This document shows positions 1 through 64,000 of a DNA stretch of 64,000 nucleotides, one piece after another. The DNA comes from Blautia luti (lineage in GTDB: Bacteria > Bacillota > Clostridia > Lachnospirales > Lachnospiraceae). Positions within the stretch are counted from its first letter, which is position 1, and every line of letters begins with the position of its first letter. Where the stretch lies: NCBI RefSeq assembly GCF_033096465.1, contig NZ_AP028156.1, positions 429,501-493,500 on the forward strand, read 5' to 3'. The notes below the pieces were generated by a model, which worked only from the letters and a program-made list of their open reading frames with translations, did no database searches and had not been told where the DNA came from. A program made the position numbers and the translations under genes.

Positions 1-771
1 GGCGTATCCTGGTTCGAGGAAGACGGCGCAAGCTTCCCTATCCGTGTGGCTTTTATGAAAGATGTGGCAACCATCGGCATCGATACTTCCGGTGTGTCCC
101 TGCACAAAAGAGGCTACCGCAAGATGATAGTGAAGGCTCCGATCACAGAGACACTTGCGTCTGCACTGATCATGCTCACTCCATGGAATAAAGACAGGAT
201 CCTGGTAGATCCTTTCTGCGGAAGCGGCACATTTCCAATTGAAGCGGCTATGATGGCAGCAGATATCGCGCCGGGAATGAACCGTTCTTTCCTTGCGGAA
301 GACTGGAAACATCTGGTTCCGCGAAAATGCTGGTATGAAGCGAACGAGGAAGCACAGGACAGAGTAAATCTCAATATTGATACAGATATCCAGGGATTTG
401 ACATAGATCCCGAGGCGTTGAAAGCAGCCCGCGCTAATGCGAAGATGGCAGGAGTGGACAAGCTGATCCATTTCCAGCAGCGCCCGGTAAAAGAACTCCG
501 CCACCCGAAACCGTACGGATTTATCATCACAAACCCGCCATACGGGGAACGACTGGAAGAGAAAGAGAATCTGGCACAGCTTTATCGAGAGATCGGTGAA
601 AGCTATGCAAGACTGGATAAATGGTCCATGTATCTAATCACATCCTATGAGAAGGCAGAGAATGACATTGGCAGAAAAGCGGATAAGAACCGTAAGATCT
701 ATAATGGAATGCTGAAAACCTATTATTATCAGTTCCTGGGCCCGCGTCCGCCGAAAAAGAACCAGAAATAA
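1..771 (+). CDS. RlmL/YpsC-type 23S rRNA (guanine-N2) methyltransferase, 5'-truncated by window edge
   Basis: The reading frame is open from base 1, so only the C-terminal 256 residues are present and the true start lies to the left. The visible part is a class I SAM-dependent methyltransferase domain: the SAM-binding loop DPFCGSGTF, an acidic region after it, and the catalytic motif NPPYGERL that is typical of N2-guanine RNA methyltransferases. Family members carry an N-terminal THUMP domain, which would be off the window. The expected role is methylation of guanine in 23S rRNA in the cytoplasm. The family call is firm; the exact target base cannot be read from this fragment. A 64-base gap separates it from rdgB. 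Confidence 0.88.
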   Translation, partial: GVSWFEEDGASFPIRVAFMKDVATIGIDTSGVSLHKRGYRKMIVKAPITETLASALIMLTPWNKDRILVDPFCGSGTFPIEAAMMAADIAPGMNRSFLAEDWKHLVPRKCWYEANEEAQDRVNLNIDTDIQGFDIDPEALKAARANAKMAGVDKLIHFQQRPVKELRHPKPYGFIITNPPYGERLEEKENLAQLYREIGESYARLDKWSMYLITSYEKAENDIGRKADKNRKIYNGMLKTYYYQFLGPRPPKKNQK

Positions 772-835
772 CAGAATTCAGGATACAATCTGAAACAACA
801 GAGTCAGAAGTTAAGATAAAAAGGAAACGAAAATC

Positions 836-1429
836 ATGAAAAAAATAATCTTTGCAACAGGAAACCAGGATAAGATGAGAGAGATCAGGGAAATCCTGGC
901 AGATATGGATGTAGAAGTGGTTTCCATGAAAGAGGCAGGAATCCATGCAGATATTGTGGAAGACGGCTCTACATTCGAAGAAAATGCAGTGATCAAAGCC
1001 AGAACAATCTGTGAGATAACAGGGGAGATCACACTGGCAGACGATTCCGGACTGGAGATCGATTATCTCAATAAAGAACCAGGAATCTATTCTGCGCGTT
1101 ATATGGGAGAAGACACTTCCTATCATATTAAAAACGCCAGCCTGATCCAGCGTCTGGAAGGAGTGCCGGACGAAAAGCGTACAGCAAGATTTGTGTGTGC
1201 GGTAGCAGCAGCATTTCCAAACGGAACTATAAAAACAGTACGGGGCACAATGGAAGGCCGTATCGGATATGAAGAAAAAGGGGCAAACGGCTTCGGCTAT
1301 GACCCGATCTTTTATCTTCCGGAATATGGATGTACTTCCGCAGAACTTGCCATGGAAGAGAAGAATAAGATCAGCCACAGAGGAAAGGCTTTGCAGGCGA
1401 TCAGGACAGAACTGGAAGGGCTGGAATAA
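836..1429 (+). CDS. rdgB: RdgB/HAM1 non-canonical purine NTP pyrophosphatase
   Basis: A 197-residue protein, the usual length for XTP/dITP pyrophosphatases, which hydrolyse deaminated purine nucleoside triphosphates to monophosphate and PPi and keep dITP, ITP and XTP out of nucleic acids. Visible signatures are the N-terminal substrate loop FATGNQDKMREI, the acidic metal site DDSGLEID, the GFGYDPIF loop and the C-terminal SHRGKAL. A ribosome site (AAGGAAA) precedes the ATG. Its stop codon is directly followed by the ATG of the next gene, so the two are almost certainly co-translated. Confidence 0.95.
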   Translation: MKKIIFATGNQDKMREIREILADMDVEVVSMKEAGIHADIVEDGSTFEENAVIKARTICEITGEITLADDSGLEIDYLNKEPGIYSARYMGEDTSYHIKNASLIQRLEGVPDEKRTARFVCAVAAAFPNGTIKTVRGTMEGRIGYEEKGANGFGYDPIFYLPEYGCTSAELAMEEKNKISHRGKALQAIRTELEGLE

Positions 1430-1909
1430 ATGAAAGTATTGATCGTCAGCGACACTCATGGAAAAGATGAAAATCTGGAAAGGGCAGTATATCAGGAAGT
1501 ACCTTTCGATTATCTGATCCACTGCGGAGATGTGGAAGGCAGAGAGATCTTTATTGAAGCACTTGCAGAATGTCCCTGCTGTATTGTGGCAGGGAATAAT
1601 GACTTTTTCTCGGATCTTCCCAGAGAAGATGTGGTTGAAATTGAAGGGCACAGGATCTTCGTGACCCATGGACATCTTTATGGGGTATCCATGACTACAG
1701 AAGGAGTGGCGGATGCTGCGGCAGCCAGAGATTGTGAGGCAGTATTTTTCGGTCATACCCATTGTCCGGAAGAGGAAGTGGTCAAAGGGATCCTGACAGT
1801 GAATCCGGGAAGCCTGACCTTCCCACGGCAGCGGGGACGCAGACCAAGTTATGCGGTTATGGAAGCAGAAGCAGGAAAAGATTTGCAGGTTGAATTAAAA
1901 TATTTATGA
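1430..1909 (+). CDS. YfcE/MJ0936-type metallophosphoesterase
   Basis: A 159-residue calcineurin-like phosphoesterase. The metal-binding series is complete: SDTHG near residue 7, HCGDVE near 31, GNND near 56, THGH near 82 and GHTH near 110. Family members hydrolyse phosphodiesters in vitro, with Mn2+ preferred, and the physiological substrate is usually unknown. It starts at the base after the rdgB stop, so it belongs to the rdgB operon. This pairing is common in Firmicutes and suggests a nucleotide housekeeping role, but that is inference. Confidence 0.9.
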   Translation: MKVLIVSDTHGKDENLERAVYQEVPFDYLIHCGDVEGREIFIEALAECPCCIVAGNNDFFSDLPREDVVEIEGHRIFVTHGHLYGVSMTTEGVADAAAARDCEAVFFGHTHCPEEEVVKGILTVNPGSLTFPRQRGRRPSYAVMEAEAGKDLQVELKYL

Positions 1910-2051
1910 TTTTGATCCATTATATAGCAACAAAATAACTCCATATTGTTCCAGAATATAAAAAGACGAAGTTGCTCAAAAAAAATATTTTTTTGAAAAA
2001 ATTCAGCACTTTTTAGAAAAAAAGACCTGAAAACAGGAAAAAAGAGGATTT

Positions 2052-2105
2052 TTTCCGGGATACTTAAAATCCCGGAAACCCTTGATTTTATTGGCTTTCC
2101 GGGAT
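2052..2105 (+). other. Mutually exclusive hairpin arms (A-B-A) in the gap after the phosphoesterase gene
   Basis: The 1910-2237 gap has no gene. It contains tttccgggat at 2052-2061, its reverse complement at 2069-2078 and a second identical copy at 2096-2105. The middle arm can pair with either flank but not both. No long T run follows either hairpin on the plus strand, so it is not a standard terminator. The rest of the gap is A/T-rich, with a small CCTG/CAGG stem near 2027, and ends in the tRNA promoter. It could end or process the rdgB transcript. Confidence 0.5.
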
Positions 2106-2164
2106 TCTGTACATCTTCGGAAAATATATTTTTGAAAAAAAATAAAAAAATTGAAAAAAAGGTG

Positions 2165-2193
2165 TTGACATTTGTCCCCGTTTACCATATAAT
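2165..2193 (+). promoter_or_regulatory. Strong sigma-A promoter of the tRNA operon
   Basis: A consensus -35 TTGACA (2165-2170) and a consensus -10 TATAAT (2188-2193) are separated by 17 bases and lie about 45 bases upstream of tRNA-Pro. This is what a highly expressed stable-RNA operon would be expected to have. Confidence 0.9.
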
Positions 2194-2237
2194 ATGTCTT
2201 GCGTCGGACAACGAAGCACAAATAAATAAAGAAACAG

Positions 2238-2312
2238 CGGGGTGTGGCTCAGCTTGGCTAGAGCGCCTGGTTTGGGACCAGGAGGCCGCAGGTTCGAATC
2301 CTGTCACCCCGA
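2238..2312 (+). tRNA. tRNA-Pro(TGG)
   Basis: A full cloverleaf of 75 bases. The acceptor CGGGGTG pairs with CACCCCG, the anticodon loop is TTTGGGA, and the T arm has GGTTCGAATCC. The 3' CCA is not encoded. First gene of the tRNA operon. Confidence 0.95.
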
Positions 2313-2346
2313 CTGCTGTAACACAACATTACCGTTTCAGCGAAAT

Positions 2347-2417
2347 GCGGGTGTAGTTCAATGGTAGAACACTAGCCTTCCAAGCTAGATACGTGGGTTC
2401 GATTCCCATCACCCGCT
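2347..2417 (+). tRNA. tRNA-Gly(TCC)
   Basis: A 71-base cloverleaf. The acceptor GCGGGTG pairs with CACCCGC, the anticodon loop is CTTCCAA between CTAGC and GCTAG, and the T arm is GGGTTCGATTCCC. No CCA is encoded. Confidence 0.95.
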
Positions 2418-2439
2418 TCTCTGTATGTGACAGAGAAAT

Positions 2440-2513
<74 letters not shown>

Positions 2514-2517
2514 CTGT

Positions 2518-2592
2518 GGTGGGTATAGCGCAGTTGGTTAGCGCGCCAGATTGTGGCTCTGGAGGCCCAGGGTTCGAATCCCTGTATCCACC
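2518..2592 (+). tRNA. tRNA-His(GTG)
   Basis: The anticodon loop is TTGTGGC. The acceptor GTGGGTA pairs with TATCCAC. The preceding G at 2518 faces the C at 2592, giving the extra G-1:C73 pair that identifies histidine tRNA. Confidence 0.95.
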
Positions 2593-2601
2593 CTTCGCCT
2601 T

Positions 2602-2673
2602 TGGGCTATCGCCAAGCGGTAAGGCACAGCACTTTGACTGCTGCATTCGCTGGTTCGAATCCAGCTAGCCCAG
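2602..2673 (+). tRNA. tRNA-Gln(TTG)
   Basis: The acceptor TGGGCTA pairs with TAGCCCA and the anticodon loop is CTTTGAC between CAGCA and TGCTG. It begins with U1:A72, as usual for glutamine tRNA. 72 bases, no CCA. Confidence 0.94.
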
Positions 2674-2682
2674 TCTTAATAT

Positions 2683-2755
2683 GGAGCATTAGCTCAGTTG
2701 GTAGAGCACTTGACTTTTAATCAAGTTGTCCGGGGTTCGAATCCCCGATGCTTCA
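2683..2755 (+). tRNA. tRNA-Lys(TTT)
   Basis: A 73-base cloverleaf. The anticodon loop is CTTTTAA between CTTGA and TCAAG, and acceptor GGAGCAT pairs with ATGCTTC with one G-T pair. Last tRNA before the first terminator. Confidence 0.95.
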
Positions 2756-2757
2756 TT

Positions 2758-2798
2758 AAAACAGCGGAAATCTTTTGATAAGATTTCCGCTGTTTTTA
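2758..2798 (+). terminator. Intrinsic terminator after tRNA-Lys
   Basis: The 14-base arm at 2761-2774 is perfectly complementary to 2780-2793, with a short loop and a following T run. It separates tRNA-Leu from the six upstream tRNAs. Confidence 0.9.
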
Positions 2799-2834
2799 TA
2801 AAAAAATATTTCACAGAGATGTGAAACAGGAAAT

Positions 2835-2915
2835 GCGGATATGGCGGAATTGGCAGACGCGCTGGTTTTAGGTACCAGTGGGCATCCCGTGCAGGTTCAA
2901 GTCCTGTTATCCGCA
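2835..2915 (+). tRNA. tRNA-Leu(TAG)
   Basis: An 81-base class II tRNA with a long variable arm. The acceptor GCGGATA pairs with TATCCGC and the anticodon loop is TTTAGGT between CTGGT and ACCAG. It lies between two terminators, so it is transcribed by read-through or from its own promoter, which I could not pick out. Confidence 0.94.
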
Positions 2916-2925
2916 GTAGAAACAG

Positions 2926-2970
2926 AAAAGTACCGTAGAATGAGAAATATCTCAGAATCGGTACTTTTTT
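2926..2970 (+). terminator. Intrinsic terminator after tRNA-Leu
   Basis: AAAAGTACCG pairs with CGGTACTTTT, with an inner TGAGA/TCTCA stem and a six-base T run. It closes the tRNA locus. Confidence 0.88.
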
Positions 2971-3101
2971 GTCATATCGGAAGAGAGAGATACAGGCAGA
3001 AGCAGAAATTGAGGTTGCATAGTCTGCTGCCATTGATTATAGTAAAAATATAAAAAGGCCGGACGGAAATCCGACAGCAGTAAAAAAGGAGTAAGAACAT
3101 C

Positions 3102-3818
3102 ATGGATATACAGAAATTTCAGGAAAAGCTGGCAGAAATCTGTGAGCTTGGAGAAAAAAGTGGAAAGATATTAAAACCTCAGCAGATAAAGGAATGTTTC
3201 GGTGAAATGGATTTGGATAAATCTCAGCTGATCAAGATCCTGCAGTATCTGAAGCTGAAAGGTATTACTATCGAGGGAGCAGAGGTTGCTCTTCATACAT
3301 CAGGGGAGGAACAGGAGACAGAGCCGGAAGAGCAGGAACAGAAAGTCCCGCTGACCCCTGAGGAGGAAGAATACCTGAAAGAGTATCTGGAAGGTCTTGA
3401 GGAACAGAAGGCAGGGGAAGGACAGACAGAGCTGTACCTGAAATATCTTCCTGCAGCAGCGAAAATGGCAGCAGAGATGAACTGTGAGGAGATTTTCTTG
3501 GCTGACCTGATCCAGGAGGCCAATATCAGCCTTCTGATGGCAGTAGGAGAGGAAACAGAAGATGAGAAGGATGACAACTGGTTCATGGGAAGGATCCGGG
3601 CAGGAATCCGCCATGCTATTGAAGAGCAGACACAGAGAAAGTTTGAAGACGATTATCTGGTAGCAAAGGTGGAGAAACTGGAGGCTGCTGTCCGTGAACT
3701 CACAGAGGACGAAGACGATGAAAACTCGAAGTTCAGTGTGGAAGAGCTGGCGATCATTCTGGATATGGATGAAGAAGAGATCCGTGATGTGCTTCGCCTT
3801 ACAGGAGATGACAAATAA
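3102..3818 (+). CDS. Degenerate sigma-70-like protein without region 4
   Basis: A 238-residue acidic protein. Residues about 10-60 resemble sigma-70 region 1.1, with a winged-helix pattern ending KLKGITI. Residues about 115-165 resemble regions 2.1-2.2: LPAAAKMA matches the start of region 2, and LADLIQEANISLLMAV matches the polymerase-binding DLIQEGNIGL helix. RIRAGIRHAIEEQ follows where region 2.4 would lie. The last 50 residues (VEELAIILDMDEEEIRDVL) resemble region 3. The aromatic melting motif is mostly lost and the region 4 helix-turn-helix is absent. It could bind core polymerase without recognising a promoter, for instance as an anti-sigma or assembly factor. That is inference; the homology is by eye. 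Confidence 0.6.
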   Translation: MDIQKFQEKLAEICELGEKSGKILKPQQIKECFGEMDLDKSQLIKILQYLKLKGITIEGAEVALHTSGEEQETEPEEQEQKVPLTPEEEEYLKEYLEGLEEQKAGEGQTELYLKYLPAAAKMAAEMNCEEIFLADLIQEANISLLMAVGEETEDEKDDNWFMGRIRAGIRHAIEEQTQRKFEDDYLVAKVEKLEAAVRELTEDEDDENSKFSVEELAIILDMDEEEIRDVLRLTGDDK

Positions 3819-3883
3819 CGTTTTCAGGCCGATGATACAGCATTTGCAGAGCATGAGAATTTATTAAAGGAGGAAAGAGCAAT

Positions 3884-4600
3884 ATGTGTATTCCAACACC
3901 CCATAATGCAGCGAAAAAAGGAGACATAGCAAAGAAAGTTCTGATGCCGGGAGATCCCCTGCGTGCGAAATTTATTGCAGACAATTATCTGGAGAATCCG
4001 GTGTGTTTTAATACAGTCCGGAATATGCTTGGGTATACGGGAACCTATAAAGGAGAATGTGTATCAGTCATGGGAGCGGGCATGGGAATGCCCTCAGCAG
4101 GCATTTATACCTATGAGCTGTACAATTTCTATGATGTAGATGAAATTATCCGTATCGGGTCTGCTGGAGGCCTTCAGGACGATGTGAACGTAATGGATGT
4201 GGTGATCGCACTGGGAGCATGCACGGATTCCAACTATGCATCACAGTTCTGCCTCCCTGGAACTTTTGCACCCACAGCAAGCTATGAACTTGTGGAAAAG
4301 GCAGTACAGGCAGCCAGAAAACTGGGCACACCGGTACGTGTTGGAAATGTAATGTCTTCCGATGCATTTTACAATGATAATCCCAATGCAGCTGCAGCCT
4401 GGAGGAAAATGGGCGTGCTCTGTACAGAGATGGAGTGCGCAGCCCTCTTCATGAACGCAGCCAGAGCTGGCAAAAAGGCAGTAGGCATCCTGACGATTTC
4501 CGACCACATTTTCAAAGACGAAGCGATCTCAGCAGAGGAGAGACAGACATCCTTCCGGAAAATGATGGAGATTGCTCTTTCTGTAGCGTGTGAACGATAA
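3884..4600 (+). CDS. deoD: Purine-nucleoside phosphorylase, DeoD (hexameric) type
   Basis: A 238-residue protein of standard DeoD length. It opens with TPHNAAKKGDIAKKVLMPGDPLRAKFIA, of which the MPGDPLRA phosphate-binding loop is diagnostic. Further signatures are GAGMGMPSA, the RIGSAGG purine-site strand, MEMECAALF-like TEMECAALF for ribose binding, and the catalytic Asp in TISDHI. It phosphorolyses purine (deoxy)nucleosides to base plus (d)ribose-1-phosphate for salvage. An AAGGAGGAAAG ribosome site precedes the ATG. The purine permease and guanine deaminase further right fit the same salvage theme, though they are a separate transcript. Confidence 0.95.
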   Translation: MCIPTPHNAAKKGDIAKKVLMPGDPLRAKFIADNYLENPVCFNTVRNMLGYTGTYKGECVSVMGAGMGMPSAGIYTYELYNFYDVDEIIRIGSAGGLQDDVNVMDVVIALGACTDSNYASQFCLPGTFAPTASYELVEKAVQAARKLGTPVRVGNVMSSDAFYNDNPNAAAAWRKMGVLCTEMECAALFMNAARAGKKAVGILTISDHIFKDEAISAEERQTSFRKMMEIALSVACER

Positions 4601-4641
4601 CTAAGATACCGTTAAGTGATTACTGTTCTCAACAAGGAACA

Positions 4642-4670
4642 TTGAAAAAAATGCCTTTTTGTGTTAACAT
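4642..4670 (+). promoter_or_regulatory. Promoter for the DtxR/MntR-family regulator
   Basis: TTGAAA (4642-4647) and TAACAT (4665-4670) with a 17-base spacer, 25 bases upstream of the ATG at 4696. A GGGAGG ribosome site lies between. Confidence 0.55.
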
Positions 4671-4695
4671 AAAAATATCACGGGAGGTATTTTGA

Positions 4696-5076
4696 ATGCA
4701 AATCAGAAAATCAGCAGAGGATTATTTAGAGGCAATTCTGGTTCTGTCGAAACAGGGCGGGGCAGTCCGCTCCATTGATATTGCCACAATGTTGGGGGTG
4801 TCTAAGCCGAGTGTAAGCCATGCCATGAAACTGCTTCGGGAAGATGATTATATTGCCATGGACAGGTATGGAACAGTTACACTTCTTGAGAAAGGGGAAC
4901 AGATCGCGGTTCATATTTATGAAAGACACACGGTATTAAGCAAGATGCTTGAGTACCTTGGGGTAGATCCGGAGATCGCCAGAGAAGATGCGTGTAAGTT
5001 AGAGCATGACCTCAGCGATGAGAGTTTCGCGAAGATAAAAGAACACTTCCATAAGAACGTTGGTAAAGTTGAGTAA
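4696..5076 (+). CDS. Short DtxR/MntR-family metal-dependent repressor
   Basis: 126 residues. Residues 1-65 form the DtxR-type winged helix (RKSAEDYLEAI, recognition helix GVSKPSVSHAMKLL). The rest is the metal-binding and dimerisation domain, with His77 and the ERH and CKLEHDLS motifs that carry metal ligands. MntR proteins have about 140 residues and full DtxR about 230, so this one has a shortened C-terminus and no SH3-like domain. The family senses Mn2+ or Fe2+ and represses uptake genes. No metal transporter lies next to it, so its targets are elsewhere. Confidence 0.85.
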   Translation: MQIRKSAEDYLEAILVLSKQGGAVRSIDIATMLGVSKPSVSHAMKLLREDDYIAMDRYGTVTLLEKGEQIAVHIYERHTVLSKMLEYLGVDPEIAREDACKLEHDLSDESFAKIKEHFHKNVGKVE

Positions 5077-5087
5077 AACAGATTCAT

Positions 5088-5133
5088 AAAAACAGGCGCT
5101 ATACAGTGGAAAAGCTGTACAGCGCCTGTTTTT
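5088..5133. terminator. Bidirectional terminator between convergent genes
   Basis: AAAAACAGGCGCT pairs with AGCGCCTGTTTTT around an inner ACAG/CTGT stem. A and T runs flank it on both sides, so it serves the plus-strand regulator and the minus-strand transporter. Confidence 0.88.
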
Positions 5134-5154
5134 ATATAAGAAGCATAAGCCGTT

Positions 5155-6084
5155 TTATACCTGGGAGGTATCCTTCTGAGGAAGCTGGGCAAGGATGATA
5201 GCTGCAAACATGATCACACATCCAAGGATTTCTTTTGCGCTTAGCTGCTGTCCAAGGATGATCCATCCGGCAAGTACGGAGATGCAGGACTCCATACTGA
5301 GGATCAGGGATGCCACAGTGGGGTTCATGTTCTTCTGACCGATGACCTGCAGAGTATAGGCAACACCGCAGGACATGACACCTGCATAAAGGATGGGCTG
5401 CCATGCTGCCAGAATAGAGGAAACCTGGGGATGTTCCAGGATCAGGGCAGGGATGGCAGACAGGATCCCGCAGGTCAGAAACTGGATACAGGAAAGTTTT
5501 ACTCCATCTGCTTTCGGAGAAAAGTGATCAATGACCAGAATATGTATGGAGAATAAAAACGCACAGACCAGTACAAGCAGGTCGCCTTTTCCAATGGAAA
5601 ATCCATCTGTAATGCACAGAAGGTAAAGACCGATCAATGCCATAGCAACAGCAGCCCAGATAAATTTGCTGCATTTTTTGCCAAGAAACAGTCCGATGAT
5701 CGGTACGATTACGATATAACAGGCAGTAATAAATCCGGCTTTTCCCACAGTGGTATATTTAATGCCGAACTGCTGGAAATTACTTGCCAGACAGAGGCAG
5801 ATCCCGCAGGAAATACCGCCGATGATCAGATCTTTTCGTTTCTGAATACCGGATGTGGTGCTGGCAGCTGCTTCTGAGATTTCGGAGTTATCAGAATTTT
5901 TTTGCCCGGGAATAAGTATGAGAGGAACCAGTACAGCTGATCCGATGAGAGAACGGACTGCGTTAAAGGTGAATCCACCCACATAGTCCATTCCCACGCT
6001 TTGAGCCACAAAAGCGATGCCCCAGATAACAGCCGCGAGCAGCAGGAACAGGGAATTCTTTAAAGGTATCTGTTGTTTTTGCAT
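5155..6084 (-). CDS. EamA/DMT-superfamily transporter (RhaT/YdcZ-like exporter fold)
   Basis: 309 residues with ten predicted membrane helices in two EamA repeats. The first begins LFLLLAAVIWGIAFVAQSVG and the second contains GVAYTLQVIGQKNMNP and SMESCISVLAGWIILGQ, both standard EamA signatures. A hydrophilic stretch near residues 60-80 lies between helices 2 and 3. Substrates in this family are usually small metabolites or amino acids; none is indicated by context. The ATG follows an AAGGAAGGA ribosome site. The 6085-6270 gap upstream is AT-rich with no clear gene or promoter. Confidence 0.88.
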   Translation of the reverse strand: MQKQQIPLKNSLFLLLAAVIWGIAFVAQSVGMDYVGGFTFNAVRSLIGSAVLVPLILIPGQKNSDNSEISEAAASTTSGIQKRKDLIIGGISCGICLCLASNFQQFGIKYTTVGKAGFITACYIVIVPIIGLFLGKKCSKFIWAAVAMALIGLYLLCITDGFSIGKGDLLVLVCAFLFSIHILVIDHFSPKADGVKLSCIQFLTCGILSAIPALILEHPQVSSILAAWQPILYAGVMSCGVAYTLQVIGQKNMNPTVASLILSMESCISVLAGWIILGQQLSAKEILGCVIMFAAIILAQLPQKDTSQV

Positions 6085-6272
6085 TTGTAAAAAATCCTTC
6101 CTTAAATAATGTGTAAATGAAATGTATAAAATGTGGATAATACAAAATATTTATTCATACAGTGTGGATAGAAACAGTATAATCTGTAAGTATCATACTG
6201 ATTGTAAAATGAATAAATACTTTCATAATTATACAACACAGAGTAAGAAAGTAAAAGAAGATTATAGCAACA

Positions 6273-6304
6273 AAAAAAGAAGCCCCTGCAGGAGGCTTCT
6301 TTTA
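6273..6304 (-). terminator. Terminator of the guanine deaminase-permease operon
   Basis: On the minus strand AAAAGAAGCC pairs with GGCTTCTTTT and is followed by more T residues. It lies 35 bases past the permease stop codon. Confidence 0.85.
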
Positions 6305-6337
6305 TCTGATTATCTGATCTTAATCCTGATAGCTGAA

Positions 6338-7714
6338 TCAGATAAAGATATATTTCAGGATGAACAAAACAGCCAGCACATACATCAGGGCGCTGATCTT
6401 TTTCTCGTTGGCTTTGCCTGTAACTACGTTGATGATCACGTAAGAGATAACTCCCATGGAGATACCTTCAGAGATGCTGTACAGGAAAGGCATGGCGATG
6501 ATGGCGATAAATGCCGGGATCGCTTCTGTCATATCGTTGAAATCAATCTTGGTCACAGAAGTAAGCATCAGGAATCCTACGATGATCAGTGCCGGAGCAG
6601 TAGCGAAGGACGGGATAGCCAGGAAAATCGGTGACAGGAACAGGGACAGTCCGAAAAGGATGGCTGCAACCAGGGAGGTAAGCCCTGTACGTCCGCCTTC
6701 TGCAACACCGGAAGCACTTTCTACGAAAGTGGTAACAGTGGAGGTACCGCATATTGCGCCCACTGTGGTTCCTACTGCATCAGAGAGCAGGGCGCCTTTG
6801 ATCTTCGGAAGTTTGCCGTCTTTGTCCAGCATGTCTGCTTTGGAAGCAACACCGATCAGTGTTCCCAGTGTGTCGAACATGTCTACGAAAAGGAATGCAA
6901 ACATGATCACAATGAAATCAAGTGAGAATACAATGGAGAAATCCATTTTCATAAAAGTCGGTGCCATACTTGGAACAGAGATTCCTGCGGAAAAATCAGG
7001 AAGGAGGCTGTACCATCCTGCTTCCACGTCAGGTCTGTAAATGCCTGTAAGCTGGCAGAGGATACCCAGGATCCATGTAAGAAGGATACCCCAGAGGATA
7101 CCGCCCTTTACATTTTTTACCAGGAAAATAGCAGTGATCAGGACTCCGATCAGTGCCAGGAGAACTGTGATTCCCTCTGTATGGAAGGTTCCGTTGGCAG
7201 CTGAGGATTTAAAGGAGAAAACAGATACCAGTGTAGAATCGTTGTTTACAACGATCTTGGCATTCTGCAGACCGATAAATGCGATGAAAAGTCCGATACC
7301 AACAGATACTGCGTGTTTCAGGTTCATAGGGATGGCATTGAAAATAGCTTCACGAACATTGGTCAGTGACAGGAGGATAAAGATGATACCCTCTGCAAAA
7401 ACAGCTGCCAGAGCCTGCTGCCAGGTATATCCCATACCCAGGACTACCGTGTAGGTGAAATAAGCGTTCAGTCCCATACCCGGGGCAAGGACGAACGGAT
7501 AATTGGAAAGAAGTGCCATCAGGCAGGTTGCGATAAATGCGGATAATGCTGTGGCTGTAAAAATGGAACCCCGGTCCATTCCTGATGCGGACAGGATGTT
7601 CGGATTTACCGCCAGGATGTAAGCCATTGTCATAAAGGTAGTGATACCAGCCATGATCTCGGTCTTTACATCTGTGTGGTTTTCTTTCAGGTGAAACAGT
7701 TTGTTAAGATTCAT
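6338..7714 (-). CDS. NCS2/AzgA-family purine permease (guanine/hypoxanthine type)
   Basis: 458 residues with about 12-13 membrane helices. Signatures of the AzgA branch of NCS2 are MAGITTFMTMAYILAVNP near the N-terminus, APGMGLNAYFTY, and DMFDTLGTLIGVA with the later GTSTVTTFVESASG. Proteins of this branch import adenine, guanine or hypoxanthine with protons. It starts 50 bases after guanine deaminase in the same direction, behind the purine riboswitch, so guanine or hypoxanthine is the likely substrate. An AGGGGGA ribosome site precedes the ATG. Confidence 0.92.
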   Translation of the reverse strand: MNLNKLFHLKENHTDVKTEIMAGITTFMTMAYILAVNPNILSASGMDRGSIFTATALSAFIATCLMALLSNYPFVLAPGMGLNAYFTYTVVLGMGYTWQQALAAVFAEGIIFILLSLTNVREAIFNAIPMNLKHAVSVGIGLFIAFIGLQNAKIVVNNDSTLVSVFSFKSSAANGTFHTEGITVLLALIGVLITAIFLVKNVKGGILWGILLTWILGILCQLTGIYRPDVEAGWYSLLPDFSAGISVPSMAPTFMKMDFSIVFSLDFIVIMFAFLFVDMFDTLGTLIGVASKADMLDKDGKLPKIKGALLSDAVGTTVGAICGTSTVTTFVESASGVAEGGRTGLTSLVAAILFGLSLFLSPIFLAIPSFATAPALIIVGFLMLTSVTKIDFNDMTEAIPAFIAIIAMPFLYSISEGISMGVISYVIINVVTGKANEKKISALMYVLAVLFILKYIFI

Positions 7715-7764
7715 AATCTTTCCCCCTTTTTATTGTATTGCCGGTGTTTCCGTATTTCCTGCAG

Positions 7765-9042
7765 TTACAGAATCTTTCGTCCGGCTGTGTATTTGGCGGA
7801 GATGTTGCGGTCGTCGGAAAGGTAGACAAGTCTTTCCAGCCTGTCTTTCGGAGAGAGCTTCAGAGGGGTGGGAATGGTGGAGCTGTTCAGGACAACTGCA
7901 TCGAATTCATAACCCTCCTTAAAACTTCCGGCTTTTCCGAAGAAGGAGCCGCCGCCTTCTGTACCCATATAAAAAGCTTCCTCCAGCGTCAGCGGTTTCA
8001 TGGAAGAATCAATGAGCCGCCAGTACAGTTTGGAAACCTGAATGGCATCAGCCATAGCGCGCAGAATGGAAGAACAGGTTCCACCTGCGACGTCAGAACC
8101 AAGTCCGACATGCAGTCCTTCATCCAGATACCGCCTTACAGGAGCGATGCCGGAAGAGAGGTTGATGTTGGACTGTGGACAATGGGCGATATAAACGCCC
8201 TGTTTTTTCATAAGTGCGATCTCTTCGTCAGAGGAGTGAACACAGTGAGCCATAATCGTCGGACAATCCCCTCCGAACAATCCGAACCGACTGTAAGCTT
8301 CGCCGTAGAAATGTGTATCTGGGCAAAGTTCCTGTACCCAGGCAATTTCACCCAGGTTTTCAGAGAGATGGGACTGCACCGGCAGATGATATTTCTGCTG
8401 GAGCGCGGAAAGTTTTTCCATCAGTTCGTCGGAACAGGATGGGATAAATCTTGGTGTCAGGATCGGTTTTACATTTTCGAATTTCGTCAGGGTATCTTCA
8501 AGCCAGGACAGGGTAGCATCTGCAGAAGCCTGGGCGCTGGTTTCCTGCAGGACAGGAGAACCGTTTCGATCCATGTTTACTTTGCCAACCATGGTTTTCA
8601 GACCGGTCTGGTTCAGAAGTTCCATCAGAATTTCTGTGGCAGGAACATGGAGAGTTCCGAAAATACAGGCACGGGTATTGGGGCCTTTTTTCAGATCTTC
8701 CGCGAAAATGGTATAGGCTGCTCTGGCAAACTCTGTGTCCTCATAGCGGGCTTCCTGGGGAAAGGTGATGGTATTCAGCCAGTCCAGCAGTTCCAGATCC
8801 ATGCCAGATGCCCGGAATGTGTACTGGGGAGCGTGAATGTGCAGATCTGTCAGGCCCGGGATGATCAGTTCATCTCCGAAATCTGTACATGGAATCTGCC
8901 TGTATCTGTCCGGAAGTTCTGGAAAAACACCAGCGCAGTGTCCGTTTTCACAGACCACATATCCTCCCTCGGTAATGGAAAGTTCTGTGGGAGAAGTGCT
9001 GTAACAGATGGTTCCCTTTAGTGCGAATATTTCTCTGCTCAT
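7765..9042 (-). CDS. guaD: Guanine deaminase (amidohydrolase superfamily)
   Basis: 425 residues from the ATG at 9042. A second ATG six bases upstream sits almost on the GAGAGGG ribosome site, so the inner start is preferred. The metal site is complete: PGLTDLHIHAPQ (HxH), VQSHLSENLGE, MAHCVHSSDEE and GLGSDVAGG with the catalytic Asp. The pattern matches guanine deaminase, which converts guanine to xanthine plus ammonia. The downstream purine permease and upstream guanine-type riboswitch agree. Together they form a purine uptake and breakdown operon. Confidence 0.93.
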   Translation of the reverse strand: MSREIFALKGTICYSTSPTELSITEGGYVVCENGHCAGVFPELPDRYRQIPCTDFGDELIIPGLTDLHIHAPQYTFRASGMDLELLDWLNTITFPQEARYEDTEFARAAYTIFAEDLKKGPNTRACIFGTLHVPATEILMELLNQTGLKTMVGKVNMDRNGSPVLQETSAQASADATLSWLEDTLTKFENVKPILTPRFIPSCSDELMEKLSALQQKYHLPVQSHLSENLGEIAWVQELCPDTHFYGEAYSRFGLFGGDCPTIMAHCVHSSDEEIALMKKQGVYIAHCPQSNINLSSGIAPVRRYLDEGLHVGLGSDVAGGTCSSILRAMADAIQVSKLYWRLIDSSMKPLTLEEAFYMGTEGGGSFFGKAGSFKEGYEFDAVVLNSSTIPTPLKLSPKDRLERLVYLSDDRNISAKYTAGRKIL

Positions 9043-9128
9043 GATCATTCCCTCTCTTTCTTACAATAAGGAAAGGCAAAAAAAATCTACCGAAGATGTC
9101 TTATCTATGCCTGTCCCTTAAGATGACA

Positions 9129-9195
9129 AAACTTATAGACAACTATTACGGTAGTTGGTAGAAACATCCAACCAATTATGGACATATATAAGTTT
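9129..9195 (-). promoter_or_regulatory. Purine (guanine-type) riboswitch aptamer
   Basis: Read on the minus strand. P1 is AAACTTATA with TATAAGTTT, P2 is a short TCCA/TGGA stem with an ATAATTGG-like loop, J2/3 is the invariant GTTTCTACC, P3 is CAACTA/TAGTTG with loop CCGTAA, and J3/1 is CTAT. The C in CTAT is the base that specifies guanine over adenine, which has TTAT. P2 is shorter than usual. It lies about 90 bases upstream of guaD. In the expression platform GGTAGA (minus strand) precedes a T run at 9085-9078 and is complementary to the TCTACC of J2/3, so ligand binding and that pairing would exclude each other. Confidence 0.87.
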
Positions 9196-9217
9196 CCTGA
9201 TTATTGTTTATAAAATT

Positions 9218-9246
9218 ATTATAAAATATTTCCAGTTAACTGTCAA
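9218..9246 (-). promoter_or_regulatory. Promoter of the riboswitch-guaD-permease operon
   Basis: On the minus strand TTGACA (9246-9241) and TATAAT (9223-9218), both perfect, with a 17-base spacer. Transcription would start just before the aptamer. The remaining 9247-9367 stretch between the divergent promoters is AT-rich with no gene. Confidence 0.85.
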
Positions 9247-9367
9247 TTCTTTTGTTTTTTTGATTATGGAATATATGAAATAAGAAATAATCTATTTTAT
9301 GACAAAAATATCAAAGAAATGATATAAATTTGTAAATGCTCTGTAAATGAGTGTAAGGGCTTTGTAA

Positions 9368-9396
9368 TTGTAATTAATCTGATAGTTCTTTATTAT
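9368..9396 (+). promoter_or_regulatory. Promoter of the BlaI-like regulator gene
   Basis: TTGTAA (9368-9373) and TATTAT (9391-9396), spacer 17, ending 36 bases before the ATG at 9433. Divergent from the guaD promoter. Confidence 0.5.
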
Positions 9397-9432
9397 AATA
9401 ATATCTGGTTAAATATGGAGGTAGATCTTAAA

Positions 9433-9807
9433 ATGGACATATTAAAGGGTAAACGTTATGATGTTATGAATGTGCTTTGGGAAGAGGGAAAACCTCTGTC
9501 TGCTTTTGAGATCAATGAAATAGCACCAGAGTTAAAGATGCCAACAGTGCGCAGATGTCTGGAGCTTCTTTTGAAAGAGAAACTGATCGAGGTAGCAGGG
9601 ACTTCCATGAATGGAAAGGTTTATGCGAGAAATTACAGACCGCTTCTTTCCAGGGAGACATATCTGAAGAATAATGCGGAGAGAAGGAAAATCACTCCGG
9701 TGGAAATGATGCATGCGCTGCTGGAGACAGAAGGGATCACAGAGGCTGACCTGAACGAACTTCAGACTCTTCTGGATCATAAAAGAGCAGAGTTAAGAAG
9801 CAGATAA
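9433..9807 (+). CDS. Small winged-helix regulator (BlaI/MecI-like)
   Basis: 124 residues. The ATG at 9433 is chosen because GGAGGT lies 10 bases upstream; an in-frame ATG at 9415 would overlap that site. The N-terminal 70 residues follow the winged-helix pattern seen in BlaI/MecI repressors: YDVMNVLWEEGKPLSAFEI, then a recognition helix MPTVRRCLELLLKEKLIEV and a wing ending GKVYARNY. The C-terminal half is helical and probably dimerises. It has no BlaR-type sensor protease beside it. Its target is unknown; it could regulate the next gene. Confidence 0.7.
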   Translation: MDILKGKRYDVMNVLWEEGKPLSAFEINEIAPELKMPTVRRCLELLLKEKLIEVAGTSMNGKVYARNYRPLLSRETYLKNNAERRKITPVEMMHALLETEGITEADLNELQTLLDHKRAELRSR

Positions 9808-9828
9808 AAGATCATAAAAATCATAACA

Positions 9829-9860
9829 TAAAAAAGTTGCCGGTTTCGGCGGCTTTTTTG
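9829..9860 (+). terminator. Terminator after the BlaI-like regulator
   Basis: AAAAAGTTGCCG and CGGCGGCTTTTTT form a stem with a T run, 22 bases after the stop codon. The remaining 9861-10070 is AT-rich and holds no gene I can support. Confidence 0.85.
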
Positions 9861-10070
9861 CATTTTAACAGATTTATGTGTAAAGATTACCTGGTGCTGT
9901 TTGCGTCTGACAGGGTGCATATTTGTAAAATAAAAAGTAAAACAGTAAAATGGTAAAAAATAATCTGTGCATAATATCTCATAGGAGCAGGTTTAAATGC
10001 AAAAAATCGCAGAAAATTTATGAAAAATATACAAAAATAAATGGCTGAATTGAAATAAAAATAAATATAA

Positions 10071-10098
10071 TTGACAAAAAGAATAAGTATGATATTAT
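10071..10098 (+). promoter_or_regulatory. Promoter of the ADP-ribosylglycohydrolase-like gene
   Basis: TTGACA (10071-10076) and TATTAT (10093-10098), spacer 16, then an 82-base leader to the ATG with AGAGG at 10166. Confidence 0.65.
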
Positions 10099-10180
10099 TT
10101 CTGTATAATGATTTGCAAAGAAGAAAATGCAGCCTTGAAATATTGATTTTAATCATACAACATGAAGAGGAAAAAAGACT

Positions 10181-12340
10181 ATGAATATTATGAAAAAAGA
10201 GTACATAGAACACATTTATGCCGGATGGCTTGCAAAAATAATCGGCATTCGTCTGGGAGCTCCGGTAGAGGGTTGGAGCCAGCGGCAGATTGAGGATATT
10301 TATGGAGAAACAGATGGATATCTGGTGGATTACAGAGATTTTGCGGCAGATGATGATAGCAATGGCCCACTGTTTTTTCTTAGAGCACTGGAAGATTGTG
10401 GGAAAGGTTCCGAAATGAAAGCGCAGGATGTGGCAGAGGCTTTATTGAATTATGCACCTTTTGAACATGGATTTTTCTGGTGGGGCGGTTATGGAGTATC
10501 AACAGAACATACAGCATATCTGAATCTGAGAAATGGAATCAAAGCTCCGGAAAGCGGAAGCATTGAACAGAATGGAAAAACAACTGCAGAACAGATTGGT
10601 GGTCAGATTTTTATTGATACCTGGGGATTGGTTACACCTGGGAATCCGGATATAGCGGCAAAACTTGCACGGAAAGCAGCAAGTGTTACTCATGGCGGAG
10701 ACGGAATCCATGGAGGTATTTTTGTGGCTGTGTGCATTAGCTATGCATTTGTGGAATCTGATATGAACAAAATACTGGAAAAAGGACTCAGTTATATTCC
10801 GGAAAACTGCGATTATGCAAAGATTGTCAGAGTGGTCATGGATTATCATAAAAAAAATCCGAACAACTGGAAGGATTGCTGGAAATTTATACGTGATAAT
10901 TATGGATATGATAAATATCCAGGCATGTGCCATATCATTCCGAATACGGCAGTGATGATACTTGCTTTGCTGTATGGTAACGGGGACTTCTCTGATACAT
11001 TGCAGATCTGCAATCGATGTGGATGGGATACTGACTGCAATGTGGGAAACATCGCAACGATCATGGGAGTCAGAAATGGACTGGATGGAATTGATTATCG
11101 CAAGTGGCGTGAGCCGGTCAATGATTTTCTGGCATGCTCCAGTGTTGTGGGCAGTCGTAATATCATGGATATTCCTTACGGTGCATGTTATATTGCGAAA
11201 CTGGCAGCTGAACTGGCAGGGGAAAAACTGCCGGCTCCATATGATAAAATCGCAGAAGATAAGATTGAAAGCTGCCATTTTGAATTTCCGGGCTCTACCC
11301 ATGTCATGCGTGTGAGGATAGAACACCTAAATAAGGGAGATGATTATCCGAAACCGGAGTATCATCTGATGAACACAGATGAATCCGCTGCGTTTGGAAA
11401 CCGTTCTTTGAAAGTAACGGCGAACAGGATGGAATCCGGAGAAAATGTTCTGGTATATAAAAAGACCTATTACAGACCGGCAGATTTTCATGACAGCCGT
11501 TATGATCCTGCATTTTCTCCGCTGGTTTATCCGGGACAGACTGTTCATGGAAGTGTAATGGTGCCGGAATATGGACTGTCAGATTTGCAGGTAAGTCTTT
11601 ATGTACATGAAGTGCGTGGCGACAGGATTTATCAGGGAGATGCAGTGGTGTTGGAGAAAGGTCAGTGGAAACAGCTGGAGTTTGTGATTCCTGCCATGGA
11701 AGGTGCGCTTCTGGATGAAGTGGGATTCTGCGTCCATGTAGGCGGGGAAAGAGGATCTGCACAGCAGGTTACAGTACTTTTGGATGATTTTTATACGGAC
11801 GGAACTCCTGATTATTCTGTCGAAATGAGAAAAGAAGAGGAAGAAGTGTGGACTCCGGTTCATCGCGAAATTACGCAGTTTACCAAATTGAAGGGGCTTT
11901 TCTATCTGGCAGATGGAAATCTTCATTTATCCTGCTGCGATTTCGGAGAGGCATATACGGGCAGTCATAACTGGAAGGATTATACGGCTGAATTCTGGCT
12001 GACCCCTCATACGGGAGACTGGCATATGATGAATGTAAGGGTGCAGGGAGGAATACGATCTTATGCAGCTGGATTTCTGGCGGACGGACGGGCAGCAATT
12101 CTGAAAAATGAAAATGGATATCGGATTCTGAGCCAATGTGACTTTGCCTGGGAGAAAGAAAAAGAATATCATCTTTGCGTCAGCGTTGAGGGAAGCAGAC
12201 TGATTTTGTGGGTAGATGATCAAAAGCTTCTTGAAGTGACTGATGTGGAAAGGCCATATCTGGAAGGGGCTGTGGGCATTTCTGTACAGAACGGAAGCCA
12301 TTGTAGCTGCAGTAAAATGGCTGTGCACGGGAATTTCTGA
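10181..12340 (+). CDS. ADP-ribosylglycohydrolase-fold protein with C-terminal beta-sandwich domains
   Basis: 719 residues and no signal peptide. Residues 1 to about 360 match the DraG/ADP-ribosylglycohydrolase fold: AGWLAKIIGIRLGAPVEG at the start, a DDDSNGP metal motif near residue 57, GGDGIHGGIF near 175 and the C-terminal metal motif WDTDCNVGNIATIMG near 285. This fold removes ADP-ribose from proteins or acts on related glycosides. Residues about 370-719 look like beta-sandwich modules, the last with a concanavalin-like layout (WKDYTAEFWLTPHTGDW near 610). That arrangement hints at a carbohydrate-type substrate. It is a single-gene transcript. The precise reaction is not assignable. Confidence 0.75.
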   Translation: MNIMKKEYIEHIYAGWLAKIIGIRLGAPVEGWSQRQIEDIYGETDGYLVDYRDFAADDDSNGPLFFLRALEDCGKGSEMKAQDVAEALLNYAPFEHGFFWWGGYGVSTEHTAYLNLRNGIKAPESGSIEQNGKTTAEQIGGQIFIDTWGLVTPGNPDIAAKLARKAASVTHGGDGIHGGIFVAVCISYAFVESDMNKILEKGLSYIPENCDYAKIVRVVMDYHKKNPNNWKDCWKFIRDNYGYDKYPGMCHIIPNTAVMILALLYGNGDFSDTLQICNRCGWDTDCNVGNIATIMGVRNGLDGIDYRKWREPVNDFLACSSVVGSRNIMDIPYGACYIAKLAAELAGEKLPAPYDKIAEDKIESCHFEFPGSTHVMRVRIEHLNKGDDYPKPEYHLMNTDESAAFGNRSLKVTANRMESGENVLVYKKTYYRPADFHDSRYDPAFSPLVYPGQTVHGSVMVPEYGLSDLQVSLYVHEVRGDRIYQGDAVVLEKGQWKQLEFVIPAMEGALLDEVGFCVHVGGERGSAQQVTVLLDDFYTDGTPDYSVEMRKEEEEVWTPVHREITQFTKLKGLFYLADGNLHLSCCDFGEAYTGSHNWKDYTAEFWLTPHTGDWHMMNVRVQGGIRSYAAGFLADGRAAILKNENGYRILSQCDFAWEKEKEYHLCVSVEGSRLILWVDDQKLLEVTDVERPYLEGAVGISVQNGSHCSCSKMAVHGNF

Positions 12341-12395
12341 AATCTACGGGACCTGACCTGCCACTGCCAGCTTGTTACGGATGTATGGTAACAAA

Positions 12396-12434
12396 AAAAT
12401 ACTGCTGAATCTAAAAAGGATTCAGCAGTATTTT
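12396..12434. terminator. Bidirectional terminator between the glycohydrolase gene and argG
   Basis: AAAATACTGCTGAATC is perfectly complementary to GATTCAGCAGTATTTT, with a 7-base loop. A and T runs on both sides let it work in either direction between these convergent genes. Confidence 0.9.
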
Positions 12435-12447
12435 CACATTTCAGAAA

Positions 12448-13674
12448 TTATTTTTTGTTCTGTTCAACTTCTTTTAACATCATAGCGCGAACTTTCAGTG
12501 GAAGTCCGAACAGTGTGATGAATCCGTCTGCATCGTGGTGGTCATAGAGGTCACCTGTTGTAAAGGATGCAAGAGATTCATTGTACAGGCTGTATGGAGA
12601 AGTTGTACCGGCTTTGATGATGTTGCCTTTGTACAGTTTCATCTTAACTTCACCTGTTACATATTTCTGAGTGGACTCAACGAATGCCTGGATTGCTTCA
12701 CGAAGTGGTGTGTACCATTTTCCTTCGTAAACAACCTGAGCAAACTGGCTGCCAAGTTTCTTCTTGGTTTCCATTGTCTCACGGTCAAGTGTGAGTTCTT
12801 CCAGCTGCTCATGAGCTGCCATCAGGATTGTTCCGCCAGGAGTCTCATATACACCACGGGATTTCATACCAACAACACGGTTCTCAACGATATCAACGAT
12901 ACCGATTCCGTTCTCGCCGCCTAATTTATTAAGCTCAGTGATGATCTCGGAAACTTTCATCTCTTTGCCATTTAAGGTTTTCGGAACACCCTGCTCGAAT
13001 GTCATGGTGATTTCTGTATCTTTATCAGGAGCTTTTTCAGGTGTAACACCTAAAACAAGCATGTTGTCATAGTTTGGAGCCTGAGAAGGATCTTCCAGTT
13101 CCAGACCTTCATGGCTGATGTGCCATAAGTTTCTGTCACGGCTGTAGCTGTGGCTTGCATCGAATGGAAGGTCAATTCCGTGAGCCTTGCAGAATGCGAT
13201 CTCATCTTCACGGGACTGCATGGTCCATTTGTCTGTCATACGCCATGGAGCGATGATCTTGATGTCCGGAGCAAGAGCTTTGATACCAAGTTCGAAACGA
13301 ATCTGGTCATTACCTTTACCTGTAGCACCGTGGCAGATAGCAACTGCGCCTTCTTTACGTGCAATCTCAACTAATTTCTTGGCGATCGCTGGACGGGCCA
13401 TGGATGTACCAAGGAGATATTTATGCTCGTATACAGCACCTGCCTGTACACATGGCATAATGAAATCATCACAGAATTCATCAACGATATCTTCGATATA
13501 TAATTTGGAAGCACCGGAAAGCTTTGCTCTCTCATCCAGTCCATCCAGTTCGTTTCCCTGACCGCAGTTTACACAACAGCAGACAACGTCGTAATCAAAT
13601 GTCTCTTTTAACCACGGGATCAAGGCTGTGGTATCAAGACCGCCTGAGTATGCTAAAACGACTTTTTCTTTCAT
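12448..13674 (-). CDS. argG: Argininosuccinate synthase
   Basis: 408 residues, standard for ArgG. The ATP pyrophosphatase loop AYSGGLDTT is at residues 8-16. Further family signatures are GATGKGNDQIRFE near 118-130, ApWRmtdkW near 145, SRDRNLWHISHEG near 180, and ESRVVGMKSRGVYETPGG-like residues near 270. It joins citrulline and aspartate with ATP to make argininosuccinate. An AGGAGG site precedes the ATG. argH does not follow it here. It is divergent from argCJBD and shares a control region carrying ArgR-like palindromes. Confidence 0.97.
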   Translation of the reverse strand: MKEKVVLAYSGGLDTTALIPWLKETFDYDVVCCCVNCGQGNELDGLDERAKLSGASKLYIEDIVDEFCDDFIMPCVQAGAVYEHKYLLGTSMARPAIAKKLVEIARKEGAVAICHGATGKGNDQIRFELGIKALAPDIKIIAPWRMTDKWTMQSREDEIAFCKAHGIDLPFDASHSYSRDRNLWHISHEGLELEDPSQAPNYDNMLVLGVTPEKAPDKDTEITMTFEQGVPKTLNGKEMKVSEIITELNKLGGENGIGIVDIVENRVVGMKSRGVYETPGGTILMAAHEQLEELTLDRETMETKKKLGSQFAQVVYEGKWYTPLREAIQAFVESTQKYVTGEVKMKLYKGNIIKAGTTSPYSLYNESLASFTTGDLYDHHDADGFITLFGLPLKVRAMMLKEVEQNKK

Positions 13675-13782
13675 GATTGTATTCCTCCTGAAATTGGGTT
13701 TTATTATTTTCTTTGTAAAAATTTCCTGAGATATCCGTTTGCTGAAAGTAAATGAATAGGTCGGGATTTTCTGATCTGATTT

Positions 13783-13798
13783 TTGAATAAATATTCAA
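13783..13798. promoter_or_regulatory. ArgR-type operator palindrome 1 (argG leader)
   Basis: TTGAATA-AA-TATTCAA, 7-base arms around AA. It closely matches the Bacillus ARG-box core (TGAATAAAAATTCA type). It lies 45-60 bases downstream of the proposed argG -10 box. Confidence 0.7.
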
Positions 13799-13841
13799 TG
13801 CGGAATAAGATGATTCCCTATGACTCCGCTTAACAAGTGAT

Positions 13842-13870
13842 AATATACACCTTTTTTTATAAATATGCAA
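13842..13870 (-). promoter_or_regulatory. argG promoter overlapping an operator half-site
   Basis: Minus strand TTGCAT (13870-13865), 17 bases, TATATT (13847-13842). The -35 hexamer is inside the half-palindrome ATAAATATGCAA at 13859-13870. Confidence 0.65.
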
Positions 13871-13900
13871 TAGAAAAATGCAAAAAAGTTTTATTCATTT

Positions 13901-13916
13901 TTGCATAAATATGCAA
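13901..13916. promoter_or_regulatory. ArgR-type operator palindrome 2 (between argG and argC)
   Basis: TTGCATA-AA-TATGCAA, the same 7+2+7 design as palindrome 1 with one base changed per arm. It lies between the two divergent promoters; together with ATGCAAAAA at 13878 it also forms a wider inverted repeat. Confidence 0.65.
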
Positions 13917-13991
13917 CATAATATAGGTAAAAACAAGGGAAAATGAACAATCTGAATTAAAATCCATGTAAAAACATTGGAAAATGACTAT

Positions 13992-14020
13992 TGCATATTA
14001 TGCAAGTAAGATGTATAATT
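13992..14020 (+). promoter_or_regulatory. argCJBD promoter with an overlapping palindrome
   Basis: TTGCAT (13992-13997), 17-base spacer, TATAAT (14015-14020). The -35 is the left arm of TTGCATA-T-TATGCAA (13992-14006). A bound repressor would cover the -35, mirroring the argG side. Confidence 0.7.
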
Positions 14021-14132
14021 AGTCCAGCGCTCTGGTACAGTAGAGTTTCAGAGCAGATAAGGAAAGACAAACAGATAAAATTTTAAGAACATCGCAGAGA
14101 GAAAAATGCTGCGGAAGATGGAGGAAATTATT

Positions 14133-15173
14133 ATGATTAAAGCAGGAATTATCGGTGCCACAGGTTACGCAGGTAACGAGATCGTGAGACTGCTTCTGGG
14201 ACATAAAGATGTAGAAATTGCATGGTATGGTTCAAGAAGTTACATTGACCAGAAGTATGCAGATGTTTATCAGAATTTTTTTAAACTGGTAGATGCGAAG
14301 TGTATGGATGATAATATGGAAGCGTTGGCTGATGAAGCAGATGTGATCTTCACTGCAACTCCTCAGGGACTTTGTGCTTCCTTGATTAATGAAGGAATTC
14401 TTTCCAGGGCGAAAGTCATCGACCTGAGTGCGGATTTCCGTATTAAAGATGTGAAGAAATATGAGAAATGGTATGGTATCGAGCATAAAGCTCCGCAGTT
14501 TATTGATGAGGCAGTTTATGGATTATGTGAGATTAACCGTGAAGATATCAAGAAAGCAAGACTGATCGCGAACCCAGGATGTTATCCGACATGTTCTACT
14601 CTTTCTATTTATCCGCTGATCAAAGAAGGACTGATCGATCCGTCGACGATCATTATCGATGCGAAATCCGGTACTTCAGGAGCAGGACGTGGGGCGAAGG
14701 TTGCGAATTTATTCTGTGAAGTAAATGAGAATATTAAGGCTTATGGTGTCGCAACTCACAGACATACACCGGAGATTGAGGATCAGCTTGGATATGCATG
14801 CGGTAAGGAAGTACTGATCAATTTCACACCACATCTGATTCCGATGAACCGTGGTATTCTGGTGACTGCTTATGCTTCTCTGACTAAGGATGTTTCTTAT
14901 GAAGAAGTGAAGGCGATTTATGATAAATATTATGAGAATGAGACTTTTGTCCGTGTACTTGATAAGGATGTGTGTCCACAGACTAAGTGCGTGGAGGGAA
15001 GCAACTATGTGGATGTGAACTTTAAGATTGATCCGAGAACTCACAGAGTAATTATGATGGGTGCTATGGATAACCTTGTAAAAGGTGCGGCTGGACAGGC
15101 TGTGCAGAATATGAATCTGTTGTTTGGATTTAAGGAATCTGAGGGGCTGCTTCAGGTACCGATGTGTCCGTGA
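14133..15173 (+). CDS. argC: N-acetyl-gamma-glutamyl-phosphate reductase
   Basis: 346 residues from the ATG at 14133, chosen because GGAGG sits 10 bases upstream and the protein then begins MIKAGIIGATGYAG, the NADP-binding loop. An in-frame ATG at 14106 would add nine unlikely residues. The catalytic Cys150 lies in NPGCYPT, and the C-terminal part has the HRHTPEIEDQLG-type motif. It reduces N-acetylglutamyl phosphate to the semialdehyde, the third step of arginine synthesis. First gene of argCJBD. Confidence 0.96.
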   Translation: MIKAGIIGATGYAGNEIVRLLLGHKDVEIAWYGSRSYIDQKYADVYQNFFKLVDAKCMDDNMEALADEADVIFTATPQGLCASLINEGILSRAKVIDLSADFRIKDVKKYEKWYGIEHKAPQFIDEAVYGLCEINREDIKKARLIANPGCYPTCSTLSIYPLIKEGLIDPSTIIIDAKSGTSGAGRGAKVANLFCEVNENIKAYGVATHRHTPEIEDQLGYACGKEVLINFTPHLIPMNRGILVTAYASLTKDVSYEEVKAIYDKYYENETFVRVLDKDVCPQTKCVEGSNYVDVNFKIDPRTHRVIMMGAMDNLVKGAAGQAVQNMNLLFGFKESEGLLQVPMCP

Positions 15174-15229
15174 TAGGTTGATGAAAAGGGGACGCTCCGG
15201 AAATTATGGAAATACAGGAGGATAAATTT

Positions 15230-16453
15230 ATGAAGATTATTGAAGGTGGCGTTACAGCTGCGAAAGGTTTTCAGGCGGCAGCTGCAGCAGCTGAGATTAA
15301 ATATAAAGGCAGAACAGACATGGCAATGGTTTACAGTGAAGTTCCCTGCGTAGCAGCAGGTACTTTTACGACAAACGTTGTAAAGGCTGCTCCTGTTAAA
15401 TGGGACCAGGATATTGTGTACAATCATCCGTATGCACAGGCAGTGATCTGTAACAGTGGTATTGCAAATGCCTGTACAGGTACAGAAGGTTATGGATACT
15501 GTAAGGAAACTGCAGATGCGGCAGCAGAGGTTCTGGATGTGGCAGCAGACAGTGTGCTGGTGGCTTCTACTGGTGTTATCGGTATGCAGGTTCCGATCGA
15601 TCGTATTAAGAATGGTGTGAAGATGATGGCTCCGAAGCTGGATGGTTCTCTGGAAGCAGGTACTGAGGCTGCGAAGGCGATCATGACTACGGATACGAAG
15701 AAGAAGGAAGTTGCCGTTCAGGTTGAGATTGGTGGTAAGACGGTTACCATTGGCGGTATGTGCAAAGGTTCCGGTATGATCCATCCGAATATGTGCACAA
15801 TGCTTGGATTTGTTACTACTGATGCGAAGATTTCCAAGAAGATGCTGCAGGAAGCCTTGAGTGAGGATGTGAAGGATACTTACAATATGGTTTCTGTAGA
15901 CGGCGATACTTCTACCAATGACACCGTTCTTCTTCTGGCAAATGGTCTGGCTGAGAATCCGGAGATTACGGAGAAGGGCGAGGATTATGAGACTTTCAAA
16001 GCTGCGCTGAATTATATCAATACTTCCCTGGTTAAGAAGATTGCCGGTGATGGTGAGGGCGCAACTGCTTTGTTTGAAGTGAAGATCATTGGGGCTGAGT
16101 CTAAGGAGCAGGCGGTTACGTTGAGTAAATCTGTAGTAACTTCTTCTCTGACAAAGGCTGCTATCTATGGTCATGATGCAAACTGGGGAAGAATCCTGTG
16201 TGCGATGGGATATTCCGGTGCGCAGTTTGATCCTGAGAAAGTGGATCTTTACTTCGAGAGCAAGGCCGGAAAGATCAAGATTATTGAGAATGGTGTTGCT
16301 ACAGATTACAGCGAGGAAGAAGCTACGAAGATTCTTTCCGAGGAGGCTGTTACAGCAATCGCTGATGTGAAGATGGGCGATGCAACAGCAACTGCATGGG
16401 GCTGTGACCTGACCTATGATTATGTAAAGATCAATGCAGACTATCGTTCATAA
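15230..16453 (+). CDS. argJ: Bifunctional ornithine acetyltransferase / N-acetylglutamate synthase
   Basis: 407 residues from the ATG at 15230, which follows an AGGAGGA site; an in-frame ATG at 15206 overlaps that site. ArgJ self-cleaves before a conserved threonine: here KGSGMIHPNMCTML with Thr190 as the new N-terminal nucleophile. It moves acetyl from N-acetylornithine to glutamate, and in bifunctional forms also uses acetyl-CoA. This gives the acetyl-recycling version of the pathway and explains the absence of argA/argE here. The 206-base gap to argB holds no convincing gene. Confidence 0.95.
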   Translation: MKIIEGGVTAAKGFQAAAAAAEIKYKGRTDMAMVYSEVPCVAAGTFTTNVVKAAPVKWDQDIVYNHPYAQAVICNSGIANACTGTEGYGYCKETADAAAEVLDVAADSVLVASTGVIGMQVPIDRIKNGVKMMAPKLDGSLEAGTEAAKAIMTTDTKKKEVAVQVEIGGKTVTIGGMCKGSGMIHPNMCTMLGFVTTDAKISKKMLQEALSEDVKDTYNMVSVDGDTSTNDTVLLLANGLAENPEITEKGEDYETFKAALNYINTSLVKKIAGDGEGATALFEVKIIGAESKEQAVTLSKSVVTSSLTKAAIYGHDANWGRILCAMGYSGAQFDPEKVDLYFESKAGKIKIIENGVATDYSEEEATKILSEEAVTAIADVKMGDATATAWGCDLTYDYVKINADYRS

Positions 16454-16659
16454 TAAAGGAATAATATAGGAAATTGACAAGCTGTTGTTGCCTGAGACAG
16501 AATGAAATAAATGATTCCGGACAGAGCAAATTGGAATGGCAGTCAGAGTGTGAATTGGATTACAAAGATTTGTCTGAAAGAACAGATAATCAGTATTTTT
16601 TCTATAGCAGGAGAAAGATGTATTTTTCAGACAGATCCAGGGAATAAGGAGAAAGATAA

Positions 16660-17556
16660 ATGGTTAATCAGAAATACTTGGACAAGGCGGAGGTGCTGAT
16701 CGAGGCGCTTCCTTATATTCAGAGATTCAATCGTAAGATTGTAGTTGTAAAGTACGGCGGAAGTGCCATGCTGGATGATGAACTGAAGAAAAATGTTATC
16801 AAAGACGTAGTTCTTCTGAAATTGGTTGGTTTCAAGCCGATCATCGTTCATGGTGGTGGAAAAGAAATCAGCCGCTGGGTTGGCAAAGTAGGTATGGAGC
16901 CGAAATTTATCAATGGTCTTCGTGTAACAGATAAAGATACTATGGAAATTGCAGAGATGGTTCTTGCAAAAGTAAACAAGGAACTGGTTGCCATGGTAGA
17001 ATCTCTCGGCGTAAATGCAGTAGGTATCAGCGGTAAAGATGGTGGTCTGCTGAAATGCCGCAAGAAACAGACAGAGGGCGGAGATATTGGTTTTGTAGGT
17101 GAAGTTACAAAGGTTGAGCCGAAGATTCTGGAAGATCTTCTTGAAAAAGATTTCCTGCCGATCATTTTCCCGGTGGGTTATGATGATAATTTTGCTACTT
17201 ATAATATTAATGCAGATGATGCCGCATGTGCCATTGCAGAGGCTGTACATGCAGAGAAACTTGCGTTCCTTTCTGATATTGAAGGCGTTTATAAAGACAA
17301 AGATGATCACTCCAGTCTGATTTCTGAACTTCATGTAGACGAAGCACAGAAACTGATTGATGATGGATTCGTAGGCGGCGGTATGATTCCGAAGCTGAAG
17401 AACTGTATTGATGCCATTGAAGAAGGCGTTAACAGAGTTCATATCCTGGACGGAAGAATTCCGCACAGCTTACTGCTGGAGATCTTTACAAACAAAGGTA
17501 TTGGTACTGCAATTCTGAGAGAAGACGGGGAGAAATATTACAATGAACATGAATGA
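16660..17556 (+). CDS. argB: Acetylglutamate kinase
   Basis: 298 residues, amino-acid kinase family. Visible signatures are VVKYGGSAM near residue 30 (phosphate-binding lysine and glycines), [10 protein letters not shown] near 66, and the conserved [14 protein letters not shown] near 185-198 for nucleotide binding. It phosphorylates N-acetylglutamate. Length and an N-terminal helix before the kinase core fit the arginine-inhibited hexameric type, which is inference. AAGGAG precedes the ATG. Its stop overlaps the start of argD by 14 bases. Confidence 0.96.
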
Positions 17557-18733
17557 ACAGATGAAGGAATCCGAAGAGAGTATCCTTCACACTTATAATC
17601 GTTTTCCTGTTGTTTTTGAAAAAGGACAGGGATGTTACTTATACGATTCCGAGGGAAAGGAATATCTGGATTTTGCGGCAGGTATCGCTGTAAATTCTCT
17701 GGGATATCACTATCCGGGATATGATGAAGCACTGAAAGACCAGATCGATAAGCTGATGCACATTTCCAACTTATATTATAATGAGCCGATCATTGAGGCC
17801 GGTGCGAAACTGGTAAAGGCAAGCGGAATGAGCAAGGCATTCTTTACCAACAGTGGTACAGAAGCAATCGAAGGTGCTTTAAAAGCAGCCAAGAAATATG
17901 CGTATGTACGTGACGGACATGCAGATCATGAGATCATTGCCATGAACCATTCTTTCCATGGAAGAAGTATCGGAGCACTTTCTGTAACAGGAACTGCTCA
18001 TTACAGAGAGCCATTCGAGCCTCTGATGGGAGGTGTAAAGTTTGCAGATTTCAATGATCTTGAGAGTGTAAAGGCTCAGATTACAGATAAGACCTGTGCG
18101 ATCATTACTGAAGTTGTACAGGGTGAAGGTGGCATTTATCCGGCGAAGAAAGAATTCCTGGAAGGTCTGCGTCAGATCTGTGATGAGAAAGATATCATGC
18201 TGATCTTCGATGAGATCCAGTGTGGTATGGGAAGAACCGGACATTATTTTGCATGGCAGGCATACGGTGTACAGCCGGATATCATGACCAGTGCGAAAGC
18301 TCTTGGATGCGGCGTGCCGGTAGGTGCATTTGTGCTGAGCGAGAAAGCTGCCAAAGCTTCTCTGGAGCCAGGGGATCATGGTACAACTTACGGTGGAAAT
18401 CCATTTGTATGTGCTGCAGTCAGCAAGGTATTTGATATTTATGAGAATGACAAGATCATCGAACATGTACAGGAAACAGCTCCATATCTGGAACAGAAAC
18501 TGGATGAGCTGGTTGCAAAACATGAATGTGCTACTACAAGACGAGGCATGGGCTTCATGCAGGGAATCGTGATCCAGGGACGTCCGGTTGGCGAAGTTGT
18601 AAAGGCTGCTCTTGCAAAAGGACTGCTGGTGATCTCCGCAGGCAGTGATGTACTGAGGATCGTACCTCCGCTTGTAATCACCAAAGAACACATCGACAAG
18701 ATGGCTGCTATTCTGGATGAGTGCATGGAATAA
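17543..18733 (+). CDS. argD: Acetylornithine aminotransferase
   Basis: 396 residues, class III aminotransferase. It shows [17 protein letters not shown] (PLP phosphate pocket) near 103, [13 protein letters not shown] near 138, the pyridine-binding Asp in [13 protein letters not shown] near 223, and the PLP lysine Lys252 in [15 protein letters not shown]. It makes N-acetylornithine from the semialdehyde with glutamate as donor. It overlaps argB by 14 bases. The start could also be the ATG six bases downstream. The operon ends here; argF and carAB are not in the window. Confidence 0.96.
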
Positions 18734-18926
18734 TTTTAACCAAATCAAGTATTAAGTCTTCAAACAAGCATTTTACAGCACGTAAAGGAGTGGGTGTAAA
18801 TGCCATTTATGTTGAGCAGAAGCAGGATTACGTTATAAAAAGGGAATACAGCCAAAATCCGGGAAAAGAATACCAGGGATGGACTGGTTCTCCATTAAAT
18901 TATTGCTTTGATCTGAATTTTGACTA
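18734..18926 (+). other. Gap after argD with only a 12-codon open frame
   Basis: The 362-base gap from argD to the next gene holds no gene I can defend. AAAGGAG at 18784 precedes an ATG at 18800 that opens a 12-codon frame ending at 18838; this may be chance. The rest up to the terminator shows no codon-like pattern and no clear promoter. Confidence 0.3.
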
Positions 18927-18985
18927 AACAAAACCCCCGTTTATAACATCAGAACACGTATCTGATGTATAGACGGGGGTTTTGT
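18927..18985 (+). terminator. Terminator of the argCJBD transcript
   Basis: AACAAAACCCCCGT pairs with ACGGGGGTTTTGTT, with an inner ACATCAGA/TCTGATGT stem. It lies about 190 bases after the argD stop. Confidence 0.85.
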
Positions 18986-19095
18986 TATATTTTCCGTAAA
19001 ACCTGCCGGAAGCGTGTATGATTTTATTCGGAATGAATAGACTAATTTGGAGATGTTTTTTTCAGAATATTAAATGATTCTTGGGAGGGAAAATT

Positions 19096-19530
19096 ATGTG
19101 GGGATTTATCGCGGCATTGATTTCAGGGGCATTGATGAGTATTCAGGGGGTTTTTAACACGGAGGTGACGAAGCAGACCAGCCTGTGGGTGTCCACGGGA
19201 TGGGTGCAGCTGTCTGCGCTTGTGGTCTGCGTGCTGGCATGGCTGTTTACAGGGCGGGAAAGTATTGCAGCTCTCTGGCAGGTGGATAATAAGTATACAC
19301 TGCTGGGAGGGGTGATCGGAGCATTTATTACCATCACAGTGATCCAGAGTATGGGGGCACTGGGGCCGGCAAAGGCAGCTATGCTTATTGTAATCTCACA
19401 GCTGGCAGTGGCGTATATTATAGAACTTCTGGGGATTTTCGGGGTGGATAAGCAGCCATTTGAATGGCGGAAACTTCTGGGAATGGGAATCGCTATCGTG
19501 GGAATTATTATATTTAAATGGCAAAAATAA
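19096..19530 (+). CDS. YdcZ/DUF606-family small membrane transporter
   Basis: 144 residues from the ATG at 19096, behind GGGAGGG. Five hydrophobic segments with the DUF606 pattern: ALISGALMSIQGVFNTE at the N-terminus, SALVVCVLAW, a glycine-rich LLGGVIGAFITITVIQSMGALGPAKAAMLIVISQLAVA and an IGIVGIIIFKW-like end. Proteins of this family are half-size DMT-type transporters, often of unknown substrate, and usually act as dimers. It is a single gene whose neighbours do not point to a substrate. Confidence 0.82.
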   Translation: MWGFIAALISGALMSIQGVFNTEVTKQTSLWVSTGWVQLSALVVCVLAWLFTGRESIAALWQVDNKYTLLGGVIGAFITITVIQSMGALGPAKAAMLIVISQLAVAYIIELLGIFGVDKQPFEWRKLLGMGIAIVGIIIFKWQK

Positions 19531-19540
19531 GAGTTTACTA

Positions 19541-19569
19541 TTGTAAAATCATTAAGATTTCGTTACAAT
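19541..19569 (+). promoter_or_regulatory. Promoter of comEA and the response regulator
   Basis: TTGTAA (19541-19546), 17 bases, TACAAT (19564-19569). The start point would be near 19576, too close to the ATG at 19583, which supports the TTG start at 19625. Confidence 0.6.
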
Positions 19570-19624
19570 AAGATATGGCATTATGGACAAGGGGACTCTT
19601 ATCCGGAAGAAGGAGGAGCAGACC

Positions 19625-20311
19625 TTGTTAGGAAATTTAAATAAGAACATATGCTATGCTGTGGTTTGTATTCTGATTCTTACAACACTGACAGGGTGTA
19701 AGAGCAGGGAAGCACAGTTTCTGATCGATGGCTTCCAGGAAGCGAAGGCAGAAGTGGAGGCTGAGGAGAAGGAAACTGCAGATGCAGATCGGGCAGAGGA
19801 AAATGTGTCCAAAGAGCCGGAGATATCAGATGAACCGGAGAAAGCCGCGGAGATTTATGTGGATGTCTGCGGGGCAGTAGCGAATCCGGGAGTTTTCCGG
19901 ATGGAGGAAGGCAGCAGGGTTTTCCAGGCCATCGAAGCTGCGGGAGGATTTTTGCCGGAAGCAGCACAGACCTGTGTGAACCAGGCGGGTATCCTGGCAG
20001 ATGGACAGCAGCTGTACATCCTTACACAGGAGGAAATGGAGCAGCAGGATCTGAAACCGGGAGAGACGGCTACTGCGCAGAATAATCCGTCAGGCACGGA
20101 TTTAAATCGGCAGGATAGCAGAGTAAATATAAATACAGCAGATGAGAGCCAGCTTACCACCCTGACAGGAATCGGAGCCACCCGGGCGAAAGCGATCATT
20201 GCATACCGGGAGGAGAACGGACCATTTGCAACCATAGAAGACATCATGAATGTACAGGGCATCAAAGAGGGTACATTCGTTAAGATAAAAGATGAGATTG
20301 TAGTAGGATAA
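19625..20311 (+). CDS. comEA: ComEA-family DNA-binding lipoprotein (SLBB plus helix-hairpin-helix)
   Basis: 228 residues from a TTG start at 19625. AGGAGG lies 8 bases upstream, and the protein then begins with a clean lipoprotein signal ending in LTGC. The in-frame ATG at 19583 has no ribosome site. After an acidic linker (about residues 30-75) comes an SLBB domain (IYVDVCGAVANPGVF near 80), then paired helix-hairpin-helix motifs near 165-228 (VNINTADESQLTTLTGIGA). ComEA binds incoming double-stranded DNA at the outer membrane face and hands it to the ComEC channel, which is encoded at 29124. It is followed by a response regulator 10 bases later. Confidence 0.9.
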   Translation: MLGNLNKNICYAVVCILILTTLTGCKSREAQFLIDGFQEAKAEVEAEEKETADADRAEENVSKEPEISDEPEKAAEIYVDVCGAVANPGVFRMEEGSRVFQAIEAAGGFLPEAAQTCVNQAGILADGQQLYILTQEEMEQQDLKPGETATAQNNPSGTDLNRQDSRVNINTADESQLTTLTGIGATRAKAIIAYREENGPFATIEDIMNVQGIKEGTFVKIKDEIVVG

Positions 20312-20321
20312 GGAGAATTCA

Positions 20322-21014
20322 ATGAGCAGGAAAGTATTGGTAGTAGATGATGAAAAGCTGATCGTAAAGGGAGTCCGTTTCAGTCTGGAACAGGATGGAA
20401 TGGAAGTTGACTGTGCTTACGATGGTGAGGAAGCTGTAGAGAAAGCGAAAGAAAAGAAATATGATATTATCCTTCTGGATCTGATGCTGCCGAAGATGGA
20501 TGGACTGGAGGTCTGCCAGCAGATCCGAGAATTTTCCAATGTTCCTATTGTGATGCTGACTGCCAAGGGCGAAGATATGGATAAGATCCTGGGACTGGAA
20601 TACGGAGCAGATGATTATATTACCAAACCTTTCAATATCCTTGAAGTGAAAGCACGTATCAAAGCTATCATGCGCCGTGCAGGAAGTGACCATGAGGAGA
20701 AAGATAAGGCGAAAAATATCCAGGTAGGAGACCTGCGTATGGACTGTGAGGGAAGACGTGTATTTATCGCAGATAAAGAGATCAACCTGACTGCCAAGGA
20801 ATTCGATGTACTGGAGCTTCTGGTATTTAACCCGAATAAGGTTTACAGCCGTGAGAATCTGCTGAATATTGTATGGGGCTACGAGTATCCGGGTGATGTA
20901 CGTACTGTGGATGTACATATCCGCCGCCTTCGTGAGAAAATTGAAACCAATCCAAGTGAGCCGAAATATGTACACACCAAATGGGGCGTGGGATATTATT
21001 TCCAGGCACAGTAG
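20322..21014 (+). CDS. OmpR/PhoB-family response regulator (WalR/PhoP-like)
   Basis: 230 residues. The receiver domain (1-120) has the acidic pocket VDDEK, the phospho-acceptor in LLDLMLPKMDG (Asp52 or so), the switch Thr in VMLTAKG and the Lys in TKPFN. The C-terminal winged helix (130-230) ends VRTVDVHIRRLREKIE and GVGYYF, typical of OmpR members. It is transcribed with comEA. No kinase is adjacent; the best partner is the HAMP kinase at 26690, separated by an apparent insert. Similarity to WalR suggests wall-related control, but this is inference. Confidence 0.93.
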   Translation: MSRKVLVVDDEKLIVKGVRFSLEQDGMEVDCAYDGEEAVEKAKEKKYDIILLDLMLPKMDGLEVCQQIREFSNVPIVMLTAKGEDMDKILGLEYGADDYITKPFNILEVKARIKAIMRRAGSDHEEKDKAKNIQVGDLRMDCEGRRVFIADKEINLTAKEFDVLELLVFNPNKVYSRENLLNIVWGYEYPGDVRTVDVHIRRLREKIETNPSEPKYVHTKWGVGYYFQAQ

Positions 21015-21025
21015 GATCATAAATA

Positions 21026-21063
21026 AAAGAGGCCAGCGTTTTACAGACGCTGGCCTCTTTTTG
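21026..21063. terminator. Terminator between the response regulator and the convergent kinase gene
   Basis: AAAGAGGCCAGCGT pairs perfectly with ACGCTGGCCTCTTT around a short loop, followed by T residues; A residues on the other side allow it to serve the minus-strand kinase too. Confidence 0.9.
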
Positions 21064-21078
21064 ATATGCCCCCACTGG

Positions 21079-22398
21079 TCAATCATGCAGCATGACTTTG
21101 GCAGTGAAGATGCCATCTTTGTAGGTGAAGGAATCTGCCCCTCCGTTTTTCTCACAGATACGCCGTACCGACTGGAGGCCGATACCGTTTCCCGTTCTCT
21201 TGGATGACTGGAAAATACCGTTTTTCTCCCGGATCTCTCCGTCGTAGGGGTTGGATACCTGGATCAGGATCAGATGTTCGGCATGAAGATAGGCGGTTAT
21301 TTTGATATGGCGGCGGGAAGGGGATGTTTTCTGGCTGGCTTCCAGGGCATTTTCCAGAAGGTTGGAAAGTACCAGACACATGTCAATCTCGTCTACCGGT
21401 ACTTTGGCAGGCAGATCCATCTGTGCCTGGAAAGGAATGCCGGACCTGTGGGCCAGCTCGCAGTAATAACCTGCTACACTGTCAGCTGCGCGGTTTTTAC
21501 AGAAATGCATGTCAAGGCTGGGAATCCTGCTGCCTGTCAGGGAAAGGTACTCTCTGATGCCTTCCAGATCGCCGTTTTCTGCCATTGCAGAGAGTTGGTG
21601 GAAATGGTGACGCATATCGTGTCTTGCATGACGGGTCTCTTCGATGGCAGTACAGAGATTATCGTAGCGTGTCTGCTGCATGTTCAGCAAATGATTCTCC
21701 TGCTGTAATTTCGCATTTTTGTTCAGGCTGTCTGCTATCAGCAGGAACATGGTGTAAAACAGACAGAGGATCAGCAGCAATGTCAGGCTGATGATAATGT
21801 AGCCCTTCAGGATACGTCCGGAATACAGAGTTCCTTTATATCTGGGAACCATGAACAGATTTAAACCGATAAAAACAAGGGGCAGGATCCAGAACACATA
21901 CCATGTCTGTGCCAGATTCTCGTCTTCTGCCATATCACGGACTGAATGAGTGGCCGGATACCATGCAAGAAGTACGAACAGCCAGCAGAAACCATTATAA
22001 AGAAGCCCGGCAGGGATCTGGAACCATAATTCATGTCCGTACAGATTGCTCTCGGAGATCATAACAGCATTAATGGCTCTGGAAATGCTGTTAAGGCAGG
22101 CGAAGACCGCACACACCGCCAGAGCAATACTGCCGGATTTCCAGATGGAAACCGGAAGAGATATCATATAGATGGCTATTGCACCTGTTGTCAGGATCAG
22201 CAGGAAAGGTGCGGAAGAAATCCTTACATGATAACAGAAAAATCCTCCTGCAATACACAGCCCCAGAGAGGGTAAAAGAAGCCAGCCAAAGAGTTTCCGT
22301 ACAGAATATCTGAGACTGGAGTTCAGCGGCAGGTATGCCAGAAGAAGTCCTGGAATCACTACAGTAAGTTCCAGAACAGGACGTAGAATATTAATCAT
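21079..22398 (-). CDS. GHKL-family sensor histidine kinase (AgrC/LytTR-partner type)
   Basis: About 439 residues from the ATG at 22398, 8 bases after GGGAGGG; an upstream TTG at 22404 is a less likely start. Six or seven membrane helices fill residues 1-215. The cytoplasmic part has a coiled segment, the phospho-acceptor region RHARHDMRHHFHQL near 260, the N-box SNLLENALEAS near 345 and the glycine box GNGIGLQSVRRI near 410. Kinases of this type pair with LytTR response regulators. The gene just upstream is such a regulator but with its centre deleted, so signalling through it is doubtful. Codon use resembles the flanks, unlike the AT-rich genes to the right. Confidence 0.9.
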   Translation of the reverse strand: MINILRPVLELTVVIPGLLLAYLPLNSSLRYSVRKLFGWLLLPSLGLCIAGGFFCYHVRISSAPFLLILTTGAIAIYMISLPVSIWKSGSIALAVCAVFACLNSISRAINAVMISESNLYGHELWFQIPAGLLYNGFCWLFVLLAWYPATHSVRDMAEDENLAQTWYVFWILPLVFIGLNLFMVPRYKGTLYSGRILKGYIIISLTLLLILCLFYTMFLLIADSLNKNAKLQQENHLLNMQQTRYDNLCTAIEETRHARHDMRHHFHQLSAMAENGDLEGIREYLSLTGSRIPSLDMHFCKNRAADSVAGYYCELAHRSGIPFQAQMDLPAKVPVDEIDMCLVLSNLLENALEASQKTSPSRRHIKITAYLHAEHLILIQVSNPYDGEIREKNGIFQSSKRTGNGIGLQSVRRICEKNGGADSFTYKDGIFTAKVMLHD

Positions 22399-22400
22399 GA

Positions 22401-22640
22401 TCAATGCCCTCCCTGAAAAAGAAAATCCATGAAAACCTGTCGTGCATTTTTTACAAGTTTCCGGCTGATCAGCACAGTACTTCCCTCATCCATAACAAAA
22501 GAAGCGTCAGCAAGATCAGCCACATGTTCCAGATTTACTACAGCACCCCGGCTGCACGGAAAGAATCTGGAATCTTCTTTCAGCCGTTTCACCAGAAGTG
22601 GCCGCTCTTTCGCAATATCATCAACAACAGTAATTCTCAT
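22401..22640 (-). pseudogene. Internally deleted LytTR response regulator (79 residues)
   Basis: Residues 1-23 (MRITVVDDIAKERPLLVKRL) are the start of a receiver domain with its VDD acidic pair. From about residue 25 the protein reads as the last part of a LytTR DNA-binding domain: FFPCSRGAVVNLEHV, then VLISRKLVKNARQVFMDFLF. Intact relatives have about 240 residues; the phospho-acceptor Asp, the rest of the receiver and the first half of LytTR are missing, yet the frame is open. AAAGGAGG precedes the ATG. It is probably an in-frame deletion remnant, though a functional mini-protein cannot be excluded. It ends two bases before the kinase ATG. Confidence 0.75.
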
Positions 22641-22862
22641 AACTATTTCCTCCTTTGTATCAGATGTATCAGAGTAAATTCAGGATTTTATAAAATGAGT
22701 ATAGCACAATATTTCACCATGTTCTATGAACCTGTTTGATAATTTGTGACAGCCTCAGCCTGAAAAAGGGAAAAACTGTTAGGAGCAGACAGGACGTCTG
22801 GCATAAATGTCTGATCTATGATAAGATTGATTTATAAAATAAAAGGCGGGCAGAGCTATAGG

Positions 22863-23837
22863 ATGAGAGATAAATATGGAAGAGAAATAGATTATTTAAG
22901 GATTTCCCTGACAGACAGATGTAATCTGAGATGCATTTACTGTATGCCGGAGGAAGGGGTGAAATCACTTTCCCATGGGGACATCCTCACATATGACGAG
23001 ATCCTCCGTATCTGCAGGTGCACAGCAGATCTGGGAATCCGTAAAATAAAACTGACAGGCGGGGAGCCTCTTGTGCGTAAAGGCTGCGCAAGTCTGGCAA
23101 AGCAGATCAGGGCAATCCCAGGGATAGAGGAGATAACCCTGACGACAAATGGAATTCTGCTTGCAGACCAATTGGATGCATTGCTGGATGCAGGAATCGA
23201 TGCCATTAATATCAGTCTGGATACTCTGGACCCGGAACTTTTTAAGAAAGTTACGAGACGTGATGAACTGGAAAAAGTATTCAGGGGAATTGAGGCAGCA
23301 CTTGCACATCCGGGACTTTCCCTGAAGATCAACAGCGTTCCTGTTATCAAAGAGAAAGATAATTTCGTGGCCATCGCAGGGCTGGCACAGAAATATCCCA
23401 TTCATGTGCGTTTTATCGAAATGATGCCGATCGGATTCGGGAAACAGTTCCCGTTTCAGGATGAGGAATCTATCAAAGCAGTTCTGGAAGAAGCGTACGG
23501 CTCCATGAGCCCGGTGACAGAAAGACTTGGAAATGGCCCCTGCCATTACTATGAGGTGCCGGGGTTCAAGGGAAAGATTGGCTTTATCAGTGCCATGACC
23601 CACAAATTCTGCAGCCAGTGCAACCGTGTCCGTCTCACGTCAGAAGGCTTCATGAAAGGATGCCTCCAGTATCAGGAAGGCACAGATCTCCGAGCCCTGA
23701 TGCGAGGCGGCTGTGCAGATGAACAGCTTAAAGATGCAATTTACCAGGTTATCTGGAATAAACCGGCCAGCCATAATTTCTATGAATCGAAAACGGAACA
23801 GGATGAAATACGTGGAATGTCACAGATTGGTGGATGA
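22863..23837 (+). CDS. moaA: GTP 3',8-cyclase (molybdenum cofactor step 1)
   Basis: 324 residues from the ATG at 22863, where the protein begins MRDKYGREIDYLRISLTDRCNL, as in other MoaA. An in-frame ATG at 22818 would add 15 residues without a ribosome site. The radical-SAM cluster is CNLRCIYC near 20-27; the C-terminal second 4Fe-4S cluster uses CSQCNRVRLT and a later GC. KLTGGEPLV is the SAM glycine motif. It makes the first cyclic intermediate of molybdopterin. No other moa, moe or mog gene is in the window, so the pathway must be completed elsewhere. Confidence 0.93.
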   Translation: MRDKYGREIDYLRISLTDRCNLRCIYCMPEEGVKSLSHGDILTYDEILRICRCTADLGIRKIKLTGGEPLVRKGCASLAKQIRAIPGIEEITLTTNGILLADQLDALLDAGIDAINISLDTLDPELFKKVTRRDELEKVFRGIEAALAHPGLSLKINSVPVIKEKDNFVAIAGLAQKYPIHVRFIEMMPIGFGKQFPFQDEESIKAVLEEAYGSMSPVTERLGNGPCHYYEVPGFKGKIGFISAMTHKFCSQCNRVRLTSEGFMKGCLQYQEGTDLRALMRGGCADEQLKDAIYQVIWNKPASHNFYESKTEQDEIRGMSQIGG

Positions 23838-23896
23838 TCCAAATAGATGTTGGCATTGTCAGCAGCAAGGACTTTAGGTTGTGAGGGGGAATAAAA

Positions 23897-24967
23897 GTGC
23901 CAGATTGGAAAATGCGAATTCATTTATGCATTGCAATTCTTCAAGGCGTGGTACGTGGTACCGTTTCTGCAGTTGCCCTTGGGATTTTAATAAAATTTAT
24001 ACATGATTATTGCGGTGGAGCCGGTCATGCTTTGTATGGAATTGTAGTTTTACTTTTATATTTTTGGATATCTGATACAGAGAGAAAATTAGTCGGAAGA
24101 TCAGATATTGACATAAACAAGATAAAAACACGTTTAAAAGATTCTTCAAATAATTTGAGCAAAAAGGTACGGACAAAGAAGAAAATTTTCACAGAGGAAT
24201 TGCCGGGGTTGTATTATTGCCAAATAGGCGCTTTTATTACAATTATTCTTTGGATCATATATGGCATTTATAGTTTGATACATGGATTGAAATCATATAT
24301 AGTAATAGAAATTATATTGGCAATTATAACTGCAGTTATGTTAGGAATACTATTGATGGTGACTGGGCATTACGAGGGGACTGTTTATCGTGATTTATAT
24401 TCGGGCTGGACTGGCAATGACTGGACACCTTTTGGACATACTGGAGAAAAATTTTCTTGTGGCCTTACTTATCGGAAAAAAATAACGATTGAAGAAATGG
24501 AGGCTTCCTGTATACAGAATGGATATGTTCTTTTTTTGTCAAAAAAACTGGATAAACACTTGGATATTTGGGTATACAAAAAAGCTGAAAAGAATAAACT
24601 ATGGATTTTTGAAATTGTTAAAGTACCAGGGATAGCAGATGAAGATATTGACAAATTAAATGAAGATTTTCATGAAATGTTAAAGCTTGACAAAATACGG
24701 GAAAAATATAAAAAAATAAATTTGATTTATATATTATATTCCAAAGAAGAAACTCCAACTTTTAGAAATATTTTACATAGATATATAAAAAAACCTTTGG
24801 GAAATAATTATTATCGTTTATCAACAGGGTATTTGGAAGAAGAACAGGAGTTATATAGATCGATAAGCGAAACATTTTCTATTGGCGATACACGTGAACG
24901 AGAATATAAAAGGCTGTGCAAAGAATTTTATCAAATTATGCAGATTGCAGAAAAGGATATTGTGTAA
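23897..24967 (+). CDS. Unknown AT-rich membrane protein
   Basis: 356 residues from a GTG start behind GAGGGGGA. I do not recognise it. Two hydrophobic segments lie near residues 10-60 and two more near 110-160 (GAFITIILWIIYGIYSLI, IEIILAIITAVMLGILLMV). The C-terminal 190 residues are soluble and lysine/glutamate-rich with a mixed alpha/beta look (HLDIWVYKKAEKNKLWIFEIVKVPG), ending in helices. Base composition is clearly more AT-rich than the flanks, which suggests recent acquisition. It is the first of three such genes in a row. Confidence 0.6.
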   Translation: MPDWKMRIHLCIAILQGVVRGTVSAVALGILIKFIHDYCGGAGHALYGIVVLLLYFWISDTERKLVGRSDIDINKIKTRLKDSSNNLSKKVRTKKKIFTEELPGLYYCQIGAFITIILWIIYGIYSLIHGLKSYIVIEIILAIITAVMLGILLMVTGHYEGTVYRDLYSGWTGNDWTPFGHTGEKFSCGLTYRKKITIEEMEASCIQNGYVLFLSKKLDKHLDIWVYKKAEKNKLWIFEIVKVPGIADEDIDKLNEDFHEMLKLDKIREKYKKINLIYILYSKEETPTFRNILHRYIKKPLGNNYYRLSTGYLEEEQELYRSISETFSIGDTREREYKRLCKEFYQIMQIAEKDIV

Positions 24968-25019
24968 GCTATAAGCATTTTTAAGAAAAATGTGACACAT
25001 CTGGTTGAAGGAGCGGGAA

Positions 25020-25637
25020 ATGAAGGATGAGAGAAAAAAATTAAAATCATTTATATTACAATGCATAGCTGTGATATCTGTAAATTTTATTACAATCTGG
25101 TATTTTGAAGAACTTTTTTTCAGGGGATTTTGGTATGTTATTTTTGCATCATTTATTCTAACTTTTATATATATCATACGGAGTTTTTGCTGTTTGAGAA
25201 AGATTCGTGTATTTGGGGTTGCAGCAATACCAGTTTTTTTATTTGGAATATATCTGGCATTTTTGTTTAATGATGGAATAAAAAAATTAAACTTTCAGGT
25301 ATATAAGGAAAAAAGGACTGAAATTGTTCAGATGGTACAGGAGAACCAGATAAAAACAAGGAAAGATCTGGAATTAATTGAACTACCAGAAGATTATAAA
25401 AAATGTTCTTCAGGTGGAGAAGCTGTAGTACGACAGAATAATGGAAGTTATACAGTTGGATTCTGGTATACACAAGGCTTTTTGGACAGTGGATTTTCTT
25501 TATTTACATATAGTAAGGATGACAGCCGGACAGATGTGATTCAGATGGTAAAAGAATATGGAGGAATAGAATATGAAATTAATCTGTCTGAGAAAGAAAA
25601 GGGCTGGTATTATGTTACGGCAAAAGTCAGTGAGTAA
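25020..25637 (+). CDS. Unknown AT-rich membrane protein with a C-terminal extracellular domain
   Basis: 205 residues from the ATG at 25020, chosen because AAGGAG lies 6 bases upstream. Three hydrophobic segments occupy residues 12-85; the remaining 120 residues are hydrophilic and probably outside the cell, with a beta-rich pattern (GSYTVGFWYTQGFLDSGFSLFTY). No known family is evident. The layout (short membrane part, then a compact exported domain) repeats in the next gene. It lies 52 bases after the previous gene. Confidence 0.6.
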   Translation: MKDERKKLKSFILQCIAVISVNFITIWYFEELFFRGFWYVIFASFILTFIYIIRSFCCLRKIRVFGVAAIPVFLFGIYLAFLFNDGIKKLNFQVYKEKRTEIVQMVQENQIKTRKDLELIELPEDYKKCSSGGEAVVRQNNGSYTVGFWYTQGFLDSGFSLFTYSKDDSRTDVIQMVKEYGGIEYEINLSEKEKGWYYVTAKVSE

Positions 25638-25697
25638 TTGAGAAAATGAAAGCGAAATATGTCTGCGGCTCAAATTAGGATTAAGGAGAATAGAAAT

Positions 25698-26549
25698 ATG
25701 GATATACAAATACTGGATATTGCTGAACTGCTGCTATTTGTTTTACTGATCTGTACTTGTATAAGGATATACAGACAAAAGAAACATAAAGGAAAAATAT
25801 CGTTAAAAACGTTAATTATGTTTTTGATAAACTTTATATTCTATGGTATGGTAACCGGAACGAATTATCATCGAACTCACCCGGGAGAGAGTAAATTTCA
25901 GGGAGGGATTACATATAATAATGTACGTATATTTATTTGTAGTATTGTCTTTTGTTTAGGTCTGGCAATCATGAAGAAAATGAAAAAGCTTGCGTCAAAG
26001 AGGATTATAGCATGGGCGATATTATGTACGGTATTTCTGATCATAATGTCGTTTTGCGAAATAGAAAATGCATATGTGAGTTTTTCAACAGCAGATCAGG
26101 CAGAAAAGTATTATGGAATTGAAAAAAATAAAATAGATGAAATATATGGTGAAGATTCCATAGAGGTATTGTATCTGGAAGATAGACAAATGTATAGTAA
26201 AATAGTCTATAAAGGGGAAAAAGGATGGAAATGTACAACAAATTCTGAGATAAAATATCTTTATAACAGGGCTGATTTTAAGAAAGATAACTCTATTGTT
26301 GTGCGAGAATGTATTGTAACCGGAGAATTATATGTCAGTGTTGTTTGCGAAAAAAATGATAATAAAGATTTTCAGATATCAGATACACAAAATACAATTT
26401 TTACAAAAAAAGAATTTGTAAATAAAAATGGAGAACAGATAAGTTATAATGGTTATCTTGGAAAAGGAAAACCCCAAAATTATGTGATTTACTTGGATGG
26501 TGAAGAGATTCCTATAGACTGGAACGAAAGTGGTATTACGATTGTCTGA
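25698..26549 (+). CDS. Unknown AT-rich membrane protein
   Basis: 283 residues from the ATG at 25698, 9 bases after AAGGAG. Three or four hydrophobic segments span residues 5-125 (AELLLFVLLICTCIRI, TLIMFLINFIFYGMV, FICSIVFCLGLAIM, AWAILCTVFLIIM). The C-terminal 155 residues are hydrophilic with many Asn, Lys and Tyr and probably exported. I do not recognise a family. It closes the AT-rich trio, 60 bases after the previous gene. No terminator was found after it. Confidence 0.6.
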   Translation: MDIQILDIAELLLFVLLICTCIRIYRQKKHKGKISLKTLIMFLINFIFYGMVTGTNYHRTHPGESKFQGGITYNNVRIFICSIVFCLGLAIMKKMKKLASKRIIAWAILCTVFLIIMSFCEIENAYVSFSTADQAEKYYGIEKNKIDEIYGEDSIEVLYLEDRQMYSKIVYKGEKGWKCTTNSEIKYLYNRADFKKDNSIVVRECIVTGELYVSVVCEKNDNKDFQISDTQNTIFTKKEFVNKNGEQISYNGYLGKGKPQNYVIYLDGEEIPIDWNESGITIV

Positions 26550-26689
26550 CAGGAACAACACCGACCGTTCTTTTTGTACCCATTTTTAAGAAAAACAGGT
26601 GAAAAACTATTTTTTCTGTGATAAGATGATAAGGATTCGATAAACAAAAAAGTGTTTTACGAACAAACAGTGCGCATGCAGGAAACTGC

Positions 26690-28141
26690 ATGTTGAAAGA
26701 GAACGGAGTTGAAAAGGTGAAAAAAAGAAACAACTTTTTCAGAAGTCTGCGTTTTCGTATTCTGATTATCTTAATCATTCTGGGAATCGTGCCGGGTGTG
26801 GTGGTGACCTGTACCATGCTGCATAATTATGAAGATCGTGCTGTTTCCATGCTTACAGAAACCATACAGGATCAGTGTGGCATTCTCAGTAACCTGATCA
26901 TCAAGGAGAATTATCTGAATGATACCAGTTCGCAGACGGTGAACAGCAAGCTGGAGCTGTTTACGAACATCTATGATGGCAGGGTTCTTCTGGCAGACAG
27001 AGATTTTAAGATAGTAGGAGATACGTTTCACACAGAAGAAGGAAAGACATTACTGAGCTCCCTGGCAGTACAGTGTTTCAAGGGAGAAGAAGCAGTTAAT
27101 TACGACAAAAATAACCAGGTGCTGGAGCTGGCTGTACCTGTGCAGAGTCCGGATGTAAGACAGATCCAGGGCGTGATGCTGGTGACTGTTTCGGCAGCAG
27201 AGATCGCAGATACCCTGGCAGAGCTTGAACAGAAAGGCGTCATGCTGATCGGAATTATTGTGGTTCTCGCAATATTCCTGTCATGGCTGCTGTCAACGAT
27301 CCTGGTAAAACCTCTTGCAAGAGTAACGAAATCCATCGAGGATCTGACAGATGGTGTTCTGGATGGAGAGATCAGTGTGCCTGACTATACAGAGACAGAG
27401 CTGATCACAGACGCATTCAATAAGATGGTCAATCGTATGAAAATTCTGGATGAGTCCAGACAGGAATTTGTATCCAATGTGTCTCATGAGCTGAAAACAC
27501 CTCTTACTTCCATGAAGGTGCTGGCAGATTCCCTGGTAGGCCAGCAGGGAGTTCCGGAAGAACTTTATCAGGAATTCATGGGAGATATCACGGCAGAGAT
27601 CGACAGGGAAAGCAAGATTATCACAGACCTGCTCTCGCTTGTCAAGATGGACAAGAAGGCTGCTGACGTGAACATTACTCATATGGATATCAACCAGCTT
27701 CTGGAGGACATCCTGAAAAGACTGCGTCCTATTGCAGACAAGCGCAATATCGACCTGATCCTGGACTGTTTCCGCCCTGTAGAGGCAGATGTGGATGAGG
27801 TGAAATTCACCCTTGCCATCAGCAATCTGGTAGAAAACGGGATCAAATATAACGTAGATGATGGATGGGTCCGTGTATCCCTGGATGCAGACCATAAATA
27901 TTTTTATGTCACGGTAGCGGATTCCGGAATGGGAATCCCGGAAGACAGCATTGAACGTATTTTTGAGCGTTTTTACAGAGTGGATAAGTCCCATTCCAAA
28001 GAGATCGGCGGAACCGGACTTGGACTGGCGATCACGAAGAGTTCTATTGCTATGCATCACGGTGTGATCAAAGTGTTCAGCAGGGAAGGGGAAGGAACTA
28101 CATTTTCCGTCCGCATTCCTCTGTCATATATTCCGTCTTAG
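26690..28141 (+). CDS. HAMP-domain sensor histidine kinase (PhoR/WalK-like)
   Basis: 483 residues from the ATG at 26690; an in-frame GTG at 26717, 8 bases after GGAG, would give a start right before the first membrane helix and is a fair alternative. Order: membrane helix (about 22-45), extracellular sensor of about 135 residues, second helix (GIIVVLAIFLSWLL), HAMP (about 210-260), phospho-acceptor FVSNVSHELKTPL near 263, N-box NLVENGIKYN, DSGMGIPEDS and GGTGLGLAI. The likely partner is the PhoB-type regulator at 20322. The next gene is a lipoprotein that may modulate it. Confidence 0.93.
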   Translation: MLKENGVEKVKKRNNFFRSLRFRILIILIILGIVPGVVVTCTMLHNYEDRAVSMLTETIQDQCGILSNLIIKENYLNDTSSQTVNSKLELFTNIYDGRVLLADRDFKIVGDTFHTEEGKTLLSSLAVQCFKGEEAVNYDKNNQVLELAVPVQSPDVRQIQGVMLVTVSAAEIADTLAELEQKGVMLIGIIVVLAIFLSWLLSTILVKPLARVTKSIEDLTDGVLDGEISVPDYTETELITDAFNKMVNRMKILDESRQEFVSNVSHELKTPLTSMKVLADSLVGQQGVPEELYQEFMGDITAEIDRESKIITDLLSLVKMDKKAADVNITHMDINQLLEDILKRLRPIADKRNIDLILDCFRPVEADVDEVKFTLAISNLVENGIKYNVDDGWVRVSLDADHKYFYVTVADSGMGIPEDSIERIFERFYRVDKSHSKEIGGTGLGLAITKSSIAMHHGVIKVFSREGEGTTFSVRIPLSYIPS

Positions 28142-28152
28142 GAGGTACAGGT

Positions 28153-29103
28153 ATGAGAAAAAGAATATATAGGATCCTGCCTGTACTGATCGGAAGCATT
28201 TTCCTGGGAGGATGCTCTGTAGAAGTTCAGGATAATGGAAATCCGTCGTCAGGTTATTATATCTATGAGATCAGCCAGGATGAAACACAGCTGGTCAGAG
28301 AGGCTTATTCTCCGGAAGAGACTACTGTGGAATATATGCTGAAGGATATGATGCAGCGGCTCAATAACCGTGAGGCAGACAAAGAAGATATAGGGCTTCT
28401 GCCTGATGAAGTGCAGATGAATTACAGCATAGAAGACAATGTGCTGGTTGTGAATTTCAACAGTAAATATCAGGAGATGAGCGGTGCAAGGGAACTTATG
28501 GTCCGTGCAGGCGTGGTAAGGACATTTTTACAGGTTCCGGGGATCACAGCAGTAAGATTTACGGTAGAGAACGAAGATCTTCTGGATTCCAGGGGAGAAC
28601 CTGTGGGAGAGATGACAGAAGATACTTTCGCGGAATTCAGCGGAAGCGAACCGGATGCATACTGTAGCAATACATTTACCCTCTATTTCACAGATAAAGA
28701 GGGACAGCATCTGGTAAAGGAACAGCGCACGGTCCGGTATAAGAGAAGCATTCCGAAAGAGTGGATTATCCTGCAGCAGCTGATGAAAGGACCTCTGGAG
28801 AAAGGACATTATCCTACGATCCCGGAGAACACAGAGATTCTGAATGTAACACTTGCAGATAATATCTGTTATGTGGCTTTTGACCGTGTATTTTCTTCTT
28901 ATGCACTGGATGTTTCCGAGAATATCCCCATCTATTCGGTGGTGAATTCCCTTCTGGATGCCCTGGATGCAGATAAGGTCCAGATCACAGTGGGAACTAA
29001 GGATAAACTGGATACATTTGGAGAGAAGATGGAGCTGTATTGCTTCTACGAAAAAAATGACAAGCTGGTAACAGCGGAAACAGATGACCAGAAGAAAAAG
29101 TAA
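28153..29103 (+). CDS. GerMN-domain lipoprotein
   Basis: 316 residues with a lipoprotein signal ending LGGCS (Cys21). Two GerMN-like repeats follow, roughly residues 50-165 and 185-300: each pairs a stretch such as TVEYMLKDMMQRLNN with a strand pattern like NVLVVNFNSKYQEM or NICYVAFDRVF. GerMN domains occur in GerM of spore formers and in LpqB next to MtrB kinases in actinobacteria. It starts 11 bases after the kinase stop behind AGGAGG, so the two are co-translated. A role as an accessory sensor of the kinase is inference from that LpqB-like placement. Confidence 0.85.
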   Translation: MRKRIYRILPVLIGSIFLGGCSVEVQDNGNPSSGYYIYEISQDETQLVREAYSPEETTVEYMLKDMMQRLNNREADKEDIGLLPDEVQMNYSIEDNVLVVNFNSKYQEMSGARELMVRAGVVRTFLQVPGITAVRFTVENEDLLDSRGEPVGEMTEDTFAEFSGSEPDAYCSNTFTLYFTDKEGQHLVKEQRTVRYKRSIPKEWIILQQLMKGPLEKGHYPTIPENTEILNVTLADNICYVAFDRVFSSYALDVSENIPIYSVVNSLLDALDADKVQITVGTKDKLDTFGEKMELYCFYEKNDKLVTAETDDQKKK

Positions 29104-29123
29104 CCAATTATAGGAGGAGCGCA

Positions 29124-31511
29124 ATGAGAAGACGCCCGGTGTGCGTCCTGTGCCTGCTTCTGGCTGCATTTCTGTGTGTGACAGACTGGCTGGGTTTTTC
29201 CATGATCCGTGGAAATCCCCTGCCGGAATCTGTACAGACATGGATCAGTAAGCACCCGGAATCCACCATCTGCGGGGAGGTGGTCAGGTGCCAGGAAAAG
29301 GAAGAAACCCAATCTGTATATCTGAAAAATACCTATCTTATTTACAATTCTGAAAAAGATTCTGAAGAAATCTCTACAGAAATTTCCTCAAATAAAAAAG
29401 TACTCATTGATGAAGTAAAAGTGAATTTAAATAAAAAAGAGAAACTTCCTGCCGGAAGTCTGGTTTTCGTGTCCGGAAAGCTGACGGAGGTGGAAGGACT
29501 ACGCAATCCAGGAGAATTTGACAGCAGACAGTATTACAGATGTCGTCATATTTACTATATGATGAATAAAGGGATTATCAGGAGAAGATCATCGTTTCAT
29601 TCCGGATATGGACAGTTTCTGATCGATGCCAGGGAGCGCCTCGAAGGGATCCTGGATCAGATCTGTGGACAGGAAGCGGGAATCTTTCAGGCTATGGTGC
29701 TGGGAGAGAAGAGCAATCTGGATCAGGAGGTGAAACTGCGGTACCAGATGGCGGGGATCATCCATATCCTGGCTATTTCGGGGTTACATATCAGTCTTCT
29801 GGGGGTGGGACTTTATAATCTTCTGAAGCGGGCAGGGCTAGGGATCTGGCCTGCGGGACTTGTGTCCCTGGTAGTCATGTTGCAGTACGGACTGATGACG
29901 GGCGGCAGTGTTTCCACCATGCGTGCAGTCTGCATGTTTCTGCTTTCCGCAGGAGCGAAGATCGCAGGACGGATCTATGACCTGCCCACTGCCCTGGCTG
30001 CGTCTGCCATTCTGATCCTGGTGGAGAGTCCGGGATATCTTCTGGATGGAGGGTTTCTTATGTCCTTCGGGGCAGTATTGGGAATCGGCGTGGTGTTTCC
30101 GGCAGTTCTGGAAATCTGGAATGTAGAGGGCAAAATCCTTCGTGCCCTGTTTGGGTCGGTGGTGGTGCAGCTTACCACCCTTCCGATTGTTCTCTGGTTC
30201 TACGGGGAAGTGTCGGTTGTGGGGATATTTCTGAATCTGCTGGTGCTGCCCTCTGCAGGCATTGTGCTGGGAAGCGGTGTGGCAGGGGCACTGACTGGAC
30301 TGGTTTTTCTGAAGGGTGCCGCGGTACTGGTGATCCCGGGGAGGGCAGTATTAAAGATTTACGAGCTGCTGGGTACTCTGGCAGGACGGATTCCTTTTGG
30401 TACCTGGATACTGGGGCGGCCCCGGTCCTGGCAGATCGTGGGCTATTATGTGGTTTGTGGGGGAATCTTGTGGACAGGCAGGAAATACAGGGAACATTAT
30501 GTGGATAAACCGGTGGGAGACAGGGGAAAAGAAGGGATACGCGGGTCATCGGGAAGGAAGAAACATCCGGGAGCTGGTGTGATCTTTCATGCAGCAGGGA
30601 TGGCTGCAGTCTGTCTGGCAGTGCTTTTTCTGAGTTACCGGCAGAAAGAGGCACTTCGCATTACTTTTCTGGATGTGGGACAGGGAGACGGGATCGTGGT
30701 GGAAGCAGAGGGGAAATGGAACCTGCTTATTGACGGAGGCAGTACGAACAAGAGCGCAGTGGGGCAGTATCAGATCCTTCCGTATCTGAAGTGCAGAGGA
30801 ATTTCCAGGCTGGATGGAATCTATATTTCCCACACAGATGAGGATCATATCAGCGGTGTGAGACAGATCCTGGAATATGTGGGAAAAGGCCTGACTGCGG
30901 TGAAAGTGGACTATCTGATCCTGCCTGACTGGGGAGATCAGAGGGAAAATAAGAATTATACAGAGCTGACAGAACTTGCGCAAAATGCAGGAATTTCTGT
31001 CCTTTATGTGAAAAGGGGCGACAGGATACAGTATGGGCAGATGCAGCTGGATGTTTTGTGGCCTCCTGAGAACGTGTCAGAAGAGGAAGTGAAGAAAGAT
31101 ATAAATGAAGAGGCCATGGTCCTGGAACTAAAATACGGGGAGTTGAAAGGCCTGTTTACAGGAGATATCGGGCAGGAAACAGAAGCGCAGCTGAAGGCGG
31201 CGGGAGTTCTGGAGGATGTGGATTTCATCAAAGTGGCCCATCATGGTTCTCGGTATTCCACTGGAATGGAGTTTTTGGAAACAGTCATACCGGAAGTGGC
31301 TGTGATCTCCTGTTCGGCTACGAATACCTACGGACATCCTTCACCGGAGACACTGGAACGTCTGAAGGATGCAGGGGTTCAGGTTCTGATCACGAAGGAT
31401 ACAGGTGCAGCTGCCATATGGAAGAGTACGATGAGTACAACGCAAAAGAATTTATCAGAAAAGAAATTCTCTGTGGGAATCTTTGGGGTTTCCAAGAACG
31501 GTGGCAGATGA
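29124..31511 (+). CDS. comEC: ComEC/Rec2 competence channel
   Basis: 795 residues. An N-terminal DUF4131-type segment (1-190) is followed by the Competence membrane domain (about 195-460), with IIHILAISGLHISLLG and MTGGSVSTMRA, then a linker and a metallo-beta-lactamase domain (about 510-780): ITFLDVGQGDGIVVE, SHTDEDHISG (HxxxDH-like), FTGDIG, VAHHGSRYSTG and the C-terminal HPSPETL. ComEC forms the cytoplasmic-membrane channel that takes up one DNA strand; the lactamase-like domain may degrade the other. The comEA gene is 9 kb upstream and comF 14 kb downstream. Confidence 0.95.
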   Translation: MRRRPVCVLCLLLAAFLCVTDWLGFSMIRGNPLPESVQTWISKHPESTICGEVVRCQEKEETQSVYLKNTYLIYNSEKDSEEISTEISSNKKVLIDEVKVNLNKKEKLPAGSLVFVSGKLTEVEGLRNPGEFDSRQYYRCRHIYYMMNKGIIRRRSSFHSGYGQFLIDARERLEGILDQICGQEAGIFQAMVLGEKSNLDQEVKLRYQMAGIIHILAISGLHISLLGVGLYNLLKRAGLGIWPAGLVSLVVMLQYGLMTGGSVSTMRAVCMFLLSAGAKIAGRIYDLPTALAASAILILVESPGYLLDGGFLMSFGAVLGIGVVFPAVLEIWNVEGKILRALFGSVVVQLTTLPIVLWFYGEVSVVGIFLNLLVLPSAGIVLGSGVAGALTGLVFLKGAAVLVIPGRAVLKIYELLGTLAGRIPFGTWILGRPRSWQIVGYYVVCGGILWTGRKYREHYVDKPVGDRGKEGIRGSSGRKKHPGAGVIFHAAGMAAVCLAVLFLSYRQKEALRITFLDVGQGDGIVVEAEGKWNLLIDGGSTNKSAVGQYQILPYLKCRGISRLDGIYISHTDEDHISGVRQILEYVGKGLTAVKVDYLILPDWGDQRENKNYTELTELAQNAGISVLYVKRGDRIQYGQMQLDVLWPPENVSEEEVKKDINEEAMVLELKYGELKGLFTGDIGQETEAQLKAAGVLEDVDFIKVAHHGSRYSTGMEFLETVIPEVAVISCSATNTYGHPSPETLERLKDAGVQVLITKDTGAAAIWKSTMSTTQKNLSEKKFSVGIFGVSKNGGR

Positions 31512-31530
31512 TATGATATTTATTAGGAAG

Positions 31531-31559
31531 TTCCGGACAGCAGACATTGCAGTCCGGAA
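31531..31559. promoter_or_regulatory. Inverted repeat upstream of the 3H repressor gene
   Basis: TTCCGGAC and GTCCGGAA (8-base arms, 13-base centre) lie between the comEC stop and the niaR-like ATG. There is no T run, so it is not a typical terminator. It may be an operator of the next gene. Confidence 0.4.
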
Positions 31560-31585
31560 TGAAATCGAAAGGATGAGAATGTATC

Positions 31586-32140
31586 ATGAACACTTCACAG
31601 AGAAGAATCGAAATATTAAAGATCCTCCGGGAGACACAGGTGCCTGTGGCGGCCAGGACGCTGGCAGCGCAGTTCGGAGTCAGCCGACAGGTGATCGTGC
31701 AGGATATGGCTGTGATCCGTGCTTCCACGCCGGGGATCCTTTCTACAACCAGGGGATATGTATTGCAGCAGGATGAGGATGTGGCGTGTACCAGAGAGTT
31801 TAAGGTCCGTCATGGACAGGAACAGGCTGCCCAGGAACTGAATCTGATCGTAGACTGCGGAGGCAGGGTAAAAAATATCAGCATCAGTCACAGGGTATAC
31901 GGCCGTGTCAGTGCAGAAATGGATATCCGCTCCAGACAGGATGTAAATGAATTTGTCCAGGCCATCAGCAGTAGCCGGTCTACAGTACTGAGCAGTGCGA
32001 CTTCCGGTTATCATTATCATCTGGTGGAGGCGTCCAGTGAAGAGAGACTGGACCTCATCGGAGAACAGCTGGAAAGGGCGGGATTTCTGGCACCGCTGCA
32101 GCCCTGGGAGAAAGAACACCAAAAGGAAGTGCGAAATTGA
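31586..32140 (+). CDS. niaR: NiaR-type repressor (HTH plus 3H domain)
   Basis: 184 residues. The N-terminal 60 form an HTH_11 winged helix (RRIEILKILRE, recognition helix FGVSRQVIVQDMAVIR). The rest is a 3H domain, with conserved histidines in KVRHGQEQ, ISHRVYG and GYHYHLVEA that bind a divalent metal and a pyridine ligand. In Firmicutes this architecture is the niacin-responsive repressor of NAD synthesis and salvage genes. No nad gene is next to it here, so the assignment rests on the protein alone. Its stop overlaps the TTG start of holA. Confidence 0.8.
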   Translation: MNTSQRRIEILKILRETQVPVAARTLAAQFGVSRQVIVQDMAVIRASTPGILSTTRGYVLQQDEDVACTREFKVRHGQEQAAQELNLIVDCGGRVKNISISHRVYGRVSAEMDIRSRQDVNEFVQAISSSRSTVLSSATSGYHYHLVEASSEERLDLIGEQLERAGFLAPLQPWEKEHQKEVRN

Positions 32141-33129
32141 AAAGTATACAGGAAGACATTAAGACAGGAAATTTCAAACAGGCATATCTTCTGTACGGAG
32201 AAGAAGCTTATCTGAAGCAGCAGTATAAACACAATCTGGAGAAAGCGCTGAATCCGGACGGAGATACCATGAACTTCAATCATTATGAGGGGAAAGGCAT
32301 TGATATCCGACAGCTGATCGATCTCTGTGAAACCTTGCCTTTTTTCGCAGACAGAAGAGTGATCCTGCTGGAGGATACGGGGTTTTTTAAGAATAAATGT
32401 GAAGAACTGGCTGACTATATGAAAGAGCTGCCGGGGTACCTCTGTATGATCTTCGTGGAATCAGAGGTGGACAAAAGGAGCCGGATGTATAAGGAGGTGA
32501 AAGCGTGCGGCCGCATTACAGAATTCAAAGGACAGGATGAGAAAACCCTGATGCGGTGGGCTGCCGGGCTTCTGGGAAAAGCAGGGAAGAAGATCACTCA
32601 GAGGGATATGGAGTTGCTTTTGACGAAAACAGGTACAGATATGGGCAATCTGAGAATGGAGCTGGAGAAGCTGATCTGCTATACAGAGGGCAGGGATGTG
32701 GTAACCGGGCAGGATATTGAAGAAATCTGTACTACCCAGACTACAAACAGGATCTTTGACATGGTCCGTGCAGTAACAGAGAAAAATCAGGAACGAGCCC
32801 TGGAACTCTACTATGATCTGCTTACCTTAAAAGAGCCGCCTATGCGCATTCTGTTTCTGCTTGCCAAGCAGTACCGTCAACTTCTGCAGGTGAAACAGTT
32901 TGGGGCAGCAGGACTTGCCCAGACAGAAATGGCGTCGAAACTGGGAGTTCCCACATTTGCAGTGAGAAATATTGTATCCTGTGCCAGGGCATACAGTATC
33001 TCAGAGCTGGAACAGGCAGTCAGGGATTTCGTGGATGCAGAAGAATCGGTAAAGACCGGGCGTCTGGAAGATAAGCTCAGTGTGGAGCTTCTGATCATTA
33101 AATACAGCAGCAAGAAGGCGGCGGGATAA
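32137..33129 (+). CDS. holA: DNA polymerase III delta subunit
   Basis: 330 residues, standard for HolA. The N-terminus (KQAYLLYGEEAYLKQQY) is the conserved delta AAA-like opening, and FFADRRVILLEDTGFF and ITEFKGQDEKTLMRW follow as expected. Delta opens the beta sliding clamp during loading. The TTG start at 32137 overlaps the previous stop codon and follows AAGGA with good spacing. This position just before rpsT is common in Firmicutes. Confidence 0.93.
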   Translation: MKSIQEDIKTGNFKQAYLLYGEEAYLKQQYKHNLEKALNPDGDTMNFNHYEGKGIDIRQLIDLCETLPFFADRRVILLEDTGFFKNKCEELADYMKELPGYLCMIFVESEVDKRSRMYKEVKACGRITEFKGQDEKTLMRWAAGLLGKAGKKITQRDMELLLTKTGTDMGNLRMELEKLICYTEGRDVVTGQDIEEICTTQTTNRIFDMVRAVTEKNQERALELYYDLLTLKEPPMRILFLLAKQYRQLLQVKQFGAAGLAQTEMASKLGVPTFAVRNIVSCARAYSISELEQAVRDFVDAEESVKTGRLEDKLSVELLIIKYSSKKAAG

Positions 33130-33144
33130 TATAACCAAATCAAG

Positions 33145-33191
33145 TAAGTCTCCTGCTTTAATTGCGAAAAGCAATAAGCAGTGGGGGACTT
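33145..33191 (+). other. Long imperfect hairpin after holA
   Basis: Three stacked helices: AAGTC/GACTT, CTGCTT/AAGCAG and ATTGC/GCAAT around a GAAAA loop. No T run follows. It precedes a separate terminator, so it may stabilise the 3' end of the holA transcript or be part of a small RNA. Confidence 0.4.
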
Positions 33192-33211
33192 GCACTTCGC
33201 GGAGAGCAAAT

Positions 33212-33249
33212 AAAAAAGACAGCCACATGACGGTGATGGCTGTCCTTTT
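33212..33249. terminator. Bidirectional terminator between holA and rpsT
   Basis: GACAGCCA pairs with TGGCTGTC. A T run follows on the minus strand (TTTTTTA) and a shorter one on the plus strand. Confidence 0.85.
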
Positions 33250-33284
33250 AATTATAAGCTTATAATTAAAAATTCAATTTATGA

Positions 33285-33548
33285 TTAGTCAATGCTGTTA
33301 ACAGCTTTAGCTAAACGAGCAACTTTTCTTGCACAGTTGTTTTTATGATAAACACCTTTAGATGTAGCTTTGCTGATTGTGGAAACAGCATCTTTTAATG
33401 CTACTTCTGCAGCTGCCTTATCTTTGCTTGCTACTGCTGCTTCAACTTTCTTGATGGAAGTCTTTACTGCAGATTTAATAGATTTGTTTCTAGCTGCTTT
33501 TGTTCTGTTTACTAAAATTCTTTTCTTAGCAGATTTAATGTTAGCCAA
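33285..33548 (-). CDS. rpsT: 30S ribosomal protein S20
   Basis: 87 residues from a TTG start at 33548, 8 bases after GGAGG; this gives the canonical [10 protein letters not shown] start, whereas the in-frame ATG at 33563 would overlap the ribosome site. It is highly basic, alanine-rich and helical, with [10 protein letters not shown] and the C-terminal [20 protein letters not shown]20 binds 16S rRNA early in 30S assembly. A rare start codon is also used for S20 in E. coli, where it is linked to translational self-control. Confidence 0.96.
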
Positions 33549-33631
33549 TTCGTACACCTCCAATTATTATTAAAATTATTATACTCCTGTCATAGAAACA
33601 GACACGGGCGCTCCTATGAACATGCTTATAT

Positions 33632-33660
33632 ATATTATCCTAATTACTTTCTCTTGTCAA
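33632..33660 (-). promoter_or_regulatory. rpsT promoter
   Basis: Minus strand TTGACA (33660-33655), 17 bases, TAATAT (33637-33632). The 80-base leader contains a TCATAG/CTATGA stem at 33590-33619. Confidence 0.8.
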
Positions 33661-33726
33661 TACATATTTGTACAAAAAAAGCGAAAAATATATTAGAAAA
33701 TACATTATATTGTGGAGGATAAAACT

Positions 33727-34668
33727 ATGTTGGGAAGCTATGGGATCAGGACAGACCTGGCATTGGAAGCGACGGAACGTTTTACAGAGGAAAATGTAGA
33801 AATACGCGGGGTGGAGATCAGTGAGGACTATGATGAGGAGAAAGATGTACGGACAACAGTAGTGAAGATCACTACAGAAAACGGAGCCAGGACTATGGGA
33901 AGGCCGCAGGGAAATTATATTACCATAGAAGCTCCGGGACTTTCCATGTCAGATGAGGATTACCACCGGGAAATTTCAGAGAAACTGGCATTACATCTGA
34001 AAAAACTGATCCATCTGGAGCGGGAACAGTCCATTCTGGTGGTGGGGTTGGGCAATTCCGCGATCACAGCGGACTCTCTGGGACCCCATGTAGTGGATAA
34101 TCTTTATATTACCAGGCACATGATCCGGGAATACGGTCTGAAAAGCATGGGGAAAGAAAGGATGCATCGTGTCAGCGGGATCATACCAGGGGTAATGGCA
34201 CAGACCGGAATGGAGACATCGGAAATCGTGCAGGGAATCGTGGCAGAGACGAAACCGGATGTGGTGATAGCCATCGATGCGCTGGCAGCCAGAAGCACCC
34301 GCAGGCTGAACCGTACCATTCAGATCACAGACACAGGGATTAACCCGGGGTCTGGTGTAGGCAATCACAGGGTCGGACTTACAGAGGAAAACCTGCAGGT
34401 GAAGGTGATTGGCATCGGCGTTCCTACTGTGGTGGATGCAGCTACCATTGTCCGTGATTCCATGGCTCATCTGCTGGATGCACTGGAAGAAACAGAGCAG
34501 AAAGAATTTCTGGAAGAAATGATCTCTCCTCATCTGCATACCATGTTTGTGACTCCCAGGGATGTGGATGAAACAGTGAAATATTTAAGCTACACGATTT
34601 CCGAAGGACTGAATATTGCTTTTTCACAGCAGCCGGAGAGTCCCCGCGAATCGGAGCAGAGAAGATAA
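33727..34668 (+). CDS. gpr: Germination protease (spore protease GPR)
   Basis: 313 residues from the ATG at 33727, 8 bases after GGAGG; an in-frame GTG at 33712 overlaps it. The start MLGSYGIRTDLALEA matches the pro-segment that is removed on activation. VVGLGNSAITADSLGP, SGIIPGVMAQTGMET and DALAARS-type motifs are diagnostic. GPR degrades small acid-soluble spore proteins during germination, so the organism forms endospores. spoIIP follows 50 bases later. Confidence 0.95.
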   Translation: MLGSYGIRTDLALEATERFTEENVEIRGVEISEDYDEEKDVRTTVVKITTENGARTMGRPQGNYITIEAPGLSMSDEDYHREISEKLALHLKKLIHLEREQSILVVGLGNSAITADSLGPHVVDNLYITRHMIREYGLKSMGKERMHRVSGIIPGVMAQTGMETSEIVQGIVAETKPDVVIAIDALAARSTRRLNRTIQITDTGINPGSGVGNHRVGLTEENLQVKVIGIGVPTVVDAATIVRDSMAHLLDALEETEQKEFLEEMISPHLHTMFVTPRDVDETVKYLSYTISEGLNIAFSQQPESPRESEQRR

Positions 34669-34718
34669 AAGTATAATCCTCAGAAGCATGTCATAGGATA
34701 CCTTTAAGAGGTGATCAT

Positions 34719-35912
34719 GTGACGAGAATTCAGAAAGCGCTGGGAGTTGTGCTGAGCCTGTGTTTTTTTGCTGTTCTGGCTGTACTGCCGGGAACTTTTT
34801 TTACAGGAGAAAATGTGTACAGGCATCTGCCACTGTACCGCTTTCTGGAAAAAAAGTCCCGGGAGATGTCAGGATATGAGGACAGGGAAACCTATGAGAT
34901 GCTTGCCCGGGAAAATGGGAAATATCTGGGAAAACAGGCACAGGCGGAGCAGACGCCTGTACCTGACATTGTAGAGAATCCGGAAACTGAAGAGAATCCC
35001 AAGATAACAGAAAAACCGAAACTGTCGGAAGAGCCTGTGGTTACAGAGGCACCGAAGGAAGCAGAGACTTCGGACGAGCGTTCTATCCATGATTCTTCCA
35101 GGGAAACTGTGGCGGCGGCCCTGCCCCATCCGGTGATCGATCTTTCGCCGGAAAAGCTGGCTGATCCTGATTATATGCTGGGGCAGTTTTATATTGTGGA
35201 TGATAATACAGAAGCAGGGGCTGCGCATCTGAATGCGCCGGATTTTCTGGAGGAGGATTTTTCTATACAAAAAGACACCCGGACTCCCCAGATCCTAATC
35301 TATCACAGCCATTCCCAGGAAACGTTTGCAGATTCCAGAGAAGGGGAAGAAGAGGACAGTATTGTAGGGGTGGGAAATTATCTGGCGCAGATCCTTACAG
35401 AAGATTACGGATATCAGGTGGCACATGTGAAAGAAGAATTTGACATGGCAGGGGGAGAATTGGATCGCAGTGCTGCGTATGACTATGCCCGTGATTATCT
35501 GGAATCGTATTTTCAGGAAAACCCGGATATTCAGGTGGTCATAGATCTTCACAGGGACGGAGTTTCTGAGGACCGCCATCTGGTAACGGAAATTAATGGA
35601 AAGCCCACGGCCCAGATCCTTTTTTACAATGGCCTGAGTTATACAGTGGACAAGGGAAATCTGGATTATCTTCCCAATCCTTACATACAGCAGAATCTGG
35701 CATTTTCTTTTCAGCTGGAATATCAGGCTGCGGAATATTACCCGGATTATTACCGCGGAATCTATCTGGCAGGCTACCGTTACAATCTTCATTTCCGTCC
35801 CTGTTCCATCCTTCTGGAGGCAGGCGCCCAGACCAATACAGTGCAGGAAGTAAAAAATGCCATGGAACCTTTTGCCGATATTCTGGATAAAGTCCTGAAT
35901 CCCCGGAAATAG
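34719..35912 (+). CDS. spoIIP: Stage II sporulation protein P
   Basis: 397 residues from a GTG start behind AGAGGTGAT. One membrane helix (residues 8-28) is followed by a Pro/Glu-rich linker (about 70-135), then the SpoIIP amidase/endopeptidase domain: ILIYHSHSQETF near 190, VVIDLHRDGVSEDRH near 270 and a C-terminal SILLEAGAQTNT with the conserved Glu. It acts with SpoIID to thin septal peptidoglycan and drive engulfment. The gpr-spoIIP order is conserved in Firmicutes. Confidence 0.95.
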   Translation: MTRIQKALGVVLSLCFFAVLAVLPGTFFTGENVYRHLPLYRFLEKKSREMSGYEDRETYEMLARENGKYLGKQAQAEQTPVPDIVENPETEENPKITEKPKLSEEPVVTEAPKEAETSDERSIHDSSRETVAAALPHPVIDLSPEKLADPDYMLGQFYIVDDNTEAGAAHLNAPDFLEEDFSIQKDTRTPQILIYHSHSQETFADSREGEEEDSIVGVGNYLAQILTEDYGYQVAHVKEEFDMAGGELDRSAAYDYARDYLESYFQENPDIQVVIDLHRDGVSEDRHLVTEINGKPTAQILFYNGLSYTVDKGNLDYLPNPYIQQNLAFSFQLEYQAAEYYPDYYRGIYLAGYRYNLHFRPCSILLEAGAQTNTVQEVKNAMEPFADILDKVLNPRK

Positions 35913-35915
35913 GCG

Positions 35916-35945
35916 GTGACAAATGCCGGAAATATATGCTATAAT
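35916..35945 (+). promoter_or_regulatory. Probable lepA promoter with extended -10
   Basis: GTGACA (35916-35921), 18 bases, TATAAT (35940-35945) preceded by TGC, an extended -10. Confidence 0.5.
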
Positions 35946-35994
35946 ACAGAATTAGCAAATCAACAGCAGAAAAATATTAGGAGGGAATTCCTGA

Positions 35995-37803
35995 ATGATA
36001 GATCAGAGCAAAATCAGAAATTTCTGTATTATTGCACATATTGACCATGGCAAATCAACACTTGCAGACAGGATCATTGAGATGACTGGCACACTGACAG
36101 AGCGTGAAATGCAGTCACAGGTCCTGGATAACATGGAGCTTGAGAGAGAGCGTGGTATTACCATCAAGTCTCAGGCAGTGCGTATTGTATATAAAGCGAA
36201 GGACGGGGAAGAATATATTTTCAATCTCATTGATACCCCCGGCCACGTAGACTTTAACTATGAGGTATCCAGAAGCCTGGCTGCCTGTGACGGCGCGATC
36301 CTGGTAGTTGATGCAGCTCAGGGAATCGAGGCGCAGACACTTGCCAATGTTTATCTGGCACTGGATCATGACCTGGATGTACTTCCGGTTATCAATAAGA
36401 TCGACCTGCCAAGTGCAGAGCCGGACAGAGTGGTAAATGAGATTGAAGATGTGATCGGACTGGAGGCACACGATGCCCCCAGGATTTCTGCGAAAACAGG
36501 ACTGAATGTAGAAGAAGTCCTGGAGCAGATCGTGACAAAAATCCCTGCACCTCACGGAGATGTGGACGCACCTCTGAAGGCGCTGATCTTTGACTCCATT
36601 TATGATGCATACAAAGGTGTTATCGTATTCTGCCGTGTTATGGACGGCCGTGTGAAAAAAGGAACCCAGATCCAGATGATGGCCACCGGATTTACCACAG
36701 AAGTTGTAGAAGTAGGATACTTTGGCGCAGGACAGTTTATTCCGTGTGAGGAACTGACTGCAGGTATGGTAGGTTATATCACTGCAAGTATCAAGAATCT
36801 GGGAGATACACGTGTAGGTGATACAGTTACGGATAAAGAGAGACCATGTGCAGAGGCACTTCCGGGATATAAGAAGGTAAATCCTATGGTTTACTGCGGA
36901 TTGTACCCGGCTGATGGAGCGAAGTACGGTGACCTGAGGGATGCGCTGGAGAAGCTTCAGCTGAATGATGCTTCCCTTTTCTATGAACCGGAGACTTCCG
37001 TAGCCCTTGGTTTCGGATTCCGATGCGGATTCCTGGGACTGCTTCATCTGGAGATCATCCAGGAGCGTCTGGAGAGAGAATACAATCTGGATCTGGTAAC
37101 TACAGCACCGGGCGTTATTTACAAAGTACACAAGACAAACGGCGAAGTGATCAATCTGACAAATCCGAGCAACCTTCCGGATCCGTCAGAGATCGAATAT
37201 ATGGAAGAACCGATGGTAAATGCTGAGATCATGGTCACTACAGAGTTTATCGGAGCGATCATGGATCTGTGCCAGGAGCGCAGAGGACAGTATCTGGGAA
37301 TGGATTATATGGAAGAAACACGTGCACTTCTGAAATATAAACTTCCGTTAAATGAGATCATCTATGATTTCTTTGACGCCCTGAAATCCCGTTCAAGAGG
37401 ATATGCTTCCCTGGATTATGAACTCTGTGGATATGAGCGCAGTGAACTGGTGAAACTGGATATCCTGGTGAACAAAGAAGAAGTGGACGCCCTTTCCTTT
37501 ATCGTACATGCAGATACTGCTTACGAGAGAGGCCGTAAGATGTGCGAGAAACTCAAAGATGAGATCCCGCGTCAGCTCTTCGAGATTCCGATCCAGGCAG
37601 CTATTGGAAGCAAGATCATTGCCAGAGAGACAGTAAGAGCCATGCGTAAGGACGTTCTGGCCAAATGTTACGGCGGTGATATTTCCCGTAAGAAGAAGCT
37701 GCTGGAGAAGCAGAAGGAAGGTAAGAAGCGTATGCGCCAGGTAGGTAATGTGGAGATTCCGCAGAAAGCCTTCATGAGCGTGCTGAAGCTGGATGACAAA
37801 TAA
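35995..37803 (+). CDS. lepA: Elongation factor 4 (LepA)
   Basis: 602 residues, standard length. GTPase signatures are AHIDHGKST (P-loop), [11 protein letters not shown] (switch I), DTPGHVDFN (G3) and NKIDLPSA (G4). The C-terminal domain starts about residue 485 and ends with the LepA-specific [16 protein letters not shown]. It back-translocates or remodels stalled ribosomes. AGGAGGG precedes the ATG. The lipoprotein, hemW run follows in the same direction, as often in Clostridia. Confidence 0.97.
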
Positions 37804-37842
37804 GAAAGACTGTCAGGGAGAATTCCCGGAGAGGACCTGGAA

Positions 37843-38199
37843 ATGAGAAATACGGGCAAAAAAACAGCCATTGTCCTGACTGTTCTGCTGGCAGGAGTCA
37901 TGATGACAGGATGTGGAAAGAAGGCGGCAGATGCGAAATCCACGCAGGTGATTCAGATCAGTGTAGCACCTCCGTCCCCCACATCTACCCCGGCACCGGA
38001 TCAGGTAGATTCTGTAGCAGTCACCACCAATGGAAATCTGACAATGGTGAATGAATATCTGGCTGACCAGAGCACTTCCGGTGCAGCAGACAGTACAGAC
38101 ACCAGTGCAGCGGATAGCAGTACGGACAATAATTCAGATGATAATACAGACAGCAGTGATGCTGGAACAGGAGAGAGCGATGGAAGTGAGGAGCAGTAA
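37843..38199 (+). CDS. Small secreted lipoprotein with an acidic low-complexity tail
   Basis: 118 residues. A lipoprotein signal ends in MTGCGKK (Cys24). Then comes a Pro/Ser/Thr segment (PPSPTSTPAP), a short predicted folded patch (VAVTTNGNLTMVNEYLADQ) and a tail rich in Ser, Asp and Asn. No family is recognised. It overlaps the chosen start of hemW by 20 bases, so translation may be coupled. It probably sits on the outer face of the membrane. Confidence 0.7.
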   Translation: MRNTGKKTAIVLTVLLAGVMMTGCGKKAADAKSTQVIQISVAPPSPTSTPAPDQVDSVAVTTNGNLTMVNEYLADQSTSGAADSTDTSAADSSTDNNSDDNTDSSDAGTGESDGSEEQ

Positions 38200-39331
38200 T
38201 AATATAGAAGCTTCTCCCATGGAACTCTACATCCATATTCCGTTTTGTATCAGAAAATGCGATTACTGCGATTTCCTTTCAGGACCCTCGGATCCTGGGA
38301 AAAGGGCAGCCTATGTACAGGCACTTCTGAAGGAAATACAGGCAGTAAAGGAAGGCAGGGGAAGGAGTGTGTCCTCCATATTTATTGGAGGAGGCACTCC
38401 TTCTGTGCTGGATGAGAAGTTTATGGGAGAGATCCTGAGGGAGATCAGGAAAGATTTTAAACTGCAGGAGGATGCAGAGATCACGATAGAAGTAAATCCC
38501 GGTACTGTAGATGCCCGGAAGCTTCAGGCATACAGAAGTTTCGGGATCAATCGTCTGAGTATCGGGCTGCAGTCCCCTCAGGACAGGGAGTTAAAAATCC
38601 TCGGAAGGATTCATAATTACAGGCAGTTTCTGGAAACCTATAAACAGGCAAGAGATGCCGGATTTGACAATATCAATGTAGATCTGATGAGCGCCATCCC
38701 GGAGCAGACCTATGAGGACTGGATCGGAAATCTCTGCACAGTGGCAGAACTGGGACCGGAGCATATTTCCGCATACAGCCTGATCATAGAAGAGGGGACT
38801 CCTTTTGCAGAGAGGAAACTGGATCTTCCGGATGAGGATACAGAATATGAAATGTATGAGGCAGCGGCCCGGATCCTGGCGGAATATGGATATGAACAGT
38901 ATGAAATTTCCAATTATGCCAGAAAAGGCAGGGAATGCAGGCATAATGTGGGGTATTGGACCCGGCAGGATTATCTGGGATTTGGACTGGGGGCAGCCTC
39001 TCTTTATGGAAATCTCCGTTTCGCCAATACCGCAGACTGGAACAGATATCTGGAAAACAGTTCTGATCCGGAACAGATCCGTGAAAAGGAACCGGTTCTT
39101 ACCACAGAGGATGAAATGGCGGAATTTATGTTTCTGGGACTGCGTATGACCAGGGGGATTGCCAGGACAGATTTTGCCCGGACATTCGGATGCCCTGTGG
39201 AAAAAATCTACGGGGAAGTTCTGGACAGATACATGGCCATGGGAATGCTGCAGGAGAAAGAGGACAGGATCTTTCTGACACGTCCGGGGATCCATGTGAG
39301 CAATCAGATCATGGCGGAATTTCTTTTATAA
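38180..39331 (+). CDS. hemW: HemW-like radical SAM protein
   Basis: 383 residues from the ATG at 38180, 6 bases after AGGAG; another in-frame ATG at 38219 lies next to the radical-SAM motif and is possible. The cluster-binding CIRKCDYCDF is near residue 22, GGGTPSVL near 70, EVNPGTV near 105 and the HemN_C domain near 290-380. It lacks the extra N-terminal part of true HemN oxidases, as HemW does, and is more likely a heme chaperone than a coproporphyrinogen dehydrogenase. Confidence 0.9.
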   Translation: MEVRSSNNIEASPMELYIHIPFCIRKCDYCDFLSGPSDPGKRAAYVQALLKEIQAVKEGRGRSVSSIFIGGGTPSVLDEKFMGEILREIRKDFKLQEDAEITIEVNPGTVDARKLQAYRSFGINRLSIGLQSPQDRELKILGRIHNYRQFLETYKQARDAGFDNINVDLMSAIPEQTYEDWIGNLCTVAELGPEHISAYSLIIEEGTPFAERKLDLPDEDTEYEMYEAAARILAEYGYEQYEISNYARKGRECRHNVGYWTRQDYLGFGLGAASLYGNLRFANTADWNRYLENSSDPEQIREKEPVLTTEDEMAEFMFLGLRMTRGIARTDFARTFGCPVEKIYGEVLDRYMAMGMLQEKEDRIFLTRPGIHVSNQIMAEFLL

Positions 39332-39336
39332 ACACC

Positions 39337-39365
39337 TTGACGAACGGATGTTCGCATATTATACT
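39337..39365 (+). promoter_or_regulatory. uvrA promoter
   Basis: TTGACG (39337-39342), 17 bases, TATACT (39360-39365). The spacer contains the LexA site. Confidence 0.75.
39341..39354. promoter_or_regulatory. LexA/DinR SOS box in the uvrA promoter
   Basis: CGAAC-GGAT-GTTCG matches the Gram-positive SOS consensus CGAACnnnnGTTYG exactly and lies between the -35 and -10, where LexA would block polymerase. Confidence 0.88.
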
Positions 39366-39437
39366 GGGAACAGAAATGAAAGAAACATTGAGAATTACTG
39401 AGAGCAGTAGGAGAAACTTTTTTACAGGAGGCAGAGA

Positions 39438-42281
39438 ATGGCTGCGGATACGACGAAGAAGCATTTTATCAGGATCAGAGGTGCTAATGTTAATAATCTT
39501 AAGAATTTAAGTGTGGATATTCCCAGAGATCAGTTTGTAGTATTTACCGGACTGAGTGGTTCCGGTAAGTCATCACTGGCGTTTGACACGATCTATGCAG
39601 AGGGTCAGAGACGTTATATGGAGTCGCTTTCTTCCTATGCCAGACAGTTCCTGGGACAGATGGAGAAACCGGATGTGGAGAGCATTGAGGGACTGCCTCC
39701 TGCCATTTCCATCGACCAGAAATCAACCAACCGCAACCCACGTTCTACAGTGGGAACAGTGACGGAGATTTATGATTATTTTCGATTATTATATGCCAGG
39801 GTGGGAATCCCGCATTGTCCGAAATGCGGCAGGGAGATCAGGAAGCAGACGGTAGACCAGATGGTGGATACGATCATGGCTTTTCCGGAGCGTACCAGGC
39901 TGCAGCTGCTGGCGCCTGTAGTGCGGGGACGTAAAGGGACTCATGCCAGGCTGCTGGAACATGCCAGAAGAAGCGGGTATGTACGTGTGCAGATCGACGG
40001 GAATATGTATGAACTTTCCGAGGAGATCAGCCTGGATAAGAATATCAAGCACAATATTGAGATCGTGGTGGATCGTCTTATCGTGAAGCCGGGGATCGAG
40101 AAGAGACTTGCAGATTCTATAGAGACAGTGCTGGATCTGGCAGACGGGCTTCTGATGGTGGATACTATGGACGGACAGATCCATAATTTCAGCCAGAGTT
40201 TCTCCTGTCCGGACTGCGGCGTGAGCATTGACGAGATTGAGCCCAGAAGCTTTTCCTTTAATAATCCGTTCGGTGCCTGCCCGGACTGTCTGGGACTGGG
40301 ATATAAGATGGAATTTGATATAGATCTGATGATCCCGGATAAATCACTGAGTATCCTGGAAGGTGCCATTGTGGTGACAGGATGGCAGTCCTGTACAAGC
40401 CAGGGAAGTTTTTCCAGGGCAATCCTGGATGCACTTGCCAGAGAGTATGACTTCAGTCTGGCTACACCATTTCAGGATTATCCGGAGAAGATCCAGGATA
40501 TTCTCATCAATGGAACCAACGGCCATTCTGTGAAAGTTTATTATAAGGGTCAGAGAGGTGAGGGCGTTTATGATGTGGCGTTCCCGGGGCTGATCCGCAA
40601 TGTGGAACAGCGCTACAGAGAGACGGGGTCAGATACCATGAAGCAGGAATATGAATCATTCATGCAGATCACTCCGTGTAAGACCTGTAAGGGACAGCGT
40701 CTGAAGAAGGAATCCCTGGCAGTGACAGTAGCAGATAAGAATATTTATGAGGTCACCAATCTGTCCATAGAGAAGCTGAAGGAATTTCTGGGCGGGATGG
40801 AACTTTCCCCTCAGCAGCAGATCATCGGTAAGCAGATCCTGAAAGAGATCCGTGCCAGAGTCAGCTTCCTGTCAGATGTAGGACTGGATTATCTTTCCCT
40901 GGGACGTGCTACAGGTACTCTTTCCGGCGGTGAGGCGCAGAGAATCCGCCTTGCCACACAGATCGGATCCGGTCTGGTGGGAGTTGCCTATATTCTGGAT
41001 GAACCAAGTATCGGACTTCATCAGCGTGATAATGACAGGCTGCTGGGATCCCTTATGAAGCTTCGTGATCTGGGAAACAGTTTGATCGTAGTAGAGCATG
41101 ATGAGGATACCATGCGGGCAGCAGACTGTATCGTAGATATCGGTCCCGGAGCAGGGGAACATGGGGGACAGCTGGTTGCCATGGGAACTGCTGAGGATCT
41201 GATGAAGAATGAGAATTCTGTCACAGGTGCCTATCTCAGCGGAAAGCTGAAGATCCCGGTACCCACAGAACGCCATAAACCCACAGGATTTCTCACGATC
41301 CGTGGAGCTGCGGAGAATAATCTGAAGAACATTGATGTGAAGATCCCCCTTGGGATCATGACCTGTATCACAGGCGTGTCCGGTTCCGGAAAGAGTTCAC
41401 TGATCAATGAGATTCTTTATAAACATCTTGCCAGGGACCTGAACCGTGCCAGAGTGATCCCGGGGAAACATAAAGATATCCTGGGAGTGGATCAGCTGGA
41501 TAAGGTCATCAATATCGACCAGTCCCCTATCGGACGTACACCCAGGTCAAATCCTGCCACTTATACGGGTGTTTTTGACCAGATCAGAGATCTCTTCGCT
41601 GCCACAGCAGACGCTAAGGCGAGAGGATATAAGAAGGGACGCTTCAGCTTTAATGTGAAGGGCGGACGATGTGAGGCCTGCAGCGGTGACGGAATCATTA
41701 AGATCGAGATGCATTTCCTACCGGATGTTTACGTACCATGTGAAGTCTGCAAAGGCAAGAGATATAATCGCGAAACTTTGGAAGTGAAATATAAAGATAA
41801 GAGCATTTATGATGTGCTGAATATGACAGTAGAGGAAGCTCTGACCTTTTTTGAAAATGTTCCTTCTATTAAAAGGAAGATCCAGACACTCTATGATGTA
41901 GGACTTTCCTATATCCGTCTGGGCCAGCCGTCCACGGAACTTTCCGGTGGTGAGGCACAGAGGATCAAGCTTGCCACAGAGCTGAGCAAGAGAAGCACAG
42001 GGAAAACCATTTATATTCTGGATGAGCCTACCACAGGACTTCATTTCGCAGATGTCCATAAACTGGTGGAGATACTGAAACGTCTGTCAGAAGGCGGAAA
42101 TACAGTAGTGGTCATTGAGCATAACCTGGATGTGATCAAGACGGCAGACTATATTATAGACATCGGTCCGGAGGGCGGAGATAAGGGCGGTACTGTGGTA
42201 GTCCAGGGCACACCGGAAGAAGTAGCCCAGTCACCGGTATCTTACACCGGTAAATATGTAAAAAAATATCTGGAACAGTAA
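39438..42281 (+). CDS. uvrA: UvrABC excision nuclease subunit A
   Basis: 947 residues, standard. Two ABC modules: Walker [13 protein letters not shown] near 34 and [12 protein letters not shown] near 643, ABC signatures [12 protein letters not shown] near 495 and [12 protein letters not shown] near 835. Zinc modules [22 protein letters not shown] and [16 protein letters not shown] are present. It finds bulky DNA lesions and loads UvrB. AGGAGG precedes the ATG. uvrB and uvrC are not in the window. Confidence 0.98.
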
Positions 42282-42370
42282 AATACCGGGAATGCAGGGG
42301 TTTTCTTTTGGCGGGATTTTGTATATAATGATTACTGTTTACAGTAATGAGAGAAAGAAAGGGGATTCCT

Positions 42371-43360
42371 ATGCCGGCAAGTGATATTGGAATTGACCTG
42401 GGCACCAGAAACAGTCTGGTGTATTCTACAGGGAAGGGCCTGGTGCTGAATGAGCCTTCTATTGTAGTTTATGACAAAAATACAGAGAAAATCAGAGCAA
42501 TCGGAGAAGAAGCCCGAATGATGGAAGAGCGTATCACCTCTGATATGGAGATCATCCGTCCTATCCGTCAGGGCGTTATCGTAGATTATACAGTTATGGA
42601 GAAGATGCTGAAATATTTTATCTCCCGTGCAATGGGAAGGCGTGCTTTCCGTAAGCCGCGTATCAGCATTTGCGTTCCAAGCGGAATTACAGAGATCGAG
42701 CGTAAAGCTGTGGAGGAGGCCACCTATCAGGCCGGAGCCAGAGATGTATTTATGGTGGAAGAGCCTATTGCAGCAGCCATTGGTTCCGGGGTGGATGTGA
42801 CGAAACCATTTGGAAACCTGATCGTGGATATCGGAGCAGGAACTACGGATGTGGCTGTGATCTCCCTGGGAGGTGTGGTGGTTTCCACATCCCTGAAGAC
42901 AGCAGGAGATACCTTTGACCAGGCGATCATGAATTACGTGAGGAAGAATCATGGTCTTTTTATTGGGGAAGACCGTGCGGAGAAGATCAAGGTTCAGATC
43001 GGAACCGCCTGTGAGGAATCAGCACCCAGGACCATGGAAGTAAAGGGAAGGAATGTGATCACAGGACTTCCGAAGGTAGTAACACTTACATCAGAAGAAA
43101 TCCGTGTGGCATTGAGAGATGCTACAGGACAGATCGTGGAAGCCGTCCACGGAGTTCTGGAGAAAACACCTCCGGAACTGGCAGCAGATATCGTAGACCG
43201 GGGAATTGTTCTGACCGGCGGTGGTGCACTGCTCCATGGAATGGATACACTGATCGAGCAGAGAACGGGGGTAAGCACACTGACAGTGCAGGATGCGATG
43301 AGTGTGGTTGCCATAGGAACGGGCAAATATGCGGAGATCATGTCCAGATTTGACGGATAA
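42371..43360 (+). CDS. MreB/Mbl-family actin-like protein
   Basis: 329 residues from the ATG at 42371, 7 bases after AAAGGGGA; an in-frame ATG at 42347 is less likely. ATPase signatures are GIDLGTRNSLVYS (phosphate 1), DIGAGTTDVAVISLGG (phosphate 2) and VLTGGGALLHGM (adenosine). VPSGITEIERKAV and FMVEEPIAAAIG are typical of MreB. Such proteins polymerise under the membrane to guide wall synthesis. No mreCD follows, so it is a stand-alone copy, perhaps MreBH- or Mbl-like. Confidence 0.93.
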   Translation: MPASDIGIDLGTRNSLVYSTGKGLVLNEPSIVVYDKNTEKIRAIGEEARMMEERITSDMEIIRPIRQGVIVDYTVMEKMLKYFISRAMGRRAFRKPRISICVPSGITEIERKAVEEATYQAGARDVFMVEEPIAAAIGSGVDVTKPFGNLIVDIGAGTTDVAVISLGGVVVSTSLKTAGDTFDQAIMNYVRKNHGLFIGEDRAEKIKVQIGTACEESAPRTMEVKGRNVITGLPKVVTLTSEEIRVALRDATGQIVEAVHGVLEKTPPELAADIVDRGIVLTGGGALLHGMDTLIEQRTGVSTLTVQDAMSVVAIGTGKYAEIMSRFDG

Positions 43361-43365
43361 AGCAG

Positions 43366-43396
43366 GAGGTGCTGCAGCAGATGCAGTGCCTCTTTT
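43366..43396 (+). terminator. Probable terminator after the mreB homologue
   Basis: GAGGTGCTGCA pairs with TGCAGTGCCTC, with two wobble pairs and a 4-base T run. Confidence 0.65.
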
Positions 43397-43466
43397 CACA
43401 TATAGTGTGCCACAGGCTGATTTTTGAAATAATCCGGTGTGTTGGTACACTGACAGGGAGGAAAAG

Positions 43467-45725
43467 ATGAGCGATACTGTTACAGGATATATAGATCATA
43501 TTATTTTCAGGAATGAAGATAATGGATATACAGTTATGGTGCTGAAGGATTCGAAAGAGGAGGAACTGACCTGTGTAGGCAGTTTTCCGGCTGTGACTCA
43601 GGGCGCAGTGATCGAGGCGGAAGGGGTATATACTCATCATCCTGTATATGGCAGGCAATTTCAGATCTCCTCTTTTACAGAGAAAATGCCGGAAGATACC
43701 ATGGCTATGGAACGTTATCTGGGATCTGGTGCCATTAAGGGAATCGGTGCAGCACTGGCAGCCAGGATCGTGCGGAGATTCGGGGAGGATACCATACGGA
43801 TCGTGGAGGAAGAACCGGAGAGACTGGCAGAAGTGAAAGGGATCAGTGAAAAGAAAGCAAGGGAGATCGCAGCGCAGGTAACAGAGAAAGCTGACATGCG
43901 CAAGGCTATGATCTTTCTTCAGAAATATGGGATTTCCCTGAACTTGGGAGCGAAGATCTATCAGAAATATAAGGATTCAATTTATACAGTACTTCAGGAG
44001 AATCCTTATAAACTGGCAGAAGATATTTCCGGTGTGGGATTTAAGATCGCAGATGAGATCGCAGCCAGGATCGGGATCCATGCAGATTCAGATTACAGAA
44101 TCCGAAGCGGTATGTTGTATACTCTCTTACAGGCTTCGGGAGAAGGTCATACCTATCTTCCACAGGAACAGCTTTTTGCCAGATGTTCCCAGCTTTTGGG
44201 AGTGGATGAATCCTATATGGAGAAGCATCTGATGGATATGGTCATTGACAGGAAGCTGGTGCTGAAGGAACGAAACGGGGAGAATGTTGTTTATCCCAGC
44301 CAGTATTATTATCTGGAATTGAACACAGCCAGAATGCTGTGCGAACTGAACATTTTATGCCCGGAAGATGAACAGCTTGTCAGGAAGAGAATTGAACTGA
44401 TCGAGAAGGAAACAGGGACTGTTCTGGATGAAATGCAGAAAAAGGCGGTGACGGAAGCAGCCAGCCATGGACTTTTTATTCTGACCGGTGGTCCGGGTAC
44501 AGGTAAGACTACTACGATCAATGCCATCATACAGTTTTTCGAAGGAGAGGGTGCAGAGCTTCGGCTTGCTGCGCCTACCGGACGTGCTGCGAAGAGGATG
44601 ACAGAAACCACGGGATATGAAGCACAGACCATCCACAGGCTTCTGGAGCTGAACGGCATGCCGGAAGAAGAGAGGGACGGACATTCGGCGAAATTTGAGA
44701 GAAATGCCCAGAACCCGCTGGAGGCAGATGTGATCATTATTGATGAGATGTCCATGGTGGACATTCACCTGATGCATTCCCTGCTTCTGGCAGTGACAGC
44801 CGGAACTAGACTGATCCTAGTAGGGGATGAGAACCAGCTTCCAAGTGTGGGACCTGGAAATGTACTGAGGGACATCATCCACAGCGGATGCTTCCCTGTA
44901 GTAGAGCTGACGAAGATTTTCCGGCAGGCTTCTGAGAGCGCTATTGTAGTGAATGCCCATAAGATCAACAGAGGTGAGCAGGTACAGATCAATAATAAAA
45001 GCAGGGACTTCTTTTTCCTGAAGAGATATGATGCAGATATTATTATCCGCGTAGTGATCGCGTTGATCCAGGAGAAGCTTCCGAAATATGTGGATGCCCG
45101 TCCTTTTGAAATCCAGGTACTGACACCTATGCGGAAAGGTCTTCTGGGAGTGGAGCGGTTAAACCAGATTCTGCAGAGATATCTAAACCCACCGGACAGC
45201 TCCAGAAAGGAACATACTCTGGGTGACAGGCTGTTCCGTGAGGGTGATAAGGTAATGCAGATCAGGAATAATTACCAGATGGAATGGGAGATCCGCGGAA
45301 GATACGGAATTGTGATAGAGAAAGGGATTGGTGTTTTTAACGGAGATACCGGAATCCTTAAGGAGATCAATGAATTTGCGGAAACTGCAGAAGTAGAATT
45401 TGAAGATGGAAGATTTGCTGTATATTCCTTCAAACAGCTGGAGGAACTGGAACTGGCGTACGCGATCACCATACATAAATCACAGGGTTCGGAGTACCCG
45501 GCAGTGATCCTGCCTCTTCTTTCCGGACCGAAAATGCTTCTGAACCGAAATCTTCTTTATACAGCTGTGACCAGGGCACGTAAGTGTGTGACAGTTGTGG
45601 GAAGTGAGGAAACTTTCGGGGAGATGATCCGCAATGAGAAGCAGCAGAAGCGTTACAGTGCCCTGGATGAACGGATCCGGGAGCTGAACGATGCAGTGGA
45701 GAAGGGAGAAATGACCGGAATGTGA
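43467..45725 (+). CDS. recD2: RecD2-family ATP-dependent DNA helicase
   Basis: 752 residues from the ATG at 43467 behind GGGAGG. An N-terminal OB-like part and a helix-hairpin-helix region (IKGIGAALAARIVRRFG, VKGISEKKAREI) precede the superfamily 1B helicase core: Walker A TGGPGTGKTTT near 350, IIDEMSMVD near 430, GDENQLPSVGPG near 460 and the C-terminal YAITIHKSQGSE and YTAVTRA. It unwinds DNA 5' to 3' and acts in mismatch or fork repair. It overlaps comF by four bases. Confidence 0.95.
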   Translation: MSDTVTGYIDHIIFRNEDNGYTVMVLKDSKEEELTCVGSFPAVTQGAVIEAEGVYTHHPVYGRQFQISSFTEKMPEDTMAMERYLGSGAIKGIGAALAARIVRRFGEDTIRIVEEEPERLAEVKGISEKKAREIAAQVTEKADMRKAMIFLQKYGISLNLGAKIYQKYKDSIYTVLQENPYKLAEDISGVGFKIADEIAARIGIHADSDYRIRSGMLYTLLQASGEGHTYLPQEQLFARCSQLLGVDESYMEKHLMDMVIDRKLVLKERNGENVVYPSQYYYLELNTARMLCELNILCPEDEQLVRKRIELIEKETGTVLDEMQKKAVTEAASHGLFILTGGPGTGKTTTINAIIQFFEGEGAELRLAAPTGRAAKRMTETTGYEAQTIHRLLELNGMPEEERDGHSAKFERNAQNPLEADVIIIDEMSMVDIHLMHSLLLAVTAGTRLILVGDENQLPSVGPGNVLRDIIHSGCFPVVELTKIFRQASESAIVVNAHKINRGEQVQINNKSRDFFFLKRYDADIIIRVVIALIQEKLPKYVDARPFEIQVLTPMRKGLLGVERLNQILQRYLNPPDSSRKEHTLGDRLFREGDKVMQIRNNYQMEWEIRGRYGIVIEKGIGVFNGDTGILKEINEFAETAEVEFEDGRFAVYSFKQLEELELAYAITIHKSQGSEYPAVILPLLSGPKMLLNRNLLYTAVTRARKCVTVVGSEETFGEMIRNEKQQKRYSALDERIRELNDAVEKGEMTGM

Positions 45726-46426
45726 AGAAACTTATCGAGAATATCCTGAATGTTTTTTACCCCAGATGCTGTCCTGTGTGTCAGAAAGTACTGAAAGACC
45801 AGAACCGGATGATCTGTCCGGAATGTGAAGAGAACCTGCACCCTGTGGGGCATCCCAGGTGCTTTTTGTGCGGGAAACCGGTAAATGCAGGAGAATATTG
45901 CAGGGACTGTGAGAAACATCATCATCTCTTTGATCAGGGAATAGGAATATTCGTTTATGATGAGCGGATGCGCAGGTCTGTTACACGATATAAATACTAC
46001 GGCTGCAGAGAGTATGGAGATTTTTATGCAGCTGCCATGTACAGATTCGGCAGAAAGGAAATCCTCCGATGGGACCCACAGCTGATCGTTCCTGTCCCCA
46101 TACACAGGACGAAGCTTCGGATGCGTGGCTTCAATCAGTCAGAATATCTGGCAGAAAGACTGGGCAGATATACAGGAATCCCCGTGGATCCTGATCTGGT
46201 GCAGAAAGTACGCAGGACACCGTCCCAGAAAAAACTTACTGCAGTCCAGCGCAGGAAGAATCTGGAGTCTGCGTTTCGGGTTACCCGGAAGATCAGTGAG
46301 AAGAGGATCCTTCTGGTAGATGATGTTTATACCACGGGAAGCACAATGGATGCCATGGCTGCCTGCCTGAAGAAAAAGGGCGGGGAAAAGATTTATTTTC
46401 TTACCCTCTGTACAGGCAGGACATGA
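45722..46426 (+). CDS. comF: ComF-family phosphoribosyltransferase-like protein
   Basis: 234 residues from a GTG start overlapping the recD2 stop. The N-terminus has a four-cysteine zinc finger (CPVCQKVL, CPECEENL, CFLCGKPV, CRDC), then a phosphoribosyltransferase fold with VPVPIHRTKLRMRGFNQ and the PRPP loop ILLVDDVYTTGSTM. ComF is needed for efficient DNA uptake in Bacillus and Haemophilus. It is co-translated with a helicase, as often seen, and complements comEA and comEC in this window. Confidence 0.93.
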   Translation: MKKLIENILNVFYPRCCPVCQKVLKDQNRMICPECEENLHPVGHPRCFLCGKPVNAGEYCRDCEKHHHLFDQGIGIFVYDERMRRSVTRYKYYGCREYGDFYAAAMYRFGRKEILRWDPQLIVPVPIHRTKLRMRGFNQSEYLAERLGRYTGIPVDPDLVQKVRRTPSQKKLTAVQRRKNLESAFRVTRKISEKRILLVDDVYTTGSTMDAMAACLKKKGGEKIYFLTLCTGRT

Positions 46427-46543
46427 GAAAAAATGCTTTTCATAAATAATGATATATGTTACAATCAGTCTGTATGAATATGGGTTTCTGCGACTTTTTT
46501 TGCGGAAATAACGGAAGAAAAGAGAAGCAATGAGGAGTTATTT

Positions 46544-46978
46544 ATGTTAAATGAAGAGAAGATTAAAATCATGAATAAACTTGCCATGTATGAACAGGGA
46601 GAAGGAAAGAAGTATCTTCCGGTGAGCCGATATTACAGAAGTGATTACATAGGACTCGCCCTGATCAAGAACTTTTTCCTGGTGACTATCGGTTATTGTT
46701 TGATCCTGGCCGGGATCGCGGCATATTTCGGAGAATATCTGGTAGACAACATTCATAAGATGGACCTGGTGGCAGTGGGAAGGAATGCAGTGATCGGATA
46801 TGTAGTCGTGCTGGTCGTTTTTTCAGTGGCGACTTATATCCAGTATTCTGTCAAGTACCATAAGGCCAAGAAAAGCGTGAAAGAGTATTATCAGGAACTT
46901 ACACAGCTGAATAAGATCTACAGCCGTGAAGAGAAAAAATCCTCGTTCCGGGGAGTATCAGGAGGATATAAAAAATGA
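46544..46978 (+). CDS. Unknown two-helix membrane protein of the cdaA locus
   Basis: 144 residues behind GAGGAG. Two hydrophobic segments lie near residues 42-66 (IKNFFLVTIGYCLILAGIAAYF) and 78-102 (AVIGYVVVLVVFSVATYI). The N-terminal 40 residues and the C-terminus (KAKKSVKEYYQELTQLNKIY) are charged, the latter possibly coiled. No known family. Its stop overlaps the next ATG by four bases, so it is translationally coupled to a second membrane protein and then lies upstream of cdaA. Confidence 0.65.
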   Translation: MLNEEKIKIMNKLAMYEQGEGKKYLPVSRYYRSDYIGLALIKNFFLVTIGYCLILAGIAAYFGEYLVDNIHKMDLVAVGRNAVIGYVVVLVVFSVATYIQYSVKYHKAKKSVKEYYQELTQLNKIYSREEKKSSFRGVSGGYKK

Positions 46979-48072
46979 CAGCATTACTCGAATTGAAACA
47001 GAAAATAAAGAATTTATACGGTGAGTATGAGATTTATATCCTGCCATTTCTGAAATTCGTCCTGGCACTGGTATATTTCATATGGATCAATGCAAATATG
47101 GGATATATGGAACAGATTAATAATATATTCATCGTTCTGATCCTGGCACTGATCTGTTCGATCCTGCCTTCAGGGGTGATGATCTTTGTAGGATTTGCCA
47201 TGATGCTCGCTCACGGATATGCACTTGGGCCGGAAGTTGCCGGATTTCTTCTGGTGCTGATCCTGTTTATGGCAATCCTTTTCCTGAGATTCAGTTCAGG
47301 GACCAATCTGGTACTGGTATTTACACCGTTATCCTTCGGATTCAGTGTTCCGGCACTTCTTCCTATCGGAAGCGGACTGCTCAGCAGTGCGGCATCTGCA
47401 CTTCCGGCAGGCTGCGGTGTGGTTATTTATTATTTTATCCGTTTTCTGTCTGTACAGCATAAACTTCTGGAGAATCCGGACGTGCTGATGACAGATAAAT
47501 TGAAACTTCTCACTGACGGGATCGTACAGAACTGGGGAATGTGGATCACAGTGATCGCATTTATCGTAGTGATCCTGCTGGTAAATCTGATCCGCACCCG
47601 CTCTTTCGATTATGCGTGGAGGATCGCCATTGTTGCAGGAGGAGTTGTTTATATTCTGGTAGTTCTCGGGGGAGGAGTTATCCTGAACCTGAACATTGAT
47701 ATGATCAACCTTATTGTATACACAGTGGTCTCCGTAGTTGTGGGACTGCTTCTGGAGTTTTTTGTATTTGGCGGAGATTACAGCCGTACAGAGAGACTTG
47801 AGTATGAGGATGATGAGTACTACTACTATGTGAAGGCTGTTCCGAAGGCAGCAGTTGCCACTTCTGAAAGAAGTATCAAGAAGATCAACGGTGAACCTGC
47901 CAGAGAAGAGAAAGATGCCACAGACAATGTAGTATCTTATGCGAACCCTATTTTCCACGGGGAAGAAGATGCAGTACAGCCAACAGAGGAAGCTGGACCT
48001 GTAGTGAGAAAAGCAAATGTAGACCATGTAGATTTTGAGAAAAAACTGGAAGAATCTCTGAAAGACCTGTAA
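46975..48072 (+). CDS. Unknown multi-pass membrane protein of the cdaA locus
   Basis: 365 residues. About nine hydrophobic segments fill residues 18-260, including VLILALICSILPSGVMIFVGF and LLVLILFMAILFL with a GTNLVLVFTPLSFG stretch. A hydrophilic tail of about 95 residues follows, with EDDEYYYYVKAVPKAAVAT and acidic repeats. It overlaps the previous gene by four bases and lies 76 bases upstream of cdaA. The function is unknown; the constant link to cdaA suggests a role in c-di-AMP control or in wall or ion homeostasis, which is inference. Confidence 0.7.
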   Translation: MTALLELKQKIKNLYGEYEIYILPFLKFVLALVYFIWINANMGYMEQINNIFIVLILALICSILPSGVMIFVGFAMMLAHGYALGPEVAGFLLVLILFMAILFLRFSSGTNLVLVFTPLSFGFSVPALLPIGSGLLSSAASALPAGCGVVIYYFIRFLSVQHKLLENPDVLMTDKLKLLTDGIVQNWGMWITVIAFIVVILLVNLIRTRSFDYAWRIAIVAGGVVYILVVLGGGVILNLNIDMINLIVYTVVSVVVGLLLEFFVFGGDYSRTERLEYEDDEYYYYVKAVPKAAVATSERSIKKINGEPAREEKDATDNVVSYANPIFHGEEDAVQPTEEAGPVVRKANVDHVDFEKKLEESLKDL

Positions 48073-48148
48073 GCTGCTGAAGTTGGTAATATAGCAGCAA
48101 AATCTGTACAGGGATGTTTCAGGAAGACCAGGAGGAAAGGAGAACCAT

Positions 48149-49036
48149 ATGCAGGATGTTGGAGGGAATCTGATAGAGTATTTGTCCAGAATAGCATTCC
48201 CGAAGATCAGTATCATTGATGTCATCCAGATCGCGCTGATCGCATTTTTTGTGTATCAGTTTATGATATGGATCAAATATACCCATGCGTATACGCTGCT
48301 GAAGGGTATACTGGTAGTTCTCCTGTTTATTCTTGTTGCGTATATCTTCAAAATGAATACGATCCTGTGGATCTTCTCCAATCTGGCAAGTACGCTGATC
48401 GTAGGTGTTATTGTTATTTTCCAGCCGGAGCTTCGCAAAGCTCTGGAGCAGATCGGCCAGAAGAAGATCATGGCTGCGATCATTCCTTTTGAATCTGGCA
48501 AGGAAGTCAAGGAGAGATTCACAGATAAAACCATCAGCGAACTGGTAAAGGCCTGCTTTGATATGGGAGAAGTAAAGACAGGCGCACTGATCGTTATCGA
48601 ACAGAATGAGCTGCTTACAGATTATATCCGTACAGGAATCAATCTGGATGCGATCCTTACCAGCCAGCTACTGATCAATATCTTCGAGCATAATACACCG
48701 CTTCATGACGGAGCTGTTATCGTGAGGGAAAACAGAATCGTAGCTGCAACCTGCTATCTTCCGCTGTCAGATAATATGGAGCTGAGCAAGCAGCTGGGAA
48801 CACGCCACAGAGCCGGCGTAGGTATCAGTGAGCAGACAGACTCGGTGACTATTATCGTTTCTGAAGAAACCGGGCAGGTATCAGTAGCCCGGAACGGGAA
48901 ACTGATCCGTGGCGTGAACAGTGCCAGACTCCGTGAGATCCTGATAAAGGCACAGAACAAACAGGTTGTAGATAACAGCAAATTCCGCTATTTACTGAAA
49001 GGAAGAGGCAAACATGAAGAAGAGAAAAATCACTGA
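48149..49036 (+). CDS. cdaA: Diadenylate cyclase CdaA
   Basis: 295 residues. Three membrane helices in residues 15-95 (IQIALIAFFVYQFMIW, LLKGILVVLLFILVAYI, ILWIFSNLAS) precede the DisA_N cyclase domain with HDGAVIVRENRI near 190 and GTRHRAGVGISEQTD near 222, the DGA and RHR motifs that bind ATP. It makes c-di-AMP from two ATP at the membrane. The overlap of 23 bases with cdaR is typical. glmM, often third in this operon, is not here. Confidence 0.97.
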   Translation: MQDVGGNLIEYLSRIAFPKISIIDVIQIALIAFFVYQFMIWIKYTHAYTLLKGILVVLLFILVAYIFKMNTILWIFSNLASTLIVGVIVIFQPELRKALEQIGQKKIMAAIIPFESGKEVKERFTDKTISELVKACFDMGEVKTGALIVIEQNELLTDYIRTGINLDAILTSQLLINIFEHNTPLHDGAVIVRENRIVAATCYLPLSDNMELSKQLGTRHRAGVGISEQTDSVTIIVSEETGQVSVARNGKLIRGVNSARLREILIKAQNKQVVDNSKFRYLLKGRGKHEEEKNH

Positions 49037-50327
49037 TAATATCCCTCTGAAGATCATGTCTGTTGCTGTGGCTGTCGTGGTATGGCTTATTGTTGTGAAT
49101 ATAGACAATCCTGTAGGAACAAACTATTATACACTGACCAATGTGGAGCTGATCAATAAAGAATATGTTGAATCCTCAGATACCATCGGCAAGATGTGTA
49201 TGCCGGAGGAAAAGCAGGACTCTATAAGGATCGCTATTACAACGAACAAAAAGATAAGAGATAAGATCAAAGTTTCTGATATTACTGCTACAGCAGACCT
49301 GCAGCAGGCAGTAAGCCTTGACACAAACCCGGTTATGGTACCCATCACAGTAACCTGTTCCGTGCCGGGAGTAACACCCAATGATATTAAAGTAACCCCT
49401 CAGAACCTCAGTGTGAATCTGGATGAAAAGGAAACACAGGAGTTCGTAGTGAATGTAAGCAGAGGTGATACGAAACCCGGGAAAGACTATGAAGTAGGAA
49501 GCCTGACAGCTAATCCTGAGAAAGTCAGGATTACAGGACCGAAATCTTTGGTGAATAAAATAGACAAGGTAAATGCGACCATTTCCTTGGACGGTAACAC
49601 GCAGGACTTTACACAGGACGTGAATCTTACGATCATAGATAAGAATCAGGAAGCACTTTCAGATTCAGAGATGAATTCTCTCAGGATTGAGAACAATGCG
49701 AAGGTAAGTGTTACAGCCAGACTGTGGAAGATCCGTCAGGGCGTAGGTATTTCAGCAGGATATGTAGGAAGCCCGGCATCCGGCTATCAGGTTGGAACTG
49801 TAACCACAGTTCCGGATACTATCAGCGTGGCAGGAAGCACCGAAGGACTTGAAACCTTGACTCAGAATGATAACACCATCACCATCCCTGCTGACAGTAT
49901 TGACATTTCCGGAGAGTCCAGGGATGTGGAACGGAAGATCAGCCTGAAGGATCTGCTGCCTGACAATGTGAAGCTGACCAGCGATTCCAGTGAAGATGTA
50001 TGGGTAACCGTAAGCATTCTTCCGGAGGGCAGCAGAGAATTTACACTGTCAACCAAGGATATTGAGGTAAAGAATAAACCGGATGATCTTCAGGTAACGT
50101 TCGAGACAGCTCAGATAGAGATCAGGATCAAATCTGATACAGAAGATCTGGATGATCTGAATACAGAGACAGATATTAAAGCGTCCATAGATCTGAAGGG
50201 AAAAGAGGAAGGAAATTATAAAGTCCCTGTGACATTGAGTCTTCCTAACGGATATGAAACTGTAGAGAACGTTTCTACAGAAGTAGTGATCTCATCAGGC
50301 ACCGGAACGGATGACAGCAAGGGATGA
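49014..50327 (+). CDS. cdaR: CdaR (YbbR-domain regulator of CdaA)
   Basis: 437 residues. One N-terminal membrane helix (residues 9-29, IPLKIMSVAVAVVVWLIVVN) and four YbbR repeats of about 85 residues outside the cell, each ending in a strand pattern like VRITGPKSLVNKIDKVNATI. CdaR binds CdaA and lowers or tunes its activity. A 15-base overlap-free gap is followed by an HPr-like gene. Confidence 0.93.
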   Translation: MKKRKITDNIPLKIMSVAVAVVVWLIVVNIDNPVGTNYYTLTNVELINKEYVESSDTIGKMCMPEEKQDSIRIAITTNKKIRDKIKVSDITATADLQQAVSLDTNPVMVPITVTCSVPGVTPNDIKVTPQNLSVNLDEKETQEFVVNVSRGDTKPGKDYEVGSLTANPEKVRITGPKSLVNKIDKVNATISLDGNTQDFTQDVNLTIIDKNQEALSDSEMNSLRIENNAKVSVTARLWKIRQGVGISAGYVGSPASGYQVGTVTTVPDTISVAGSTEGLETLTQNDNTITIPADSIDISGESRDVERKISLKDLLPDNVKLTSDSSEDVWVTVSILPEGSREFTLSTKDIEVKNKPDDLQVTFETAQIEIRIKSDTEDLDDLNTETDIKASIDLKGKEEGNYKVPVTLSLPNGYETVENVSTEVVISSGTGTDDSKG

Positions 50328-50340
50328 GAGGAATACAGAT

Positions 50341-50604
50341 ATGGTTAGTAAGAAAGTAACGGTCAAGAATCCGACAGGTCTTCACCTGAGACCTGCAGGG
50401 ATTTTGTGTAATGAGGCTATGAAATATCAGTCACAGGTAACTTTTGACTATGACGGAGGAACCGCTAATGCCAAGAGCGTGCTGAGCGTACTTGGCGCCT
50501 GCGTGAAATGCGGGGATGAGATAGAGATTATCTGTGAGGGAAAAGATGAACAGACAGCACTGGAAGGTATGGTAAATGCCGTAGAAAGCGGTCTGGGAGA
50601 ATAA
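50341..50604 (+). CDS. HPr-family phosphocarrier protein
   Basis: 87 residues from the ATG at 50341, chosen because GAGAGGAA precedes it. NPTGLHLRPAG near residue 10-20 holds the phospho-acceptor His15, and KSVLSVLG near 45-53 holds a Ser46-type site for HPr kinase. Both catalytic-type residues are present, so it is not a Crh-like His-less form. No enzyme I gene is near, so it may be a second HPr or the main one. It ends the cdaA operon. Confidence 0.88.
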   Translation: MVSKKVTVKNPTGLHLRPAGILCNEAMKYQSQVTFDYDGGTANAKSVLSVLGACVKCGDEIEIICEGKDEQTALEGMVNAVESGLGE

Positions 50605-50621
50605 GTGTTAAAGGTTTATAA

Positions 50622-50654
50622 CAAGTACACTACAAGTACACTCTGGTGTACTTG
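50622..50654 (+). promoter_or_regulatory. Tandem 9-mer plus perfect hairpin upstream of the L,D-transpeptidase
   Basis: CAAGTACAC occurs at 50622-50630 and 50633-50641; its reverse complement GTGTACTTG is at 50646-50654 after a 4-base loop. It lies 27 bases before the GTG start. It could be an operator or an mRNA structure. Confidence 0.5.
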
Positions 50655-50680
50655 AATAGTTATTGAGGGAGGAATTAATT

Positions 50681-53395
50681 GTGAAAAAAAGGTTGGTTGC
50701 AGTAACTCTCGGCGTTATTTTGAGTTTGTCAACTGTAGGCGAAGCCGGTGCATCGGTATTCAGCTCTCCTGAGGACACAGCGGCATCCCAGGATGAGATC
50801 GCAGGATCTGAAGCAGCGGAATCAGAGACAGACAGTGCAGAAACAGCAGACACATCGGAAGTACAGCCAGAGGATTCTGGTGCAGAGGATCTGTTTTCGG
50901 CAGGAGAGTATGCAGGTACTTCAGATGCAGAACCACAGGACAGCAGTTCTGCTTTTTCATCAGGAGAAGATGAGACACAGCCAGCAGCTGTATCACAGAT
51001 AACAGATGCAGTACCGGCAGAGCAGCAGGATGATTCTGATGCTGTGTCAGTGAAGGCAGAGGACTGGATCAGAGAGGATGATCACTTTAAGCTCCGCAAG
51101 CCAGTGAAGAAAGACAGTGCTGACACTTCAGATGCAGCACCGGCAGACACAGTACAGACAGAAGATCAGACCGGTGAGGTGGTTCTCACAGATTCTGATA
51201 CAGATGAAACCGACAATGCAGACAGTACAGATCCGACACAAGCAGATGCAGCAGATACGGAGATTCTGACCGCAGAAGATCCGGATTATGAAGATGCAGC
51301 AGATACAACAGAGGATCCGGTTCTGGATGTATCCGATGACAGTGCAGACGGGGATGCCAATGCCAGCACAGATCCGGCAGATAATACAGACAGCTTTTAT
51401 ACAGCAGCAGACGGACTGGTGAAGATCAGTACGGAATATAAAGAACAGGTACATACAGGCTGGTATCTTTTCGATGAGAACGGATACATGGTTACAGGAC
51501 AGGCACAAGTAAATCCGGAACAGGGCACAGATATTGCTGCTACACAGACAGCAGATGCCAGCGATGGAGATGCCAGCATAGCTGCAGATACAGAAGAAAC
51601 AGTTCAGTCCTGCTTCACATCAGCAGAGGATGCGGTAGTATATACAGGCTGCGAGAATGAAGCGGTTACGCCGTATACATCTACTGTAGGACAGCAGATC
51701 CGTAATAAATGGAAATGGACGGGAACTGCATGGCAGTATTACAATGCAGCAGGTACCCTTGAGACAGTAACACAGCTGGAGGCAGCACAGAAAGCCAACG
51801 GTACTTATACAGGATACTTTAAAATCGAGAATGAATATTACAGCCTGAAAGCAGACGGAACACCACGAACAGGAAATGTCACACTTACAGTAAACGGAGT
51901 GTCCAATCTCTATTATTTCGAGAAGGACAGCACCATCCCGGGAAGAATGTTCCACGAAGGCTGGAGAGTAACAGGACTTAATACTTCCAGGGAGAGATGG
52001 CTCTACTACAGCCAGGGGAAAAACCCGGCAGATATCGGTAAATACTATCAGCGTGGTGTCATTGCTACCAGACTGGATGAGAATATAAAAGGTGCTTATA
52101 CATATCTGATCAGCAGCAAGGGATACCTTCTGAAAAGTACCATAAAGAAAGCTGAGAACGGCGCTTTCTATGGAACTGATAAATATGGAAGAATTTATAC
52201 AAATAAGATGGTTTTGTATAAAGGATACAGATATTATTTCGGAAAAAACGGCAAACGTGCTACATGGAAGAACAGATGGGCGAAGGTCAACAACCATTAT
52301 TATTACTTCGGCGGCGTTCCGGGAAGAGTTCAGGAGAAACATGGCTGGCAGAAACTTACCAATACCAAGAATCAGTTCCTGGGCTGGATCTATTTAGATC
52401 AGAACGGAAACAATTACACTAATAAGTGGACCAGCAACGGATATTATTTCAAAGCCAACGGAAAACTTGCCAGCGGTCTGACACAGATCGGAACAAAGAT
52501 GTATCTCTTTGAATCATCTACGGCAGCAGCCCATAAAGGAAAAGTGTACAAGAATACAATGATCCGTTACAAGAAAAAGCTGTATCTGGCAAGTGCTACA
52601 GGTGCTCTGTATAAGGGTGGATGGAGACAGTATAATAACGGCTGGTACTATCTGAGAAATTATACACCGCTGACAAACCAGTTCAGGAAGAAAAACGGTG
52701 TAAACGGTTATCTGAATTCCAGTGGTAAATACACCACAGGATGGGTGCTTGTAAGTGATGCCAAGAACCTTATGAGATACATTGACCCAACCGGAAACGG
52801 ATATGCAAAAAATACAAGCAAATGGATCAATGGAGTTCTGTATTACTTTGACAGCAACGGATACAGGATCACAGATGTTTCCGCGAAATATCCGAACGGT
52901 CCATATTATCTGGAAGTACAGAGAAAGAATGGTATCATGACTGTTTATACAGACAGTACCAAGAGAATTCCTATCAAGACCATCAGAGTATCCGTAGGTG
53001 TTCCAAGTACTCCTACACCGCCGGGTGAATACACACTCAGAAGCAGCGCAAGATGGCAGCTCCTGATGGGACCATCCTGGGGTCAGTATGGAACCCATGT
53101 AGAGGGAGCAGGAAAGGGAGGAATTTATGTTCACTCTGTTGCATGTGCACAGGCAAATTCCTTCAACCTTCCGGCAGTAGAATATAATAAACTTGGCCAG
53201 CCGGCTTCACACGGATGTATCCGTGCCTGCGTGGCAGATGCCAAATGGGTATATTATCACTGCAATGGTTCCAGAATCAATATCATCGATGGTGTGGTCA
53301 CATATCACGATGCATATAAAGGACCTCTGGGTAAGAATCCTCTTACACCATTAAGAGGCGCCAAGAACTTCGATCCTACAGACCCGGAAGTATAA
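50681..53395 (+). CDS. Secreted L,D-transpeptidase with acidic linker and wall-binding repeats
   Basis: 904 residues from a GTG start behind GGGAGG. A signal peptide (about 1-25, ending GEAGA) is followed by an acidic linker rich in Asp, Ser, Thr and Ala (about 25-240), then aromatic wall-binding repeats (about 245-740, pattern GWYxFdxNGY, KYYQRGVI, YYYFGG). The C-terminal YkuD domain (about 755-890) has SVGVPSTPTPPGEYT and the active site SHGCIRAC with the catalytic Cys near 858. It cross-links peptidoglycan or attaches proteins to it at the surface. Confidence 0.92.
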   Translation: MKKRLVAVTLGVILSLSTVGEAGASVFSSPEDTAASQDEIAGSEAAESETDSAETADTSEVQPEDSGAEDLFSAGEYAGTSDAEPQDSSSAFSSGEDETQPAAVSQITDAVPAEQQDDSDAVSVKAEDWIREDDHFKLRKPVKKDSADTSDAAPADTVQTEDQTGEVVLTDSDTDETDNADSTDPTQADAADTEILTAEDPDYEDAADTTEDPVLDVSDDSADGDANASTDPADNTDSFYTAADGLVKISTEYKEQVHTGWYLFDENGYMVTGQAQVNPEQGTDIAATQTADASDGDASIAADTEETVQSCFTSAEDAVVYTGCENEAVTPYTSTVGQQIRNKWKWTGTAWQYYNAAGTLETVTQLEAAQKANGTYTGYFKIENEYYSLKADGTPRTGNVTLTVNGVSNLYYFEKDSTIPGRMFHEGWRVTGLNTSRERWLYYSQGKNPADIGKYYQRGVIATRLDENIKGAYTYLISSKGYLLKSTIKKAENGAFYGTDKYGRIYTNKMVLYKGYRYYFGKNGKRATWKNRWAKVNNHYYYFGGVPGRVQEKHGWQKLTNTKNQFLGWIYLDQNGNNYTNKWTSNGYYFKANGKLASGLTQIGTKMYLFESSTAAAHKGKVYKNTMIRYKKKLYLASATGALYKGGWRQYNNGWYYLRNYTPLTNQFRKKNGVNGYLNSSGKYTTGWVLVSDAKNLMRYIDPTGNGYAKNTSKWINGVLYYFDSNGYRITDVSAKYPNGPYYLEVQRKNGIMTVYTDSTKRIPIKTIRVSVGVPSTPTPPGEYTLRSSARWQLLMGPSWGQYGTHVEGAGKGGIYVHSVACAQANSFNLPAVEYNKLGQPASHGCIRACVADAKWVYYHCNGSRINIIDGVVTYHDAYKGPLGKNPLTPLRGAKNFDPTDPEV

Positions 53396-53415
53396 AAATA
53401 AATAACAACCATTAC

Positions 53416-53456
53416 AAAAGAGGCATTTCGGAAATAAAAGTCCGAAGTGCCTTTTT
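53416..53456 (+). terminator. Terminator after the L,D-transpeptidase gene
   Basis: AAAAGAGGCATTTCGGA pairs with TCCGAAGTGCCTTTTT around an 8-base loop. Confidence 0.88.
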
Positions 53457-53523
53457 GCGCCCGGCGGGACAGCGATATGTGAACAGAAACGGAGGAAGAA
53501 ATGCCCGGATTAAAAGGTTCGGG

Positions 53524-53552
53524 TTGCATAAGCAATTGCCAGCATGTATAAT
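53524..53552 (+). promoter_or_regulatory. Promoter of the GH25 lysozyme gene
   Basis: TTGCAT (53524-53529), 17 bases, TATAAT (53547-53552), with a 77-base leader to the ATG. Confidence 0.75.
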
Positions 53553-53629
53553 ACTTTTAATAAAATCGTAAAAATTCGCAAAAAAAGAAATCATGTTAAC
53601 GATTACATGCTCTAAGAAAGGACAGGAAG

Positions 53630-55210
53630 ATGAAGAAAAAGTTTCAGGGGTGGAGAAAGAAAGTCGCAGTTGGTCTTCTGGCTGCAGCTCTGTGTGGATC
53701 TCTGTCTGCACAGACGGCAATGGCAACCATGCATTATGACAGAAGACAGACAGTTGCGCAGGAACAGTTCGAATCGTCAGCAGATACTTACAGTGCATCT
53801 GCGTCAGCTGTAAGCAAAAAGGCCTGGCGGAAGATCAACGGCAAATGCTACAATGGAAGCGGAAAAGTCATTCCAGGGGCCATCACCAGAGGAATCGATG
53901 TGTCCGAATGGCAGGAAACCATCAACTGGGCGAAAGTAAAAAAATCTGATGTGGATTTTGCATTCGTGCGCATTGCTCACGGGATCAAATATCAGGATAA
54001 GAATTTCGACTACAATATGAAACAGGCAGAGCTGGCAGGAGTTCCTGTAGGAACTTACGTATACAGTACAGCTACAAATACAGCCGGAGCATTAAAAGAA
54101 GCACAGCTTGCCATAAAGAAGATGAAGGGTTATAAAGTATCCTATCCGGTAGCCTATGATCTGGAAGATGAGAAACTGGAGAAACTCTCCCCAAGGACGA
54201 TATCAAGAATGGCACTGGCGTTCTGTAATGAGATACGTCAGGCGGGATATTATCCGATCATTTACTGTAATACATACTGGTATGATTATCATATAGACTG
54301 GAGCATTCTTTCCGGTCTGGATGTGTGGATCGCCAGATATGGAGATACGATCCAGGCACCGGATTCTTCGAAATATTCCTATACAGTCTGGCAGTCCACT
54401 TCAGGAGAAGCTGACAGCGGCCTGAATCCTACCAGAAAACTGATCTCAGGAATTCCTGTATGGAATGACGTGGATATGGATTTCGGCTTCGTGGATTATA
54501 CGAAGGTAATAACCCCAAGGTGGCAGCCACTGGCATCTTACAGTCCTGCAGTAACTGCTGACACAGGGAAATATGGACATCTTCCCATTGGCGTGAAGAA
54601 CGGCCTGAAAGAAGAAAACGGAGATACCTTCTATTATGTAAACGGTAAAAAGGTTACAGGCTGGACAGAACTGAACAATAAAAAATATTACTTTGCGCCC
54701 GAGACAGGTGCTCTTTATAAAGACCGTCTGTTTAAAGTAAACAATCAGCTCTATTATGCAGATAAAAATGGAGTGATAGCTACAGGAAAATGGGTGGAAT
54801 ATAAAGGGAAAACCTATTATTTTAAGGCAAGTGGAGCTGCCTTTAAAGGTATGAAGCGTGTAAACGGCAAATATTACTGGTTCCATACCTCATCTGGCTA
54901 TATGTTTAAAAACAGAAAAGTGATCAGAAGCACAGGCGATATTTATTATTTCGGCAGCAATGGAGTACGGTATGAAAACGGTATGAAAAAAATAACCGAA
55001 AACGGCACAGTTCATACGTACTATTTTCACAAAGATGGAAAAGTACATAAAGGCTGGTTGACATACAAGGGTAAAAAGTATTATTTTTATAAGGGCAAAA
55101 CAGAGAAGTCAGGACGAAGAGCAGAGAATGTAAGGCTGACAAGTTCCAACGGCATCATTTCGGTGTTTGATAAGTCCGGCGTTTGCATCGATCAGTATAA
55201 GAAGGAGTGA
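53630..55210 (+). CDS. Secreted GH25 lysozyme with wall-binding repeats
   Basis: 526 residues. A signal peptide (about 1-30) is followed by the GH25 muramidase domain (about 85-290): ITRGIDVSEWQETINWAKVK with the catalytic-type Asp, FAFVRIAHG, AYDLEDEKLE with the second acidic pair, and DVWIARYG. The C-terminal repeats (about 320-526) follow the KKYYFAPETGALYKDRLF, YYFxxDGxxxxG pattern shared with the two neighbours. It cleaves the muramic acid-GlcNAc bond in the wall. Confidence 0.93.
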   Translation: MKKKFQGWRKKVAVGLLAAALCGSLSAQTAMATMHYDRRQTVAQEQFESSADTYSASASAVSKKAWRKINGKCYNGSGKVIPGAITRGIDVSEWQETINWAKVKKSDVDFAFVRIAHGIKYQDKNFDYNMKQAELAGVPVGTYVYSTATNTAGALKEAQLAIKKMKGYKVSYPVAYDLEDEKLEKLSPRTISRMALAFCNEIRQAGYYPIIYCNTYWYDYHIDWSILSGLDVWIARYGDTIQAPDSSKYSYTVWQSTSGEADSGLNPTRKLISGIPVWNDVDMDFGFVDYTKVITPRWQPLASYSPAVTADTGKYGHLPIGVKNGLKEENGDTFYYVNGKKVTGWTELNNKKYYFAPETGALYKDRLFKVNNQLYYADKNGVIATGKWVEYKGKTYYFKASGAAFKGMKRVNGKYYWFHTSSGYMFKNRKVIRSTGDIYYFGSNGVRYENGMKKITENGTVHTYYFHKDGKVHKGWLTYKGKKYYFYKGKTEKSGRRAENVRLTSSNGIISVFDKSGVCIDQYKKE

Positions 55211-55280
55211 GCCGAAAATAAGCAGGATCCTGATGAGGGACTGCATTTGGGCCGCATATTCTTAAAAGAAGGGAAAAGTT

Positions 55281-56567
55281 ATGAAAAAAATATGTAGTTT
55301 AGTTTTAGCAGCAACTGTAGCAATTTCAAGTATCGGATCAGGAGTAACTGCCATGGCTGCGACAACAACAGCAACAACATCCAAGTATGTGGTAGTACTG
55401 GATCCAGGCCATGGAGGAAACGAAAGCGGAGCCGGCGCTGTACATAATGGCAAAGTTTATAAAGAAGAAGAGATCAACTGGAAAATTGCAAACTATACCA
55501 TGCAGGCACTGAGCCAGGCATCAGATATCGAAGTTCATCTGACCAAGACCAAGAAGCAGACCGTAAGCCTGATGAAACGGGTTACGACAGCCAAAAATTA
55601 TGGAGCAGACCTTCTGGTAAGCCAGCATATTAATGACTCCGACAGCAGTTATTCAAGAGGCGCGTGTGTTCTGGTCTCATCAGGAACCTACAGACCATCA
55701 CTGGCTGCCAAAGAAAAGAAATTCGCCAGCTATGTACTGCAGGAACTTGGAAAACTGGGAATTTCCAAAAGTGGTACAGGTCTGTTATATCGTACAAGTG
55801 AAAACGGAAGCACTTATCCCAACGGAAAGATCCGTGATTATTATGGTATTGTAGCCCAGAGTGTGGAGCAGAATATTCCAGGTGTCATCATAGAGCATGC
55901 ATTTATCAGCAGCCCTTATGACGCAGTTAATTTCCTCAGCACCAATGCGAAACTGAAGAAGATCGGTGAGGCAGATGCCAGAGCCATCATCCGTTACTGT
56001 AAGCAGCTTCCGGCGAAGAAACCAACACCTGCACCGACTGTGGCTCCGGATGCATTCACAGGATGGAAAGAGAAGAATGGATATTTCTATTATTATATTA
56101 ATTCCAAGAGACAGAGAAACCAGATCCTGAATCTGAATGACGGAATCTATTATGTAAATCAGGAAGGCCAGCGCCAGTATGGATGGCACACGGTAAATGG
56201 AAAAAAATATTACTTCCAGAAAGACGGCAAGGCACAGCTGGGATGGATGGAAAAGAATGGAAGTTATTATTACTTTGACCAGACGACAGGAACTATGTAT
56301 AAAGATATCATGATGGTTTCCGCTGACGGAAAGCTGTACATTTTCGGTAAAAATGGAAAGAGATGCAGCAGATGGACAGAATATCAGGGAAAGAAATATT
56401 TCATTAATAAATCCGGCTATGCACAGACAGGCTGGCTGAAAGTAAGTGGAAAGTGGTATTACTTCCATAAGAAAAATGCATATATGTACAAAAACCGCAC
56501 AGCAGTTACTTCCACAGGAAAGAAATATATCTTTAACTCCAAAGGTGTATGTACAAACAGAAAATAA
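55281..56567 (+). CDS. Secreted N-acetylmuramoyl-L-alanine amidase with wall-binding repeats
   Basis: 428 residues. A signal peptide (about 1-28, ending MAAT) is followed by an Amidase_3 zinc domain (about 35-240): VVLDPGHGGNESGA, a Glu in KEEEINW, SQHINDS and EHAFISSPYD carry the zinc and catalytic residues. Then a Pro-rich hinge (KPTPAPTVAP) and wall-binding repeats (about 255-428). It cuts the stem peptide from the glycan. It lacks its own obvious promoter, so it may be read through from the GH25 gene. Confidence 0.93.
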   Translation: MKKICSLVLAATVAISSIGSGVTAMAATTTATTSKYVVVLDPGHGGNESGAGAVHNGKVYKEEEINWKIANYTMQALSQASDIEVHLTKTKKQTVSLMKRVTTAKNYGADLLVSQHINDSDSSYSRGACVLVSSGTYRPSLAAKEKKFASYVLQELGKLGISKSGTGLLYRTSENGSTYPNGKIRDYYGIVAQSVEQNIPGVIIEHAFISSPYDAVNFLSTNAKLKKIGEADARAIIRYCKQLPAKKPTPAPTVAPDAFTGWKEKNGYFYYYINSKRQRNQILNLNDGIYYVNQEGQRQYGWHTVNGKKYYFQKDGKAQLGWMEKNGSYYYFDQTTGTMYKDIMMVSADGKLYIFGKNGKRCSRWTEYQGKKYFINKSGYAQTGWLKVSGKWYYFHKKNAYMYKNRTAVTSTGKKYIFNSKGVCTNRK

Positions 56568-56597
56568 TATAATCACACAGAAATTGTAAATAGTAAT

Positions 56598-56630
56598 CAA
56601 AAGGTCCTGAGATATATCCAGGACCTTTTG
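56598..56630 (+). terminator. Terminator after the amidase gene
   Basis: CAAAAGGTCCTG is complementary to CAGGACCTTTTG with a short loop. It separates the wall-enzyme cluster from the glycan locus. Confidence 0.82.
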
Positions 56631-56669
56631 TAGATAAAGCGTACAAAGAGACAGATTAAAGAGGTAAGT

Positions 56670-57815
56670 ATGGATAAAAAAATAGTCATCATCGGAGCCA
56701 ACGATTTCCAGAAACCGTTGATCCAAAAAGCCGGTGAAATGGGATATGAGACACATGTGTTTGCATGGAGAGACGGAGCGACAGGAGCCAGGTATGCGGA
56801 TCATTTTTATGATATAAGTATTACAGAACATAAGAAGATTCTGAAGGAATGTGAGAGAATAAAGCCCCAGGCTGTGGCAACCATAGGATCAGATCTGGCA
56901 AATATTACCGTGCAGTATCTGGCAGAGAAACTGGGGCTTCCGGGAAACAGCAGGGAATGTATCTGTTGTTCCACCAATAAATATGCCATGCGTCAGGCCA
57001 TGAAAGCAGCTGGTGTTTCTGTGCCTTATTTCCAGGTAACAGATGGGAAAGAGACGGAGAAGATCACCGTGCCCTCATATCCTGTGATTGTGAAACCAAC
57101 AGACAGATCCGGAAGCCGTGCCATTACCAGAGTGGCGAGACATGAAGATCTGCAGGAAGCGGTCAGGAATGCCATAGACCAGTCTTTTGAGAAAAAGGCG
57201 ATCATTGAGGAATATCTGTCAGGGCAGGAATACAGTATGGAAGCCATCAGTTATGAAGGAACCCATACCTGTCTGGCTGTCACGAAGAAATTCACCACAG
57301 GGGATCCCCATTATATTGAGATCGGACATCTACAGCCGGCACCTCTGGAACCGGAATTAAAAGAGAAGATCATAAAAGAAATCTTTTGTGCCCTGGATGC
57401 ACTGAAGATCCGAAACGGCGCGTCCCACAGTGAGTTCCGGGTAGATGAGAAGGGAAAGGTACACATCATAGAAATCGGTTCCCGTATGGGCGGAGACTGC
57501 ATCGGTTCCCATCTGGTACCTCTTTCCACAGGACAGGATTTCGTGAAAATGGTAGTGCAGACTGCAGCAGGAGAGAAGCCGGAACTGAACTGCAGGCCTT
57601 TGCAGAAATGTTCTGCCATACGCTTTATTATGGATCAGAAGGATCTGGAAACATTGAAACACATAGAAGAAAAATACCCTCAGAATGTGGTGGAAAAGGT
57701 GTTGGAAGGCCAGCCGGGAACCCATCCGGTAACAGACAGTTCCAGCCGTTTCGGTTTTTATATTTTTCAGACAGATACTATGGAAGAAACAGAACAGATG
57801 CAGCTCTGGAAGTAA
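56670..57815 (+). CDS. ATP-grasp ligase 1 (carbamoyl-phosphate-synthase-like)
   Basis: 381 residues. An N-terminal Rossmann-like part (MDKKIVIIGANDFQKPLI) comes before the ATP-grasp core: KYAMRQAMKAAGVSVPYF near 108, VIVKPTDRSGSRAITR near 140, IIEEYLSGQEYSMEAI near 180 and IEIGSRMGGDCIGSHL near 272, with the metal-binding acidic residues in place. The fold joins an acid to an amine using ATP through an acyl phosphate. Neighbours suggest the amine is an amino sugar or the acid a cell-wall building block, but the substrate is not identifiable. Confidence 0.85.
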   Translation: MDKKIVIIGANDFQKPLIQKAGEMGYETHVFAWRDGATGARYADHFYDISITEHKKILKECERIKPQAVATIGSDLANITVQYLAEKLGLPGNSRECICCSTNKYAMRQAMKAAGVSVPYFQVTDGKETEKITVPSYPVIVKPTDRSGSRAITRVARHEDLQEAVRNAIDQSFEKKAIIEEYLSGQEYSMEAISYEGTHTCLAVTKKFTTGDPHYIEIGHLQPAPLEPELKEKIIKEIFCALDALKIRNGASHSEFRVDEKGKVHIIEIGSRMGGDCIGSHLVPLSTGQDFVKMVVQTAAGEKPELNCRPLQKCSAIRFIMDQKDLETLKHIEEKYPQNVVEKVLEGQPGTHPVTDSSSRFGFYIFQTDTMEETEQMQLWK

Positions 57816-57818
57816 AGG

Positions 57819-57848
57819 TTGACAGCCAATACTAATAAGAGATAAGAT
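57819..57848 (+). promoter_or_regulatory. Possible promoter between the two ATP-grasp genes
   Basis: TTGACA (57819-57824) with TAAGAT at 57843-57848, 18-base spacer. The -10 is weak. Confidence 0.4.
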
Positions 57849-57943
57849 AAAAGTAATGTCCTGCTGCAGATGGCAGCAGATTTAACCGAATCAAACAAGC
57901 AGCGAATGCGGATCATGAACATCCGCCTGACGAGGAGCAGTTT

Positions 57944-59128
57944 ATGAAGAAACTGATGATTCTGGGAGCCAGCTATTCACAGCTCCCTCTGATAAATAAA
58001 GCCAGAGAAATGGGGATTTATACCATTGCAGCCAGTACGCCCGGGGACTGGCCGGGATTTGACGCAGCTGATGAGAGCGCTTTTGTGGATATTTCCGACC
58101 CGGAAGCGATCCTTGCACAAGCCCGCAGACAGCAGATCCACGGAATTACCACCTGTTGTCTGGACACAGGGGTTCCTGCCATTGGAACAGTGTGTGAGAA
58201 AATGGGGCTTCGGGGCCCGTCAGAAAAAGCAGCTCGAACTGCGTCCAATAAATATAAGATGAAGGAAGCATTCAGGGAAGCCGGGGTGCAGACAGCCAGA
58301 CATATCTGTATCCATAACAGGGAAGAACTGGTTCATGCACTGGATGAGCTGAATTTCCCGGTGGTGGTCAAGGCTGTGGACCTGATGGGAAGCAGGGGGA
58401 TTTTCCGCTGCAATACCAGACAGGAAGCTCTGGATAATTATGAGAAGACCATGGAAGCTACCAGACAGGAGTATTGCCTGATAGAGGAATTTATAGAAGG
58501 AACACTTTTCGGCGCAGAAGCTATGATGAAGGACGGAAAGCTGGTTTACTGCATGATCGATAATACGGAGAGCTTTATCAGTGCAGTGCCGACTCCGGTA
58601 GGCCATTCCATTCCATTCGAAGGTGGACAGACACTGGAGCTTCAGGCACAGGAACAGGTTCAGGCAGCCATTGAGGCAGTAGGGCTGGATAATTGTCCTG
58701 TAAACTGTGATCTGATCCATAAAGAGGGAAAGGTCTATGTAATTGAGATCACAGGCCGCGCAGGTGCTACCTGCCTTCCGGAACAGATAGGACTTTACTA
58801 CGGGATTAATTATTATGAAGCAATCATCCGCCTGGCTATGGATATGGAAGTGGAGAGCCTGTTTGCACAACCGCCCTGCACAGCCAGTATTTCCCATACA
58901 CTGATGTCAGACAGGGACGGAACAGTAAAGGCAATAAACAACTGCAATGAGCAGACAGAGGATATCGTAGACCTGTCCTTTAATGTCGAACCCGGGGAAA
59001 TGATCCATGCCTACAGAAACGGCAGGGACAGACTGGGCCAGGTGATCGTCAAAGGCAGCAGTCTGCCCGTATGCCGGGCAAGGCTTGCAGAAGTTTTGGC
59101 GAAAATAGAGATTGAATTTGAAGAGTAA
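57944..59128 (+). CDS. ATP-grasp ligase 2 (carbamoyl-phosphate-synthase-like)
   Basis: 394 residues, a clear relative of the previous gene product with the same layout: MKKLMILGASYSQLPLI at the start, NKYKMKEAFREAGVQTARH near 103, VVVKAVDLMGSRGIFR near 138, IEEFIEGTLFGAEAMM near 180 and VIEITGRAGATCLPEQI near 267. It is diverged, not a recent duplicate, so two different substrates or two steps are likely. GAGGAG precedes the ATG. It leads directly into the SMR-type pair. Confidence 0.85.
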   Translation: MKKLMILGASYSQLPLINKAREMGIYTIAASTPGDWPGFDAADESAFVDISDPEAILAQARRQQIHGITTCCLDTGVPAIGTVCEKMGLRGPSEKAARTASNKYKMKEAFREAGVQTARHICIHNREELVHALDELNFPVVVKAVDLMGSRGIFRCNTRQEALDNYEKTMEATRQEYCLIEEFIEGTLFGAEAMMKDGKLVYCMIDNTESFISAVPTPVGHSIPFEGGQTLELQAQEQVQAAIEAVGLDNCPVNCDLIHKEGKVYVIEITGRAGATCLPEQIGLYYGINYYEAIIRLAMDMEVESLFAQPPCTASISHTLMSDRDGTVKAINNCNEQTEDIVDLSFNVEPGEMIHAYRNGRDRLGQVIVKGSSLPVCRARLAEVLAKIEIEFEE

Positions 59129-59148
59129 TTATGGGAAAATGAATTATT

Positions 59149-59505
59149 ATGAAAAAATATGCTGAGAAAAAGAATGCAGGGCTTTTTATAGTACTGCATA
59201 TCAGTCTGCTGTTCAGCTCCCTGAGCGGTGTGTGCTCGAAGATGGCAGCAGCCCAGACTGACTTGAAAGGCTTTGGTATGTGGTATTTCGCAGTACTTCT
59301 GATCATGGCAGTTTATGCAGTGATCTGGCAGCAGATCCTGAAGAAACTTCCGCTGACAGTTGCCTATGCAAACAAGCCGGTGAGCCTGATATGGGGAATG
59401 GTTTGGGGAACACTGATCTTTAAAGAAACAATAACCTGGAATATGATCCTGGGTGCAGTGATCATTTTCGCAGGAATCTATCTGGTGGTGACTGCTGATG
59501 AATAG
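59149..59505 (+). CDS. SMR/ArnE-like half-transporter 1
   Basis: 118 residues with four membrane helices, beginning LFIVLHISLLFSSLSGVCSK. The third helix region has a conserved KPVSLIWGMVWGTLIFKE. Small multidrug-resistance-type proteins of this kind form pairs; ArnE/ArnF use the fold to flip undecaprenyl-phosphate-linked amino sugar. The next gene overlaps by eight bases and encodes the likely second half. Confidence 0.82.
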   Translation: MKKYAEKKNAGLFIVLHISLLFSSLSGVCSKMAAAQTDLKGFGMWYFAVLLIMAVYAVIWQQILKKLPLTVAYANKPVSLIWGMVWGTLIFKETITWNMILGAVIIFAGIYLVVTADE

Positions 59506-59842
59506 TTTACAGATTTCCATATGCATCCTGATCCTGTCCGTATTTATCGCGTCTGTATCCCAGATCCTGCTGAAAATATCTGCAAATAAGACTTATTCCT
59601 CCAGGATCAGGGAATATCTGAATGTTTACGTAATCTTCGGATACGGACTTTTATTTCTCTCTACACTGCTCACCATGATCGCACTGAAAAGAGTGCCTTT
59701 GTCCTGGTCACCTGTAGTGGAATCCAGCAGCTACATTTTTGTATCTGTAATGGGATATCTGGTGCTGAAAGAGAGATTTACGAAAAAGAAAATGACGGGA
59801 CTGCTGGTGATCCTTATCGGGATTCTGGTATTTTCCCTTTAA
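59498..59842 (+). CDS. SMR/ArnF-like half-transporter 2
   Basis: 114 residues with four membrane helices (SVFIASVSQILLKISA, VIFGYGLLFLSTLLTMIAL, SSSYIFVSVMGYLVLKE, LLVILIGILVFSL). It overlaps the previous gene by eight bases, as expected for a heterodimer made in equal amounts. The VPLSWSPVVESSSY segment resembles ArnF-type and EamA half proteins. The cargo is inferred, not seen. Confidence 0.82.
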   Translation: MNSLQISICILILSVFIASVSQILLKISANKTYSSRIREYLNVYVIFGYGLLFLSTLLTMIALKRVPLSWSPVVESSSYIFVSVMGYLVLKERFTKKKMTGLLVILIGILVFSL

Positions 59843-59870
59843 GAGATCGTTACAGAGAAGAGGAAAAAAG

Positions 59871-60824
59871 ATGCTATTATCCATAGTGATCCCATGCTAC
59901 AGATCTGCCCATACTATCAGTAAGGTGGTAGAGATGAGCATGGAAGTGATCGATAAAATAGAAGGGCTGGACTGTGAATTCGTGCTGGTCAATGACTGCT
60001 CCCCGGATAACACTTATGAGGCTATCCAGGCACTGGCAGAGAAATATCCCAATGTGAAGGGAATCGACCTGGCGAAGAATTTCGGACAGCACAATGCTAT
60101 CATGGCGGGAATGCATCAGGCCCAGGGAGATTATATCATGGGAATGGACGATGACATGCAGACCCACCCGTCCCAGATCCCTGCCTTTATTGAGAAAATG
60201 AACGAAGGCTATGATGTGGTTTTCGGTATCTATAAGAAGAGAAAATTTGGTTTTCTGAAAAATCTCACAAGCAAGATCGCATCCTTTATCGTGTGGCATA
60301 TGGTGGAGCGTCCCAAGGGACTGGAAGCCAGCAATTTCTGGTGCTGCAGGAAGTATGTGAGGGATGAGATCGTACAGTATACAGGATATAATCTGTATCT
60401 GCAGATTTTGTTTTATCGGACTACACGACATATCGCGAATATTGAGATCGAGCATTTCTCCAGGGAAGAGGGAAGCTCCAATTATAATTTCAAAAAAGCA
60501 TTCCGGCTGTTTATGTCCTTTATGAATTATACAGTGATCCCTCTTCGGATCGCGGAGGTGATGGGCACACTGTTTTCCATTGCAGGATTTATCGGCGCCA
60601 TTGCAGTCTTTATACAGAAAATGATCCGGCCGGATATGGCTGTGGGATGGAGTTCCCTGATGTGTGCCATGCTCCTGTTCTTCGGAATTACTTTCCTGAT
60701 TCTGGGAGTGCTGGGGGAATATGTGGGCAAGCTGATCCTGAACCAGAATAAGACTCCGCAGTTCGTGATCAGGGAAACTGTAAACATAGATAAGAAAGCA
60801 AAGGAACAAAAAGAGAATGATTGA
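59871..60824 (+). CDS. ArnC/GtrB-like family 2 glycosyltransferase
   Basis: 317 residues. The catalytic GT2 domain (1 to about 220) has IVIPCYRSAHTI, VNDCSPDNT and MDDDMQTHPSQI, where the last acidic group matches the DxD-type site. Two C-terminal membrane helices (about 230-255 and 270-290) are typical of transferases that load a sugar onto undecaprenyl phosphate, such as ArnC or GtrB. It overlaps the aminotransferase gene by eight bases. The sugar is probably that gene's product. Confidence 0.88.
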   Translation: MLLSIVIPCYRSAHTISKVVEMSMEVIDKIEGLDCEFVLVNDCSPDNTYEAIQALAEKYPNVKGIDLAKNFGQHNAIMAGMHQAQGDYIMGMDDDMQTHPSQIPAFIEKMNEGYDVVFGIYKKRKFGFLKNLTSKIASFIVWHMVERPKGLEASNFWCCRKYVRDEIVQYTGYNLYLQILFYRTTRHIANIEIEHFSREEGSSNYNFKKAFRLFMSFMNYTVIPLRIAEVMGTLFSIAGFIGAIAVFIQKMIRPDMAVGWSSLMCAMLLFFGITFLILGVLGEYVGKLILNQNKTPQFVIRETVNIDKKAKEQKEND

Positions 60825-61947
60825 TTTTAACAGACCTGCGTTCGTAGGTTCAGAACTGGAGTATATTCAGGATGCCATTCACAGAGGAATGCTCTGTGGG
60901 GATGGCATTTATACAAAGAAGTGCTCACAGTGGATGGAGAAGGAATTTGACGTCAGCCGGGTTATGCTGACCACATCCTGCACCCATGCGCTGGAGATGG
61001 CAGCCTTTCTCTGTGATATTCAGCCGGGTGACGAGGTGATCATGCCCTCCTATACCTTTGTGTCTACTGCAGACGCTTTTGTACTGAGGGGAGCGAAGAT
61101 CGTATTCGTGGATATCCGCCCGGATACCATGAATCTGGATGAGAAGCTGATCGAACAGGCCATCACGCCGAAGACGAAGGTGATCGTGCCTGTCCACTAT
61201 GCAGGAGTGGCCTGTGAGATGGATACGATCATGGATATTGCACACAGACACGGCCTGAAAGTTGTGGAAGATGCAGCCCAGGGCGTGGATGCCTGTTATA
61301 AAGGCAAAGCACTGGGAACCATCGGAGATTTCGGATGCTACAGCTTCCATGAGACCAAAAATTTCACCATGGGAGAAGGGGGTGCCCTTCTTTTCCAGAA
61401 GGAAGAATATCTGGAGAAGGCCGAGATCCTGAGAGAAAAGGGAACAGACAGAAGTAAATTTTTCCGGGGCCAGGTGGACAAATACCGCTGGATGGATTAC
61501 GGTTCTTCTTATCTTCCCAGCGAGCTGAATGCGGCATATTTGTATGCACAGCTTGAGGCGAAGGATAAGATTCAGAAGAAGCGTATGGAGATTTATGAGT
61601 ATTATCATCGCAACCTGGCAGATCTGGCAGCAGAGGGCAAGGTAGAACAGCCTTATGTCCCACAGGAGTGTGAACATAATGCGCATATGTATTATCTTAA
61701 GGTAAAAGATATGAAAGTCCGTACCAGACTTCTGGCATACCTGCGGGAAAACGGAATCTGCAGTGTGTTCCATTATGTACCTCTTCATTCTGCGCCTGCA
61801 GGACAGAAGTTCGGCAGATTTGCAGGGGAAGATGTATACACTACGAAAGAGAGCGAGCGCCTTCTGCGACTTCCTATGTTCTATAACCTGGACATGGAAG
61901 ATGTAAAAAGGATCGTAGATGTGATTCATAAATTTCAGGAATTCTGA
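60817..61947 (+). CDS. dTDP-4-amino-4,6-dideoxy-hexose transaminase (WecE/RffA-like)
   Basis: 376 residues, DegT/DnrJ/EryC1 family. It resembles E. coli WecE from end to end as I recall it: FNRPAFVGSELEYIQ at the start, MLTTSCTHALEMAA, GDEVIMPSYTFVSTADAFV, VIVPVHYAGVACEMD, VVEDAAQGV, the PLP lysine in SFHETKNFTMGEGG and FFRGQVDKYRW. WecE converts dTDP-4-keto-6-deoxyglucose to dTDP-4-amino-4,6-dideoxygalactose with glutamate. No N-acetyltransferase (WecD) is nearby, so the amino group may be modified otherwise. Confidence 0.9.
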   Translation: MIDFNRPAFVGSELEYIQDAIHRGMLCGDGIYTKKCSQWMEKEFDVSRVMLTTSCTHALEMAAFLCDIQPGDEVIMPSYTFVSTADAFVLRGAKIVFVDIRPDTMNLDEKLIEQAITPKTKVIVPVHYAGVACEMDTIMDIAHRHGLKVVEDAAQGVDACYKGKALGTIGDFGCYSFHETKNFTMGEGGALLFQKEEYLEKAEILREKGTDRSKFFRGQVDKYRWMDYGSSYLPSELNAAYLYAQLEAKDKIQKKRMEIYEYYHRNLADLAAEGKVEQPYVPQECEHNAHMYYLKVKDMKVRTRLLAYLRENGICSVFHYVPLHSAPAGQKFGRFAGEDVYTTKESERLLRLPMFYNLDMEDVKRIVDVIHKFQEF

Positions 61948-62063
61948 TTGATCCTGATGAAAGCAACTTATAATCAGCTCATAATTGAAACAGGAAACTT
62001 CCGGACTGCAGTGATCTGCACAGCTTCCGGTAAAAATATATCAAAAGAAAAGAGGAAACGAAA

Positions 62064-62618
62064 ATGGGAAAAATAAAAGTTACAGAATGTGGCGGAATTA
62101 AAGGATTAAAAGTAGTAGAGCCAACAGTCTTCGGAGATGCAAGAGGCTACTTTATGGAAACTTATAACTACAATGATTTCAAAGAAGCAGGAATTGATGT
62201 GGAATTCGTACAGGATAATCAGTCCAGCTCCCATAAAGGGGTTCTCCGTGGACTTCATTTCCAGATCAATTATCCGCAGGATAAACTGGTACGTGTAGTA
62301 AACGGTGAGGTATTTGACGTTGCAGTGGACCTTCGTGAAGGATCTGAGACTTACGGCAAATGGTTCGGAGTTGTTCTCTCCGCAGAGAACAAGAAACAGT
62401 TCTTTATTCCTAAGGGATTCGCACATGGATTCCTGGTACTTTCCGAACATGCGGAATTCGTTTACAAATGCTCTGATTTCTATCACCCGAACGATGAGGG
62501 CGGACTGATCTGGAATGACCCGGATATCGGAGTAGAATGGCCGATCCCGGAGGGAATGGAATTAAGCTTCTCAGATAAAGATACCAAATGGGGAAGCTTC
62601 AAGGATTACCGCAAATAG
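62064..62618 (+). CDS. rfbC: dTDP-4-dehydrorhamnose 3,5-epimerase
   Basis: 184 residues, standard. It contains VVEPTVFGDARGYFMET, VQDNQSSSHKGVLRGLHFQ with the catalytic His, VNGEVFDVAVDLREGS and FIPKGFAHGFLVLSE. It makes dTDP-4-keto-L-rhamnose for rhamnose-containing polymers. rfbA, rfbB and rfbD are not in the window and may lie to the right. AAGAGGAAA precedes the ATG. Confidence 0.95.
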   Translation: MGKIKVTECGGIKGLKVVEPTVFGDARGYFMETYNYNDFKEAGIDVEFVQDNQSSSHKGVLRGLHFQINYPQDKLVRVVNGEVFDVAVDLREGSETYGKWFGVVLSAENKKQFFIPKGFAHGFLVLSEHAEFVYKCSDFYHPNDEGGLIWNDPDIGVEWPIPEGMELSFSDKDTKWGSFKDYRK

Positions 62619-62630
62619 GAGAACGAGAGA

Positions 62631-63446
62631 TTGAAGACGATTTTTTCTTTACCCATGGACATTTACAAAAACAGACGGCTTGTGGCGAAGCTGGCGAAAA
62701 ATGACTTCAAAACAAGATATGCAGGTTCGTATCTGGGAATCGTATGGGCATTTATCCAGCCTGTTATCACCATTCTGGTATACTGGTTTGTTTTCTCAGT
62801 AGGATTCCGTTCAGGAACCGGTGATCTGGGAGTGCCTTTTGTCCTGTATCTGGTGGCAGGTATTGTACCCTGGTTCTTTTTCCAGGATGCCCTGATCGGC
62901 GGAACCAATTCCATGCTGGAATATAATTATCTGGTAAAAAAGGTAGTATTCAACATCAGCGTGCTTCCGGTGGTCAAGATCATCTCTGCCATGTTTGTAC
63001 ATGTATTTTTCGTGCTGTTTACCATTATTCTGTATGCAGCGTATGGAAGAATGCCTGATATTTACTATCTGCAGCTGATCTATTACACAGGATGCGTGTT
63101 TATTCTGGTGCTGGGCTTATCCTACGCCACTAGTGCCATTGTAATCTTTTTCAGGGACCTGACACAGATCATCAATATTATACTTCAGGTAGGAGTGTGG
63201 CTTACACCGATCATGTGGATTGTGGAAACTTCTCCTCTTCAGGGACATCCGGTGATCATGAAGATCCTGAAACTGAATCCGATGTACTATATTGTTTCCG
63301 GATACAGAGATACGTTTCTTATGAAAACCTGGTTCTTCCAGCATGCGGGATGGACTGCTTATTTCTGGGTATTCACCATCCTGTGCTTCCTGTTTGGCAG
63401 CTGGGTATTTAAACGTCTGCGCATCCATTTTGCGGATGTATTATAA
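62631..63446 (+). CDS. Polysaccharide ABC exporter permease (Wzm/TagG-like)
   Basis: 271 residues from a TTG start behind AGGAG. ABC2_membrane type with six helices: KNDFKTRYAGSYLGIVWAFIQPVITILVYW is the typical N-terminal entry, followed by VPFVLYLVAGIVPWFFFQDAL and a C-terminal NPMYYIVSGYRD loop. It pairs with the ATP-binding protein that follows to export a lipid-linked polysaccharide or teichoic acid chain. It begins 12 bases after rfbC. Confidence 0.92.
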   Translation: MKTIFSLPMDIYKNRRLVAKLAKNDFKTRYAGSYLGIVWAFIQPVITILVYWFVFSVGFRSGTGDLGVPFVLYLVAGIVPWFFFQDALIGGTNSMLEYNYLVKKVVFNISVLPVVKIISAMFVHVFFVLFTIILYAAYGRMPDIYYLQLIYYTGCVFILVLGLSYATSAIVIFFRDLTQIINIILQVGVWLTPIMWIVETSPLQGHPVIMKILKLNPMYYIVSGYRDTFLMKTWFFQHAGWTAYFWVFTILCFLFGSWVFKRLRIHFADVL

Positions 63447-63526
63447 TACGGGTTACGTGTGAACGATAACTGATGAGGAACCACCTGGCTCCTGATATTA
63501 TAGAAATGTAGTGGAAAGGAAAGAAC

Positions 63527-64000
63527 GTGGAAAACAAGAAAGTAATTCAGGTGAAAAATCTCACCAAAATGTATAAATTATATGATAAGCCTTCAGATCG
63601 TCTCAAAGAAGCTCTGGGGCTTACCAAAAAGAAACTTTATAAAGAGCATTATGCACTGCGTGATGTAAACTTCGATATTCAGGAAGGGGAATGCGTGGGT
63701 ATTATCGGAACCAATGGTTCCGGTAAATCCACGATCCTGAAGATCATCACCGGTGTTCTGACTCCTACCCAGGGAGAAGTGAAGGTAGACGGACGTATCT
63801 CTGCCCTGCTGGAGCTGGGAGCCGGATTTAATATGGAATATTCCGGCCTGGAGAATGTATACCTGAATGGTACCATGATCGGATTTTCCAAAGAGGAGAT
63901 CGATGCCAGACTGGACGATATCCTGGAATTCGCAGACATTGGAGATTTTATCCACCAGCCTGTTAAGACATATTCCAGCGGTATGTTCGTGCGTCTGGCT
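63527..64000 (+). CDS. Polysaccharide ABC exporter ATP-binding protein, 3'-truncated by window edge
   Basis: 158 residues are visible from a GTG start behind AAGGAA; the frame stays open to the last base. Walker A is GTNGSGKST near residue 62, then the LLELGAGFNMEYSGLENVYLNG stretch that is diagnostic of TagH/Wzt-type exporters, and the ABC signature YSSGM near 148. Walker B and any C-terminal sugar-binding domain lie outside. Such proteins power export of O-antigen-like chains or teichoic acids. Confidence 0.92.
   Translation, partial: MENKKVIQVKNLTKMYKLYDKPSDRLKEALGLTKKKLYKEHYALRDVNFDIQEGECVGIIGTNGSGKSTILKIITGVLTPTQGEVKVDGRISALLELGAGFNMEYSGLENVYLNGTMIGFSKEEIDARLDDILEFADIGDFIHQPVKTYSSGMFVRLA

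Follow-up and report, generated by a model that had tools for sequence, protein, structure and literature searches.

How is a 4-amino sugar processed by a gene cassette that carries two ATP-grasp ligases? The question is raised by a locus of Blautia luti (assembly GCF_033096465.1, contig NZ_AP028156.1), located in a 64,000-nt stretch of the forward strand, 429,501 to 493,500, which was analysed as a whole and is called here the window; positions are counted from its first nucleotide unless otherwise indicated. Six ORFs, all on the + strand, were found between positions 56670 and 61947, and they are as the original prediction described them: two ATP-grasp ligases, two SMR-type proteins, a glycosyltransferase and a WecE-like aminotransferase. 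In the enterobacterial common antigen (ECA) and Arn pathways an acetyl- or formyltransferase acts on the 4-amino group. We propose, with a probability of about 0.6, that the locus is a wall-glycosylation module of the GT-A/flippase/GT-C kind in which Fuc4N is N-acylated by ATP-grasp ligases in place of such a transferase. If this is true, the capping of 4-amino sugars destined for lipid-linked transfer would have a third route in ATP-grasp ligases, next to acetyl- and formyltransferases, and amino acids, hence charge and antigenic variety, could be introduced in this way.

Gene content of the cassette and its surroundings

The first gene, AG1 (56670..57815), codes for a 381-aa ATP-grasp ligase, and the second, AG2 (57944..59128), for a 394-aa ATP-grasp ligase with a LAL_C2 domain (PF18603, 53 bits, and PF13535, 43 bits, both above cut-off). 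The two proteins share 25% identity, and none of the best 25 NCBIfam matches listed for either of them reaches its cut-off. They are followed by the putative flippase halves SMR1 (59149..59505, ArnE-like) and SMR2 (59498..59842, ArnF-like), whose genes overlap by 8 bp. Both score above the EamA cut-off of 28.2 bits (31.8 and 36.3 bits), while their matches to the ArnE model (26 of 92 bits, E 6.7e-6) and the ArnF model (27 of 99 bits, E 3.7e-6) are weak and far below cut-off. The ArnC/GtrB/PgfS-like GT-A protein (59871..60824; PF00535, 101 bits) is a putative undecaprenyl-phosphate sugar transferase. Its best NCBIfam matches are ArnC (160 bits, cut-off 529, E 6.4e-47) and PgfS (158 bits, cut-off 500, E 3.5e-46), and since both scores are under cut-off it can be considered similar to these families and a member of neither. 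By the NCBIfam cut-offs, therefore, no cassette protein is an ArnC, ArnE or ArnF equivalog.

The last gene of the cassette overlaps that of the glycosyltransferase by 8 bp and codes for WecE, dTDP-4-keto-6-deoxyglucose 4-aminotransferase (60817..61947), which scores above the curated cut-offs of NF008687, the equivalog of the ECA Fuc4N branch (638 bits, cut-off 375), and of TIGR02379 (623 bits, cut-off 435). It is the sole match in the genome at E <= 1e-40, and from its sequence the expected product is dTDP-Fuc4N. RmlA and RmlB are encoded elsewhere in the genome, both above cut-off. The predicted logic of a 4-amino sugar, undecaprenyl phosphate and a flippase is supported. Neither an acetyl- nor a formyltransferase family appears in the Pfam matches of the cassette proteins. 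The eight genes between 56670 and 63446 contain no acetyltransferase family, and WecD was not found beside WecE among them. Among the matches listed for the six cassette proteins there is no ArnA-type formyltransferase or ArnD-type deformylase, the single formyltransferase match being to PurT, which scores under its cut-off and belongs to the ATP-grasp enzymes too.

Downstream of WecE, on the same strand, are RmlC, dTDP-4-dehydrorhamnose 3,5-epimerase (62064..62618; TIGR01221, 258 bits, cut-off 156), a Wzm-like ABC-2 permease for polymer export (62631..63446; PF01061, 42 bits, cut-off 26.9; galactan permease model, E 2.9e-15, below cut-off) and a Wzt-like ATPase with a Wzt_C domain (63527..64000), the gene of which extends 798 bases beyond the window edge and, taken whole (423 aa), matches PF00005 and PF14524 above cut-off. 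RmlC draws on the same intermediate pool as WecE, for the rhamnose branch. Wzm and Wzt confirm the ABC export pair that had been predicted downstream of the cassette. The prediction also pointed to the region right of position 64000 for a C-type membrane glycosyltransferase, and one of the YfhO family (217 bits, cut-off 28.5) lies about 8 kb beyond the edge and about 10 kb from WecE (genome coordinates C1:501535-504018), which corrects the picture of a missing transferase. Genes for YfhO, Wzm/Wzt and an LCP protein are all present. Upstream, between an amidase gene and AG1, the terminator scan gave a 13-pair inverted repeat on the - strand (56598..56630), which is weak evidence for a terminator because nine terminator-like sites were found on both strands of the stretch and 5.3 are expected in shuffles.

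Conservation of the linkage

To evaluate the linkage, 80 AG1 loci were chosen by AG1 similarity alone, and the counts were taken from tblastn because a simple ORF caller mis-called some of the loci. WecE was found in 66, the glycosyltransferase in 57, SMR1 in 60, SMR2 in 61 and all four in 42; at least one of these partners was present in 75 loci. When the count was limited to the 50 loci flanked on either side by 5 kb or more, the numbers were WecE 41, glycosyltransferase 39, SMR1 39, SMR2 40 and all four 30. The ATP-grasp genes are thus not found mostly without the SMR, glycosyltransferase and aminotransferase genes, a distribution that the original prediction had named as evidence against itself, and the recurrence in many other genomes indicates that the gene set is no chance neighborhood. 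A tree was built from the window, 10 of 120 listed proteins and 71 of the 80 loci, the other nine having given no AG1 ORF call. The linkage was also visible from the side of the aminotransferase: of 50 WecE genes, 19 have an ATP-grasp_4 gene no more than 6 kb away, and of 47 weaker DegT-family aminotransferases from these genomes only 5 do (Fisher p 0.002), a comparison that excludes carbamoyl-phosphate-synthase-length frames and one WecE fragment and includes two rows added from the AG1-match list.

The records that carry the cassette are labelled Lachnospiraceae, Oscillospiraceae, Erysipelotrichaceae and others, covering several families of Clostridia and Erysipelotrichia, and the gene order varies. 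Compact cassettes with the structure WecE-AG1-GT-SMR1-SMR2 are found in L080-L082, with a membrane protein (judged multi-pass by eye) ahead of them and non-cassette genes behind. In a set of AG1 matches from which AG2 itself, the second piece of one gene and a 123-residue fragment were left out, five AG1 orthologues have no WecE nearby (L121-L125); four of them have a family-2 glycosyltransferase in the stretch, and one of these four also has the SMR pair. Of 64 genomes from the genus of the window, 22 have AG1; these genomes overlap with the 80-locus set, so that the two counts are not independent.

AG2, at 40% identity or more, is present in 20 of the 80 AG1 loci. Outside the window genome 13 AG2 matches at 38% or more were obtained, of which 11 were fetched. 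In these 11 loci, from other genera, the glycosyltransferase lies no further than 1 kb away in 10, WecE no further than about 6 kb in four, and YfhO occurs in the stretch in six; AG1 is absent from the stretch in 10, and it was located elsewhere or nearby in two (G058, G069) of ten other genomes with AG2 loci. The gene set recurs in several gene orders, and the presence of two ligases in it is a local combination; the slot may be occupied by either ligase or by the two together.

Role of the ATP-grasp ligases

Both ligases have the ATP-grasp fold with two lysines, two acidic residues and one arginine invariant, which we take to be the ATP and Mg residues. In AG2, K103, K143, D256, E268 and R272 are invariant in 13 sequences; alignment A1 took in 17 of the 120 listed proteins. 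The L-amino acid ligase 3vot was the first structural match for the AG1 model and the second for the AG2 model, after 4dim. AG2 matches 4dim at E 2.5e-95 and is 38% identical to it over 388 aligned residues. AG1, the commonest ligase of the cassette, probably couples an amino acid (or other acid) to the 4-amino sugar. The claim that the ligases join an amino acid or other acid is consistent with the best matches of both models among enzymes of known activity, which are amino acid ligases; as a pair, on the other hand, the two ligases are not a conserved unit.

It is also conceivable, at rather long odds, that only AG1 acts on the sugar and that AG2, in relatives together with a PLP enzyme, makes the acid used by AG1, such as a dipeptide or a non-protein amino acid. 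AG2 at 40% identity or more is absent from 50 of the 66 WecE-bearing AG1 loci, which indicates that AG1 can act without it, and a PLP-enzyme domain, found 18 times in the 80 AG1 loci, coincides with AG2 in 17 cases; in the remaining one the contig ends 593 bp further on. Against this, AG2-type ligases are found with the glycosyltransferase and WecE in stretches free of AG1 (L126, L127 and L130), so that AG2 can itself fill the sugar slot; in L129 such a ligase is accompanied by WecE, with no glycosyltransferase seen and with AG1 elsewhere in the genome. In 18 of the 22 AG1-bearing genomes of the genus AG1 lies in a long frame, the extra part of which is, in the sequences read, the fused, D-cysteine-desulfhydrase-like PLP-enzyme domain; this domain had no match in the window genome, which appears to lack it. 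We consider tentatively, at about one chance in four, that ATP-grasp ligases acting one after the other build a short, peptide-like acyl chain on the Fuc4N side sugar, and that in most Blautia-type cassettes the fused PLP enzyme provides an unusual amino acid for it (e.g. a D- or beta-substituted one). If so, ligase swaps and the gain or loss of the PLP enzyme would give common Clostridia a variable coat of aminoacyl glycan, comparable to serotypes; in a literature search we recognized no report of a variable wall decoration of this kind.

That the acid joined to the 4-amino group is not an amino acid but a hydroxy, keto-derived or dicarboxylic acid is likewise improbable. O-antigens with hydroxyacyl amino sugars exist, and a ketopantoate-reductase-like gene, which could supply a hydroxy acid, is found in the L097 and L115 cassettes and near the edge of L126. 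However, the scan of eight window genes showed no such reductase, and the nearest enzymes of stated activity are L-amino acid ligases. Less probable still is that the ligases have nothing to do with the sugar, make a free dipeptide or modify peptidoglycan or teichoic acid, and owe their location to operon sharing. Their relatives BacD and BL00235 do make free dipeptides, and two AG1 loci lack all partners, but the linkage is kept across several families, several gene orders and two separate ligase types. In the Arn pathway removal of the formyl group leaves the sugar with a free amine, and the likeness of the glycosyltransferase and SMR genes to ArnC and ArnE/F could mean that Fuc4N too keeps a positively charged amine while the ligases act on another residue, a reading that we hold very unlikely given the lack of ArnA- or ArnD-type matches described above and the need of ATP-grasp enzymes for ATP, by which they should act before flipping.

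Proposed pathway and relation to known systems

In the N-acylation pathway that we infer, RmlA and RmlB would provide dTDP-4-keto-6-deoxyglucose, which WecE would aminate to dTDP-Fuc4N. An amino acid (or related acid), its carboxyl group activated by AG1 at the expense of ATP, would then be coupled by this ligase to the 4-amino group, and in the window strain AG2 would carry out a second ligation, either lengthening the acyl group or building its precursor. Loading would follow ligation: the ArnC/GtrB-like glycosyltransferase would transfer the N-acylated sugar to undecaprenyl phosphate, the SMR pair would flip the lipid-linked sugar across the membrane and the YfhO-type GT-C would pass it to its presumed acceptor, the polymer exported by Wzm/Wzt. 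The LCP protein could then attach the decorated polymer to the wall.

The Arn pathway (ArnC/ArnE/ArnF, L-Ara4N) carries a 4-amino sugar on undecaprenyl phosphate, a two-part SMR-type flippase and a GT-C acceptor step, and by analogy the cassette may share all three. It differs in that its sugar comes from WecE, the ATP-grasp ligases are found at the place of ArnA/ArnD, the GT-C is of the YfhO type and its proteins are below the cut-offs of the Arn models. In the synthesis of ECA, WecE gives dTDP-Fuc4N, which the WecD acetyltransferase acetylates; the cassette has in common with it a WecE above cut-off and the expected dTDP-Fuc4N, whereas ATP-grasp ligases would take the place of WecD. With the L-amino acid ligases BL00235 (3vot), BacD/YwfE and RizA, AG1 and AG2 share the fold, the conserved ATP-grasp residues and, as expected from sequence, amide formation, but the identities in structural alignments are 18-24% and the gene context of AG1 and AG2 is amino-sugar transfer. 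The structure entry close to AG2, 4dim, is an Anaerococcus prevotii 'phosphoribosylglycinamide synthetase', a title that gives no function. Finally, in other Gram-positives a YfhO protein, a GT-A enzyme and a flippase glycosylate wall or lipoteichoic acid, as described in a report on CsbB-GtcA-YfhO and other multi-component transmembrane glycosylation systems (PMC8035078). These systems consist of a GT-A enzyme, a small flippase and a YfhO-type GT-C acting on wall polymers, and the cassette locus has a YfhO-type GT-C with putative counterparts of the other two; their flippase is of the GtrA type and that of the cassette an EamA/SMR pair, and the cassette would in addition make, and probably acylate, its own amino sugar.

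Cassette genes and their linkage to ATP-grasp ligases

The positions of the open reading frames bear out the six predicted cassette genes. By Pfam and NCBIfam matches they encode two ATP-grasp ligases (AG1, 56670-57815, and AG2, 57944-59128), two EamA/SMR-type half-transporters (SMR1 and SMR2), an ArnC/PgfS-like family-2 glycosyltransferase (GT), and a WecE aminotransferase (60817-61947) that scores 263 bits above the curated NCBIfam cut-off. Successive genes are separated by 128, 20, −8, 28, and −8 bp, and WecE is followed in the same direction by RmlC, Wzm, and Wzt. A 13-pair inverted repeat with one G-T pair (56598-56630), terminator-like on the minus strand, lies between the amidase gene and AG1.

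A profile search with AG1 yielded 80 loci from named genomes, chosen without regard to their neighbors. Using tblastn (at least 45% identity for WecE, 30% for GT, and 25% for SMR, plus coverage limits), WecE was found in 66/80, GT in 57/80, SMR1 in 60/80, and SMR2 in 61/80; 42 loci have all four partners, and 75 have one or more. Of the five partnerless loci, L052 and L060 are cut by a contig end and L037 has less than 1 kb on one side, while L104 and L110 are genuine exceptions. A sugar aminotransferase-like gene is located about 6 kb from the L110 AG1 relative. This relative (L110:9983-11143) has a long tree branch, and by eye its cluster includes apparent nonulosonic acid genes.

Within a sample of 150 genomes of the family, including that of the window, WecE was located within 6 kb of 9 of 14 AG1 orthologues (at least 45% identity) and of 8 of 60 more distant ATP-grasp matches. 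Four of the five orthologues with no WecE nearby carry a family-2 glycosyltransferase in the fetched stretch; in that of the fifth, L124, no cassette gene was found. An ATP-grasp_4 gene lies within 6 kb of 19/50 WecE genes versus 5/47 weaker DegT-family aminotransferases (Fisher p 0.002), and by the same counts many WecE genes have no ATP-grasp neighbor. Therefore the 80 loci, the family sample, and the WecE-side counts all indicate that these ligases do not occur mostly apart from the SMR, glycosyltransferase, and aminotransferase genes. The core of the original prediction stands: a cassette of amino-sugar, lipid-carrier, and flippase genes whose acylation slot is taken by ATP-grasp ligases.

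The ligase slot and a fused PLP enzyme

Twenty of the 80 AG1 loci also contain AG2 (at least 40% identity), 13 of them in records labeled Blautia. AG2-type ligases were also found apart from AG1, at 11 loci in ten other genomes of the family; GT is no more than 1 kb away in 10 of them, WecE lies within about 6 kb in four, and YfhO, a GT-C family membrane protein, is present in six. One of these fetched loci (L123) includes AG1, and two of the ten genomes (G058 and G069) have it elsewhere or nearby. In the Erysipelotrichaceae Longicatena and Massilimicrobiota (L097:8861-16296 and L115), WecE and AG1 are accompanied by a gene resembling ketopantoate reductase and by two additional ATP-grasp genes, after which come GT and the SMR pair. 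Lachnoclostridium-type genomes (L080-L082) have a compact form consisting of a membrane protein, WecE, AG1, GT, SMR1, and SMR2. As AG1-only, AG2-only, and compact variants exist, the recurring core is one 4-aminotransferase, one ATP-grasp ligase, one GT-A, and one SMR pair, and not a fixed pair of ligases.

Long AG1 reading frames (702-748 amino acids) account for 17 of the 71 called, 13 of these 17 in records labeled Blautia. The three long proteins scanned consist of AG1 followed by a PF00291 domain, and tblastn found a domain of this type in all 17 loci. In L038, from Blautia wexlerae, this PLP domain is closest to the D-cysteine desulfhydrase/D-cysteate sulfo-lyase/ACC deaminase group, at scores under all NCBIfam cut-offs. 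AG1 is present in 22 of 64 genomes of the window's genus: 18 have a frame of at least 604 amino acids, three, including the window, have short ones (382-393 amino acids), and one 332-amino-acid frame matches AG1 residues 3-319 only. In other genera the D-cysteine-desulfhydrase-like domain is fused to AG2 (L129:8844-10988; L130:61-2073) or encoded by a separate gene adjoining GT and AG2 (L134). The GGNK motif is found in 20/20 aligned PLP domains, and in the active site region the Ser-Asn and YTGK letters are invariant columns across them.

Of the 18 AG1 loci with a PLP domain, 17 include AG2 and one is on a contig ending 593 bp later. The domain thus goes with AG2, and judging from this co-occurrence it would most simply act as supplier or editor of the amino acid used by AG2. 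Since the PLP domain had no match in the window genome, AG2 there would need another substrate or a common amino acid.

A divergent block

Window positions 46975-64000 were compared with L038 and also with L039, eight loci being compared in all. Three of four upstream genes compared with L038 are 82-90% identical and the fourth, HPr, is 78% identical (gene names used in the comparison include CdaA, YbbR, and HPr), with 90-98% identity for RmlC, Wzm, and Wzt. Between these flanks AG1, AG2, SMR1, SMR2, and GT are only 58-67% identical, with WecE at 83%; against L039, identity in the SMR and GT genes reaches 77-84%. Directly upstream of the cassette (50663-56567) are three consecutive secreted wall enzymes, a YkuD L,D-transpeptidase, a GH25, and an amidase_3, that are 54-55% identical to those of L038, except for the amidase, for which the match covers one third of the length at 35%. 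In the GH25 and amidase_3 proteins, choline-binding-type repeats score above the Pfam cut-off; these repeats might recognize the decorated polymer. With conserved flanks and a diverged cassette and wall enzymes, the identity steps suggest that a surface module has been exchanged or has diverged fast, in the manner of serotype loci.

L038, L040, and L044 have an S11-type D,D-carboxypeptidase gene between WecE and RmlC (L038:16304-17575, with 14 related genes, of which the L044 member was scanned); in the window these two genes are separated by only 116 bp.

Sugar supply and a probable GT-C partner

The window is nucleotides 429501-493500 of a one-contig genome of 3.74 Mb. RmlA and RmlB, located at 1112-1115 kb, exceed their cut-offs, so dTDP-4-keto-6-deoxyglucose can probably be made. 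A domain scan of the 19 kb to the right of the window identified the remainder of Wzt, including the Wzt_C domain, and a methyltransferase-domain protein. It also showed five family-2 glycosyltransferases, of which three have two domains and two have one, together with an LCP protein and a sugar-phosphate transferase of family PF02397. The same region encodes a YfhO-family membrane protein (genome 501535-504018, window coordinates 72035-74518), followed by an opposite-strand ORF (504185-505465) outside the set of genes scanned.

Six membrane protein types, YfhO, DUF2142, and four that by eye seem multi-pass, were considered GT-C candidates, and 18 of 50 well-flanked loci include one. This is the least covered part of the model, in part because the Blautia stretches stop before the YfhO position. 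In the known systems that glycosylate wall and lipoteichoic acid, YfhO proteins serve as the GT-C partners of CsbB (PMC8035078). The C-type transferase missing from the original prediction, which proposed to look for one beyond nucleotide 64000, therefore lies just outside the window. The locus is best labeled a variant of GT-A/flippase/GT-C wall glycosylation.
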